This document shows positions 1-64,000 of a stretch of 64,000 bases of DNA, piece after piece; the stretch's first letter is position 1, and each line of letters opens with the position of its first letter. This DNA is from Tubulanus polymorphus. Its lineage: Eukaryota > Nemertea > Palaeonemertea > Tubulaniformes > Tubulanidae. The translations under genes were made by a program, and so were the position numbers. Under the pieces are notes generated by a model that saw nothing but the letters and a program-made list of their open reading frames with translations, had not been told where the DNA came from and made no database searches. The DNA lies in contig NC_134033.1 of NCBI RefSeq assembly GCF_964204645.1, positions 15,688,155 to 15,752,154 of the forward strand, read 5' to 3'.

Positions 1-37
1 GCAGTCTATATCACTGAAGTAGACAATTTTGAGAGAC
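1..37 (+). pseudogene. Remnant of an SLC22 first exon, left part
   Basis: In frame this reads AVYITEVDN, matching the first exon of genes C and D (NAVYITEVDT). It is cut after the bases TTTTGAGAG by an inverted-repeat element, and the exon resumes at about 908. The second tandem copy at 5196-5249 shows slightly more of the exon, including SSNAVYITEVD. Confidence 0.8.
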
Positions 38-907
38 TACGGAGCCCCGTTGGTGACATGGTGAAAAAAAAAATTTCTGCGGGAATGAAATAATCTTTCC
101 GTTCGAACGAAAAGTTCTTCGTGGGAACGAAAAGTTTTTCGTGGGAACGAAATCTTTTTTTATGGTTGATAATTTCCCCTGGCCTACTGTTCCCATGGAG
201 TTAGTAACACAGATTATAAAAGAGATCCGAACCATTCGGCAGTCATCGACTGATTCCATGACTACTTAATATCAATTAATCCGTCATCTACGTTACTAAC
301 CGTCATTGTTGATTATAACAGAATGTTTTCTGGATCCAACATTACGTATCTACTTGTGGATCTATCACGGATTTGGAATTATAGAACTGAGTCTTACATC
401 TCAATAAAGTATTACCTCACGTGACCATAGCCCTTGACGTTCATGCATTCTGGTCGAAAACTGTAGCATTCCTCCTTGTGAGAATATCGCTCCCCCCAAA
501 GGGGTATATTTCTGGGCTGGGTTGCAGTCTCAATGAGTCTAGGGGTTGTTATTCTGGGTCAATTTGTAGGGGGTTTATATTGTCTGAGGGGTAATTTTCC
601 AAAAGGGGTTATTGTCTTTGGAAGGCATTTATAGGGACTATCGTCTGGAGGTAATAAGACCGAGTCGTGAGCGTTAGGTTAGGATTTGGATTAGATTCCA
701 CAGTGTTCGAATAAAAAAACAATAATTTTCTCTTCACACGTTTTTCGTTTTCAAGGAATAGTTATTTTGTTCCGACGAGAAGATCATTTTGATGCCAACG
801 AAAAACTGTTCGTTCCGACGAAAAGATTATTTCGTTCCCAGGAAAAATATTTCGTTCGAAAGAAAATCTATATTCATCTTTCAACCGTTCACCTCCGGGG
901 CTCCTTA
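38..907. mobile_element. MITE-like element with CGGAGCCCCG inverted termini
   Basis: The element has terminal inverted repeats. The left end begins TACGGAGCCCCG and the right end closes CGGGGCTCCTTA, and the match continues into GGTGACATGGTGAAA-like sequence. Subterminal regions carry many copies of a CGTTCGAACGAAA / CGTGGGAACGAA motif that pairs with itself. No transposase is visible, so this is a non-autonomous DNA element. It sits inside an old SLC22 first exon. A 218-bp relative lies at 59972-60189. Confidence 0.75.
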
Positions 908-943
908 AGAGCCATATTGAATAACGGTAAACGATGCCTTCCC
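908..943 (+). pseudogene. Remnant of an SLC22 first exon, right part
   Basis: AGAGCCATATTGAATAACGG followed by TAAACGATG continues the exon interrupted at position 37. It matches the C/D first exon residues RAISNNGKRW. After the ATG the match ends where a second inverted-repeat element begins. Confidence 0.75.
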
Positions 944-1191
944 GGCAGGGCCACCTTCGGTTTTCGGAGTTAGTCGACTATAGTCGAACTAAATGAAACC
1001 GAATGTCCGTTAGTCGGAACTATAGTCCGGAAATGGTCGACCACGCAATTGAGCACGGTCGCTACAGTTCTGACCTAGGTTCAAGATGCCCGACACTGTG
1101 AAATACGTTACGACCGAACTATAGTGTGTTCGGCTATTAGTTCCGACCACTAGTCGACTAGCTACGAAAACCGAACTTGGCCCAGGCTGCC
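944..1191. repeat. Inverted-repeat element, TAGTCGACTA family
   Basis: The ends GGCAG...TTCGGTTTTCGGAGTTAGTC and its complement near 1160-1191 form inverted repeats of about 35 bp. Internal sequence is rich in AACTATAGTCCGGAAA-like motifs. The element is repeated at 6156-6403 (tandem copy), and a diverged copy lies at about 40440-40615. No coding capacity is seen. Confidence 0.7.
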
Positions 1192-1693
1192 GTTTGATCA
1201 ACAGCTGTCCCGTTAGATGGCGAATGCGTCAGCTGGCCCAAATTTTAATTAAATTTGATCTAGATTTTTACCTTTCCATATCATTATTCACATAATTTTT
1301 TTTTTAAACTTAGATTGTGCATTATGGTTCACATATGGCACAATTTTCAATTCAGCGCTACCTGGTGGATCCTCGCTTGCCACGAGCAGAATCCCGATCC
1401 CATTACGACATCTAGAGCGGGATAGCTCGTACAGCATGGGTTCTCTAGTCTACGCTTCTATGATTGGCTATCGTTCTGTGCTCGGTTAAACGATACCAGG
1501 TCGCCAATGAATTCAAACACGAGTAATGGTTAATGTATTTATATGAAGAGTATTTGGTAATGTATACGCATTCAACATTAGCATAACAACTGCCTTTGTC
1601 AGCTTGGATTTTTTAAATTTTCATCCTATTTGAATTAGATTATATTCTAATAGGTTATATCCTGACAGTTGACGCCTTTCATCGAGTTCAGTA
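1192..1693. other. 5' flank of gene A
   Basis: No gene is seen. The stretch contains GGTGGATCCTCGCTTGCC, which recurs at 31706 and resembles the arms of the foldback at 2313. It presumably carries the promoter and any 5' UTR of gene A; I do not see a convincing TATA box. Confidence 0.5.
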
Positions 1694-4600
1694 ATGGCGA
1701 CTGACGGGTCCTCGGTTGGTGAAGGTACCGTAATTTATATCTCCGAAGTGGACAACGTTTTGAAAGCCGTATCGATTTACGGTAAACGATGGTTGTACAT
1801 GACTTACGCGATGTTGTCGGTTTCGACTTGCTCACTGACAGCTTGGCACATGTTCGCAATCGCTTTTATAGGTAAATTCATCCACCATGGCCGCGCTATA
1901 TATAAAGATTAGATTGAGGATAAAAATGAAGTTGAATGTATAATCTAGAGAAAATAGATTTTATTTGCGAATATTTCTTTCTCGAATTTTAAAATTCACA
2001 AATGAATTTCAACGTATCGTCGCAACAGGTGGACTTCCCGATGACTATCACTGTCGAGTGGGCGCCAATCAATCGATACCTCAGATTTATAAAGATGGTA
2101 AATGGACGAATGATAAATGTCGTATGTACAAGAATGAATCTAGTGGTGATAATCAGACGATACCGTGTAATAATGGATGGGTTTATTATACCGATTATCA
2201 AAGCACCATCGTTACCGAGGTAGGGACATTATCAGTGATCAATAATCTCTCTTGCGTTTGAAATAAACAAATTTACACTTTTCTGCTTCGGCGAGTGTGG
2301 TCACTATACGGTCATCCTCGCTTGCCAGTGTTTGATTGCCTCCAAAACCTGGCAAGCGAGGATGCTATAGGCCAACGCCAACAAACTTAGCTGCAAAACT
2401 TAATTAATTCAAAATCCGCAGAGAAACGATGAAATTATAGCTCCAATTTTTCAGAAGTTTCTGACTTTCTGCTTGCAGTGGGATCTGGTCTGCGACAGGG
2501 ACTATTTACCTCAAATGGCGCAGACTATTTTTTTCGTCGGTACTTTGATCGGAGCCGGAAGTCTGTCACCGTTAGCTGATTGGTTGGGGCGTAAAACGGT
2601 CCACATCGGTTCACTCATTGGAATCGCAGTTTTTGGAATTGTAGTGATATTTTCACCTAATTACACGATGTTTGCCGTGATGAGATTTCTATCTGGAATT
2701 TGTCAACAGGTTTGAATTTCATAAATTTCAGGATCCAGTTTAACCCAGTTTTCGGTTAAGAGTTCACTCGACTATAAATTGTGGAGCTGTGTGCTGGTAT
2801 CATTTCTCCGTGTTCAACTATAGGTCATCTAAGTTCCTTCTGATAAATGATTCTTTCCTCTATTTGATTATGATTATATCTATTCCAGATTTAATTGTTC
2901 GAAGTCTATTCGTATACGCAGATTACTGTTGTCAACATACGTAGGTTTTAAATTAAGTACGTTGGATGATATCTATTTGCAGCGTGCGCCCCCTGCTGGC
3001 AGTGTGGATGAAAAGCGCGAAACTTTGTGGGACGTAATGAAACATCCTCGTTTACGTTGGTATTCAATAATCATGTGTCTAATGTGGTAAGCAACTAGAA
3101 ATCTAACCGCTGTTCAGTTCGGCTGTCATTAAAGGAATGGCCTTTAGTAGCTCGATGGGATAAGGCACGATGTTGTTGCATCGTGCCGAATGACAATTGG
3201 GTTCGAGTCCTGATGGCTGCTTACAGTTCGCGGACTGCAACGTCTGAAGAAGAAGGCGGTCCCGTCGTTAATCTAAATGAGCAATCCAATAGGAGGGATC
3301 GTAACATAAATTGTTACCTACATTTTGGGAGTCTATCTTCAACAGGTTGAATTCATCGATTGGTTATTACGGAATTACTTTGAGCGCCACGTCTCTAGTC
3401 GGAAACAGATATCTGAATTTCAGTTTGGTCGTACTCGCCGAAGCTCCGAATTTCATCTATACAAGTACCATGTCGACAAAGTAGGCAGTGATGATTCTGT
3501 AAAAAGTAGAATTCATTCCGAATCAAAATACAAACTAGTCATAGATTTGTTGATCGCCATTATTTATAGGGCTGGTCGTCGTATTGCTTCGTCTATTGCC
3601 CAGGTTGCTGGAGGAGTTGCGCTCATCATTGTGGCTTTCATACCAAAAACACTTAGTAAGTTTATATTCAACTCGTAAAGTTAATCTGAATGTGAGATGT
3701 AGAATAGCCGCGTTAACCATGCTGTTGGTACGGGTATTGCCTTATAAGTTAAATAGGGTTTTCTGTTGTCTGAAAGTTTAGCCAGGATAATTTTATCTTT
3801 GACGGTAGATTATGTTTTGATATTTCAAATCGTAATTGATATTTATTTGCCAGGTCATTTTTAGCTAAGAACACATATATCTGTATATGTTTTATTTCAA
3901 ACGAAATCAAGCGAACCTGTAGCCTGTCTCCACGTAAACTGCTCTGAAAGTGTTGGATCCTTATCAATCCCTGATTGATCAATCATTAATCTTGTATTTA
4001 TTCACAAAAAAGTTAAACTCAAATTTTTGGTGTAATTGCCAATGGTTACTTCATGTTTTCAATGAGGACAACAATTCAAACTTAACCGTTTTAGGCTTAA
4101 ACTTTTTCGTGAAACTGGGCCCTGATGATTATTTTGTGTGAAATTTTTGAGACGTATGTTCTATACAATTTATCGAATATTTATTTATATAAACAACGCG
4201 CCAAGTAATTTAGTTTCTTTTTTATTAAAGCGAATGGAACGAGTTTAGCACCGTTAATCCTCACTTTTACAATGATCGGGGTGTATTTCATAACGTGTTC
4301 GTTTTCATTGGGACATCTGTACAGCACAGAAATCTATCCGACCAGTACCAGGTAAAACAATGCAAACTTCAAACAAAAATCAACCGTTCATGAAAACCGT
4401 TCGGAAAGGTTTCTTGTTTGGTGATTCGTCTTAAGTTCCTTCTTTCAGAAATAGTGGTTTAGGTTTGTCTTCCGTTTGTGCTAGAGTTGGAGGAATGTTG
4501 GCGCCGTTTGCGGGATATATGGTCTGTAATATTGAAGAACAAGCCTTTGTCACTGATGAATTGAGTTCAATTCGTTTATTAGGCTTTTATTGCTGTTGTA

Positions 4601-4844
4601 GATGACGAAGATCTACTGGTTTCCGGGAGTATTTCTAGGCTCTGTATCTATAATCGTCGGTCTACTGGTATTATACCTTCCTGAACCGCTTGGACGTCCA
4701 ATACCGCAGAAAATCGCCGACATGGATTCCTGGACGCGTCAACGATATCGACCGCCAACAGACAACATGGCCGACGAGCAACTTCCGGCGTTATTGAAAG
4801 TACATGAACAAGAGGATGATGGTCGAAATAACTTCGTTGTTTAG
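1694..4844 (+). CDS. SLC22-type transporter A, exon 4 missing
   Basis: MFS transporter of the SLC22 (organic cation/anion) family, expected in the plasma membrane. Exons: 1694-1871, 2029-2219, 2479-2709, 2983-3086, 3346-3480, 3570-3655, 4231-4351, 4449-4521, 4602-4844. Exon 1 encodes TM1 (MATDGSSVGEGTVIYISEVD...), and exon 2 the extracellular loop with four Cys and NQS/NES/NQT sequons. Exon 3 has the family hallmark WDLVCDRDYL and the MFS motif GSLSPLADWLGRK. Later exons carry EIYPTSTR and LPEPLGRP. The ~430-bp exon 4 present in every other copy (TM4 end, TM5, TM6 and the cytoplasmic loop) is gone: the acceptor TCTATTCCAG at 2880-2889 is followed directly by intron 4 sequence. Exons 3 and 5 are in phase, giving a 453-aa product that lacks about 144 residues. 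It probably cannot transport; it may be a pseudogene or a truncated product. It ends in FVV, a possible class II PDZ ligand. Confidence 0.85.
2313..2364. repeat. Short foldback in intron 2 of gene A
   Basis: A perfect 16-bp inverted repeat (CATCCTCGCTTGCCAG / CTGGCAAGCGAGGATG) surrounds a 20-base loop. It is repeated at 7525-7576 in gene B, where both arms are kept. Confidence 0.8.
3137..3220 (+). repeat. tRNA-derived SINE-like sequence in gene A intron
   Basis: An A-box-like TAGCTCGATGGGATAAGGC and a B-box GGGTTCGAGTCC lie about 55 bases apart in the intron between exons 5 and 6. The region between them forms a GGCACGATG / CATCGTGCC hairpin. There is no closed acceptor stem, so this is not a working tRNA. 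The equivalent intron of gene B has the same insertion at about 8908-8975, so it predates the A/B split. Confidence 0.6.
3998..4126. repeat. Foldback element, GTTTCAC..GTGAAACTGGGCCC family
   Basis: The sequence begins TTCACAAAAAAGTTAAACTC and ends AAACTTTTTCGTGAAACTGG, so its ends pair. A near copy with the same inner sequence, in reverse orientation, is at 47116-47254, and a shorter relative is at 44840-44942. It lies in intron 7 of gene A and is absent from the same intron of gene B. Confidence 0.7.
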
Positions 4845-5195
4845 TCTTGGGTTTTATTCTTTACTCTCAAACCGATTTTTCAATTCACAACTATTAATTC
4901 AATTTAATATCTTATTTGAAATTTATGACTCAGATATACGTATACCGAAAGAATATCTTGTTGTTACGTTTATTTCTTTCGTTGATTGACGTTGAATATC
5001 CGCACTTGAAGAACATAACCAACTTATCAGTTGAAACATCGGGCGTTGCGAACGTGTTTGATAATCAGTTCGTTCTCGTTATTTTATTATCATATCAATC
5101 GTTGTCCTCGTATATCAGGCGTCTGCGACATTTGTAAACGCTCCGGAGAGATGTCTTACTATACGGTAAGATATATCGATCTGGAGTTTCTCAAT
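4845..5195. other. Intergenic spacer A-B
   Basis: AT-rich 3' flank of gene A, followed by sequence that aligns with the spacer between B and C (10641-10985), including CGTATATCAGGCG and CTTACTATACGG. This is the old promoter region of a C/D-type first exon, whose remnant follows at 5196. Confidence 0.6.
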
Positions 5196-5249
5196 CATTG
5201 GTTAGTAGTAACGCAGTCTATATCACTGAAGTAGACAATTTTGAGAGAC
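5196..5249 (+). pseudogene. Remnant SLC22 first exon upstream of gene B, left part
   Basis: It reads (V)SSNAVYITEVDN and aligns with exon 1 of genes C and D, together with upstream flank that also aligns. It is broken by the element at 5250-6119. Because the flanking spacer is collinear with the B-C spacer, this looks like the original first exon of this unit. Confidence 0.8.
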
Positions 5250-6119
5250 TACGGAGCCCCGTTGGTGACATGGTGAAAAAAAAAATTTCTGCGGGAATGA
5301 AATAATCTTTCCGTTCGAACGAAAAGTTCTTCGTGGGAACGAAAAGTTTTTCGTGGGAACGAAATCTTTTTTTATGGTTGATAATTTCCCCTGGCCTACT
5401 GTTCCCATGGAGTTAGTAACACAGATTATAAAAGAGATCCGAACCATTCGGCAGTCATCGACTGATTCCATGACTACTTAATATCAATTAATCCGTCATC
5501 TACGTTACTAACCGTCATTGTTGATTATAACAGAATGTTTTCTGGATCCAACATTACGTATCTACTTGTGGATCTATCACGGATTTGGAATTATAGAACT
5601 GAGTCTTACATCTCAATAAAGTATTACCTCACGTGACCATAGCCCTTGACGTTCATGCATTCTGGTCGAAAACTGTAGCATTCCTCCTTGTGAGAATATC
5701 GCTCCCCCCAAAGGGGTATATTTCTGGGCTGGGTTGCAGTCTCAATGAGTCTAGGGGTTGTTATTCTGGGTCAATTTGTAGGGGGTTTATATTGTCTGAG
5801 GGGTAATTTTCCAAAAGGGGTTATTGTCTTTGGAAGGCATTTATAGGGACTATCGTCTGGAGGTAACAAGACTGAGTCGTGAGCGTTAGGTTAGGATTTG
5901 GATTAGATTCCACAGTGTTCGAATAAAAAAACAATAATTTTCTCTTCACACGTTTTTCGTTTTCAAGGAATAGTTATTTTGTTCCGACGAGAAGATCATT
6001 TTGATGCCAACGAAAAACTGTTCGTTCCGACGAAAAGATTATTTCGTTCCCAGGAAAAATATTTCGTTCGAAAGAAAATCTATATTCATCTTTCAACCGT
6101 TCACCTCCGGGGCTCCTTA
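5250..6119. mobile_element. MITE-like element, second tandem copy
   Basis: Same element as 38-907, carried along by the tandem duplication and not a new insertion, since its position within the broken exon is identical. Confidence 0.75.
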
Positions 6120-6155
6120 AGAGCCATATCGAATAACGGTAAACGATGCCTTCCC
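6120..6155 (+). pseudogene. Remnant SLC22 first exon upstream of gene B, right part
   Basis: AGAGCCATATCGAATAACGG, then TAAACGATG, matches C/D exon 1 residues RAISNNGKR. It ends at the start of the TAGTCGACTA-family element. Confidence 0.75.
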
Positions 6156-6403
6156 GGCAGTGCCACCTTCGGTTTTCGGAGTTAGTCGACTATAGTCGAA
6201 CTAAATGAAACCGAATGTCCGTTAGTCGGAACTATAGTCCGGAAATGGTCGACCACGCAATTGAGCACGGTCGCTACAGTTCGGACCTAGGTTCAAGATG
6301 GCCGACACTGTGAAATACGTTACGACCGAACTATAGTGTGTTCGGCTATTTGTTCCGACCACTAGTCGACTTGCTACGAAAACCGAAGTTGGCCCAGGCT
6401 GCC
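6156..6403. repeat. Inverted-repeat element, TAGTCGACTA family, second copy
   Basis: Tandem copy of 944-1191 with a few substitutions. Inverted ends remain recognisable. Confidence 0.7.
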
Positions 6404-6905
6404 GTTTGATCAACAGCTGTCCCGTTAGATGGCGAGTGCGTCAGCTGGCCCAAATTCTAATTAAATTTGATCTAGATTTTTACCTTTCCATATCATTATT
6501 CACATAATTTTTTTTTTAAACTTCGATTGTGCATTATGGTTCACATATGGCACAATTTTCAATTCAGCGCTACCTGGTGGATCCTCGCTTGCCACGAGCA
6601 GAATCCCGATCCCATTACGACATCTAGAGCGGGATAGCTCGTACAGCATGGGTTCTCTAGTCTACGCTTCTATGATTGGCTATCGTTCTGTGCTCGGTTA
6701 AACGATACCAGGTCGCCAATGAATTCAAACACGAGTAATGGTTAATGTATTTATATGAAAAGTATTTGGTAATGTATACGCATTCACCATTAGTATAACA
6801 ACTGCCTTTGTCAGCTTGGATTTTTTAAATTTTCATCCTATTTGAATTAGTTTATATTCTTATAGGTTATATCCAGACAGTTGACGCCTTTCATCGAGTT
6901 CAGTA

Positions 6906-9900
6906 ATGGCGACTGACGGGTCCTCGGTTGGTGAAGGTACTGTAATTTATATCTCCGAAGCGGACAACGTTTTGAAAGCCGTATCGATTTACGGGAAACG
7001 ATGGTTGTACACGACTTACGCGATGTTGTCGGTTTCGACTTGCTCACTGACAGCTTGGCACATGTTCGCAATCGCTTTTATAGGTAAATTCATCCACCAT
7101 GGCCGCGCTATATATAAAGATTAGATTGAGGATAAAAATGAAGTTGAATGTATAATCTAGAGAAAATAGATTTTATTTGCGAATATTTCTTTCTCGAATT
7201 TTAAAATTCACAAATGAATTTCAACGTATCGTCGCAACAGGTGGACTTCCCGATGACTATCACTGTCGAGTGGGCGCCAATCAATCGATACCTCAGATTT
7301 ATAAAGATGGTAAATGGACGAATGATAAATGTCGTATGTACAAGAATGAATCTAGTGGTGATAATCAGACGATACCGTGTAATAATGGATGGGTTTATTA
7401 TACCGATTATCAAAGCACCATCGTTACCGAGGTAGGGACATTATCAGTGATCAATAATCTCTCTTGCGTTTGAAATAAACAAATTTACACTTTTCTGCTT
7501 CGGCGAGTGTGGTCACTATACCGCCATCCTCGCTTGCCAGTGTTTGATTGCCTCCAAAACCTGGCAAGCGAGGATGCTATAGGCCAACGCCAACAAACTT
7601 AGCTGCAAAACTTAATTAATTCAAAATCCGCAGAGAAACGATGAAATTATAGCTCCAATTTTTCAGAAGTTTCTGACTTTCTGCTTGCAGTGGGATCTGG
7701 TCTGCGACAGGGACTATTTACCTCAAATGGCGCAGACTATTTTTTTCGTCGGTACTTTGATCGGAGCCGGAAGTCTGTCACCGTTAGCTGATTGGTTGGG
7801 GCGTAAAACGGTCCACATCGGTTCACTGATTGGAATCGCAGTTTTTGGAATTGTAGTGATATTTTCACCTAATTACACGATGTTTGCCGTGATGAGATTT
7901 CTATCTGGAATTTGTCAACAGGTTTGAATTTCATAAATTTCAGGATCCAGTTTAACCCAGTTTTCGGTTAAGAGTTCACTCGACTATAAATTGTGGAGCT
8001 GTGTGCTGGTATAATTTCTCCGTGTTTAACTATAGGTCATCTAAGTTCCTTCTGATAAATGATTCTTTCCTCTATTTGATTATGATTATATCTATTCCAG
8101 GGTATCGCGCTGTCTGGAGGTGTTATGGTTTTTGAATTGTTCCATAAAACGAATAGATACCTATTCTGTCTTGCTTTAACGTTCGCCTGGTCATTTATGG
8201 TCGTGTTGCTGGCAGCGTTCGCCTTCTTAGTTCGAGATTGGAAGCATTTACAACTCCTGATCTCGATTCCGGGATTATTAGCAATTTTCGGTATTTGTTG
8301 TCTTACCGAATCGATACCCTGGCTGATCGGCCGAGGTCGAATCGCCGAGACCGAACAGATTCTACGGAAAGTAACGAACGGTGCCGAGATCAAACTGTCG
8401 GTTCCGGGTGACGGATTTCCGGAAGAAGTGACATCGAATATAAGAAGAAAAAAGAGTTTGAAAACTGACATAACGAAATGGATGAAAACTTTGGGACGAA
8501 AACGTTGCAAACCAAAACGAAATTCTCACACAGTACGTAATTCACACTTACGTGTCCCGTGTTGGTCACAAATTGAAGAAGTCTCAGAACTAAAATTTTG
8601 AACATTTCATCGAATCCGGTGTACACTAATACACTAGCAGAATCCCTGTTGACATAAAATATTTGAAATAGATTAAATGGTTTGAAGTCTATTGCTATAG
8701 ATTACTTTAGTCAAGTTAAGTTGTACATTAAGTAGGATGATATCTATTTGCAGCGTGCGCCCCCTACTGGCAGTGTGGAGGAAAAGCGCGAAACTTTGTT
8801 GGACGTGATGAAACATCCTCGTTTACGTTGGTATTCAATAATCATATGTCTAATGTGGTAAGCAACTAGAAATCTAACCGCTGTTAAACTGTGCTGTGAC
8901 CGAAGAAATGGCCTTACAGCTCAATGGGATGAGGCACGAAGTCGTTGTAATCGGGTTCGAATCCTGCTGGCTGCTTACAGCGCGCGCTTCAACCTCAGAA
9001 GGTGTTGGTCCCGTCGTTAATCTTAGTAAACAACCCAATAGGATTTATCTTGGAAAACCAAGATTTGAACGTAATTTAAATTGTTATATATTAGAGTGTA
9101 TCTTGAACAGGTTGAATTCATCGATTGCTTATTACGGAATTACTTTGAGCGCCACGTCTCTAGTCGGAAACAGATATCTGAATTTCGGTTTGGTCGCGCT
9201 CGCCGAAGCTCCGACTTTCATTTACACAAGTACCATGTCGACAAAGTAGGCAGTGATGATTCTGTAAAAAGTACATTTCATTCTGGATCAAAATACAAAC
9301 AAGTCATAGATTTGTTGATCGCCATTATTTATAGGGCTGGTCGTCGTATTGCATCATCTATTGCCCAGGTTGCTGGAGGAATTGCGCTCATCATTGTGGC
9401 TTTCATACCAAAAACACTTAGTAAGTTTATATTCAACTCGTAAAGTTAATCTGAATATGAGATGTAGAATAGCCGCGTTAACCTGCTGCTGGTATAGCTG
9501 TATTACTTCATAGTTTAACTTGATAAGGGTTTCTGCTGTTTCACAGAAAACCTTATTGATTTCCTCCGGATTATTATCATCATTATTATTATATTCATTT
9601 CTATTATTACTGTTAATATTGTTATGATTATATTATTATTAATCCCTAAAAGTCACTGAAATACCCAAGGCTCCTTAACTACTTGGCGGATATCTACCAA
9701 TTTGATTTAAGATTTTGCTTAACCCCAATACCAACAAATACGAAGAGTCTTGATTTTGATTGACCCCATCGATTCATCTCCAAAAAACTTACAATATACG
9801 CTGAAATCAAGTGAACCTTCACTGTACTATCCGTCATCACGTTTGCTGCTCCGAAAACGTTTGATCCTGATCAATCCCTGATCAATCATAAATCTTGTAT

Positions 9901-10640
9901 AGATCATCGTGACGTCCTGATAACGATCTTATGTGAAATCTTGACGAATGTTTTATGCAATTTATCGAATATTTCTTTACGTAACCATCAAGTAATTCAT
10001 TTCCTTTTTCATTACAGCGGATGGAACGAGTTTTGCGCCATTAATTCTCACTTTTACGATGGTCGGGATGTATTTCATATCGTGCTCATTTACTTTGGCA
10101 TATCTTTACGGCAAGGAAATCTATCCGACAAGTACCAGGTAAAAACGATGCCAACTTCATCGACCGTTCATAAAATTCATGAACGCGGAAAGGTTTCTTA
10201 TTTGGTGATTTCGTTAAAATTCCCTTTTTTCAGAAATAGTGGTATAGGTTTGTCTTCCGTTTGTGCTAGAATTGGAGGAATGTTGGCGCCGTTTGCAGGA
10301 TATATGGTATGTAATATTTGGGGAAAAAACAAGGCCACTTGTCACTGGTAAATTGAGTTTGATTCTTTTATAAGGGTTCTTATTGCTGTTGTAGATGGCA
10401 AAGATTTACTGGTTTCCGGGAGTATTTCTAGGCTCTGTATCTGTAATCATCGGTCTACTGGTATTACACCTTCCTGAACCGCTTGGACGTCCAATACCGC
10501 ATAAAATCGCCGACCTGGATTCCTGGACGCGTCAACGATATCGATCGCCAACAGACGACAACATGGCCGACGAGCAACTTCCGGCGTTACTGGAAGAACA
10601 TGAACTTGAGGAAGATGGTCGAAATAACTTCGTTGTTTAG
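6906..10640 (+). CDS. SLC22-type transporter B
   Basis: Complete 10-exon gene: 6906-7083, 7241-7431, 7691-7921, 8101-8532, 8754-8857, 9111-9245, 9335-9420, 10018-10138, 10234-10306, 10395-10640; 598 aa. Exons 1-3 are near-identical to gene A. Exon 4 (GIALSGGVMVFELFHKTNRY...) is the most divergent exon 4 in the array: it reads LTESIPWLIGRG where others have FPESIPWLIAHG, and its loop is Lys/Arg-rich and lacks the RRSSTQAPP tail. Exon 6 reads VALAEAPTFIYTSTMSTK. The second MFS half has AGRRIASS, EIYPTSTR and LPEPLGRP. It has 12 predicted helices, an extracellular loop with four Cys and three sequons, and a C-terminus NFVV. The start is chosen because MATDGSSVGEGTVIYISEVD aligns with the MA(A/T) start of all copies. 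The substrate cannot be told from sequence. Confidence 0.9.
7525..7576. repeat. Short foldback in intron 2 of gene B
   Basis: Copy of 2313-2364 with both 16-base arms intact. Confidence 0.8.
8908..8975 (+). repeat. tRNA-derived SINE-like sequence in gene B intron
   Basis: It has A-box-like CAGCTCAATGGGATGAGGC and B-box GGGTTCGAATCC, and corresponds to 3137-3220 in gene A. It has diverged more than the 5' half of the gene. Confidence 0.55.
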
Positions 10641-10987
10641 TCTTGGGTTTTATTCTTTACTCTCAAACCGATTTTTCAATTCACAACTATTAATTCAATT
10701 TATCTTTTATCAAATTTATGACTCAATAATATACATAATTATACCGATAAAATATCTGGTTATTTGATATATATCTTTCGTTGATTGACGGTGAATATCA
10801 GCACTTGCAGAACAAAACCCACTTATCAATTGACACATCAGGTCCACGCTCGTTTTTCATAATCAGTTCGACCTTATTACGTATTATTTATGATCAGTCG
10901 TAACTGTTTTCGTATATCAGGCGCCTGACAGATTTGTAAACGCTCTGGTTAGATATCTTACTATACGGTAAAAGATAACGCCCGGTA
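10641..10987. other. Intergenic spacer B-C
   Basis: AT-rich spacer of about 350 bp containing the 3' UTR of B and the promoter of C. It aligns with 4845-5195. No gene or RNA is seen. Confidence 0.6.
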
Positions 10988-13900
10988 ATGGCGACTCGAC
11001 TTTCTCAGTCTTCCGTCAGCAGTAACGCGGTTTATATCACCGAAGTAGACACGATTCTGAGAGCCATATCGAACAACGGTAAACGATGGTTGTACACGAC
11101 TTATTTCGCGTTATGCGCGGCTTACTGCTTTCCGTGCGCCTGGCACATGTTCGCGATCACTTTCGTCGGTAAGTGTCGACGTCTTTGAGAAGGTAAACGA
11201 TTTATCTATTAAACGACGATTAAAAGAAAACTTACTAAAACCAATTCGAAAATCTAATCAAAATTTGAATACAGACCTCATAAGGAGCTGTGAGAGCCGT
11301 GTTAACTTGAATGAACTGCGTGTTAACCTTCAGAAGTTTGATCGATTTGTTTAAAACCACACGAACTGTCATTGCATAGCTTCACCAGTAGTTTTTCCGT
11401 TTAGTATTGTGGGTCGGTCCACTTTCCGTTTGGACACGGCTGAAGTGGTCCATCGAGACTATAATCGACTTGAAATAAGGATTTTCCCTCTTAATACTTC
11501 ATTGATAGATTTCCTTTTAATTTGCCTTGATTTGGTGTCCCTTACGAACCCACCGTTACACCTGCCGCGATCGAAACAGTGCAGGTTTCATTTTCAAATC
11601 GGGAATCGAAGTACAGACATAGTTGTGTGGATCGGCAGTCGAATTTACTGAATTATTTCTATCGAATTACATAATTGGAAATTTCGGTTCCGGTTCATTC
11701 AAACTATCATACAAGCAGCCTGAGCCGACAAGCGCCTGATCAGTCCATTATTTCTTTTCACGATGTTTACTCGAAAGTCATCAAACATTTTCTAGATCAT
11801 TGTCGTAAAAATAGTTGTCATTTTTCAAGTCTACTGGAATATTGCCATCAGTTTGCATTTTATTTATAAGCTTACGTATATACAACCATGAACTCTACTC
11901 GAGTCCAAAAAAAAAAACAACTTGAAATACAGTATCGTCACAATCGACGGTTTCCCTCTGTTGAGTGATAAGAATCTAAATATGTTATGATTTTTTTATC
12001 TAATTTTTTTTCAAATCAGGTGGACTGCCCGATGACTATCACTGTCGAGTGGGCGCCAATCAATCGATACCTCAGATTTATAAAGACGGTAAATGGACGA
12101 ATGATAAATGTCGTATGTACAAGAATGAATCTAGTGGTGATAATCAGACGATACCGTGTAATAATGGATGGGTTTATTATACCGATTACCAAAGCACCAT
12201 CGTAACTGAGGTAATTAACATGATCATCGTATCTTAACTTAATTGAAGTCCCCGATACAGTCTCTGGTGATAAAAGGACCCAAGACCCTATGACTTTTTT
12301 AATACTTAATTCAGGAGACCAATAGTTAAAACATTTGAAAGGTCGAGAATGATATCTTGATTTTGAATTTGTGAAAACTTTATAGCATTGATTTCATCGT
12401 GTCTGTGATTTTGAAGAGTTTCCACTGATTGTGGTGAGTCTTGCGACCGTTGGATAAAAATCTGCTAATCCCACAAATTTTATAATGGCTAGTCCTAAAC
12501 CAGTAATAAGCAATTAGCAATTAGCAAATTAGTATGACAAAGGGACTGGATGAGCTGATAAGACCAGTGTAAAAGGTCTCCTCCATTGATATGGCCGAAG
12601 AAACATCATTTTTCACAATTCTTTTTATAACTGTATCTAGAATTTGTTTCTTTTTTTCTGATTGCAGTGGGATCTGGTGTGTGACAGGGACTATCTACCT
12701 CAAATGGCGCAGACTATTTTTGTCGTCGGTACTTTGATCGGAGCCGGGAGTCTGTCGCCGTTAGCCGATTGGTTGGGACGCAAAAAGGTCCACATCGGTT
12801 CACAGATGGCGATGGCGATTGTGGGAATAATAACAATATCTTCTACTAATTACGTCATGTTTGCCGTAATGCGAGTCATAACAGGTGCACTTCAACAGGT
12901 ACGATCGTCCGAACTGGTGCGTGCAGCTTCTGCTGCAAGAAAACCTTTCTGATCAGTTTTAAAATCTGCAATTGCAAATAAATCCCTGTCATTTCTTTGT
13001 TACGTATATATAGGACAAGTTGTATAACCACTGGCCAAGTGGACTGGTTGTAGAAAGCAAGCGTGCTAGCTAACCAGTAGACCAATAGAAGCATAGTCCA
13101 CTTGTCCACAGTGGTTATAGAGCTTATCCTATATTCCCAACATCTTCGTTAGTTTTTCAATCTACCTCTAGTATTTCTTCTTATTTCCAGGGAGTGGTAC
13201 TATCCACTACTGTCCTGTTATTCGAGTTGTTCCCGGCGGAAAAAAGGGCTCATGCTAACTTGAGTACTTGGTTACTTTGGTCGCTCGGTATCATCTCTCT
13301 GGCCACGTTCGGTTACTTCGTACGGAATTGGAAATATCTCCAGTTGCTGATTTCCGTTCCGGCGTTTCTAGACCTAATCGGTATCTGGTTCTTCCCGGAG
13401 TCCATACCGTGGTTGATCGCGCACGGAGAAATCGACGAAGCTCAAAAGACAATCGACAAAGCCGTCGAAAAAGCGAGAGTTAAAATTCCGATTCCCGGTT
13501 CGCTTCTAGATTTGGACGTCCTAGAGAAACCCGGTTTGAGAAAGTCGTCAGATACAGTGCGACACAGTTCAACAGATGATCCGCCGGTATTTAACATTAA
13601 GAAATTTCTTGCTACACACGTCATCACACAAATCATCTTAATAATAGAAATCTGGTTCCACATTTAAAATTACCGGATCCAGATTCAAATAAGACGCTAA
13701 CAACTGTAGGACTGGGTACAAAGTCAAATTAAGTCCACACAACCGTGGAACTGGGTTCACAGTCGAAGTAAACCTTCACAGAACTGAATCCAGAGTCAAA
13801 TTAAAACCACTAAACTCTGGGACTGGGTCTAGAATAAAATACTGAAGAATTTGTTAAAATTTCAGGCACAACCGACTGAAGAAAAGCGCGAAACTTTGTG

Positions 13901-15067
13901 GGACGTGATGAAACATCCTCGTTTACGTTGGTATTCGTTGATCATGTGTCTAATGTGGTAAGTTCTTAAAACTATTCCCCCTAAAGACTTAATCTAATCG
14001 ACTGAAAAACTGGCACTAGAATTATTCCGTCCATCTTTAAAGGTTCAACTCTTCGATGGCTTATTACGGAATTTCACTGAGCGCCACGTCTTTGGTCGGC
14101 AACAGATATTTGAATTTCGGTCTGGTCGGAGTGATGGAAATTCCAAGTTACATATTCACCGTTACAACAGCACCGAGGTGAAATAATCAATCAACAAAAA
14201 AACCTAGTCCTTTTCATTTCTTGTTTTTTTTTCATTCCGCGAAAACGCAATTTTTTCTTGTGTAGAATTGGTCGTCGTATTCCGTCATGTATTTCGCAAG
14301 TAGGTGGTGGAATCGCACTTATTATTGTGCCCTTCATACCAAAAACACTCGGTAAAAGTTTTAGTCACCTTTCTATTCCGCTCATAAAGCAATGAATCCT
14401 TTGAGTTTTCCTTTATCTTTTGTTCTCTGTATCTCCTTTACGCGTAGCTGATGGGACGAGTTTGGCTCCTCTGATTGTTACTGTTACTATGGTCGGCATG
14501 TTTTTCGAGGCATCGGCATTTGCACTGGCATTTCTTTACGGACAAGAGATTTATCCGACCAGCACCAGGTTAACAATTAGTTTCATTGCTAGATGAAGGT
14601 AGCACCAACGAGTTCTTTGTTAAAGAGAATACCTTTATGTGAACATTGTACGTTTCATTTTTCCAGAAATAGTGGTATGGGTTTATCCTCCGTGTGGGCC
14701 AGAATTGGAGGAATGTTGGCGCCGTTTGCGGGATATATGGTATGTAATATTTGAAAAAAAGCATTCGTCACTGGTGTAAAATGTGCCAATTTGTTGATTA
14801 AGTATTTAATTTCTGTTGTAGGTGACTAAGATCTACTGGTTTCCGGGAGTATTTCTAGGCTCTATATCTATAATCATCGGTCTACTGGTATTATACCTTC
14901 CTGAACCGCTTGGACGTCCAATACCGCAGAAAATCGCCGACATGGATTCCTGGACGCGTCAACGATATCGACCGCCAACAGACGACAACATGGCCGACGA
15001 GCAACTTCCGGCGTTACCGGAAGTACAAGAACACGAAGCAGATGGTCGAACTAACTTCGTTATTTAG
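10988..15067 (+). CDS. SLC22-type transporter C
   Basis: Complete 10-exon gene: 10988-11168, 12020-12210, 12668-12898, 13191-13586, 13866-13957, 14043-14177, 14266-14351, 14448-14568, 14667-14739, 14822-15067; 583 aa. The N-terminus MATRLSQSSVSSNAVYITEV defines the C/D first-exon type. WDLVCDRDYL and GSLSPLADWLGRK are present in exon 3. Exon 4 (GVVLSTTVLLFELFPAEKRA) is the shortest complete version (132 codons) and ends DDPP at the donor CCG|GTATTT, followed by AQPTEEKRE in exon 5. The helix 8-9 junction reads TTAPRIGRRIP, and exon 9 has SVWARIGGMLAPF. The C-terminus is TNFVI. Intron 3 carries a long foldback (13007-13130). Confidence 0.92.
11169..12019. other. Intron 1 of gene C
   Basis: An 851-bp intron. 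I see no conserved exon, RNA gene or clear repeat in it. Short open frames here have no recognisable similarity. Confidence 0.5.
13007..13130. repeat. Foldback element in intron 3 of gene C
   Basis: Arms TATAGGACAAGTTGTATAAC...AGTGGACT and its complement AGTCCACTTG...GTTATAGAGCTTATCCTA pair over about 37 bases around a ~50-base loop. The same intron in gene D is only 75 bp and lacks it, so it is a private insertion. Confidence 0.75.
13680..13830. repeat. Imperfect repeat of GTGGAACTGGGT units, intron 4 of C
   Basis: Three to four imperfect units of roughly 40 bp (ACTGGGTACAAAGTCAAATT and variants). It corresponds to the larger array in intron 4 of gene D at 20100-20385. Confidence 0.6.
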
Positions 15068-15524
15068 TCTAGGCTCCAGTGTCATGTATCGTAGCTCGCA
15101 GCTACCATATCTTACCATCAGCTACCAGTCTGCGTCGTATAGCTGCCAACTACCAACCAGCTGCCAATTCCTCGTTACCCTTTGAGCAATCATTTGACGA
15201 CCATTCCAGTAAAATTGATTGGTCAACAATTTAGAAATAGAAGACGCGACGTTTCGGACACTCATTAAGAAATCATCGTCAGCATCAAAAGAATTTAGTA
15301 TGAAAAGCATATTTAAAAAAAGGAAAAATTGATTCGTTGTTTTGAAAATTATTCAACTAAAAATGAAAAATTCAAAGATTTGTGAAAAAAAGAATTTCAA
15401 TTGTCTGAAGTTTTATACTTTATGCAGTTGAAAAAATTCAACGCTGTGATTTACTTTTACCAATCGTCAACCGGTAAAATACGGATTAACGTTGTATGAA
15501 GGGAATCAATTTTGAAATCGACAG
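15068..15524. other. 3' flank of gene C and of the - strand GPCR
   Basis: Convergent ends of gene C (+) and the GPCR (-). It contains the motif GACGTTTCGGACACTCATTA, then ATCATCGTCAG, resembling inner parts of the foldback at 38970-39150. No gene is seen. Confidence 0.5.
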
Positions 15525-16472
15525 TTATTCGACAGAATTTCTACAGCGGATTTTCATACAGAAATATTCACGTATTTCTCGCCCCAGTAAAAGGTATATG
15601 TAGAAATTCACCACGAAATTACAAACCAGGAATTGTGTGAAAATCTCGAGTAGAAATTCTCTCTGTTCCGGTGAGATTGGTAAAAATACAATAATAGTCG
15701 TTGGAAGTGTGAATAGCGCAAATGCGAATGAAACTGTTACGAGCATTATTGTTATACGTTTTGATTTTGTAATTTTCTGATCGGACGAAACCATTTTAGA
15801 ACTTCTGAATAACTGAACTATTATAACAGAATTTGATGTTATGATCAAAGTTAACGGTATGATGTTAAAGTGGATGACAGATATGTAGAAAACTGTTATT
15901 TGGTCGACCAACCGGGCGAAACACCCGGAAATCTGGTCAGTAAAATGCAGCGACAAAGCAGGGCTGAGGTATAGAACTAGTAAATTTACTGCAGTGATTA
16001 TCAATATTGCAAATCTAGCGAATCTCGGTGTACATATCAAACGAGATGAGAACGGGAAAAGTACAATTGCAGCACGTTCTAAAGTTATGGCTACTATAAA
16101 CCACGCACTATTGTTGCTCACAAGTATCATTACAGATTCATAGATTTGACAACTAATCAGCGATTTCATGATGAATATAGGACCGTCTTTAACGTGGAAA
16201 AGAACAAACTGTAAAACAGGTATCAGCGTATAATTGACGCAATAAATAGAGTCACTAAGGGACAAAGCGATCAGATAGTTAGCGTAAGATAAACCGCGGA
16301 ATCTGCGACTTATCATTATCAGGAAAGTAGCCGAATTTCCAAACGTTCCTAACAGGAACACGATATGCAGAATGACCAATGCCACTGTACGGCGGATTCC
16401 AGACTTGTTCACCACCGACATGATGACGATATAACTGTAAGGTCGACTGATTTGCGTCTGAGTTGAATTCAT
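15525..16472 (-). CDS. Rhodopsin-like GPCR, intronless
   Basis: Single-exon 315-aa seven-helix receptor (class A, peptide-receptor-like; ligand unknown). TM1 is near residues 30-54 with GN at 45-46, and TM2 has LSLSD (70-74). Cys108 and Cys184 could form the conserved TM3-ECL2 disulfide. The DRY position reads ERA (132-134) and the TM7 motif is VNFYIY instead of NPxxY. An N-terminal NST sequon is present. The first ATG gives MNSTQTQISR. It lies between SLC22 genes C and D in opposite orientation, and a decayed relative sits upstream at 16.9-17.7 kb. Class A membership is clear from the helix pattern; the subfamily is not. Confidence 0.88.
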   Translation of the reverse strand: MNSTQTQISRPYSYIVIMSVVNKSGIRRTVALVILHIVFLLGTFGNSATFLIMISRRFRGLSYANYLIALSLSDSIYCVNYTLIPVLQFVLFHVKDGPIFIMKSLISCQIYESVMILVSNNSAWFIVAITLERAAIVLFPFSSRLICTPRFARFAILIITAVNLLVLYLSPALSLHFTDQISGCFARLVDQITVFYISVIHFNIIPLTLIITSNSVIIVQLFRSSKMVSSDQKITKSKRITIMLVTVSFAFALFTLPTTIIVFLPISPEQREFLLEIFTQFLVCNFVVNFYIYLLLGREIREYFCMKIRCRNSVE

Positions 16473-16888
16473 GATTCATAACAATCAACTGTTGAAGAGA
16501 CTGACTGTATGAATAGACTGACACGAAATAAAGCCATGTCTAATTTATTGGAACGTTTGCAACAAAGAGAAAATGCGTAGAAATCTAACACAATTTACTC
16601 ATATTTTGTTGAAGTTTGTTACTGTGTAAAATTTGTATGTAACTAAATTAAATATCAACATTCGTTGTACAAGAATTCATTGTAAATGATGAAATCGTAG
16701 TGAAATATCTGAACTGGTTGGAAATTGTAAGCGCACGTTCTGAGTGAGGTCAGAACTATATCACAATTCCTATCTATACGTGGGACGCAATCACACCCGA
16801 ACCACCGTGCCGGAGGTCCCGAGTTCGAACCCAGTAAATACGTACACGAATTTCTCGTCCTAGTCAGTGAAAGATATAGTCGAAAGTA
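16473..16888. repeat. GPCR upstream region with tRNA-like SINE remnant
   Basis: AT-rich 5' flank of the GPCR. At about 16770-16850, ACCGTGCCGGAGGTCCCGAG followed by the B-box GAGTTCGAACCC looks like the body of a tRNA-derived SINE; no full cloverleaf can be drawn. Confidence 0.45.
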
Positions 16889-17745
16889 ACCACAGTTTCA
16901 AAACATGGAATTGATCGATTAAGATATTATATAGAAATTCTCTTTGTTCCGGAAAGATTTGTAAAAATGTAGAGATAGTTGATGGAAGATTAAACATAGT
17001 ATAATACATGTATATGCGAGTGTAACTGTTACAGGCGTTTTGATTTTGTAGTGTTCTGATAAACCCATTTTCGAACCTCCGAATAACCGAATTATTATAA
17101 CAGCATTGGATACTGTGATCAAAGATGATGGTATAAATGTAAGGTATACCTGTCGACTATGGTTTAAAGTATCATTTGGTCAGGTGGTTCATGGTAACAT
17201 CCGAAATATTGGTCGGTAAAAAGTACCGAAATACTAGGTGTAGGATATGGAAAAAGTGGATTTACTGAAATATAGAATATAGAATATTTTAGTGCTCACA
17301 AAAGTACTTTTGCTTAGAGCAAAAAGACAATACAAAATGAATGTCAATACAATACAATATCAATACAATATCAGGACAATATCAGAAGCAATGTATTATG
17401 TTGTATTTTGGATAGGTGATAGGTGATAGCCAAGGCTAATATGTATCCAAAATTACACTACACAGTTAATGTGCGACAAAAATAATACAGCAATGTTATT
17501 CAAAATGTATGAGGCCTCTTCGTATAAATAAGGCAAGCTTTCGGAGTTTTACATCTGATGATCTGAATAGGTCTACAAATTTATGTAATTGTGGGTTATC
17601 CACAAAGTACGAGCTAAAAAGGTCTCGACGGAAATTGGCAAAAAACGGACACAAAGAGAAATGTATGTAAAAAACTGCAGTAACTAAGCTATAGCAAATC
17701 TCGGTGTACATGACAAAACGAAATGCGAACGGGAAAAGCACGTTT
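16889..17745 (-). pseudogene. Decayed paralogue of the adjacent GPCR
   Basis: Read on the - strand, three blocks align in order with the intact receptor. 17741-17640 reads MLFPFAFRFVMYTEI, matching VLFPFSSRLICTPRF. 17266-17170 reads VLFTDQYFGCYHEPPDQM, matching SLHFTDQISGCFARLVDQI. 17120-17040 reads NAVIIIRLFGGSKMGLSEHY, matching NSVIIVQLFRSSKMVSSDQK. Frames differ between blocks, and an AT-rich insertion with ACAATATC repeats (about 17330-17400) separates the first two. TM1-3 and TM7 are not recognised. Confidence 0.75.
17330..17400. repeat. AATACAATATC simple repeat
   Basis: Tandem CAATAC / CAATATCA units within the GPCR pseudogene. Confidence 0.7.
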
Positions 17746-17952
17746 GATAATCAAACTAATAGTCTACTTGGCCGTTGCGTTTTCTTCAATCGCTGATTGA
17801 TAGTAGATTTCAGCAAGCGGCCACTTATGGGTTGACATGTCAGGTTCACGCACGTTTTTCGTAATCAGTTCGACCTTATTATCTCATGATCACAGTCGTC
17901 GTCTTGTATATCGATCGTGTCGGTGATCCGGCGAGGGTTAGAGATCGCGATA

Positions 17953-20900
17953 ATGGCCACTCGGGTCTCTCAGTCATCCGTCAGTAGTAACGCGGTTTAT
18001 ATCACTGAAGTAGACACGATTCTGAGAGCCATATCGAACAACGGTAAACGATGGTTGTACACGACTTATTTCGCGTTATGCGCGGCTCTCAGCTTCCCGT
18101 GCGCCTGGCACATGTTCGCGATCACTTTCGTCGGTAAGTGTCGGATGAAAAAATACTAAAAACTATTTGAAAATCTTATTTCATCAAAATCTAGATACTG
18201 ACTTTATAAGGATTTGTAAAGAAATCGTGGTAAATTCAATTGACGTGAGGAATTAACTTAATTTGTTTTAAGAAAATATCAAGCTTTTGCTACTAGAGCA
18301 CATAGTTGCTTCATCAGTTAAGTCAAGAACTCATTTGCCTGATAAAGCGGCAATGCACTAGTAGCGAAAGCTTGTATGCCTAGGAATATTACATCAGTAT
18401 TCGTGAACATGACTATCAGGATAAAGTCAAAACGTCGAATAAACTACTATAGCTAAAGGAAGGTAACCTTTTCGGACTTAAAGTCTTTCTATTCTAGTAT
18501 TGTGGGTATTTACCGTAGTGTCGTTTCAACGCGCACTCCGGGTGTTCCTCCATCAAGACCAAACTAATTGCAAATGATTTAAAGTTAAATCTAAATATCG
18601 AAGGTGTTGTCAGTTTTCGAGTTCACTTGGAATATTGCTATCAATAAGTCAATTTTACATTCATAAACGTAAGCACACAACTTTGTCCTCTAAAAGAGTC
18701 CAACGAACAACTCGGCAAACAAAAGGTCAACCCCAGTATTATCGTAAAGTTTGAAATATACTATCGTCGCAACAGGTGGACTGCCCGATGACTATCACTG
18801 TCGAGTGGGCGCCAATCAATCGATACCTCAGATTTATAAAGATGGTAAATGGACGAATGATAAATGTAGTATGTACAAGAATGAATCTAGTGGTGATAAT
18901 CAGACGATACCGTGTAATAATGGATTGGTTTATTATACCGATTATCAAAGCACCATCGTTACTGAGGTAATTAACATAATCATCTTATCGTAACTTTATT
19001 GAATTCCCCTACAGGCTGGTCATTATTTACCCCATGCTTTTGTGCTGATCAGACTAGTGTAAAATGTCTCCTCCATTAAAATAGTCACAGCAACAACATC
19101 TCTCACAATTTTTGATAAGTGTTTCTACAATTTTGCTTCTAACTTTCTGATTGCAGTGGGATCTGGTGTGTGACAGGGACTATTTACCTCAAATGGCACA
19201 GACTATTTTTGTCGTCGGTACTTTGATCGGAGCCGGAAGTCTGTCGCCGTTAGCCGATTGGTTGGGACGCAAAAAGGTGCACATCGGTTCACAGATAGCG
19301 ATGGCGATTGTGGGAATTATAACAATATTTTCTCCTAATTACGTCATGTTTGCCGTAATGCGAGTTATAACAGGTGCACTTCAACAGGTACGATCATCCG
19401 AACTGGTGCATACAGCTTCTGCTGCAAGAAAATCTAACTCACCTATTTCTTCTCATTTCCAGGGAGTGGTTCTATCCACTAGTGTCCTGTTGTTCGAATT
19501 GTTCCCGGCTGAAAAAAGGGCTCATTCGAACCTGAGTACTTGGTTATTTTGGTCACTCGGTATCATTTCTCTGGCCACGTTCGGTTACTTCGTACGGAAT
19601 TGGAGATATTTGCAGTTGCTGATTTCAATTCCTGCATTTCTGGACCTATTCGGTATCTGGTTCTTCCCGGAGTCCATTCCGTGGTTGATCGCGCACGGAG
19701 AAATCGACGAAGCTCAAAAGACAATCGACAAAGCCGTGAAAGGAGCGAAAATAAAAATCCCGATCCCCGGTTCGCTTCTAGAGTTGGAAGTACCGGAGAA
19801 ACCAAGTTTGAGAAAGTTGAGTCATGAATTGAAAAGGAAGTTGTCAGATTCGGTGCGGCACAGTTCAACAGAGGATCCACCGGTATTTAACAAAAAAACC
19901 TCCCTTGCTACAACTCAACTAATGCAGTGGAACCTCAATACATCGAACTCAATACGAAACCTTATAATATGCGCGTCAACCGATAGTTCGTTATATCCAA
20001 AATGAAATTAGTTAGATTTTCAAACTTGGGACGAAATTCTTGTTATACCCGATGAATCGCTATATCCGAGTTCGTTACGACGGGGTACCACTGTGGTAGT
20101 AGAATCTAGTTCCACATTTGAACTTAGTGGATCCAAAGTAAAATTAAACCCACACAACAGTGGAACTGGATCCAGAGTCAAATAAAACTCACACAACTGT
20201 GGAGCTGGATTCAGAGTCAAATTAAACCCGTACAACAGTGGAACTGGATCCAGAGTCAAATAAAAGTCACACAACTGTGGAGCTGGATTCAGAGTCAAAT
20301 TAAACCCGCACAACAGTGGAACTGGATCCACAGTCAAATAAACCTCACACAAACTGTGGAACTGGATTCAGAGTCAAATTAAGGAATTCGTTGATATTTT
20401 CAGGCACCGCAACCTGAGGAAAAACAAGAATCGTTGTGGGACGTGATGAAACATCCTCGTTTACGTTGGTATTCGTTGATCATGTGTCTAATGTGGTAAG
20501 TTCCTAAAACTATTCCCCCTAAAGACTTAATCTATTCGACTGAAAAACTGGCACTAGAATAATTCCGTCCATCTTTAAAGGTTCAACTCTTCGATGGCTT
20601 ATTACGGAATTTCACTGAGCGCCACGTCTTTGGTCGGCAACAGATATTTGAATTTCGGTCTGGTCGGAGTGATGGAAATTCCAAGTTACATATTCACCGT
20701 TACAACAGCACCGAGGTGAAATAATAAATCAACAAAAAACCTAGTCCTTTTCATTTCTTGTTTTTTTCATGCCGCGAAAATGTAATTTTTTCTTGTGTAG
20801 AATTGGTCGTCGTATTCCGTCATGTATTTCACAAGTAGGTGGTGGAATCGCACTTATTATTGTGCCCTTCATACCAAAAACACTCGGTAAAGTCTTTTAG

Positions 20901-21631
20901 TAACCTGTCTGTTCAATCCATAAAGCTATAGATCATTTAAAAATCGTATAAACCTTTTCGTTTCCTTTGTGTCTTGTACCGGTAGCTGATGGGACGAGTT
21001 TGGCTCCTCTGATTGTTACTGTTACTATGGTCGGCATGTTTTTCGAGTCATCGGCATTTTCACTGGCATTTCTTTACGGACAAGAGATTTATCCGACCAG
21101 CACCAGGTGTTGTAACAATTTGTTTCATTGCCTAATCGTTACATCCGTTCGTCGATGAAGACAAAAATGCAGCAGCAAAGAGTTATTTGGTCAAAATTAA
21201 AATGTGAACATCGTTTGTTGTTTAATCTTTTTTTCAGAAATAGTGGTATTGGTCTTTCCTCGATGTGGGCGAGGGCTGGAGGAATGTTGGCGCCGTTTGC
21301 GGGATATATGGTATGCAGTATTGGAAAACAAGGCCACTTGTCACTGGTAAATTGTTGACTTTGTTTATACGCGTTTTTATTGCTGTTGTAGGTGACTAAG
21401 ATTTACTGGTTTCCGGGAGTATTTCTAGGCTCTGTATCTATAATCATCGGTCTACTGGTATTGTACCTTCCTGAACCGCTTGGACGTCCAATACCGCAAA
21501 AAATCGCCGACATGGATTCCTGGACGCGTCAACGATATCGACCGCCAACAGACGACAACATGGCCGACGAGCAACTTCCGGCGTTACCGGAAGTGCAAGA
21601 AAATGATGTTCGAAGTAACTTCGATATTTAG
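17953..21631 (+). CDS. SLC22-type transporter D
   Basis: Complete 10-exon gene: 17953-18133, 18776-18966, 19157-19387, 19463-19882, 20404-20495, 20581-20715, 20801-20886, 20986-21106, 21238-21310, 21392-21631; 589 aa. The first exon MATRVSQSSVSSNAVYITEV is of the C type. An upstream in-frame ATG at 17917 exists, but the paralogue alignment starts at 17953. Exon 2 has two private changes (CSMYKN, NNGLVYY). Intron 3 is only 75 bp, a multiple of three, and has no stop in frame, so it could be retained. Exon 4 ends EDPP, with KRKLSD and RHSST in the cytoplasmic loop (possible basophilic kinase sites). Exon 9 reads SMWARAGGM, shared with G. C-terminus SNFDI. Confidence 0.92.
18286..18379. repeat. 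Foldback element, AAGCTTTTGCTACTAG family
   Basis: The ends AAGCTTTTGCTACTAG and CTAGTAGCGAAAGCTT pair as inverted repeats. A second member is at about 58140-58232. Lies in intron 1 of gene D. Confidence 0.75.
20100..20385. repeat. ~40-bp minisatellite in intron 4 of gene D
   Basis: About seven imperfect units built on CAGTGGAACTGGATCCAGAG, then TCAAATTAAACCC, alternating two subtypes (AACAGTGGAACTGG and AACTGTGGAGCTGG). Related single units occur in intron 4 of C and at 34.8-35.0, 44.5 and 51.2 kb. Confidence 0.85.
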
Positions 21632-22295
21632 TGTCACAGCGCCTCTTTTCGTTGTACCTTTCCAGATCAGAACCAAGTAAAGATTCAGCATTCATTGTGT
21701 TCATATTTAGTCCTGGGTCTTATTTTGAATTCGATTCAATTCTTTTATAAATTCGACGACTTAAAACATTTTATGCACCCGCGTTTCAAAACATTCCATT
21801 TATATTTTGATAGAGATTTTATATGAAAACATCTTATTATCACGAATGTATAGGTTTTTTATATATCCGCATATGCAATGTATATGCATCGTGGCAAGTT
21901 CCGAACCAAATTTGTGAGATAGATCGTGGATATTATAAAAGCATATGCTATTATCTAAATCTAGTCATAACTCAGTGGAACTGGGTCCGTCAATGTTGGT
22001 TAACTAATTACTGATTTTTTATTCTACGTATCTCTTTGTACTAATAATCGTCCTAATGATGATTCGAGTTGATGTTCAGCTATCAAAAACATAAAATCAG
22101 GTCATCACAATCGATCCGTGCTATAAACTATTACTGAGTTGTACTTTTTTGTCGTTCATTGAGAGATATGAAAGATCGTTTCGTGGATTGGTCATGGGTC
22201 CGATCCGTTCAAGTGTTATTGATCAACAATAAACGTTCAAATCAGTTTGTCCTGGATTTTCTGCACCGAAACTCATTTGGTCTTTAAAAGCAGTA
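21632..22295. other. Intergenic spacer D-E
   Basis: AT-rich. The last 500 bp align with the spacer E-F, including TCACAATCGATC, ATTACTGAGTTGTA and CAGTTTGTCC just before the first exon, so the promoters of E and F are paralogous. No gene is seen. Confidence 0.6.
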
Positions 22296-25200
22296 ATGGC
22301 GGCTCGTGAGTCTTTCTCATCCGTTGGAAGTACCGTAATTTACATCTCCGAAGTGGACAATATTCTGAGGGCCGTATCAATTTACGGTAAACGATGGTTG
22401 TATACAATTTACGTGGCATTATGTGTGGCTTTCTGCTTCCCAGCGGGATGGCACATGTTCGCGATCACTTTCGTGGGTAAGTTACAGGCACCAGAGTCCC
22501 AGTTGTGCAGTCATGACTAAAATCCAAAGGTTGCCTTAAATGTGAAGACTGGTCTTAAGTTGTTAAGTTTGGTTATAGAACTAAAATCAGGTTAGACTGG
22601 TCTTAAGTTGTTAGATTGGCCATGGAACCAAAATGAGCTTGGACTGGTCTTTAGTTGTTGGATTGGCTATAGAACCAAAATTAGGTTAAACTGGTCTTCA
22701 GCTGTTAGATTGGATCCATAACTGAGGTGGTCTAAGGTTGGTCTCTAATCTAAGCTGTGACTGTGCAACTGGCCCCAGGGACTAGATCTAATCTTTTAAC
22801 AGACTCGCATTTAATCATCTATTCGAAGAAAACCTCCGATTCAGTTAAATGATTATGTCATTTATTCAAGTTTCTTTCCTCCAAATGTAATCGAATGTCA
22901 ACATGTCAATACGCCACGCATAGTTTACAATACTCTCAAGTGAAATCTATCAGCAAATCTTTTATCTGAAAACAAATAAATATCTTTCCAAAATAAGAAG
23001 GGCAAGGTTCTGTTATAGATTTTTTTAGACATCGAATCGATAAGATACAAACTATTTGACTATCAGTTTATGAAATTTAGTTTTGAATTGAAAAGAATAC
23101 CGATAATTATTCAGATTTGATAAAATCATGATTCGGGATTATATGAATTTTCTATTTCGCAAATGAATTCCAACGTATCGTCGCTACAGGTGGACTGCCC
23201 GATGACTATCACTGTCGAGTGGGCGCCAATCAATCGATACCTCAGATTTATAAAGATGGTAAATGGACGAATGATAAATGTCGTATGTACAAGAATGAAT
23301 CTAGTGGTGATAATCAGACGATACCGTGTAATAATGGATGGGTTTATTATACCGATTATCAAAGCACCATCGTTACACAGGTATAATGTAATTATTGTCA
23401 TTAATCACTTAAATTTTCTAAGTATTTAAAATGATAAAGTGAAGTTATAATGTCTTTGTTTCTGCAGGTTTTTGAATTTTAAAAGTATGTTTAATATTAT
23501 TCTGTTATCCGGTCATGCACTCGATGCCCGAATGTTTGATAATGGCTACTTAAAACCTGTTGCCGTATGATGCTTGTATGACAACCGGACTCGATGAGCT
23601 CACCAAAACTAGACTCTGAGGTCTCATCTATTCAGATAATGCCAGTCGAAAAACGATATTTTGCAAAAAAGATAATTGTTTAATGCTGCTTGGATCGGCG
23701 TTTCTAGAATTTAACAAATTTTAAAGGAAGTTACGAAATATCATCGTTTCTGCTCTTCATAGAGAAACTTTGTATTCTATTATCGTGGCATGTCCGGTCA
23801 GTTTATTTTACACTCAATGTGCCCGATAGCCTTCGGCGGATATGTCCGAAGGTTTAATAATGACCTCTTCTAAACCTGTCGCCTACGACCATTGTATGAC
23901 GGAGGGGCTCAATGAGCTTATTGAACTAGTCTCCTAGGTCTCCTCCATTCATATCAAACTGGACAAAGAAACGACATTTTCCACAATCCAAATAAGATTT
24001 CTAACTTTCTGTTTGCAGTGGGATCTGGTCTGTGACAGGGACTATCTACCTCAAATGGCGCAAACTATTTTTGTCGTCGGTACTTTGATCGGAGCCGGGA
24101 GTCTGTCGCCGTTAGCCGATTGGTTGGGACGTAAAAAGGTCCACATCGGTTCGCAGATGGCGATGGCGATTGTGGGAATAATAACAATATCTTCTCCTAA
24201 TTACGTCATGTTTGCCGTAATGCGAGTAATAACAGGTGCACTTCAACAGGTACGATCTGGCGCAGCTGCTGAAAACGAAGATTGCTTCATCACAAATACA
24301 TCCGTTAAGTCAAAGATATCATTAACTGGTAAAATTCCCTTTTGAGAAACTTAGCTCGTTTTTCAAAAAACAGAATCCCAACACCGATGGATAATCTACG
24401 ACAGTACATTATAGAAATGCTGAATAACTTTTGACATTTCTACCCTATATACGAACGGGTTTTCCGTATTTCTTGAAATTAATTTTGTGAATTAGATTAA
24501 TGTTTCGCCTTTCCAGGGAGTGGTCCTATCCAGTACTGTTCTGTTATTCGAGTTGTTCCCGACTGAAATGAGGACTGTCTCCACTCTCAGTACCTCCATA
24601 TTCTGGGCGATGGCTGTCGTCATACTGGCCACATTCGGTTACTTCGTACGGGATTGGAGATATCTCCAGTTGCTTATATCCATTCCGGCGTTTTTGGACC
24701 TACTCGGTATCTGGTTCTTCCCGGAGTCCATACCGTGGCTGATCGCGCACGGCAAAACCGACGAGGCCGAAAAGGTCATCGCAACGGCGGTGAAAGGCGC
24801 GAAGATCAAAATCCCGATTCACGAGATGGAATTCCCGGAGCGACCCAGTTTGAGGCGATCGAGTCTGGAATTGATGAATAAATCGATGACGCAAATGCGT
24901 AATTTGAAAAGAAGGTTGTCAGATCGGCGACGCAGTTCAACACAGACACCACCGGTATATACAAGAACAACCCCCAGCGCCCAGTAACGGGTGAATTCCG
25001 ATAGAGATTATCCATGGATGAAAACTAACCTCAACGACTTGGATACTATGAATGTTTAACTTTTCATCTCTGGATAGTATTTTATCAACCCAATTTGAGT
25101 AGACATTCTTAACCCTACAGTGTCAAATCCTGACTATTTGACCGTAAGAAGGCACATTTCGTTCATTCTAAATTACAGAGATTTTCGCATTTCTAGGCAC

Positions 25201-26636
25201 CTGACCCCGAAGAAAAGCGCGAAACTTTATTGGACGTGATGAAACATCCTCGTCTACGCTGGTATTCATTGATCATGTGTCTAATGTGGTAAGTCTTTAG
25301 ACTTCTAACAATCATGAGTTATTGGGTTCGAGTCCATCAATTTGCGCCATATAATATCTTTGTTACAGGTTAAATGCGTCAATGTCTTATTACGGAATTT
25401 CACTGAGCGCCACGTCTTTGGTCGGCAACAGATATTTGAATTTCGGTTTGGTCGGAGTTACGGAAATCCCTAGTTACATATTTACTCTCATAGTATCGAC
25501 CAAGTAAGACTTTTTAAAACCATAAGAGTCTATCTATTCCAGTATACAGGGTGGTCCAAAAAGCGCAACCTCATACTACCACTTATCAGAGGCCTTCAAT
25601 TTTCATACAGATCGATCGGAAATTTTGTTCGAAAAGACACAATAACTCTCAATTTTTTCGAGCTATTTTGGTTCCAGGGCCAATGTTGTGAACCGATCAG
25701 CGCCTCAAACCAGCTCAATTTCTAATGTCTAACAAACAGATAATCGTAGCGGAATCCAAATCTACAGTTTACTGGTCAGCACCCTTGCGTTATATGTACA
25801 TACCACACTTGGATTCGATTCCCGGTGAGTGCGCGTAATTTGCTGCATTTCTTTAAATCTTGTGTTCTATTTTTGTAGATTTGGGCGCCGTATTCCTTCA
25901 TGCTGTGTCCAAGTTGCTGGTGGAATCGCACTCATTGTTGTAGCTTTCATACCAAAAACACTATGTAATATTGACATCTCTTTTAGCTACATTTTGTTTC
26001 GGTGTTCGAGTCAATGTATAAACATTTTATATCGTAGCTGATGGGACTAGTTTGGCTCCTCTGATTGTTACTGTTACTATGATCGGCATGTTGTTCGAGT
26101 CATCGGCTTTTTCACTGGCATTTCTTTACGGACAAGAGATTTATCCGACCAGCACCAGGTTATTATACACAAATGCATCACCAAGAGCTCTTTGTAAAGA
26201 ATATGTGCATAATCAATTGTTCATTTTTCAGGAATAGTGGTATGGGTTTGTCCTCTGTGTGTGCTAGAATTGGAGGAATGTTGGCGCCGTTTGCGGGATA
26301 TATGGTTTGTAACATTTGCAAGACAAGTAATTTGAATTATTGAAAAACAAGTATTTTGTTACTGGTTACTTTATTAGGCTTTTATTGCTGTTGTAGATGG
26401 CAAAGATCTACTGGTTTCCGGGAGTATTTCTAGGCTCTGTATCTATAATCATCGGTCTACTGGTATTATACCTTCCTGAACCGCTTGGACGTCCAATACC
26501 CCAGAAAATCGCCGACATGGAGTCATGGACGCGTCAACGATATCGACCGCCAACAGACGACAACATGGCCGTCGAGAAACTTCCGGCGTTACCGGAAGTA
26601 CAAGAAAATTATGATCGAAATAACATCGATATTTAG
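22296..26636 (+). CDS. SLC22-type transporter E
   Basis: Complete 10-exon gene: 22296-22476, 23190-23380, 24019-24249, 24517-24954, 25197-25288, 25369-25503, 25879-25964, 26038-26158, 26232-26304, 26397-26636; 595 aa. The first exon MAARESFSSVGSTVIYISEV is of the E/F type and resembles the A/B first exon. Exon 2 ends IVTQ where others have IVTE. The exon 4 loop is long, with MTQMRNLKRRLSDRRRSSTQ before the PP donor. Exon 7 has FGRRIPSCCVQVAGG. C-terminus NNIDI. Intron 2 holds two copies of the CGTGGCATGTCCGGTCAGTT-type sequence also found in the same intron of F and G. Confidence 0.92.
22540..22795. repeat. Tandem ACTGGTCTTAAGTTGTTAGA units, intron 1 of E
   Basis: Four imperfect units of about 60 bp (ACTGGTCTTAAGTTGTTAGA, then TTGGCTATAGAACCAAAAT). 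The same unit is found in intron 1 of F and in the foldback elements at 47.3 and 53.4-53.8 kb. Confidence 0.7.
23497..23965. repeat. Duplicated intron-2 sequence, gene E
   Basis: Two related ~150-180 bp blocks (23497-23640 and 23786-23965) share CCGGTCA, GATGCCCGA/GTGCCCGATAGCC, GTATGAC and GAGCTCA/GAGCTTA ... GTCTC motifs. Single blocks lie in intron 2 of F (28380-28550) and G (33565-33735), with a degenerate one in C (12480-12600). Confidence 0.6.
25545..25720. repeat. Possible DNA-transposon remnant in intron 6 of E
   Basis: The sequence ACAGGGTGGTCCAAAAAGCG opens a ~170-bp segment absent from the matching intron of F. Such a start resembles ends of mariner-like elements, but no matching far end is seen. 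Confidence 0.3.
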
Positions 26637-27262
26637 TCCCGGGTTTTATTCTGAATTCGATTAATTCCTTTGTTAATTCAGTTAATGCTTCAACAACTTT
26701 GATCTTTTCATAAAAAACGAGATCCATGTTTAGGACAAAATTTGATTAATGACAACAAAGCATTCCATTTATATTTTGATAGAGATTTTTATAAGAAAAC
26801 AACTTGTTATTCTAAATGTATAGTTTTTAAAAACAGTTCTGCATATATATAAACTGTATATTGTAAATTATGAGTTAGAACGTTGTTATTATATAAGGAT
26901 GTAATCATCTAATTTGAAGTCATAACTCTGGAACTGGAACGATCAATGTTGGTTAACTAATTAACTGATTCTATATCCAACATATTTATATGTATTTTGA
27001 TCCTTCGATTGGTGAATTGAGTCGATGTTCAGCTATTTGAAAATATAAAATCGGGTAATCACAATCGATCTGTGTTATAAATCATTACTGAGTTGTAGTT
27101 TTTTCTGTCGTTCATTGAGAGATATAAAAAATTGATATCTCATTTCATGGGTTGACAATGTCAAAACCGTTCAAGTGTTATTGATATATGATCAACAATC
27201 AATGTTCAAATCAGTTTGTCCAGGATTTTCTGTACCGTGGCTGGCTTTGTCTTTGAGCAGTA
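26637..27262. other. Intergenic spacer E-F
   Basis: AT-rich and paralogous to the D-E spacer. No gene is seen. Confidence 0.6.
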
Positions 27263-30200
27263 ATGGCGGCTCGTGAATCTTTCTCATCCGTTGGAAGTAC
27301 CGTAATTTACATCTCGGACGTGGACGATATTTTGAAGGCCGTATCAATTTACGGTAAACGATGGTTGTATACGACTTATGTCGCATTAAGTATAGCTTCT
27401 TGCTTTCCAACGGGATGGCACATGTTCGCAATTACTTTCGTGGGTAAGTTACAGGCACCAGGGGCTAGTTGTGCAATCTTTTTAAAAGTGATCTTGAATG
27501 TTAAGGTTTTAAGTTGTAAGATTAGGTATAGAACCGAAGTGAGTTTAGACTGGTCTTAAGTTGTAAGATTGGTTATAGAACCAGAATGGGCTTAGACGGG
27601 TCTCAAGTTGTTAGATTGGTTATAAAACCAGAATGAGCTTGGACTGGTCTTAAGTTGTTTGGCTATAGAAATAAAATGGGTTTAGACTGGTTATTGATCG
27701 TGCAAGTGTTGCTCTTGGTAATAGATGGCACCAAGGATCAAATCTAGTTCATAACTGAGTCACTTTTTAGTACGTGCACAATTTTCTATTTTATAGTTAA
27801 ATGATTGTGTCATTTCTACAAGTTTCGTTCATCATAATTTAACTGAATGAAAATATATCAGATATATCACATAAAGTTCACGATACCGAGTGGAATCGAT
27901 CAGCAAATCTTTTATCTAAACGCAAATACAAAATCCAACTATTTATCTTTAGCAAAATAATAAGGGCAAAGTTTCACTAGTGCCGTAGTATTTTTCACGA
28001 TCAAAAAGATTAGATTATTTTCTTATCGCAAGGTGGACTGCCCGATGACTATCACTGTCGAGTGGGCGCCAATCAATCGATACCTCAGATTTATAAAGAT
28101 GGTAAATGGACGAATGATAAATGTCGTATGTACAAGAATGAATCTAGTGGTGATAATCAGACGATACCGTGTAATAATGGATGGGTTTATTATACCGATT
28201 ATCAAAGCACCATCGTTACTGAGGTAGTGTAAACATTTCAGTGATCACTCTTAATTGAAATATGATATCTTACTTGGCGTTTCATTGGTCAAGTTAGATT
28301 TTGAAGTATCATATTGACAAAAGGAAGTTACAAAATATCATCGTTCCTGGTCTTGTTTGAGTAACTTTGTATTCTATTATCGTGGCATGTCCGGTCAGTT
28401 GATCATGTACTCAATGTGCCCGATAGCCTTTGGCGGATATGTCCGAACGTTTAATAATGACCACTTCTAAACCTGTCACCTATGACTATTGTATGACGGA
28501 GGGGCTCAATGAGCTTATTGAACTAGTCTCATAGGTCTCCTCCATTCATATGAAACTGGACAAAGAAACGACATTTTCCACAATCCAAATAGAATTTCTA
28601 ACTTTCTGATTGCAGTGGGATCTGGTGTGTGACAGGGACTATTTACCTCAAATGGCGCAGACTATTTTTGTCGTCGGTACTTTGATCGGAGCCGGAAGTC
28701 TGTCGCCATTAGCTGATTGGTTGGGACGCAAAACTGTCCACATCGGTTCGCAGATGGCGATGGCGATTGTGGGAATTATAACAATATTTTCTCCTAATTA
28801 CGTCATGTTTGCCGTAATGCGAGTAATAACAGGTGCACTTCAACAGGTACGATGTCGCAGCTGCTGCAAAAGTTGATAGCTTCATCAGAAATTTCCGTTA
28901 TATATCCAATCCGTCAAGTGTAAGATATAATCTATTGGTAGAATCCAAATTTGACACACAAATATTAAGCAATTTTTAAAAAACTAGAATCCCAACGAAC
29001 GATTACACACAAAATTACTAAATAGCTTGTGTCCATTTCCTACTTGCTTGGAAATAGTTTTCTTAAATTCGAAAGTATTGATTCATGTTTTCCATTTCCA
29101 GGGAGTGGTCCTATCCACTAGCGTCCTGTTATTCGAGTTGTTCCCGGCTGAAAAGAGAGCTCTCTGTACCCTTAGTATTTCCATATTCTGGGCGATGTCT
29201 CTCGTCATACTGGCCACGTTCGGTTACTTCGTACGGAATTGGAGATATTTCCAGTTGTTGATTTCAATTCCGTCGTTTATCGACCTACTCGGTATCTGGT
29301 GCTTCCCGGAGTCCATAGCCTGGCTGATAGGGCGTGGAAAATTCGACGAAGCTGAAAGAACTATTGAAACGGCGGTGAAAGGCGCGAAGATTAAAATCCC
29401 GATCTCCGCTTCCCTTCTCAAGATGGCGGTCCCGGAACGACCCAGTTTGAGACGATCGAGTTCGGAGATGAGTGATTTGAAAAGAAGGTCGTCAGATCCA
29501 CGACGCAGTTCAACACAGGCTCCACCGGTATATACCAGACCAACCCCCAGCATCCATTTCAACAGTTCTGAGATTAAATAGTGGAATTTAGTTACAACGA
29601 ACTTCAAGGCAGCAAAATCTGTTAGTTCGTTATAACTGATAATTCTGTAAACAGTATGAAATTATTGAATGTCTTATTTGGGACGAAAGATAGGTTTGTC
29701 ACAGGTCAGTCGATAAATCGTTGTTACCCGAGGTCGTTATAACGAGTATCAAAACGTAACATTTGAAAAGACATTCTTACGTGGCAAATCTTGACCATTT
29801 AACCGTGAAACAAGTTTTTTATCTGCTATCCTAAGTTATATAGGAATTTTCAGGAACCTGACTTCGAAGAAAAGCGCGAAACTTTGTTGGACGTGATGAA
29901 ACATCCTCGTTTACGTTGGTATTCATTGATCATGTGTCTAATGTGGTAAGTCTTTAGACTTCTAATAATCATGACTTATTGGGTTCGAGTCCATAAATTT
30001 GCGCCATATAATATCTTTTTTACAGGTTTAATGTGTCAATGGCCTATTACGGAATTTCACTGAGCGCCACGTCTTTGGTCGGCAACAGATATTTGAATTT
30101 CGGTTTGGTCGGAGTTACGGAAATTCCCAGTTACTTACTCACTCTCCTTGTAACAACCAAGTAAGACGTTAAGAATCCTTATATTCTATCTATTCCAGTA

Positions 30201-31189
30201 TATATAACTGGAAAGAATATATTTTACAAATACGATAAGCTGTACATAACCACTCACTAGTACTACGTAAGACTATAGTTTTATTGGTTCACTGGTTACC
30301 ACCCTCTACGACACTTAGGTTCGATTCCCGATGAGTGCGCGTAATTTGCCGCATTTCTTTAAATCTTTTGTTCTAATTTTGTAGATTTGGGCGCCGTATT
30401 CCTTCATGCTGTGTCCAAGTTGCTGGTGGAATCGCACTCATTGTTGTAGCTTTCATACCAAAAACACTATGTAAGATTGATATCTCTTTTAGTACCATTT
30501 TTTCGATAAATGTCAATAATTGTATAAACATTTTATATCGTAGCTGATGGAACGAGTTTGGCTCCTCTTATTGTTACTGTTACTATGGTCGGCATGTTGT
30601 TCGAGTCATCGGCTTTTTCACTAGCATTTCTTTACGGACAAGAGATTTATCCGACCAGCACCAGGTTGTTGTTATACATAATAGCTCGCGTCACATCGTC
30701 AAACCCCTCCCCTCCAGAGATGTAGACACATATACTATAGGAACTCTTTGTAAAGAATAATATGTAGATAGTCAAATGTTCCCTTTTCCAGGAATAGTGG
30801 TATGGGTTTGTCCTCCGTGTGTGCTAGAATTGGAGGAATGTTGGCGCCGTTTGCGGGATATATGGTGTGTAATATTTGAAAGACAAGCAACTTGCAATAT
30901 TGAAAAAAAAAGTTATAGTGCTGGTTCATTTATAAGGTTTTTATTGCTGTTGTAGATGACAAAAATCTATTGGTTTCCGGGAGTATTTCTAGGCTCTGTA
31001 TCTATAATCATCGGTCTACTGGTATTATACCTTCCTGAACCGCTTGGACGTCCAATACCGCAGAAAATCGCCGACATGGATTCCTGGACGCGTCAACGAT
31101 ATCGACCGCCAACAGACGACAACATGGCCGACGAGCAACTTCCGGCATTACCGGAAGGGCAAGAACAATACGATGAGGAAGACTTGTAA
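27263..31189 (+). CDS. SLC22-type transporter F
   Basis: Complete 10-exon gene: 27263-27443, 28033-28223, 28616-28846, 29102-29527, 29854-29945, 30026-30160, 30385-30470, 30544-30664, 30792-30864, 30956-31189; 589 aa. First exon MAARESFSSVGSTVIYISDV. In exon 4 the conserved PESIPWLIAHG reads PESIAWLIGRG, partly like gene B. The loop carries KRRSSDPRRSSTQAPP. Exon 5 begins EPDFEEKRE. The C-terminus is QYDEEDL, unlike the NF(V/D)(V/I) ends of A-E. An AATAAA about 100 bp downstream (31290) may be its poly(A) signal. Introns 2, 5 and 6 align with those of E, so E and F are sister copies. Confidence 0.92.
27500..27700. repeat. ACTGGTCTTAAGTTG units, intron 1 of F
   Basis: Three imperfect ~60-bp units like those in intron 1 of E, with GGTTATAGAACCAGAATGGG variants. 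Confidence 0.65.
30275..30345 (+). repeat. tRNA-like SINE remnant, intron 6 of F
   Basis: A-box-like TGGTTCACTGGTTACCA and B-box GGTTCGATTCCCG flank a short spacer. A more damaged version is at about 25765-25830 in gene E, so it was inserted before E and F split. Confidence 0.5.
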
Positions 31190-32433
31190 GATAACGTAAT
31201 CAAACTCGCTCGATTACCTTTGTATATTTCGCGCTAAGATTTTGAATATATTTATCTGTAAATAAGGATTATTAATATTGGAAATGAAAAATAAACTATA
31301 TTCACGATGATTTCTTCAACATTTTTTTCTTCTCAGAACACTTAATTAACTAGTTTAAACGTGTTTGATTTCTTGGCGCGTTGACGGCACTTCAAATCAA
31401 GTGTTATTTCTGAAAATATGTCGAGTAACATTCCGCGTCCGGTTCCTACGTATAAACTTCTGCCTTTGTTCACTCAATTCACACGTGAACTTGACACGTC
31501 GTAATTTATCGATTTAGTAAATCAACACACATATGTTAGCTACAATCGGAACCCAGGGACTGCCCAAAAGTTGATAATTCACATGACAATCATCAGCACT
31601 TCGGTCATTCATCTTTGGCCATTCATTGAATTTGAAAAAGATGAGGATGCATGGGTTATAATTGAATCTGAGAAGAATTCTGGTGACGTCGTTGTACGTG
31701 CAGAAGCACACCTGGTGGATCCTCACTTGCCAAAGTCGACCCCGGAGTCTGAATTCACTCCGAAAATCCAAATTGATGTTGATACTCAGTTTACGTTCTG
31801 TTCGCGCCAGGCCGAACTAAAGATAGCGAATATTACACGCTCCATTGCTTCTTACCTCAATAGACATATTCAAAACATTACGATATCCGTCATAAGTCAT
31901 AAGTTACAAGTTATCAGTCGGCTTGAAAACCTAATAGCCGGCTAGGATAAATATTTACCTACATTTCGGATGATGATTCCAACATCTGCGGCATAGGTGC
32001 TTCTATTTTTTCTAAATGTCAAATATTTTTATTTCCTCGGCGAGGAGTTTGTGTGTGTACAACTCGACCCATATCCCCAGTTTCAGGCGATCTAGGGTCG
32101 ATGGGGCTTCGGGAAATAACCGATTGACTGAGTTTATAATCTCTTACACCGAGCAATTAGCAGCTCTTCGCGGGTCTAACTCGGCGAACTTAGGCAAATA
32201 ATCCGCCGAAACGAGTAACCCGAACTCGATGAGAGATGAGAGATGGGTAGCGCTTCTGTTGTCTATGCGTAACATAAGGAGTTATGATAAATAAAAACTA
32301 TACTGCGCTCCAATTTATGATGATAACACATGTAGAGTATTGTGCTACGTAGCAGTCAGTCATTTAGTAAGTTAGTCGAGTATTTTGCGGAGGTTTTAAC
32401 CGCGAGTTCAAACGTGGCCGGGCAGTATTCGCG
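31190..32433. other. Intergenic spacer F-G
   Basis: About 1.2 kb. It contains the likely F poly(A) site, then GGTGGATCCTCACTTGCC (also at 1360 in the A flank). A 124-codon open frame at 31571-31945 has no recognisable motif and I do not call it a gene. Confidence 0.5.
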
Positions 32434-35400
32434 ATGGCAGCTCGTGGTTCCATTTCATCAGTGGGTAACCCTGTAATCTATATCGCCGAAGTCGACAACA
32501 TCCTGAAAGCGATTTCAAACTACGGGAAAAAATGGCTGTACACGACTTATTTGATATTAGGGATATCTTCGGGATTTCCGACCGCTTGGCACATGTTTGC
32601 CATCTCGTTTGTTGGTAAGTAAATTTATCGCTTTCCGAATCTTTGAACCATTGGTGCACAGGCTGGAATAGCTAGTCGTATTTACAAAATTCGAGTGAAT
32701 CTGTCAACGTAAAGCAAAGTGAATATAATTGAAAATGTCGTCGTGAAAGTTAACGAATTTTAGTGAAATTGAAAATAGAAAATTTAAATCAGAATTCAAT
32801 GAATTTGATAAATTTTTTCTTTTCATCATGTACGGCTCTTTTTGAATAAGAGTGTGTATTCGAATTAGAAAATTTTTATTATCATGTAGATTTTTCATTT
32901 TTTCAAAAATCGTCTTTTTATGTATAACAGACGGATCCCATTGTGGTTTCATTTTGATAAATCGTGTCGTGCAAAATTCGATTGACTGTGGGACTTCTTC
33001 ATTCATCTGGTATTTTTTATATTGAATTGGAAAAATTGAATCTACTTTCTTATCGCAAGGTGGACTGCCCGATGACTATCACTGTCGAGTGGGCGCCAAT
33101 CAATCGATACCTCAGATTTATAAAGATGGTAAATGGACGAATGATAAATGTCGTATGTACAAGAATGAATCTAGTGGTGATAATCAGACGATACCGTGTA
33201 ATAATGGATGGGTTTATTATACCGATTATCAAAGCACCATCGTTACCGAGGTAGGGGAAACATTATCAGTGATCACTCTTAATTGAAATATGATATCTTA
33301 CTTAGCATTCCATCGGTAAAGTTAGATTTTGAAGTACCACAATGACGAAGTTATAAGATCACCGAAGTTAATACTGTAGACTTCAATTAAGTCTGATCTT
33401 TTGGGACTGTAAAAATGTGCCCGGATTGAGTGATATCCGAGTTGGAATTATGTATTTCGCTTATTGTGTCACAGAAATATCTAACAAATATATCTGAGTT
33501 TATCGGATCTTTGGCCGAGTCTATCATCGTTTCTGCAGTTTCAACAAAAGTTTGAATTATATTATTGTGGCGTGTCCGGTCAGTTGATCATGCACTCAAT
33601 GTGCCCGATAGCCTTTAGCGGATATGTCCGACGGTTTATTAATGACCACTTCTAAACCAGTTGCCTATGACCATTGTATGACTAAGAGACTTGATGAGCT
33701 GACCGAACTAGTCTCATAGGTCTCCTCTATTTATATGGAACCTGTCGAAGAAACAACGTTTTCAAAATTAAAATAAGATTTTTAAATTTCTGATTGCAGT
33801 GGGATCTGGTCTGCGACAGGGACTATTTACCTCAAATGTCGCAAACTATTTTTGTCGTCGGTACTTTGATCGGAGCCGGAAGTCTGTCGCCGTTAGCCGA
33901 TTGGTTGGGGCGTAAAAAGGTTCACATCGGTTCACAGATAGCGATGGCAGTCGTCGGAATCGTCACCATGTTTTCGCCTAATTACGCCATGTACGCCGTG
34001 ATGAGATTCCTGTCCGGCGCGCTGCAACAGGTTCGAGTAAAACTATCAAGAAAAAAAAACGGAAATTAGTATTTCATAAATGATTTCCGATGCTAACACG
34101 GCATGATGAGCACAGGTGTACACGAGCAACGAAGCATTCATTGCTATCTACATTCATTAGCATACTTATGCGTTTTGTATATCATATTTCATACTACAGT
34201 GTTGTACATATATTTCTAGGGAGTTGTTTTGTCAGCCAGCGTACAGATTTTCGAACTGTTCCCCGCCAGTACTAGAACTGTATTTTCGCTGATGGTTCAA
34301 TTCTACTGGGCGGTCGGCGTCATCTTTCTCGCCGTGTTCGCGTTTTTTGTTCGGGATTGGAGATATCTGCAACTGGTCATTTCTATCCCGGCGTTTTTGG
34401 TCCTGCTCGGTATCTGGTTCTTCCCGGAGTCCGTACCGTGGCTGATCGCGCACGGCAAAACCGACGAGGCCGAAAAGGTCATCGAAAAGGCGGTGAAAGG
34501 CACGAAGATCAAAATCCCGATTCCCGGTTCGCTTTTGGAGATGGAGGTCCCGGAGCGACCCAGTTTGAGGCGGTTGAGTTTGGAACTGAAAAATAAATCG
34601 GTGACGCAAATGCGCAATTTGAAAAGAAGGTTGTCAGATCCGCGACGCAGTTCAACACAGGCTCCACCGGTACATACCAGAACAACCCCCGATACCCAAT
34701 TAAACTGTTCGTAATGAAAATCTTAAGTGAAAACACTTGATTCGGTTCCATAGTTTTGGGTTAATTGATTCACTGTTAAAAAATTGAAGATGACCGAATT
34801 ATATCTCCAACTCACATTGTGGAACTGGGTCCTGACATTGAACTGATTTTAACTTCAACTCAAAGCTTTGAAAAATCTTAGTCTTGGAACCAGTTCCACA
34901 GTTCTGAGTTAAATATGACTCTAGAATTAAAACATTGAAAATGAACTAACTTTAACCCAGAGTTAGCTCTAACTCACAGTGGAACCGGGTCCAGGATATC
35001 AATTATTTTTAATTTTGACGTGCCAATCTATCTAATAATGAAACGTACATTTTAGGCCCCGCCCCCTGAGGAAAAAGCGGAAACTTTATTGGACGTGATA
35101 AAACATCCTCGTTTACGTTGGTATTCATTGATTATGTGCTTGATGTGGTAGGTTCAATCGTTCGTTCGTTCGTTCGTATTGTCCAGCTATAAAGTATTCT
35201 TCATATTTTCAATCATGAATTAAAGGTTAAATTCATCGATGGCTTACTATGGAATCTCGTTGAGCGCGACGACCCTGGTCGGCAACAGATACCTGAATTT
35301 CGGTTTGGTCGGAGTCGTGGAAATTCCAGCTTACTGCTTCACAATCGCCGCGGCCACTAAGTAATCATTTCAATGCACGCATCATTTACGTTTATGCAAC

Positions 35401-38400
35401 AAATTCATATTCGAATTCGAGGAAAATGAAATTTCAATTCAACGTTTTACATTATTTTCTTGTCTGTAGAATTGGACGCCGTATCCCGTCATGTTTTGTC
35501 CAAGTAGGCGGCGGTGTAGCGCTGATTATCGTGGCATTCATACCAAAAACACTGGGTGAGTCTGATTATTTAAACTGATATAAGCTCAGTGCAGAAGTTA
35601 TTGAAAATATGTAAAAATTATCGTTCGAACAAAAATCATCGGATCCGGGTATTTTTAATAGGGGGAGGTCAAAAATCCGAAGTCTATTTTTTACACGAAC
35701 TTGGTACATGAACGTGAGCGCCGAGGACAAAGTCATGCAGGAGGATTTGGGGAGGCCCCTAAGAAAGTTTTGAAAAGACAGATTTTCTGAGCATCTAGGA
35801 GTGATTCCAGTACAAAATGACTGGTAATAATCTCGCGCTGTATGTTTCTTTAAGCCAAGTTGTGAAAATGTTTTCCTGACAAAGAATAGGGGCCCGGGCC
35901 ACTTAGGTCCGACTTGGCTCCGCCACTGTGACTGTTTCCGTAAAAAATGGAATTTACATATATATATATCTCGAAAATGCCTGTCAGAATAGATAATTTA
36001 AGATATATATCATCAATTGTGGGGATGGTTCATTGATTCGATAAGGTTATTATTATCATTAGTAATTTGAAAAAGGAATCACGATGTGCTGTGTTGCTTT
36101 CTCCTATTTAAAATGCGTTAGTTTTTGTATATAGTTACTGCTTGTGTTCATTGTCAGTCACTTCGAACAGTCGGTTGTATTTTGAAAAAAAGTGTATCCA
36201 GCGTGGTAACCTTATATATCCGGTTTTCAAATTTGAGGTCAGTAACAGTGAAGATCCGTTTTAAAAAGTGAAATTAGACACGACCCCCTGTCGGTAGACG
36301 GAAATTGTGTTTAGGTTAGAATAGAGAAAATTGGACCACAACTTCCAAGCGAAATAAGTCATACGCGTTGCTAGATACCTAAATAAATTCTAACGTCAAA
36401 ACAGGTAGCACCGTCGTGTAGGTTAACCGATTTTCAGAAGCAAGTTCACATCGGCTCGGCTAATATCCGACCGTTATCGAAATCCATTAGTATCCAGTTG
36501 TAGTAGGTATTGACGAAACGGCCTATATCCACCTTTCATAGGTGGCGTTACTGGAGAACCATAAGCGTTCCCAGTCAGACGATACTATGCAAGCGTCTAT
36601 TCGTTCGAACGAAAATGATTCACCGTGAGGTGCTGCCGCTATGCCTGTCGTTAGCGGACTTTTCATGCACTAATATGAGTGGACTCTGGCAATCTATGTA
36701 CGGGGTCGATTGCCAGACTCTACTCACATTAGTGCATGGAAAATCCGCTATCGATGAGCATAGCGGCAGCACCTCACGGTGCAGTATAAACAAAGTTATA
36801 TCGTGCTGAGAGAAATTCAGTAGTTCTAAAAAGTCTTTTTGTTAGGATTTTTATCTAGAAGATCCTCGTGTATAATTTACAAGTGTGCAGCAAAACTATC
36901 TAGTTTTTGTATAATTGGTTTTGACTTGCTGGTGATCAGACAAGTATTTCGTTCGTTTGTTGTGTTAAGTCGTAATTATCGCCGTTGTTCGACTTTTTGC
37001 CCTTTCGACTAGAATATAGTTAGAATATGTTCAGGTCGTTTGTCCTGAAATCCAACGGATGGAAATGTTTGGTAGCACAGTTACTTTTTAAAAACTAAAT
37101 ACTTTGCCTAAATTTGCACATTTCAACGCGTAGAAAACACGAAGTTCCATCTCGCATTTAATCATTATATATTTAAAAAACATCGTCGATGTGTTAAACT
37201 TATGATAACTCAAATATCCGTCAGTTGGTCGTTTTACAATGTCGTCTGCTCAGAATAGCACTCTCGTCGTAACGTCATGCCGGGAAACGTTACTGCTACC
37301 GATGAAATCGATTTTCGTCGAAGCGTTTTACGTTTCTACGATTTTAAACAGCGCGTTAGCGTTGGTCGGAATCACTTCGAACATTCTCACAATCGTCACG
37401 ATCGAACGATACATTAAACGCAAATCGTATTACGTCTGTAAATTCGTAGCTTGTTTCGATTTATCGTTTCTCGTTTCGTTCGCGTTTTTGTACCCGATTC
37501 GGATTTTATACGTTTACGCTGTTCTGGCCGACGTCATGTTTCGTTTATACGGACGCAGATTCGCTTATTGGATTTCGTACACGTTCAGACTGGGCGGTTG
37601 GTTTACGTACGTATTTTCCTTCGCGTTTATATGGTTTCAAACCTCGCGTAACTGGTCGATCGTTTTGCTCAGCGTCGACCGATTGATTGTGATTTCGTTT
37701 CCGTTGCGAGCCGCGAAATTCTGGACGAAAAACAAACAACTTTTGATCGTGATTTTGATCGCTATTTCATGCGCGTTTATTAACTGGAATTTTATAATAC
37801 CGAGATCATTCCCGGCTCTTTATCGCTGGCCTTGTCTTCGATTGAACATTCTCGTTTATACTATGTATGGCGGTTATGACGTATTTAAACATACAAAGTT
37901 GTATGACTATTACGAAGATTATATCTACATATTCATAACATCAATATTACCTTCTGTATTTTTAATAAATGTTAATTTTCTATTAATGTTTGTTTTATAT
38001 CGAGCGACCCCAGCTCGACGATCTCTTCGTCGAAGCGATTCAGAAACGAATGTCGTCGATCTCCGCGCTCTCAAAAATGTCATCGCCCTCGTCGTATTTT
38101 TTCTAATCTGTGAAATCCCGGCGACGATGCCGAGATTTTTATCATTAATTGGGTACGTAATATCCAATTATCGAATGCTGGTTGCAATAAACAGAATCGC
38201 TCTCACTTCAACGGTGTTCAATTCAGTCGGTAATTTTTTCATTCTAATTTCCGCTGATGATAGATTCAGAAACTCAGCGCGACGCGCGGCGCTACCCGCC
38301 TCATCGTCTTTTTATAGGGTTGAAACGAATTAGAGAATATAAGTTTCTGCACTGAATAAATCTACCGAAGCTCATACGACTATCTACGACCTTTTCCCCA

Positions 38401-39427
38401 ACTTTCGTTGTTATTTCTTGACACTTAATTCCACGACTTTCGTACATAAAGAACAGAAAACGTGAAATTATCAAAACACGGCTCCTCAACTCTTCTCAAA
38501 ACATTCGATGATCTTACAATATCAAACTTAAGAATATTTTCATTTACAATAGAGGTTCACTGATCGGGGCTTCGCGGGTGAACTTACTCATCTGTCTTTT
38601 TTATACCGGTAGCTGATGGGACGAGTTTGGCTCCTCTGATTGTTACTGTTACTATGGTCGGCATGTTTTTCGAGGCATCGGCTTTTTCACTGGCATTTCT
38701 TTACGGACAAGAGATTTATCCGACCAGCACCAGGTAAATGTCTCCGAACTAAATAGAAACTTAGTACTTGTATTTGGATCGGTGAATGCAGCGCTTTATT
38801 GAGACAATGTTTATGAATTTATAGGAATAGTGGGTTAGGTTTGTCTTCAATGTGGGCGAGGGCTGGAGGAATGTTGGCTCCGTTTGCGGGTTATATGGTA
38901 TGTAATATTGAAATACAAGCCGTTATCACGGGTGTAATTTGATAGAACGATAACCACACTCAAACGTGGTGAACGGATAATAAGATAAAATCCCACTATT
39001 TACAGATTAAAAGAATTTAAAAACAAGAATTTTTTTATTAAATCTAAAATATTTAAAAGACACGACGTTTCGATCTCACCCTAGAGATCATCGTCAGGTG
39101 ACTTAAATTCTTTTAATCTGTAAATAGTGGGATTTTATCTTATTGTGTAATTTGAGTTCGATTCGTTTATAAGGGTTTTCATTGCTGTTGTAGATGACAA
39201 AGATCTACTGGTTTCCGGGAGTATTTCTAGGCTCTGTATCTATAATCATCGGTCTACTGGTATTATACCTTCCTGAACCGCTTGGACGTCCAATACCGCA
39301 GAAAATCGCCGACATGGATTCCTGGACGCGTCAACGATATCGACCGCCAACAGACGACAACATGGCCGACGAGCAACTTCCGGCGTTACACGAACAGAAC
39401 GAGGACGATTTAATGGAAATAAAATAG
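32434..39427 (+). CDS. SLC22-type transporter G, with nested GPCR
   Basis: Complete 10-exon gene: 32434-32614, 33060-33250, 33800-34030, 34220-34669, 35056-35147, 35226-35360, 35470-35555, 38613-38733, 38825-38897, 39194-39427; 597 aa. First exon MAARGSISSVGNPVIYIAEV. Exon 4 (GVVLSASVQIFELFPASTRT) is the longest (150 codons), with SVTQMRNLKRRLSDPRRSST in the loop. Exon 5 begins APPPEEKAETLLDVIKHP. Exon 9 reads SMWARAGGM as in D. The C-terminus is NEDDLMEIK, with no PDZ-like end. Intron 7 is 3,057 bp and contains a complete intronless GPCR on the same strand. Third positions outside exon 2 and the last exons are more G/C-rich than in the other copies, so G is probably the oldest lineage. Confidence 0.92.
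34755..35010. repeat. CAGTTCCACAGTT-type repeats, intron 4 of G
   Basis: Several opposed copies of GTGGAACTGGGTCC and GGAACCAGTTCCACAG with AACTCAGAGTTAACTC-like inner sequence, forming imperfect foldbacks. Related to 44497-44620 and 51172-51285. Confidence 0.6.
35150..35176. repeat. (TTCG)n microsatellite
   Basis: CGTTCGTTCGTTCGTTCG just after the exon 5 donor of gene G. Confidence 0.85.
35556..36590. other. Intron 7 of G, part before the foldback element
   Basis: No coding sequence is seen. At about 35690-35930, AGCGCCGAGGACAAAGTCAT through GGGCCCGGGCC to TCCGACTTGGCTCCGCCACT looks like a decayed interspersed repeat; the family is not identified. Confidence 0.4.
36591..36990. mobile_element. 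Foldback element copy 1 (36.6 kb)
   Basis: A long inverted repeat spans 36620-36781. The arm ACCGTGAGGTGCTGCCGCTA runs to GGCAATC and pairs with GATTGCCAGACTC... to ...AGCGGCAGCACCTCACGGT, with a short loop. About 200 bp of shared 3' sequence (CAGCAAAACTATCTAGTTTT...) follows. A second copy occupies 39843-40220. The left border has TTCGTTCGAACGAAAATGAT, linking it to the CGGAGCCCCG element family. Confidence 0.8.
37239..38333 (+). CDS. Intronless GPCR nested in intron 7 of gene G
   Basis: A 364-aa class A GPCR, neuropeptide-receptor-like. There is an N-terminal NST sequon at residue 6. TM1 is near 32-56 (TSN at 46-48), TM2 near 65-92, and TM3 ends in DRL (147-149) in place of DRY. TM4 is near 167-188, TM5 228-254, TM6 278-304 and TM7 317-338, with NSVGNFFIL replacing NPxxY. 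A basic third loop (RRSLRRSDSE) and a short Arg-rich tail follow. The whole gene lies on the same strand as the host transporter inside its intron. The start ATG is followed by SSAQNSTLVV; no earlier in-frame ATG is apparent nearby. Its 3' end is partly duplicated, inverted, at about 59025-59205. The ligand is unknown. Confidence 0.88.
   Translation: MSSAQNSTLVVTSCRETLLLPMKSIFVEAFYVSTILNSALALVGITSNILTIVTIERYIKRKSYYVCKFVACFDLSFLVSFAFLYPIRILYVYAVLADVMFRLYGRRFAYWISYTFRLGGWFTYVFSFAFIWFQTSRNWSIVLLSVDRLIVISFPLRAAKFWTKNKQLLIVILIAISCAFINWNFIIPRSFPALYRWPCLRLNILVYTMYGGYDVFKHTKLYDYYEDYIYIFITSILPSVFLINVNFLLMFVLYRATPARRSLRRSDSETNVVDLRALKNVIALVVFFLICEIPATMPRFLSLIGYVISNYRMLVAINRIALTSTVFNSVGNFFILISADDRFRNSARRAALPASSSFYRVETN
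38960..39150. repeat. Foldback element in intron 9 of gene G
   Basis: Arms AATAAGATAAAATCCCACTA...AATTCTTTTAATCTG pair around an inner CACGACGTTTCGATCTCACC segment with CATCGTCAGGTGAC. The outer arms match for more than 40 bases. It is absent from intron 9 of other copies. Confidence 0.8.
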
Positions 39428-39842
39428 AGAAAATCTAACGAAATTTGATAACAGTTTTTTTAAATAATTCTAGATTTTTTAATTGAATACAAATGTATAT
39501 CAAAAACGGATTGTTTCTACTAAAATCGTATCAATATTATACCTATATACATTTATAACATGTATTAATAATAAGCGATCTTTTAAAGTTATACCGCGAC
39601 TTATGAAGTTCTTTTCTATGGCGATTTTAAAACCGATCACGAATTGAGAACGGGTATTTAAATACCAATTTAGTACTTACCACGGTTTGCAGATTACTTC
39701 GTTTCCGCGAAACAAATATATCTATTTTTCACCGTGTAACCTCCGGGGTTCCATTTTTTTCTAGCTGATTACGTGGCCATGAAATCATCTTTTCGGGTCC
39801 ACGTTATCAACGAAAACGAAGAGTTTCGTGGGCCATGGAGTA
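39428..39842. other. 3' flank of gene G
   Basis: AT-rich 3' flank. At about 39735-39760 TTTTTCACCGTGTAACCTCC, then GGGGTTCC, matches one end of the CGGAGCCCCG element, adjoining the foldback copy at 39843. Confidence 0.5.
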
Positions 39843-40220
39843 TTTTATTCGTTCGAACGAAAATGATTCACCGTGAGGTGCTGCCTCTATACCTGTCGTT
39901 AGCGGACTTTCCTTGCACTAACATGAGTGGACTCTGGCAATCTCTGTACAGCGTCGATTGCCAGAGTCCACTCACATTAGTGCATGGAAAATCCGCTATT
40001 GATGAACTTAGCGGCAGCACCTCACGGTGCAGCATAAACAAAGTTATATCGTGTTGAAATTCAGTAGTTCTAAAAAGTCTTTTTGTTAGGATTTTTATCT
40101 AGAAGATCCTCGTGTATAATTTACATGTGTGCAGCAAAACTATCTAGTTTTTGTATAATTGGTTTGGACTTGCTGGTGATCAGACAAATATTTCGTTCGT
40201 TTGTTGTGTTAAGTCCGTTA
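39843..40220. mobile_element. Foldback element copy 2 (39.9 kb)
   Basis: It matches 36591-36990 over its whole length. The inverted repeat (39868-40031) has a perfect inner stretch around GAGTGGACTCTGGCAATC and its complement. The left flank again has TTCGTTCGAACGAAAATGAT. Confidence 0.8.
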
Positions 40221-40374
40221 CTTTCCGCCGTTGTTCCGGACTAGACTTCCTTTCACCCGGCGGTGCAGATAACCAAATGTCCCGGCCGGACTCTGCTTAC
40301 GGTGGAGCTTATTTTTTTCGTGGTGTTAATTCGTGTGACGACAACCAATCGTCGCCCCGACTGACCTAACAACC

Positions 40375-40392
40375 CCCTCCCCCCCCCCCATA
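40375..40392. repeat. Poly-C tract
   Basis: CCCCCTCCCCCCCCCC run; a second C run lies at about 54608-54621. Confidence 0.85.
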
Positions 40393-40439
40393 AGCACTTG
40401 CTCAGTGCCTCGTCATAGAAAACCGCCTTGCGCAGTAGA

Positions 40440-40615
40440 CAGGAGCCACCTTCTCGGTTATCTGAGTAAGTCGTCTATAGTCGAACTAAACGAAACCGAA
40501 TGTCCGTAAGTCGGAACTATATTCCGGAAATAGTTCGGAAATCAAGCGCATTCGGTTATTAGTTTCGACCACTAGTCGACTAGATACGAAAACCGAATTT
40601 GGCCCAGATTGCTGT
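40440..40615. repeat. TAGTCGACTA-family element, third copy
   Basis: It shares ACTATAGTCGAACTAAA-like, CCGAATGTCCG and ACCACTAGTCGACTAG with 944-1191, but is shorter by an internal deletion and its left end is changed. Confidence 0.65.
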
Positions 40616-41074
40616 TACATCATCTCACTGCATCTTCTCCTCATTAATAGTATTTCCGTTTAGATATAAATGATTTCCGGTTTACTTCCGGTAAGGTTAT
40701 AGAAATGCGTGGTAGGATAAGATAAGTCAAGCTTATCGTTGAACTATCGGCAGGATTCATTGTTTTCGATTGCCAGAGTCGGCAATTCCCGGTGATCCCA
40801 AAATCCGTGAGCGCCTCTGTAAATATTCTACGCTCGAGAAGAAAATCAACACTTACCGAACGACTCTAGAAACAGCTTTGAATTATTCAGAAGGAAATCA
40901 GAAATTTTATTTTGAATGGAATATTCTGGTGACACAGGTGACGCAAAATAATCAGCGCCGGGATTCACAATTGACAAAACATTAAAACATTCGATATTAA
41001 ACCGATCGAAAATGAACGAGCGGATTTAAGCTATTATAAAGGTGCATTTTCTTAGTCTTTTTAGTCTCCCAGCG

Positions 41075-41505
41075 CTAATTGGGGTCATTTTTGGCTCCAG
41101 CTCCAGCTCCGGCTCCGGCTCCGGCTCCGGCTCCAGCTTCATCTCCAGCTCCAGCCCCAGCATTGTTACCACCGTTGTCATCGTCATCATCATCAGCTGA
41201 AAACAAAGAAACGAAATATTTTCCAATCCAAATTATCGAGGACAACTCTCGAGATGGACACTATTATCCTCATTGTTATCATTCCCTTTAAATTTACTTT
41301 ATTATTTATGATTTCTTTACCTTAACTTTTATTCAACAAGTTAAGGCTGCTAACGTCACCCGATCCGTATTAGTAGTCCCTTTTGATTTTGGAGATTTTG
41401 AAAAATGTTTAATGAAACAGGTATGAACTTACCGGCTTCTGCATGCGACGTGAAGTGTAACGACAGTAGTAGGAACACGGCTCCGAGAATCAGGAAATAA
41501 CGCAT
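41075..41505 (-). CDS. Small secreted Asp/Gly/Ala-rich peptide (copy 1)
   Basis: Two coding exons, 41433-41505 and 41075-41196 (- strand), give 64 aa. The signal peptide MRYFLILGAVFLLLSLHFTS precedes a likely cleavage after HAEA. The mature part has an Asp-rich head (DDDDDDNGGNN), a Gly-Ala run of about 24 residues, and ends AKNDPN. The acceptor AG lies right before the ATG, so an untranslated first exon is expected near 41741-41820. The paralogue at 59887-60656 has the same exon phase, the same signal peptide pattern and the same NDPN-stop. The mature peptide could be a structural or matrix peptide; sequence alone does not give a function. Low-complexity composition means homology rests on the signal peptide, splice sites and promoter. 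Confidence 0.8.
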
Positions 41506-41740
41506 CTGCAAATTCAAGAAAAAAATAAACAGAATATTCTTTAATCTATACAAAGTCAAAATTGTTGCTTTTTTCGATTTCAAGCGGAAAGAGTTTACGA
41601 ACTTTTATGATACTATTTCGTCGACTTCAAATAACCTGTGAAATGATAAGAAATATAATTGTACATACTAAAATAGGGGAATGTATACAGTTGAAATGAA
41701 ATATTTAAACTATACCAACTGAAACTTCAGCGTCTCGTAC

Positions 41741-41862
41741 CTGTGAACTATTCTGCGGTTTGAACCTACTTCTAATCCCGACCAATTCTTAAACCAAACT
41801 GACGCACGTCACCTGCTTCTTACTAATTGGACGAACAGATGCCGGCAATTATATATATGAAT
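41741..41862 (-). promoter_or_regulatory. TATA box and 5' UTR exon of peptide gene 1
   Basis: On the - strand, TATATATAATTGCC (41847-41860) is followed, about 30 bases on, by a segment ending ACAG|GTACGAG at 41741, which I read as a non-coding exon with its donor. The same order occurs upstream of peptide gene 2, and the similarity extends to about 42060. Confidence 0.6.
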
Positions 41863-42061
41863 ATGTATGATTAAAACATCTCGTTAATGGAAATTCTCAA
41901 GGGCGGCGCCTTAAAATCGCGAACCATTATCGTTTTCCGATAGCAATTATAATCATAACGTTTGCCCCGATTTAGGTTGTTTTTATTTGCTGGAAAGAAT
42001 CGAAAACGAAACGAATAAATGATTGATTTACAATTAAACTGAAATATTCCATCGTAGCTGA

Positions 42062-42735
42062 GATAATGGTTTTTCACCAGCATCGAAAGAGTTCAAAGCT
42101 TTTGAAGTCAATACATGTACAATCCGCGCCTGAGGTTCAATATATGGGGTAGAAAAAGCTAAGAACTTTCAATTTATGTCTGGTTCCAAGGGGAGGTAGC
42201 AGAATCCGCACCTAGAACGACGTTAATGATACATAAGAAAAACATTAACTAATTCCAACTTTTGACTAAAGCTCGGCCGCAAAAAACGAAATCATTTTTC
42301 TGACCTCCTCAAAGTAATGGAACTGTACATTACTTTCAATATAATAAACACATTTTCCTCTCAAACCTCGAACTCATTTTGCCGGTCCCACAGTGTGGCG
42401 AGGTTTAATGTTTACGCAGCGCGAAACCTCGATCAGTTGAATAAATACAAAAGAAAATTGAAGTCAAACGTATCATTTTTTTCTGATAAATGGTGTATAT
42501 TTAATTAATTAATATAACACTGTTATTAACACATAGTTTATAATGATTTATTTCTATTTACATTCTATATCATCGTCATAATTATAATCATCTTTACAAC
42601 AACATCATTTTATCTTAATCCATTTATAATAATATTTTACCATTCACGGTGTACACGGTTATTTCGGCGGCATGAAATTTGCCCGACATTATTTTCTAAA
42701 TGATAACTAAAAACGAAGCTCCATCGCCATCGGGC
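42062..42735. other. Intergenic, AT-rich
   Basis: No gene is seen. The last 200 bp are AT-rich with TTATAATAA-like runs leading into the minisatellite. Confidence 0.5.
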
Positions 42736-44283
42736 AATCGTCGCTATAGACTGGCAAACCGGTTTACCCGATTGGGCAAACGTCGTTATAGACAGGCAAA
42801 CCGGTTTACCCGATTGGGCAAACGTCGTTATAGACAGGCAAACAGGTTTACCCGATTGGGCAAACGTCGTTATAGACAGGCAAACCGGTTTACCCGATTG
42901 GGCAAACGTCGTTATAGACAGGCAAACCGGTTTACCCGATTGGGCAAACGTCGTTATAGACAGGCAAACAGGTTTACCCGATTGGGCAAACGTCGTTATA
43001 GACTGGCAAACCGGTTTACCCGATTGGGCAAACGTCGTTATAGACAGGCAAACCGGTTTACCCGATTGGGCAAACGTCGTTATAGACAGGCAAACCGGTT
43101 TACCCGATTGGGCAAACGTCGTTATAGACAGGCAAACAGGTTTACCCGATTGGGCAAACGTCGTTATAGACAGGCAAACCGGTTTACCCGATTGGGCAAA
43201 CGTCGTTATAGACAGGCAAACCGGTTTACCCGATTGGGCAAACGTCGTTATAGACAGGCAAACCGGTTTACCCGATTGGGCAAACGTCGTTATAGACAGG
43301 CAAACAGGTTTACCCGATTGGGCAAACGTCGTTATAGACAGGCAAACCGGTTTACCCGATTGGGCAAACATCGTTATAGACAGGCAAACAGGTTTACCCA
43401 ATTGGGCAAACGTCGCTATAGACAGGCAAACCGGTTTACCCGATTGGGCAAACGTCGTTATAGACAGGCAAACAGGTTTACCAGATTGGGCAAACGTCGT
43501 TATAGACAGGCAAACAGGTTTACCCAATTGGGCAAACGTCGCTATAGACAGGCAAACCGGTTTACCCGATTGGGCAAACGTCGTTATAGACAGGCAAACA
43601 GGTTTACCAGATTGGGCAAACGTCGTTATAGACAGGCAAACCGGTTTACCCGATTGGGCAAACGTCGTTATAGACAGGCAAACAGGTTTACCCGATTGGG
43701 CAAACGTCGCTATAGACAGGCAAACCGGTTTACCCGATTGGGCAAACGTCGCTATAGACAGGCAAACCGGTTTACCCGATTGGGCAAACGTCGTTATAGA
43801 CAGGCAAACAGGTTTACCAGATTGGGCAAACGTCGTTATAGACAGGCAAACAGGTTTACCAGATTGGGCAAACGTCGTTATAGACAGGCAAACAGGTTTA
43901 CCCGATTGGGCAAACGTCGTTATAGACAGGCAAACAGGTTTACCAGATTGGGCAAACGTCGTTATAGACAGGCAAACAGGTTTACCAGATTGGGCAAACG
44001 TCGCTATAGACAGGCAAACCGGTTTACCCGATTGGGCAAACGTCGTTATAGACAGGCAAACAGGTTTACCAGATTGGGCAAACGTCGTTATAGACAGGCA
44101 AACAGGTTTACCAGATTGGGCAAACGTCGTTATAGACAGGCAAACAGGTTTACCCGATTGGGCAAACGTCGTTATAGACAGGCAAACCGGTTTACCCGAT
44201 TGGGCAAACGTCGTTATAGACAGGCAAACCGGTTTACCCGATTGGGCAAACGTCGTTATAGACAGGCAAACAGGTTCACCAGA
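42736..44283. repeat. 42-bp minisatellite, ~37 units
   Basis: Head-to-tail units of GACAGGCAAACCGGTTTACC, then CGATTGGGCAAACGTCGTTATA (42 bp). Variants are CAGG for CCGG, CAGATT for CGATT, CTGGC for CAGGC, and CGCTATA for CGTTATA. Because 42 is a multiple of three and the unit has no stop, the + strand is open for 562 codons and part of the - strand for 296. I regard the array as non-coding. Confidence 0.95.
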
Positions 44284-44496
44284 TATCTCTATTCAGTATT
44301 CCTATATCTAAAGTGTATCAGAAATAGTACAGAAGACTTCGCTCGAGTCAGATCTGTTGGGACCGTAAAATGTGCCCGACTCAAGTGATGCCCAATTTGG
44401 ATGTTATGTATTTCCAAATGTAGTATCACAAAAAACATTTTTTTTTAAAACATCCGAGTTGAACGGTTATCTCTGAGTTAATAGGATCCGACTCGG

Positions 44497-44620
44497 GCGG
44501 AGTCTACTGGATCCATTTCCACAGTTGTGAGTTAGAGTTAACTCTGAGTTAAAATTAGTTCATTTTCAATGTTTTAACTCAGAGTCAAATCTTAACTCAC
44601 GACTGTGGAACTGGGCCCTG
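44497..44620. repeat. Foldback, CAGTTCCACAGTTGTGAGTTA family
   Basis: GGATCCATTTCCACAGTTGT...GAGTTAAAA pairs with TTTTAACTCAGAGT...CTGTGGAACTGGGCCC. A relative lies at 51172-51285. Confidence 0.7.
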
Positions 44621-44839
44621 TAGTTTACTTGAAGATGAACTAGAAATTATTCTGATTTTGAGAGAGCTTGTATTTTGATATTTTTCGGTGAAGTCGAGAG
44701 CTCTTAAAAAGTAGAAACTATTGTCAAATAGTCGTCGTAGTCCGGTGTCGACCGGACGCTCGACCTCGCAAATCTCTTCGAAATAAAAGTTGATAATAAC
44801 TATATGTGACATTTACACACGCATTTTACAACTGCGCCT

Positions 44840-44942
44840 AGGGCCCAGTTTCACAAAAAAAGATTTCAGCCTAAATCGATTTACGATTAACGAAGAAATT
44901 GAATCGATTCTAAAGAGACATTTTTGTGAAAGTGGGCCCAGT
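44840..44942. repeat. Foldback, GGGCCCAGTTTCACAAAAA family
   Basis: GGGCCCAGTTTCACAAAAAA and TTTTTGTGAAAGTGGGCCC form the ends; inner arms CTAAATCGATT / AATCGATTCTAAAG also pair. Confidence 0.8.
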
Positions 44943-47115
44943 GTTTAAATACCAGACTGCTGTACAAAAAAAAACTAAAATCAATCGAAGATCATAAAAA
45001 ATAACTGAACTGTGTGTTAAATTCTATACAGAAATCTACCAGGATCCAGTTCGATCGATGTCGGGCTAATTTCACTGTAGAGTTTGTAGATTTGAAATGG
45101 GTCTCAATGAGCCATCGATGCCCTCAATTTGCTATATCTATCAGAAGCGAGATACTTTGGGGTCTTGCGTTAAAGATCCCTTTCGTATAAAACCCCTATA
45201 AACATGAGACTTACAATTAAATTGTTGTTTACGTACTATGCGACAATTGTTAAAACAGTTCTGATATGATTGTCAAATATCCCGTAGATGGTTGCTCTAT
45301 TTATCAAAGATGAGATATTTGGGGGTCCTTAGGTTTAGCATAGCATACTTTATATAGGTGTCACTTTCTTCCAAGTCAGTTTCTTGTATGTTAATGAACA
45401 AATTGACCGCAAATATTGTCCTGATTAGACCGAAATCCGGATTAAGTCGATCAGGATTAAGCGGATTTGACTGTATCTAAAAGGTCTTAGATCTTAGATT
45501 AAGGGGGTCTTGGGTTAAGTGACATTTTAAGTTAAAGTTCATTTCCAATCAGTCGAACTCTAGACTGAAATTTCGCTCGACAACTATCAGACAGGGTCCA
45601 GGATTTCAGGTTCATGATTGTAACAAACCGACACAAATTCACACGTCGTCGGTCGAAAAAATACATCCACTGCACGTCAAATAACAGGTGTCGCGTCAGC
45701 CGAGTTCACAACGAAAATACAGCGAAATTAAAATCATATTCTATTTGTGGAATGTTGAAAATGGATACACGCTTAAAAAGAGGCCTGCACAAAAAATACA
45801 ACGTAAATCTCGGTAAATTTTTTCGTAGTGAAATTAATCTATTGCTCCATAACAACTTGCTAAAATACGGCAGCCGCTCGATGAAGTTGGTTAGTTAAAC
45901 TGATGGATAAATACAGTACAACTTGCTTCAGTCGGATCAGTTTTATTCCGGTTTTCACTTATTTCCCCTCTGGGTTATCTTTATTCAAATAAGAGCACAT
46001 AATTCGGATTTTGTTAAATTCGGGCACAATTTTCCAATTCGAGGTGATCCGAATTAAGCGAGTTTTAATGTAAACTAATACAATTTCAATCGTCAGATTT
46101 GCATTTTCACCAGTTGTCTTTAACCAAGTTTTCAGTAACCAGGCCCTGGAATAATACAGATGAAACTGGTAAATTATTCGCGTTTGAAATATTTGCTTTT
46201 CTTCCAATTCACGTGTAGGTTTTTCATCGTTTTATATCAAGCCGAGGTTCGACCAATTCAACGTCGAAACAGTCGCTCGCTCTGTCATCACTGGACGGAC
46301 GAAACCACTCCGATCACGAATGACTCCCTACCCCTCACCCTGATGAACATGGGTGCTTTCTTTACCCTGCCTCCCCATTAGAGTAAGGGTCAACACCGAG
46401 AACAGACGGTCTCCCCTCCTGACACGCGAGGGCCACTTAAATTCCCCCTTTTCCCCTCCTCCGATGAACGGGGGCGGATCAAAGAGGCTTATTTTGAAGG
46501 ACTTGTCATATCCAAAAAGGACGGCACTGAGGGGCCAATTCTTAAGAACTTGTCACATCCCAAAAAGGCACTTCGATGTCGAAGTCTTTGATGTTTAAGC
46601 GTACTCCCGCACTGGAATGCACCAATTTTTTTGTTAGTTGGCAAAATGAAAAGGGGAAATATTTGATGGACTCGTACAAGTCTAAGTTAAGTCTCCTGGA
46701 TCCACCCCAGCCATCGTTTCCACAACAAATAAAAATTCGATAAAATTACAACAAATTTGTGCCCGAACAATCACAATAGACTACGCGGCTTGCCACGGAG
46801 CTGATCACAACCTAAAATCATCCAACTCCAATTCAAGCAATGATGACCCATGATCGCTCCGACTGCCTACAGAATTCACTCGCATCGGAGATTAATATTT
46901 TGGTCCCGCGAGATCCGAAGTTATCAAATTTCACCACCGTACTCATCTAAAACCGGTGAAACAACGAAAAACAAAATATCGACCGCTCAACTGGCGGTAT
47001 TTTAACATCGATCAATTAATCACATCATTCGATAAAAAAAATCTCATTTCTTCAGCGAGTAACGAAACAAAAAATAATGCACGACGATTTCGTCGAAAAT
47101 TACGAGCAAATTCGA

Positions 47116-47254
47116 CTCCTGGACCCAGTTTCACGAAAAAGTTTAAGCCTAAGACGGTTAAGTTTGAATTGTTGTCCTCGTTGAAAACATGAAGTAACCA
47201 ATGGGGATTACACCAAATATTTGAGTTTAACTTTTTTGTGAAGCCGAGCCCTGG
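47116..47254. repeat. Foldback, GTTTCAC family (copy of 3998-4126)
   Basis: GGACCCAGTTTCACGAAAAA...CTTTTTTGTGAAGCCGAGCC. The inner sequence TTGAATTGTTGTCCTCGTTG is the complement of part of 3998-4126, so the two copies are inverted relative to each other. Confidence 0.75.
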
Positions 47255-47288
47255 CCCTCAGAAAATACACTCCGCTTCCACAAGCCCA

Positions 47289-47428
47289 GGGACCAGTTCC
47301 ATAGTCAAGGCTAAGACTTAAGACCGGTCTAAGATCAACTTAGTTCTATAGCCAATCTAACAACTTAAGACCAGTCTTAAGATTTAAGACCACTTTTGGT
47401 CTTAAGTCTTGACTATGGAACCGGCCCC
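47289..47428. repeat. Foldback, CAGTTCCATAGTC family
   Basis: GGGACCAGTTCCATAGTC and GACTATGGAACCGGCCCC are inverted ends; the inner part repeats CTTAAGACCAGTCTTAAG. Relatives lie at 53381-53800 and 55062-55138. Confidence 0.8.
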
Positions 47429-48039
47429 TCAGTAGCTTCGGTTGTTTGTAAGCAGGGTCAAACGCGCTTAAGTCGTTGTAATTGCGATGATTATTACGTC
47501 GAGGACTTATCAAAATGATGACTTATGCTTAGTAAATTGAGTTGGAAATACGAATGCAGATTGGGGCTCAAAAAAATGGAGATGACTTCAGCGATGTGAC
47601 GACTTATCCAATCCAAATGACATTTAGTAAATTGAATTGGAAATATGCAGATTGGGACTATAATTAGGACAACTATAAGCGATGTGACTTCATTAACTGA
47701 TCTCGACTCAAGCGAGTTTGACTGCGTCAGGGTTTTCATTAATCGGTTAATCCCGAATTGCCCGATATTTCCACGATCCTCGACTAGCGGAATTACCGAG
47801 ATATTCTCCACGGGGCTCGTAGGAAGTGAATTCTGTCGAATCAACGATCATCGGCAGGCTGATTATAAGTGAGTTTATAGTTATTGTATATCGTATAAGA
47901 CTGGCGCGAAAAAAAAAAAACAACAAATTCTCTTGCGTCGAGTGAAGTGTCAGTCGTCGCGAGGTGGAGCGAGTATCCACCCGCTATCCACACATCAGCA
48001 TCCACTATTCAGTTATGTATCTGTATGTCCGGGATTTGA

Positions 48040-51000
48040 CTAGTGTAACACGCTGGATACATCCCATAACTGGAAATAGATCGAAACAAAATCTTAAATA
48101 TCGGTTCAAATAAGTGGCACCTACAGTAGTTGTAGAGCATGTAGAGCATGTAGAGCATATGTAATGGACTTATGGCAACATCAATCTGCTGTCCAGACCC
48201 TGTGCATCCTTTTAGAAATAAGATGACTGCCTCATGAATCCCCTGATGATATTATCAAATTGATTACCGAAACCTAGTCTCTCAAATGCGAGGAAATTGC
48301 ATTGAAATGCATGGATATTTCTTTGTGTTCCAGTCAAATTCCACCCCTGGATTTGCCTCTGAGGCTGAGGAGGTCGGGTGCAGGATTGCTCCGGACTTCA
48401 GGACGAGAGGATAAGCTCGAGGGCATGCTCCAGACTGCCGGTTGAGGGAATTGGTGGAGCTGTAGGGTGAAAGGGTGGCTCCAGGCTACATGCCGAGGAT
48501 TAGCACCCGGCTCCAGGGGATTGGCTTACAGGCTGAAGGGGTGGCTCCAGGATGCATGCTGAGAGGATAAGTGCCACGATCCAGGCCGCAGGCTCAATGG
48601 GTGGCTCCAGGCTGCAGATTAATACCGGTACCTGACACTCACCTTAATAACTTTATCTTTGCCGACTGTTAATAGAATTTTACGAATTTCGTCCAAATCC
48701 ATGTGGACAATACTGTGTCGCGAGTCGTGGAATGTCGCCATGGGAACGCGGTCCTCGTCGGTAACCGTTTGACTGCATTCCGCGCAGACCCGCACGTCGA
48801 ATTCGTACCCCATTATCGGTATCGACGTGCGGTTACCGCTGCATTTGTCGCAGACGGCTTTTCCACATTTACGGCAATGGTGCTAAAAGAGGAGAAAATG
48901 AATAATTCGCATTAAGCTCGCGTCGAGGATGAATTTCTGGTTATGGTATTACGTCACGCGGGAACTACAAACGAAGACAGTTTTAACTATAACCATCGGT
49001 GATACAATATTCCACGTTTTAATGATAGAAAATCCCACATTCATATAGCAGAAGATTAAGTGTGAAAAGTTTCCTTTCCGGTGTAGATTTATTCGACTAT
49101 ATCCTGATAGTCATCTTCAGGAATACTGTATACATTGAGCTAGTGTAGTTTATTCAACGTTTCGACTTTATCCTGATAGTCATCTTCAGAAATAATGAGT
49201 GAAACAAAATATCTATATATGATATAAATATCTAGATATGTCTCTAAGAACTAAGAGACAAATTAAGTAAGCTCAACCAAGAATATTAAGTATTCCTAAG
49301 CATTCCGAAGGCAGGGAGCGAGAAATGTGGAAGATCGTCTGCCAAAGGTACTAAGTTTGGTATAATATAAGCTAATTGTCCCATTTAGATCTAAGTTGAT
49401 GAGAAGGTGAATATTTTGGGAGAAGTTTGCAGAGATAATCATCTCTGTAAACAAGATATTTATAACTACGTGTCACGATACAAACTGCGTCTGGCGCGAA
49501 AATTACATCGACAACCGATTCGTCGAAAGCGCCACCTACCTGTCTCGTTCCTATCGTTTTTTCTTCCCACATTTTCTTTAAATTCCAGAAAAATGGCGTG
49601 CCGCATTTTTGACAGTGGTCGCCTTCGGCCCACTCGGGAGTCTGAAATTAAAAATGACCTTTCACATCAATCCTCTGATTTGAGAATCAATTGAGATATT
49701 GAAGAGTAGGGTTCAATTGAACAGTAAGGAGTGAAGTCCTTAATCAAAGTCAGAAATAGACAAGAGTCTCGAATTATGGTCGTTCATCTAAGGTAGGTTT
49801 CAATAGTAAGTATTCCGGTGTTTAGGAATACAAATTCCACTTATTACAAACTCTCTATCGGCAGCTTCTATCAGGTTTACAGATTACAAACTCTCTACCG
49901 GCCGCTTCTATCAGATTTACAGATTACAAACTCTCTATCGGCAGCTTCTATCAGGTTTACAGATTACTAACTCTCTACCGGCCGCTTCTATCAGGTTTAC
50001 GGATTACAAACTCTCTACCGGCCGCTTCTATCAGGTTTACAGATTACAAACTCTCTACCGGCCGCTTCTATCAGGTTTACAGATTACAAACTCTCTATCG
50101 GCAGCTTCTATCAGGATTACAGATTACAAACTCTCTACCGGCCGCTTCTATCGGGTTTACAGATTACAAACTCTCTACCGGCCGCTTCTATCGGGTTTAC
50201 AGATTACAAACTCTCTACCGGCAGCTTCTATCAGGTTTACAGATTACAAACTCTCTACCGGGGCTGCTTCTATCAGGTTTACAGATTACAAACTCTCTAT
50301 CGACCGCTTCTATCAGGTTTACAGATTACAAACTCTCTACCGGCCGCTTCTATCAGGTTTACAGATTACAAACTCTCTACCGGGGCTGCTTCTATCAGGT
50401 TTACAGATTACAAACTCTCTACCGGGGCTGCTTCTATCAGGTTTACAGATTACAAACTCTCTACCGGCCGCTTCTATCAGGTTTACAGATTACAAACTCT
50501 CTACCGGCAGCTTTTATCAGGTTGACAGATTACGTTATTCCGGAATAGTTAGAGCATATTCTGGTCTAACCGAACACGTCAGAAGAGAATTCCGAATTCA
50601 TTAGAGACCAATCGAAACCTATCAAAACCTTGACAGTGTAACTCAGGTTCACTGACCTCTTGGCGTTTGATGTCCATTGTCCAGATAACTAATGCATTAT
50701 CATCACCGGCTGATAGTAACTGTTTTGTACTCGCGGCATAAATCACAGATTGTACTTTATCACTGAAAATGAATACCGATTTTAGATTTTAAGGGATTTA
50801 TAACTGTTTTGAGATCAGGCGCAGATCCAAGCGGTCTACTGGGCCTTGTACGCGATCCTCAAATTTTTAAATCTATTGATTTAATGAATGAACTAAATGA
50901 ACTAAACATGTTGTTAACCCTTTCAGTGCGTCTGCACCGCAGTGCGGTGTACGAATCAGTGATGGATTTTGCTAGTACACCGCACTGCGGTGTATTGATT

Positions 51001-54000
51001 TAATTTACTTACTGATGACCTTGTAATTCGAAGGCCGTCCCCTGTTGACCCCCGATGTCCCAGACGATTATCGTCTGGTCGAAACTTCCGGAAAATAGTA
51101 AACTGCGTTCCACGTCCCACGACAAACACCTTATACTACCTGCAATTATATAATACAGTAATTTGTGAAATCTGGGATCCAGTTCTACAGTTGCTACTTG
51201 AGAGTAAGCCCTTAACTCAGAATCAAGTCCTACAGTTGTGAGTTAGAATTAACTCTGAACTGGGACCCAGTTCCACAGTATGGTGTGATTGAGTTATAGT
51301 AACACCTGTTGAACTGACTGGGGTTGTGCAAGTACCTCCCTGCCCGTCTCCCACATGATATACTATTCATTTACCCGAGTGTCCCTTGAGAGTTGTGATG
51401 ACCTCCAGACGATTTTCGAGTAGTTTAATAACGGTGACTTGACCGGAATAATCACCGACGAACGCGTAACGAGACTGAGAGTCAAATCTGTAGAGTTATC
51501 ATCAAGGATTCATAACAGACATTCCATACCGTAGACCGCTCGTAACAACAGAAAATCTGCAGTAATTCAACACTTGCCGGTTGAACGGTCATGCTGGGTC
51601 GAGAAGATCATCAGTTACAATGGTTCGATACACGAAAGACGGTCTCTCATTTGGCTGATATTTTTGATGTAGTAATGAAGAATTCTGATGATGATATGTC
51701 TCGGGAGGAACGACGATAACTATCATCACTCCTCCCAAGACATATTATCATGATGACGATGGCTGGCCCGACGATCTGGACGACTAAGCCGGTCCGTGAC
51801 CAGAGGGGTCAGACACAGAGGGTGACCTCCCAAAGTTGGCCAACTCGATATCATTTGAAAGCTTGCGAAAAGAGCTTTCAGAAAATGTATACGTTTATGA
51901 CATTAGCCCTCATATCTACTGAGGTATTAAGTTTTCCCTCGTCTGGTCCAAAATCGTTTTCAGGCTGAAAGGTTAAGCGAGTTTGGCTTGACCAAGTTAA
52001 ACATCTACCCCGAGGGATAACTCATGATATCCAGCCCATTAAAACAGGTTTGGGTTGAGGACCTATCCCTACAAATAACTTTTGATATCCAGTCCATAAA
52101 GTAGGATCAGTGTATCTCAACTATTATCAAGTAAAGGATACTGTAGACAAGTACACCAAGCAGACGTCTGGAACCCACCGAGACGACGACCCGTCTCCGA
52201 ACAATGCCACTGGAAATATTTATCTCGACCGGTGCTAAGCAACCATTCACACGTCAACGCGTAGATTATCCCCGTCACTCGACTTTGATGCGCTGAAAAG
52301 TAGTAGTAAATGTTTGATGATTGAATTAGTTATTCTCAAGTGTCGAGTTGGAGATTAAATTTCATACAAATCAAATGCGAAAACAGGTAGCACTTTGTAG
52401 GTTAACTGATATTCTATTAGCTCAATTAGTCGGTCTTATTACTTGCGGGTTTTTTCTTCAAGTACACCTACTACCTGTTTTCTCGTTAGACCAGCATATT
52501 TCCAACAGAATTATGGCGATGAATTATGATTATTTGATTATTTTCAGGATATCTTACCGAGATACGTTCGACTGTGCGTCATACGATTAAAATCATCGGC
52601 TAAAGAGAATTCCTACAAAACGAAGAAATTCAAATTTTTTAAAACGATAGTAAACAGTTAACTGGTCTGCTATAGTTCAGTAGACTGCGCGGAGCTCGCA
52701 GAAACTCCCTCAAACAGGGCGCCGCCACTTTCTGTCCATTTACAAATGCCCTGAATTGTCCACGTGATTACACAAAATTCCCCAGAGAAATTTCTAGGTT
52801 TAAATGTTACGATTCATTTATTTTTCATCGAATCACAAACTGATAAAGTAACATGTGGTCAATACCGTTATATTATGAGAACTCCCCTAGTTCTCGAGGT
52901 TTTAGGTTAAAATTTTTCGAATTCCCTGGGGTCGGTTTTATAGACTGGTATTACCTTTAACCCGTGGGTTAACTAAAAGTGTTTTCAACCAAGTTAGCCC
53001 ACGGGTTAAAGGTAATACTGATCTATAAACCCAGCCCTGAGTTTTCCTTGATTTTTCTGATTCCCCGATATTTCTAGGTCAGTGGCCATCCTGCCGAAGA
53101 TACGCTAATTTCGGGGTACTTGGACCAGGGATGGGCCATCATCATCACGATGAATTGGAGTAAAATAATTTGTTATATATTTTCAGGCGATACACGCGTT
53201 AAAATTCAAGGCAATTGAATCAGATGTATTTTTAGTTCACTTGTATATAGCTACCTGAATGGTTCCGTTGTCTAAACCAATGAACAGTCTTCTTGTTTCC
53301 GGTGTGTAATGCAGAGATGTTGGCGCAACTGAAAAAAAAACACTTGAAAATCAGTCTAAAATTCTAATAACCTTCTGGAGCGAGTTGCATAGTCGTGACT
53401 TAAAGTCAGAAAGTAGTCTTAAATCTTAAGACTGGTCTTAAGTTGTTAGATTGGCTGAAGAACTAAGATAGTCTTAGACTGGTCTTAAGTCTAAGTCATG
53501 ACTATGGAATCAGCTCCTGGGGCCAGTTGCACAGTCATGACTTAAGTCCAAAGGTGGTCTTAAATCTTAAGAATGGTCTTAAGTTGTTAGATTGGCTATA
53601 GAACTAATTTGGTCTTAAACTGGTCTTCAATCTAAGTCATGACTTTGGAACCGGCCCCTGGAGCCAGTTGCATAGTCGTGACTTAAGTCTAAAAGTAGTC
53701 TTAAATCTTGAGACTGGTCGTAAGTTGTTAGATTACCTATAGAACTATGGGCTTAGACTGGTCTTAAGTCTACGCCATGACTGTGCAACCGGCCCCGGGA
53801 GACCTGTTGATCTACAGTTATTGAGTAGTCACAGTGACTCCGAGTTCCACAGAACTGAAGAGTCCTAACGATAGGTCTCCTCAATAGTAGTCACTGGGAC
53901 TACTCCAAACTATTGAACATAAACACAGAACAGAGCTGCTGATATACTACAAACATAATTGACTATTTTTGATTGCCCGGGTAAGAGTCGCGAGACTTGA

Positions 54001-55459
54001 TTATTGGTAATTCAAAAATTGACGAATGCATTTTTTCAGCAGTACTAGATTGAGATTGGATATCAGCAATAAATTGCTGCTGCTGCTGTTGCTGCTGCTG
54101 CTGTTGTTACTGTTAGAATGAAGCAATTTATAGTAATCAGTAACACAGTATTCACAGTGTGATATATCACAGTAAATTACTGCAGAGAACGAGCGTGAAA
54201 TAATTCACACTTAACTTAACTGCGCACAACAAAATTACATCACACCCCAAAACAGTTCTAAAGCCAAGCTCGGGTCGACTAAGATTTGATGATCAGATTA
54301 TTGAGTGCAGTGGAACCTTGTTACAGCGAATTTCACGGGATCAGAAAATCTGTTCGATGTATCCAAGTTCAGTATAACGAGGTTTCACTGTACATACAGA
54401 TCGAGGGGCATGAGTGTACTTACGACCACGACTGATCAGTAACCGGTCTGCGGTTTATTTTCATAAGCCACGAGCCCATCTGATTAAGCAATGGCCACGT
54501 AACAAACTATACCCAAATATAAGCCAAAATTATATTTAGATAAAAAAAAGTTTCAATTTGAAACGTTTTTAGATATTCTTACGCAGGTATCCAAGTGAAC
54601 CCTGACCACCCCCCCCCCCCCTACCTCAGCGTTAGACACTGATAGTTGCATTTAGTGACTTACCGGGCATACAGTGACAGATACTCGGCCAGAATTGTCC
54701 GGTGTCTCGTTTCAACCAAACACGAACGGTACTGAAAATAAACGAAAACAAAGTATTTGAGATCGGCGTTCAGTCCCGAACATGTGACAAGCAATAGACT
54801 AACGGAAGGAAGGGGTCAAGTCATACTTGAACTGGACTATGCTCTATTTCTTAGCAAGCTTTCTGAAGCTGCCACTGCCTCATACGTCTTATAGTTTTAA
54901 CCGTAAAAATGGTAATGTTTATCAGATGTGTGGGCCGATAGGGGACAGGGTTAGCCAGCAACCTCACAGGGAGGTAGCTTATATGTCCCTAGTTCAAGTT
55001 CAAATTTATTTCACAGAAAGCACGACAGGCTATGTGCAGAGATTGAGAGAATCGATGCTCTGGGGCCAGTTCCATAGTCCTGGCTTAGACTTAAGATTTA
55101 AGACAACTTTTCAACTTAGGTCTTGACTATGGAACCGGCATCGACAGTTCAGACACCTGGGCATAGAAATAGTTAAAACATCTGACTGGTGACACTCAAA
55201 TACTCGCGCATTTGTGTTGACAATTATTTGACAGTTGACGCAGACAGACAGCGACTAGCAGTAGCCGGAGAGAAATGAAAGTGACAACTTACCGATCATC
55301 GCAAACACTGATTACTCCATCCTCCCGCGGTATCAACACAGCCATGTGTATCTCATCAGGACTACCCTCCAGTTTATTCAACAGCACCGGTTTACGTACA
55401 TTACCCGCTGACGGAGTTACCGATGGTTTTATCTGCGCTCTCGGTCCTCCACCCTCCAT
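48040..55459 (-). CDS. WDFY2: WDFY1/WDFY2 orthologue (WD40 + FYVE protein)
   Basis: Eleven coding exons, read right to left: 55293-55459, 54664-54731, 53255-53328, 52558-52612, 52142-52292, 51375-51487, 51013-51139, 50657-50762, 49540-49641, 48643-48882, 48040-48069. All phases agree and sum to 410 aa, the usual family length. The N-terminal part is a WD40 propeller ([58 protein letters not shown]). A FYVE zinc finger is inserted before the last blade: it opens [11 protein letters not shown], has the lipid-binding [13 protein letters not shown], and closes VRVCAEC. The last blade ends [13 protein letters not shown]. The known role is binding PI3P on early endosomes and scaffolding signalling proteins. 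WDFY1 versus WDFY2 cannot be separated; invertebrates usually have one gene. The last exon is only 30 bp. Confidence 0.93.
48345..48620. repeat. GC-rich GGCTCCAGGCTGCA repeat, last intron of WDFY
   Basis: Imperfect units around GGGTGGCTCCAGGCTGCATG, then CTGAGAGGATA, about five times. Irregular spacing of 40-65 bp; composition unlike its surroundings. Confidence 0.6.
49085..49200. repeat. CCTGATAGTCATCTTCAG direct repeat
   Basis: ATTCGACTATATCCTGATAG and TTTCGACTTTATCCTGATAG, each followed by TCATCTTCAG, about 73 bp apart. The motif resembles the inner part of the foldback at 38960-39150. Confidence 0.5.
49838..50535. repeat. 40-bp minisatellite, ~17 units, WDFY intron
   Basis: Units of AGATTACAAACTCTCTACCG, then GCCGCTTCTATCAGGTTTAC. 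Variants: GGCAGC for GGCCGC, TATCG for TACCG, and a GGGGCTGC insertion of two bases. It lies between WDFY exons 49540-49641 and 50657-50762. Confidence 0.95.
50934..50994. repeat. Short foldback built on CACCGCAGTGCGGTG
   Basis: The palindrome CACCGCAGTGCGGTG, followed 30 bases later by its close complement CACCGCACTGCGGTG, gives a nested inverted repeat in a WDFY intron. Confidence 0.75.
51172..51285. repeat. Foldback, CAGTTCTACAGTT family
   Basis: GGGATCCAGTTCTACAGTTG...CTGGGACCCAGTTCCACAG. Relatives are at 44497-44620 and 34755-35010. Confidence 0.6.
52928..53039. repeat. Foldback, GGTTTTATAGACTGGT family
   Basis: GGGGTCGGTTTTATAGACTG...AACCCGTGGGTTAACT pairs with AGTTAGCCCACGGGTTAAAG...ATAAACCCAGCCC. 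The second copy is at 58237-58352. Confidence 0.85.
53381..53800. repeat. Three head-to-tail CAGTTGCATAGTC foldbacks
   Basis: Three ~140-bp elements, each opening GAGCCAGTTGCATAGTCGTG or similar and closing GACTATGGAACCGGCCCC or similar, abut at 53519 and 53659. They lie in a WDFY intron. Confidence 0.85.
54071..54112. repeat. (CTG)n microsatellite
   Basis: Interrupted CTGCTGCTGCTGTTG run in a WDFY intron. Confidence 0.9.
55062..55138. repeat. Foldback, CAGTTCCATAGTC family, short copy
   Basis: GGGGCCAGTTCCATAGTCCT...GGTCTTGACTATGGAACCGG. It has lost most of the interior. Confidence 0.8.
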
Positions 55460-55987
55460 CTTGGATATAATGACGTCACGTGACAGACAGGTACTAAATA
55501 CTGGGGTAGGGAAAACGGGGTCTTTCACTTGGTCTCACGCTTAAATCAGTGCTTTTTTAACTCGGAATTCGGTTTCTGGCTAGGATATGGTACCAGCAAG
55601 CGGGAAATACGTAAATAACGGCATAACAAGTGGAACTTGATGTTGTCACCGTCTTAAAACCGATGCTAAAACAGGTTTTGAGCGTCTGAAATCAGCTGAG
55701 AATGAGCTGTCACAATCGCTGTCAACGCTACGAGGCAGCACCGTACAGACTCATAGTCCGGAACTAAGTCCACGACCGTGGATGGGGCACTGACTCAAGG
55801 TCGTAGACCCGGAAATAAATAAATTTGGCTAAATGCTTACAAAAAACTTAGATTTTGCGCTTAGGAATTGCTGAAATCCGAAGATTAAGGGCTATATTCA
55901 AGTCTTTAGTCTAGCGAATTTTTCTATTTCCTCCTGCGATAGAATAAAGGGACGCTCCAATTCGGAGCTTGTAAATCACTCAGGATA
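55460..55987. promoter_or_regulatory. Shared upstream region of WDFY and LIPT2
   Basis: 528 bp lie between the two start codons, which face away from each other. It must contain both 5' UTRs and promoters. No TATA box is obvious; a bidirectional promoter is inferred from the arrangement only. Confidence 0.55.
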
Positions 55988-58029
55988 ATGAAAGGACCTT
56001 CCGTTTTAGTTTATAACCTCGGCAGAATATCGTATCAACGGGGTCTCGATATTCAAGCTAACTTCGTGAGACGTTCCTTGGACGCACTCGCTAATAAAGG
56101 TACGATTTATTAAATTTGATTAATTTAATTGTATTGGTACGGTGTACAACGCGTATCTGGACTTAATAAAAACGCGTACGTGGACTTTGATTAAAACGCG
56201 GATCAGGACTTAAACTAAGAACTCGCCCGTCGTATTCAAGGCGTGCATTTTACTTGTGCATTACAAGATCCGTATTTGAATATCGTTCAATTAGCTCATA
56301 ACTAGTGTTAAGAAAACTAATCCCACACACAGAAAGGCCGAAATGTTTTCTTGAGTTGATAATTAATCAGTGTTCCCTATTTCGTCGGTATCCTCCACCG
56401 AAGTAGTTTAGCGGCCTAATCGTTGGTGGTAAGCTTTTCTGAATCAGGTGGGCTTATGCTTAAGTAATATGGATTGTGAAAATATCTGATCGTGAAACTA
56501 AACCACAGGCAGGTTGCTAACTACCACCAGAGAACATCCAAATTCTTGAGTTCTCGAAGAATTATTTCATTACTGTCACTTGTATATTGTTTCATTGTGA
56601 GATACGTAAATTTTTATCCCCAAAACTGTTTTCTTTAAATAAAATTCTACATCGTGGAACTGAAGAGAATGCACGAGAAAATGACAATACGACTTGTATC
56701 TACTTTCTTTTAAATCTTAGACCTGTATTCCTGATTCTATTTTGTTAGGTACGACGCCAGGCGTTCAGCGCCCAGCGGCGGACGATGTTCTACTGCTGAT
56801 GCAACACGATCCTGTCTACACGATCGGAATACGTCGGCGATCGTACACGATTCGCGACGAGCGGAAACTACGCGATCTAGGCGCCGAATTCTACCCGACG
56901 AATCGCGGCGGTCTGATCACGTTTCACGGACCCGGCCAACTGGTCGCGTATCCGATTCTGAATTTGAAGAACTATCGCGGACTGTCGGTTCGCTGTTATA
57001 TCGACGCGTTGCAGAACGTGTTAGTCGATACTTGCGCGGAGTTCGGTGTTGAAGCGCAGAAAACCGCTGATCCCGGGGCCTGGGTGCAAGACCGTAAAAT
57101 AGGTGCCGTAGGTACGTCATTTTAAACAATGAAGTATTTTTCGTCGATATCGAAATTGTCATTATCTACTGTTGTCTACCATTAGCAGGGGTGGGTCCAG
57201 GGGGACTAAGAATTAAGTTAAAGGTCCATCAAAATGTTTGATATTTATATGTCTTTTTATTCGTTATGTTAACAACAACTACAAAAATTGGAACAATTTC
57301 ATTACGGGAGTACGCCTTATATTGCTGTATTTTATATCAAGTGCCTTTTGGGATCAGGTCCAGTTACAAGTGACAAAAATTGTCACCATGGGGGGTGTAC
57401 AATCGGTCATTGAAGTGATGTGATTTAGTAATTTAATTTCTACGTCGCCCTTTTTCACTGTGATATGCTGTTAAACGGCACTTGTATTATTACCCCCAGC
57501 CTATAACTCTTCCATGTATCAGTCATCTCTCCCTGAGGAGAAGTAACAGTCGAGCGCTCAAGAGTCATCTATCAGACCAGGTACCCATTTACTCCCGGTT
57601 GGAGAGAGGCCATGAGGATATAAGTATCTTGCCCAGGGCACTTCTACGGTAATGTACGGGGTTCGAACCTGGCTTCCCAGAGTCGAACTCTCTAACCACT
57701 CGCCCCCACTCCGCTATTCGTTTTGATTTTTATGTTGTGTAATATCGATATTTATATCGATTTTACTTCCAGGTGTTAATGTACGCCGGTATATCAGTCA
57801 TCACGGAGTGGCGTTAAACTGCGATGTCGATTTGAATTGGTTCGAGCACATTGTGCCGTGCGGTATCCAGGGTAAAAAGGCCACGTCGCTAACGGTCGAA
57901 TCATCTCGGCAAATTTCGGTCGATTCTGCCTCGCGCGTATTCGTGGACGCATTTCGAAAGCGATTCGATTGCGATTTGATACATAGAGAATTCCGTGACG
58001 CGGATATTGTCGATCAGATCGGATCTTGA
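55988..58029 (+). CDS. LIPT2: Octanoyl-[acyl-carrier-protein]:protein N-octanoyltransferase (LIPT2)
   Basis: Mitochondrial enzyme that moves octanoate from acyl carrier protein onto the lipoyl domain of GCSH (LipB/LIPT2 family), the first step of lipoate synthesis. Exons 55988-56099, 56749-57111 and 57773-58029 have consistent phases and give 243 aa; human LIPT2 is of similar size. Seen: VLVYNLGRISYQRGLD at the N-terminus, DPVYTIGIRRRS, the LipB signature RGGLITFHGPGQLVAYP, the catalytic Lys segment DRKIGAVGVNVRRYISHHG, and the catalytic Cys in HIVPCGIQGKKATSL. The first residues MKGPSVLVYN do not make an obvious long targeting peptide. A longer N-terminus from an upstream exon is possible but not seen. 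It is head to head with WDFY. Confidence 0.95.
57520..57715. repeat. SINE-like sequence in intron 2 of LIPT2
   Basis: CCAGGTACCCATTTACTCCC, then TATCTTGCCCAGGGCAC, then GGGGTTCGAACCTGGCTTCC and AACCACTCGCCCCC. This arrangement (B-box-like GGTTCGAACC near a CTAACCACT end) is common in invertebrate SINE-type repeats. Family name not assigned. Confidence 0.5.
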
Positions 58030-58139
58030 TGTTACTTTATCTAAACTAATCAAACGTAAGAACAGGCAGTAATGTGGTATGTGGACTGGTTTTTATTGAA
58101 TCTTGGAGTAGTCGTTTGATTAATCCAAGATTGAAAGTA

Positions 58140-58232
58140 CAAGCTTTTGCTACTAATGCGGAGTAGCTGCACCAGTTAAACCACTCATTTATATCTGGTG
58201 AATGCACCACTAGTAGTGAACGCTTGTGAAGC
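58140..58232. repeat. Foldback, AAGCTTTTGCTACTA family, second copy
   Basis: CAAGCTTTTGCTACTAATGC...CACTAGTAGTGAACGCTTG; partner of 18286-18379. Confidence 0.7.
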
Positions 58233-58236
58233 TACT

Positions 58237-58352
58237 GGGTCTGGTTTTATGGACTGGTTATATACCTTTGACCCGGGGGCTAACTCAACTCATTTTCAAT
58301 TGAGTTAGCCCTCGGGCTAAAGGTATAACCAGTCTATGAAACCAGCCCTTGA
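58237..58352. repeat. Foldback, GGTTTTATGGACTGGT family, second copy
   Basis: GGGTCTGGTTTTATGGACTG...TCTATGAAACCAGCCC with inner arms GACCCGGGGGCTAACTCAA / TTGAGTTAGCCCTCGGGCT. Partner of 52928-53039. Confidence 0.85.
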
Positions 58353-58754
58353 CGTATATAGTAGTTGCCTCAGAAAAACCAGGGGTACTCATTACACCCG
58401 GTGAAGCTACTGTACACTAGTTGCGAGGATTCGTGATTTCAAAATGCTATCAGTTAACCTACACAATCTTATCCGTCAGACCAGACCACATATCTCGACC
58501 CATATCTCGACACATAGTTAGGACTAGAATCGGTATATCTATGCGTACGTCGCATTACGATATGTAAAGTCGTTCTCAATTCACGATTGCTCGCAGTAAA
58601 TCACAGTATTATTTCAACAGATCGCTTATTATTGATACATGTCATAAATGTAGATAGATTGGTACGATTTTAGTAGAGACAATCCGTGTTTAATATACAT
58701 TTGTAATCAATTTGAAAATCTAGAAAACATGTAGAATTATAAAAAAAAACTATT

Positions 58755-58875
58755 ATAAAATTTTGTTAGATTTTCTCTATTTTTGTCCTCGTTCTGTTTT
58801 TGTATAACGCCGGAAGTTACTCGTCGGCCATGTTGTCATCTGTTGGCGGTCGGTGTCGTTGACGTACACCCGAGA
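58755..58875 (-). pseudogene. Inverted fragment of SLC22 exon 10 (gene G type)
   Basis: The complement reads through CAACGACACCGACCGCCAAC, then GACAACATGGCCGACGAG, TAA, CTTCCGGCG, and AACAGAACGAGGAC to the downstream flank ATAGAGAAAATCTAAC. It matches gene G (39335-39445) better than the other copies, since only G has the NEDD tail and this 3' flank. The Gln codon after ADE has become a stop. Only the last part of the exon is present. Confidence 0.85.
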
Positions 58876-59024
58876 AGCTCCGATCAGTAAACCCTGGCAT
58901 AAATAGGAAATCTTAATAGTTTGATATAATAAGATCATCAAATACATTTAGAAGATTTGAGCAGCCGTATTTTAGGTATAATGATATTTTCACGTTTTCT
59001 GGTTTTTATGTATGGAATTCATTA

Positions 59025-59207
59025 ATTTCATTGCAGAAACCCTGTAAATATTCTCTAATTAGTGTCAACCCTATAAAATGGCTTTATTCAATGAGGCGGG
59101 TAGCGCCGCGCGTCGCGCTGAACTTCTGAATCTATCATCAGCGGAAATTAGAATGAAAAAATTACCGACTGAATTGAACACCGTTGAAGTGAGAGCGATT
59201 GTACAAT
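59025..59207 (-). pseudogene. Inverted 3' fragment of the nested GPCR
   Basis: On the - strand this reads IALTSTVFNSVGNFFILISA, DDRFRSSARRAALPAS, then diverges (LNKAIL, stop). It corresponds to 38200-38333 plus about 30 bp of 3' flank of the GPCR in gene G. Only TM7 and the tail are present; the 5' end stops abruptly at about 59207. Confidence 0.88.
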
Positions 59208-59384
59208 GGTGACTTCAGGTTAACTCCATTTGTTAATTACGCTAGTCGAACGGCTCGTAGTCCGGACGTAGAGTGACACCGATGCTGGACTCTATAGAGA
59301 GGAGATGGTCTGAAACCCTGAAAAGCGCCAAGTTCAAATGAACCAATAGGCAAACGATCAACATGATACATTCACGTCGATGCA

Positions 59385-59680
59385 TCGCGACATCAGCCAC
59401 AATTGTTTATTTCAGTTTGATTGTGAATTTTCATGTTGCGGTCGATTTTCAACAACCTTTTCCAACAAATAAAAACAAGCTAATTGGAGCGAACGGTTAT
59501 AATTGCTATCGAAAATTGATAACGTCTGCGATAATTGGGCGCCGTCCTCGAAAATTTGGAAAATTTCCATTAATTAATGAAATATTTTGATTATATAATT
59601 GCTGGTACCAGCGGTCAGGAGCGTCAGTTTGGTTTACGATTTGGCTGGAATTAGAAGTAGGTTCATACCGCAGAATAAGG
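59385..59680 (+). promoter_or_regulatory. Promoter and 5' UTR exon of peptide gene 2
   Basis: TATATAAT at 59593-59600, followed about 30 bp on by a probable non-coding exon ending CAGAATAAG|GTACGTG at 59679. The block from 59385 aligns with the complement of 41690-42065 upstream of peptide gene 1, including TATTTCAGTTTGATTGTGAA, AACAAATAAAAACAA and TTATAATTGCTATCG. Confidence 0.65.
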
Positions 59681-59886
59681 TACGTGACGCTGAAGTTTCA
59701 GTTGGTATAGTTTGGTCTTTTTATTCTAACTATACACAATCCTGTGTTTAGTATTCGATTTATATTTGATTATTTCACAGGTTTTTGAAGTTGACGAAAA
59801 AGTATTTTAAAGTTCGAAATCTACAAAAAAAATACAATTTATTTCTTGCAACAAATTCTAAGATATTCGTTTTTCTCAATTTTCAG

Positions 59887-60656
59887 ATGCGTAATATTCT
59901 GATCCTCGGAACGATGTTGCTACTGCTGACGTTACAACTGACGTCACAGGCAGAAGCCGGTAAGTTCAAACGGAGCCCCGGACCTGAAATAGTGAAAAAA
60001 TACATCTCATTTCGTTCGAACGAAATGTTTTTTCGTGGGAACGAAAACTTTTCGTTCGAATGAAAAACTTTTCGTTCCCAAGGAAAGCATTTCGTTTGAG
60101 CGAAAAGATACGATATGAATTGATATGATATACTATCGTTCCCACGAAAAAGATATTCACTTTTCACCACGTCACCTTCGGGACTCCGGAAGTTCAAACC
60201 TATTTCACTAAAACTTCATTTTTGAAAATCACCAAAATCGAAAAGGACGCGGATCGGATGGCCTTGACCTGAGCGGCCTTTTAGTTTGTCGCTAAGGTTA
60301 AAGATAAAGCAGCCGTAAAAAGCATAAGTAAAGTGAGGGAAACTGTTATACCGGTATCGACTATTACTTCACCCACTAGTCAATCCTTCATGAATATTTT
60401 CCATGAGGATTTGTCTCACTGGAGGCAATTCAGAGTCCTTCATCTGATATTGATACTTACATATCGTTGTCCAATAGAATCTGTAATTTGAATTTGGAAA
60501 TATTTCGTTTCTTTCTTTTCAGTTGTTCAGCATCCTACCACCACCAGCAGTAGCAGCGGAGGTGGCGGAGCTGGAGCTGGGGCTGGGGCTGGAGCAGGAG
60601 CTGGGGCTGGAGTTGGAGCTGGGGCTAATGCAGAAGCTGACAATGACCCCAATTAG
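59887..60656 (+). CDS. Small secreted Gly/Ala-rich peptide (copy 2)
   Basis: Coding exons 59887-59959 and 60523-60656 give 68 aa. The signal peptide MRNILILGTMLLLLTLQLTS ends QAEA. The mature part is VVQHPTTTSSSSGGGG, then about 24 residues of alternating Gly-Ala, then NAEADNDPN and a stop. As in copy 1, the acceptor CAG directly precedes the ATG and the donor splits a codon after AEA. The intron contains a 218-bp inverted-repeat element. The 16 bases around the stop (GACCCCAATTAGCGCT) are conserved in both copies. Only the Gly-Ala core and signal are shared: copy 1 has an Asp-rich head, this one a Thr/Ser-rich head. Function unknown; a structural, matrix or surface-binding role is a guess. 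Confidence 0.82.
59972..60189. mobile_element. CGGAGCCCCG-family MITE in peptide gene 2 intron
   Basis: 218 bp with inverted ends GGAGCCCCGG...AGTGAAAA and TTTTCACC...GGGACTCC. Flanked by AAGTTCAAAC on both sides (59962-59971 and 60190-60199), a 9-10 bp target duplication as made by Mutator-like transposases. Inner TTTCGTTCGAACGAAA palindrome. Without it the intron start GTAAGTTCAAACC matches that of peptide gene 1 (GTAAGTTCATACC). Confidence 0.85.
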
Positions 60657-61215
60657 CGCTTGGAATACTGTGTCGTATCGCTATGTTGGGTAGGTTATTT
60701 CAATTGACTCCATCTCTTATAGCAAACACCAGAACACGAACAGTTCTTGCTTGATTTTGACGAGGACTTTGGAACTGTATTAAGGGTTTTGTTACACAGT
60801 TGTTAGGGGTTAAGTTCGACTGAAAATCAAACTCAGAACTGTTGAAATTGGATTGTAATATGACGATCATTATGTTTATAACTAATCAAAAGGATGTTTT
60901 TATACATAGTGAATAAAATTACGAATACAAATTTGGACTCATAAAACAGATAACTGAATTATAGCGACGGCTTTTACATATAATGCAGATATGGATGTTT
61001 GTTCTGTTTCAGATGTCAACCCGGTAGCGGAAAAATACAAATCAACAAAAGATATGAAGACAATTCGCCTTTACAATTGCTTAAATCCGATTATACATAT
61101 TTGATTGGTTTATTATTGAATATTTTCTCTCGCCTCTATCTCCAGAACATTTCAATCGAATAAAGTTTCTGATTTTCATCCAGTGCTTTAGTTACTTCGG
61201 TATCCGAATTCCGAA
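60657..61215. other. 3' region of peptide gene 2 and of the receptor
   Basis: AATAAA at about 60912 and 61158 (+). CTGTTTCAG|ATGTCAACCC at about 61010 could be the acceptor of a 3' UTR exon. No other gene is seen. Confidence 0.4.
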
Positions 61216-64000
61216 TCATTTGATTGGTTGTCGTTTTCTGCGTTTATTTCGAGCTCGTATGGATTTCATATCGATTGTTAGAATAGTATAAAGAAGTGGG
61301 TTCAGAGTTGAGTTTATCGGTAAGAAAAGAACGGCCAGCCAAGCGGCGACCTGGTTCGGTATCTCGACCAAAAATACGGCGCACAACTGAACGATTATTA
61401 ACGGTAACCAGCAAAATAAATTACACAAATTGATGACTAAACTGCGTCGAGCTAGAACGAGTTCTGTAGGATCAGCTCTACCCGAACCGGACCTGCTTCC
61501 GGATACATACTTGTACATCTGCGCGTACGACATCATTATCAGAGTGAGAATGATCGCGTTTAATACAGCGAATATAGCGAACGAATATTGCCAACCATTG
61601 ACATCTATAGATATTAAATTCATAGGTAAACAGATACCTGTGCTACCGTAAAAATTATCACCGAAATAAGACGACCGAGACAGCGGCAGAAAGGCGATTA
61701 AACTCAGAAATATCCAGCATAAACAAGACAGAATCATAATAATATTTGAGGATAAAACTGGGTTACCGGAAAATGGATCGACGATATTCGAATATCTGAA
61801 ACGCGTGAGGAGAAAGAGAAATGTTAAAGAACCTTCACAAGATATCGTCACCACAATTCCGGCAACGCTGCATAATGAACTGCGAGTCCAAGTTTCAGAA
61901 TTCAGAAAATAAACACCTTTATAAACGTGATCAGTTGCAGCGATCAGAAACAGATAAACAGACATCAGGAAATCACAAAGCGCGATATTAATGATGAGGA
62001 TATCCGACGATTTATTTTGCGTTTCTGATGAAACTCGAATCGACCTAAAACGAAATAGAATAACGATGATATTGGAAACGAAAGTAAAGCAAGCGATGAT
62101 CCAGATAACTGCTGTGAGGACAGTGTTCTCAATGAGGTCTGAACACGATGAGAATTGATCAGGATCCGGGAGACACCGGTCAATATTCGGTGCCATACAA
62201 CAGAATTTATACGCGTCCGAAGCGAGAAAATATAAAGACGTCAAATTATCGAAGATATTATTTTCCACAGAAATTATCCGAGAGTTGTTGGTGATATCTA
62301 GAACTCCCAGTGAACTCAACCCAGTAAACGCGTATCTGGATATTGATCTGATAGCGTTACTGCTGATATTCAAATATTTCAGCGCTGGTAAACCTCGGAA
62401 TACGTTACGAGTAAGAGCCGATATAGAGAGACCGTGCAGATCCATAACCGGAAGTGACGTCAAACCGTTGAAGCTTCCGTCGTTCAAATATCTCAGCGGA
62501 TTTCCAGCGAGTAAAAGTTGTTTTAAACTGTTTAAACCAGTGAATATATCAGCATGTAGTGATACTAGGTGATTATAGGACAGATCTAATATATTTAGAT
62601 TGCGTAGATTAGAAAACGCGTTGGAGACAATATCAGATAAATCATTACGGGAAATATTGAGTATAAAAAGGTATAAAAATGGAGAAAATGTCGATTCATT
62701 GAATCTAACTCGGTTATTCGATAAAATCAGAACGCGAGTCGACGCCGCAAAAATTTTAGAAATATCTGATAATAAAGCGTTTTCACAATCAATCAAACGA
62801 CCTTGACATTTACAGTAGTTAGGACACGTGACGTCGCAGAAAGCCTCGTCATCCGAGTTGTGTTTACAATTTACGACGCCATCGCAAACTTCCGACTGAG
62901 GAATACATCTGTGTTCATCACCGCATTTCAACATTCCTGGACACGAAAACGTTTCACAGTTGAATTCATCTTCTGAATGAGGACAATCTGATCGACCATC
63001 GCACACGTGTCTAATCGGTATACAGTAAGACGATGGACATTTCACTGTACCAGCTGCACATTCAAACTCGTTACAATTCAGTAAATGTTCGAGTCTTCTA
63101 CAAACAGGAAAACCTGACGACATTCTTTCTAAAATACATCTATCTCTTCTCGCGTAACAATGAGGAGAATTGAATGAACATCTTTGTTTATCCGATTCTG
63201 TACAGAGTGAAGTGAAATTGGTCGTGCAGTAGTTCTCTTTAGTGCAGTGAATTTGTGGTTTAATCGTTATGTCGGTTGTTACTATTTCATCTTCTTCGAG
63301 GTCCCCGCCACAATCTACAACACCATCCCGGAACAACAGAGAACTGATACATTCGCCATTTACACACAAAAACCCGTTACATTCGTCGGAAGAGCAGACG
63401 ATTTCATCGGATTTATCTTTACAATCAACCAGTCCATCACATCGTTTATATTTACCCACACATTGTCCGTTTTTACACTTAAACTGTTCAGAGGAACATA
63501 AAGTATGATAGCACGAGTTCTCATCTGATCCGTCAGCGCAATCTCGTACAAAATCACATAAATTACTCACTGATATAACTTCTCCATCTGAACACTGGAA
63601 CTGACTGTGTAAGTTTGAACCCGAACAATCGAGTTCATCTTCACCGTGTTGACAGTCGTTTCTAGTATCACATACGCGATGGTCGCTGATACATCTTTGA
63701 TCGTTACATTGAAACTGCCACGATTTACATCCGCTTATAGAAGCTAACTCTTCACCAGTTACATTATAGGAACATAGCACGGAATGAACTACATTTGTCC
63801 CATTATCGAAGGCAGTCACTGACCATTTCACTGTTTTAATATACGTTATCCAATCTCTAATTACAACTGGTTTTATTGCCACAATTCTTCCGCTTGTATG
63901 ATTAGTCAGTATAGCGCCATATTGATGCTGATAGTGGAAAACATTTATCAAATTCTGAATATCAATATTAGATGTTATTATACCTATGTCTCCACCGATT
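61216..64000 (-). CDS. LDLa-LRR-7TM receptor, GRL101/relaxin-receptor-like (5' end outside window)
   Basis: A single open frame runs from the right edge to a stop at 61216-61218, at least 927 residues. Domains from N-terminus: an unassigned segment (possibly the end of a CUB-like domain), then about six LDL-receptor class A repeats (63730-62830; e.g. CNDQRCISDHRVCDTRNDC, CDGLVDCKDKSDE), one of them degenerate (CNGFLCVNGEC...). Next come an LRR N-cap (CPNYCKCQGRLIDC), about seven leucine-rich repeats (62800-62240), and a Cys-rich hinge (FCCMAP...FSSC). A class A seven-helix domain follows (62120-61280), ending NPLLYTIL. The usual DRY reads TRF (LLTRFRY). This is the LGR type C architecture of Lymnaea GRL101 and RXFP receptors, with more LDLa repeats than RXFPs. 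Signals at the plasma membrane; ligand unknown. Confidence 0.93.
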   Translation of the reverse strand, partial: IGGDIGIITSNIDIQNLINVFHYQHQYGAILTNHTSGRIVAIKPVVIRDWITYIKTVKWSVTAFDNGTNVVHSVLCSYNVTGEELASISGCKSWQFQCNDQRCISDHRVCDTRNDCQHGEDELDCSGSNLHSQFQCSDGEVISVSNLCDFVRDCADGSDENSCYHTLCSSEQFKCKNGQCVGKYKRCDGLVDCKDKSDEIVCSSDECNGFLCVNGECISSLLFRDGVVDCGGDLEEDEIVTTDITIKPQIHCTKENYCTTNFTSLCTESDKQRCSFNSPHCYARRDRCILERMSSGFPVCRRLEHLLNCNEFECAAGTVKCPSSYCIPIRHVCDGRSDCPHSEDEFNCETFSCPGMLKCGDEHRCIPQSEVCDGVVNCKHNSDDEAFCDVTCPNYCKCQGRLIDCENALLSDISKIFAASTRVLILSNNRVRFNESTFSPFLYLFILNISRNDLSDIVSNAFSNLRNLNILDLSYNHLVSLHADIFTGLNSLKQLLLAGNPLRYLNDGSFNGLTSLPVMDLHGLSISALTRNVFRGLPALKYLNISSNAIRSISRYAFTGLSSLGVLDITNNSRIISVENNIFDNLTSLYFLASDAYKFCCMAPNIDRCLPDPDQFSSCSDLIENTVLTAVIWIIACFTFVSNIIVILFRFRSIRVSSETQNKSSDILIINIALCDFLMSVYLFLIAATDHVYKGVYFLNSETWTRSSLCSVAGIVVTISCEGSLTFLFLLTRFRYSNIVDPFSGNPVLSSNIIMILSCLCWIFLSLIAFLPLSRSSYFGDNFYGSTGICLPMNLISIDVNGWQYSFAIFAVLNAIILTLIMMSYAQMYKYVSGSRSGSGRADPTELVLARRSLVINLCNLFCWLPLIIVQLCAVFLVEIPNQVAAWLAVLFLPINSTLNPLLYTILTIDMKSIRARNKRRKRQPIK

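Follow-up and report, generated by a model that had tools for sequence, protein, structure and literature searches.

The window analysed here, a 64,000-nucleotide stretch of the Tubulanus polymorphus genome (contig NC_134033.1, positions 15688155–15752154), holds two short and similar sets of exons on opposite strands that end in simple Gly-Ala repeats. Are these working genes, how did there come to be two of them, and what would their products do? Re-reading both strands bears out the original prediction of a pair of homologous small genes in opposite orientations, with predicted products of 64 and 68 residues, and the components of the two genes are as follows.

41075–41855, minus strand: gene A, from TATA box through last coding exon
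41848–41855, minus strand: TATA box of gene A, TATATAAT, aligning with that of gene B
41741–41801, minus strand: non-coding 5′ exon of gene A, running from the shared CAGTTTGG (putative transcription start) to the donor GTACGAG
41433–41505, minus strand: signal-peptide exon of gene A, 24 residues plus the first base of a split codon; GT donor at 41432
41075–41196, minus strand: last coding exon of gene A, with Asp6 head, Gly-Ala stretch, KNDPN and TAG
40906–40911, minus strand: poly(A) signal AATAAA of gene A, placed by 3′ UTR alignment with gene B
59592–61164, plus strand: gene B, from TATA box through AATAAA
59592–59599, plus strand: TATA box of gene B, the same octamer as in gene A
59625–59679, plus strand: non-coding 5′ exon of gene B, from alignment with gene A; transcription start predicted
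59887–59959, plus strand: signal-peptide exon of gene B, 24 residues plus the first base of a split codon
59968–60194, plus strand: MITE-like insertion (about 230 bases) within intron 2 of gene B, between two copies of AAGTTCAAA; gene A has no counterpart
60523–60656, plus strand: last coding exon of gene B, with VVQHP-Thr3-Ser4 head, Gly-Ala stretch, DNDPN and TAG
61159–61164, plus strand: poly(A) signal AATAAA of gene B, placed by 3′ UTR alignment with gene A

The two genes share several features. First, the ATG lies directly 3′ of a splice acceptor in both, so that the first exon is wholly 5′ UTR. Second, both have a phase-1 intron that splits the codon after AEA; the predicted proteins are MRYFLILGAVFLLLSLHFTSHAEA followed across this exon junction by ADDDDDDNGGNNAGAGAGDEAGAGAGAGAGAGAGAKNDPN for A, and MRNILILGTMLLLLTLQLTSQAEA followed by VVQHPTTTSSSSGGGGAGAGAGAGAGAGAGVGAGANAEADNDPN for B. 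Third, the signal peptides match at 15 of 24 residues, and the ends are KNDPN-TAG and DNDPN-TAG, with the 19 bases spanning the stop codon (AATGACCCCAATTAGCGCT) identical. Fourth, the promoters are homologous as had been claimed, with the same TATA octamer and 5′ exons that are 89% identical over 55 aligned bases, although the distance from the TATA box to the shared initiator-like TCAGTTTGG is 34 in B and 55 in A and is thus near-canonical in B only. Finally, the heads of the predicted mature peptides do differ, with Asp6 in A and Thr3-Ser4 in B. One detail needs adjustment: the Gly-Ala run given as 24 residues is present in both, but the length is approximate (23 were counted) and the stretch is broken once per copy, by DE in A and by V in B.

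On the alignments, A and B are paralogues from one old inverted duplication of a single gene. A blastn comparison of the A region with the window matches the B region and nothing else, with a main match of 75% identity over 384 bp (E 1e-37, dust filtering on) to which the Gly-Ala DNA contributed nothing. The matching pieces extend from 40984 to 41996 in A and from 59459 to 61126 in B, and the duplicated unit thus comprises one gene with about 100–200 bases upstream of the TATA box and the 3′ UTR. Between the copies, the 5′ exon shows the highest identity (89%, as above), ahead of intron 2 with insertions excluded (81%), intron 1 and the signal-peptide exon (79% each) and the last exon (73%).

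Intron 1 begins with 34 bases (59680–59713 in B; 41740–41707 in A) that contain a single difference, and over the 5′ exon and the start of intron 1 only seven of 89 positions differ (binomial 0.0015 at 20%), a degree of conservation that could reflect a possible regulatory element. Gene B alone carries two extra pieces. The MITE-like insertion in intron 2 has near-inverted ends; it has no part in gene function and shows that intron 2 tolerates insertion. TTTCGTTCG-rich repeats at 105–152, 762–866, 5317–5364 and 5974–6078 resemble it in make-up. The second piece (60664–61046, about 380 bases long), in the 3′ region, is either a 3′ UTR intron (GGGTAGGT...TTTCAG) or an insertion.

The whole genome (267.8 Mb in 77 contigs) was searched for further members. 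DNA searches with the promoter, 5′ exon and signal-peptide exon return A and B and nothing else. A 19-mer across the splice junction occurs exactly in A and B and at no third place with up to two mismatches, and exact copies of the stop-spanning 19-mer are likewise found only in A and B; its remaining matches, with up to two mismatches allowed, all have two and are near the number expected by chance. The confinement of both 19-mers to the pair places the likeness of A and B far beyond chance. Besides the pair, protein searches with A and B recover nothing but low-complexity stretches of Gly-Ala, Gly-Glu or Gly-Ser; the NDPN tail is present on the correct strand in none of those examined, and a scan upstream of six of them revealed no signal-peptide exon. 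A scan of the window for further hydrophobic ATG exons with a GTRAG donor likewise yields just those of A and B. By all genome searches the family in this assembly has two copies, with the qualification that these searches score best candidates only and very diverged relatives may escape them. A transposable-element origin of the gene pair was rejected, just two copies being found.

Whether the two copies encode working proteins cannot be read from plain identity, since the coding exons (79% and 73%) are overall no more identical than the introns (79–81%); for the same reason constraint is visible mainly in the frame and in the distribution of indels. Here there are several informative observations. 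First, the 73-base signal-peptide exon has accumulated no indels, while the introns, over 432 aligned bases, have about 25 gaps (about one per 17). Second, none of its 15 substitutions falls at a second codon position, all being at first and third positions (chance 0.002); NG86 estimates, from few sites, are Ka 0.19 and Ks 0.40. Third, the last exons differ in length by 12 bases, which keeps the frame. Fourth, in neutral simulations at intron-derived rates the frame and splice sites of both exons survive in 0.09% of runs, rising to about 0.3% (up to 0.32%) when indel rates are halved or quartered, and to 2.2% with no indels at all. Such frame-preserving evolution supports real coding genes, and we hold with good confidence that both genes are protein-coding.

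An alternative is that these are decaying or non-coding copies, relics or transcripts without a working protein, in which the Gly-Ala run is merely a (GGAGCN)n microsatellite. Tandem Repeats Finder does report 6-base arrays at 41094–41161 and 60567–60626, and the exon identities no higher than those of introns would be expected of such copies. However, at about 20% divergence the frames, all splice sites, the TATA boxes and the AATAAA signals are intact in both copies, and the lack of second-position changes within the signal peptide is not readily accommodated. Moreover, departures from GGA-GCT in the Gly-Ala array of B are all synonymous except for one GTT, though as repeat copying makes them non-independent they cannot be counted as separate events. 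We therefore consider decay or non-coding status unlikely.

If the genes are coding, the products are probably acidic, cysteine-free, disordered secreted peptides. The predicted signal peptide occupies its own exon in both genes, with a hydrophobic core (Kyte-Doolittle 3.0–3.2 over 11 residues) followed by a −3/−1 Ala-X-Ala site, such that both hydropathy and the −3/−1 rule are consistent with secretion. Cleavage after AEA would release a mature A peptide of 40 residues (3.4 kDa, pI 4.05, charge about −8 at pH 7) and a mature B peptide of 44 residues (3.7 kDa, pI 4.05, charge about −3 at pH 7). Gly and Ala together make up 60% of mature A and 55% of mature B and there is no Cys; beyond the signal peptide A has one Lys and B neither Lys nor Arg. 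Neither has a second hydrophobic segment, the best 19-residue hydropathy of the mature region being 0.32 in A and 0.88 in B. The Asp run of A is encoded by GAT GAT GAT GAC GAT GAC and the Thr/Ser head of B by ACC ACC ACC AGC AGT AGC AGC, a pattern that in both heads suggests an origin by trinucleotide slippage.

The original prediction held that no named family has this layout. For sequence homology this stands, as a Pfam search gives no match over the cut-off for A or B, and PDB matches are mostly to linker and low-complexity regions. (The best Pfam match of B is New_glue, PF21827, at E 0.057 over residues 1–40, a likeness in signal peptide and Thr/Ser stretch; membership was rejected, B scoring 13.6 bits where the cut-off is 31 and A being unmatched.) In layout, however, the pair fits the compositional classes described in PMC4944945 and PMC4897951, and by composition the kind of protein is already known. 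SilkSlider (McDougall et al. 2016) uses a signal peptide and a Gly-rich stretch to find silk-like structural proteins (SLSPs) of biological materials, most of which are lineage-restricted and independently arisen, and in which the Gly-rich stretch probably confers toughness, elasticity or gel formation (PMC4944945). A and B have in common with these a predicted signal peptide, no later transmembrane segment by hydropathy, a Gly-rich simple-repeat core and apparent lineage restriction. Gly accounts for 30% of each mature peptide and for 43% (A) and 46% (B) of the best 28-residue window, above the sensitive SilkSlider threshold of 35% in 28 residues; the default threshold (25% in 80 residues; PMC4944945) requires a window that mature peptides of 40–44 residues, far shorter than typical SLSPs, cannot fill. 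SLSPs are a compositional class, and the likeness of A and B to them implies no homology.

On their likeness to SLSPs and to the repetitive low-complexity proteins of mantle secretomes (PMC4897951), we propose, at roughly even odds, that A and B are a pair of gel- or matrix-forming secreted peptides. Among the matrix, silk-like and surface-binding roles offered earlier, the matrix or silk-like role is on composition the most plausible. Outside the cell, the pair would serve as structural or gel-forming parts of a matrix, tube, cuticle, mucus or shell; the Gly-Ala core would act after secretion through passive packing and hydration, and the head, whether Asp6 or Thr/Ser, could tune charge or possible O-glycosylation. 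A more elaborate proposal has a lineage-restricted peptide pair whose heads were exchanged after duplication, the silk-like core and fixed NDPN tail remaining shared, with a mineral-facing and a glycan-bearing version that co-assemble; it seems to us improbable as it stands. As things stand, the many secreted proteins that are Gly/Ala-rich and lineage-restricted gain one small orphan gene pair with clear limits, which offers a natural comparison: with a common core and tail and different heads, the effect of Asp6 versus Thr/Ser is addressable with two peptides of 40–44 residues.

A related proposal gives the heads a more specific task, with the Asp6 of A binding calcium or crystal faces, the Gly-Ala core anchoring the peptide in a silk-like gel, and B acting as a non-mineral partner. 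The poly-Asp head and the charge of mature A suit such a role, and there are precedents: in shell matrices, calcium binding has been attributed to acidic repeats and a part in the gel to Gly/Ala-rich ones (PMC4897951), and Hic74 joins poly-Ala blocks with acidic motifs (PMC6542584). Proteins with repetitive low-complexity domains (RLCDs) in mantle secretomes, whose repeats change via slippage (PMC4897951), resemble A and B in their Gly/Ala-rich core, acidic stretch, fast repeat-driven turnover of the head and predicted secretion (as in Hic74 and MSI60; PMC6542584), but known RLCD members differ in carrying mineral or mantle evidence. Nonetheless, the earlier suggestion of calcium or mineral binding by the poly-Asp head is unsupported, since the run is a six-codon GAT/GAC repeat of a kind that slippage can produce and is missing from paralogue B. 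Shell proteomics of Lingula, furthermore, found no secreted acidic proteins (PMC4595640), so that shelled protostomes need not use them. The low-molecular-weight Ala-rich shell matrix proteins of Lingula are small, lineage-specific and Ala-rich like A and B, but are described as about 100–200 residues long with a predicted three-helix bundle (PMC4595640), whereas in A and B Gly and Ala alternate over about 23 residues. On balance a mineral-associated pair is rather unlikely.

A role in defence or at the body surface, as Gly-rich peptides secreted constitutively for antimicrobial or anti-fouling action, also seems quite doubtful. Small size, a signal-peptide exon and a TATA promoter are frequent in genes of this sort, and A and B have all three. 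The usual Gly-rich antimicrobial peptides are cationic, however, while mature A and B are anionic, without cysteine and nearly without basic residues; the charges given above speak against a cationic Gly-rich antimicrobial peptide. Immunity genes do occur among the Gly-rich false positives of SilkSlider (PMC4944945). Finally, although a signal peptide and short length would suit peptide-hormone or neuropeptide precursors, neither mature region has a dibasic or GKR site and the core is a simple repeat, making this reading highly improbable.

In the window, A and B have GPCR genes, a lipoyl transferase gene and organic-cation-transporter-like (MFS) exons as neighbours, which give no hint of a functional cluster around the pair. 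The MFS exons are repeated between 8037 and 34720 (e.g. at 13089, 19151, 24496, 28988 and 34220), which suggests a tandem array of transporter copies. The window also has a minisatellite with 37 copies of a 42-base unit (42732–44284, within 42700–44388, plus strand), found at a single place in the genome search. Read on the plus strand, its frame stays open for 562 residues of (GKRRYRQANRFTRL)n, and a GKRR amidation/dibasic site returns every 14 residues in the manner of an RLamide neuropeptide precursor. In this frame, synonymous changes account for 31 of the 37 variant codons, but the common variants number just three, two further frames lack stops as well, and no signal-peptide exon came to light for it. 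Two other minisatellites lie at 49843–50533 (40-base unit, 17 copies) and 53375–53809 (141-base unit, three copies), and a 47-base relative of the 141-base unit recurs at 22546 and 27505. Genome searches for COX1, molluscan haemocyanin and the annelid haemoglobin linker gave no match, though in runs that had no animal positive control. A bantam microRNA in the genome, scoring over the Rfam threshold, points to a protostome.
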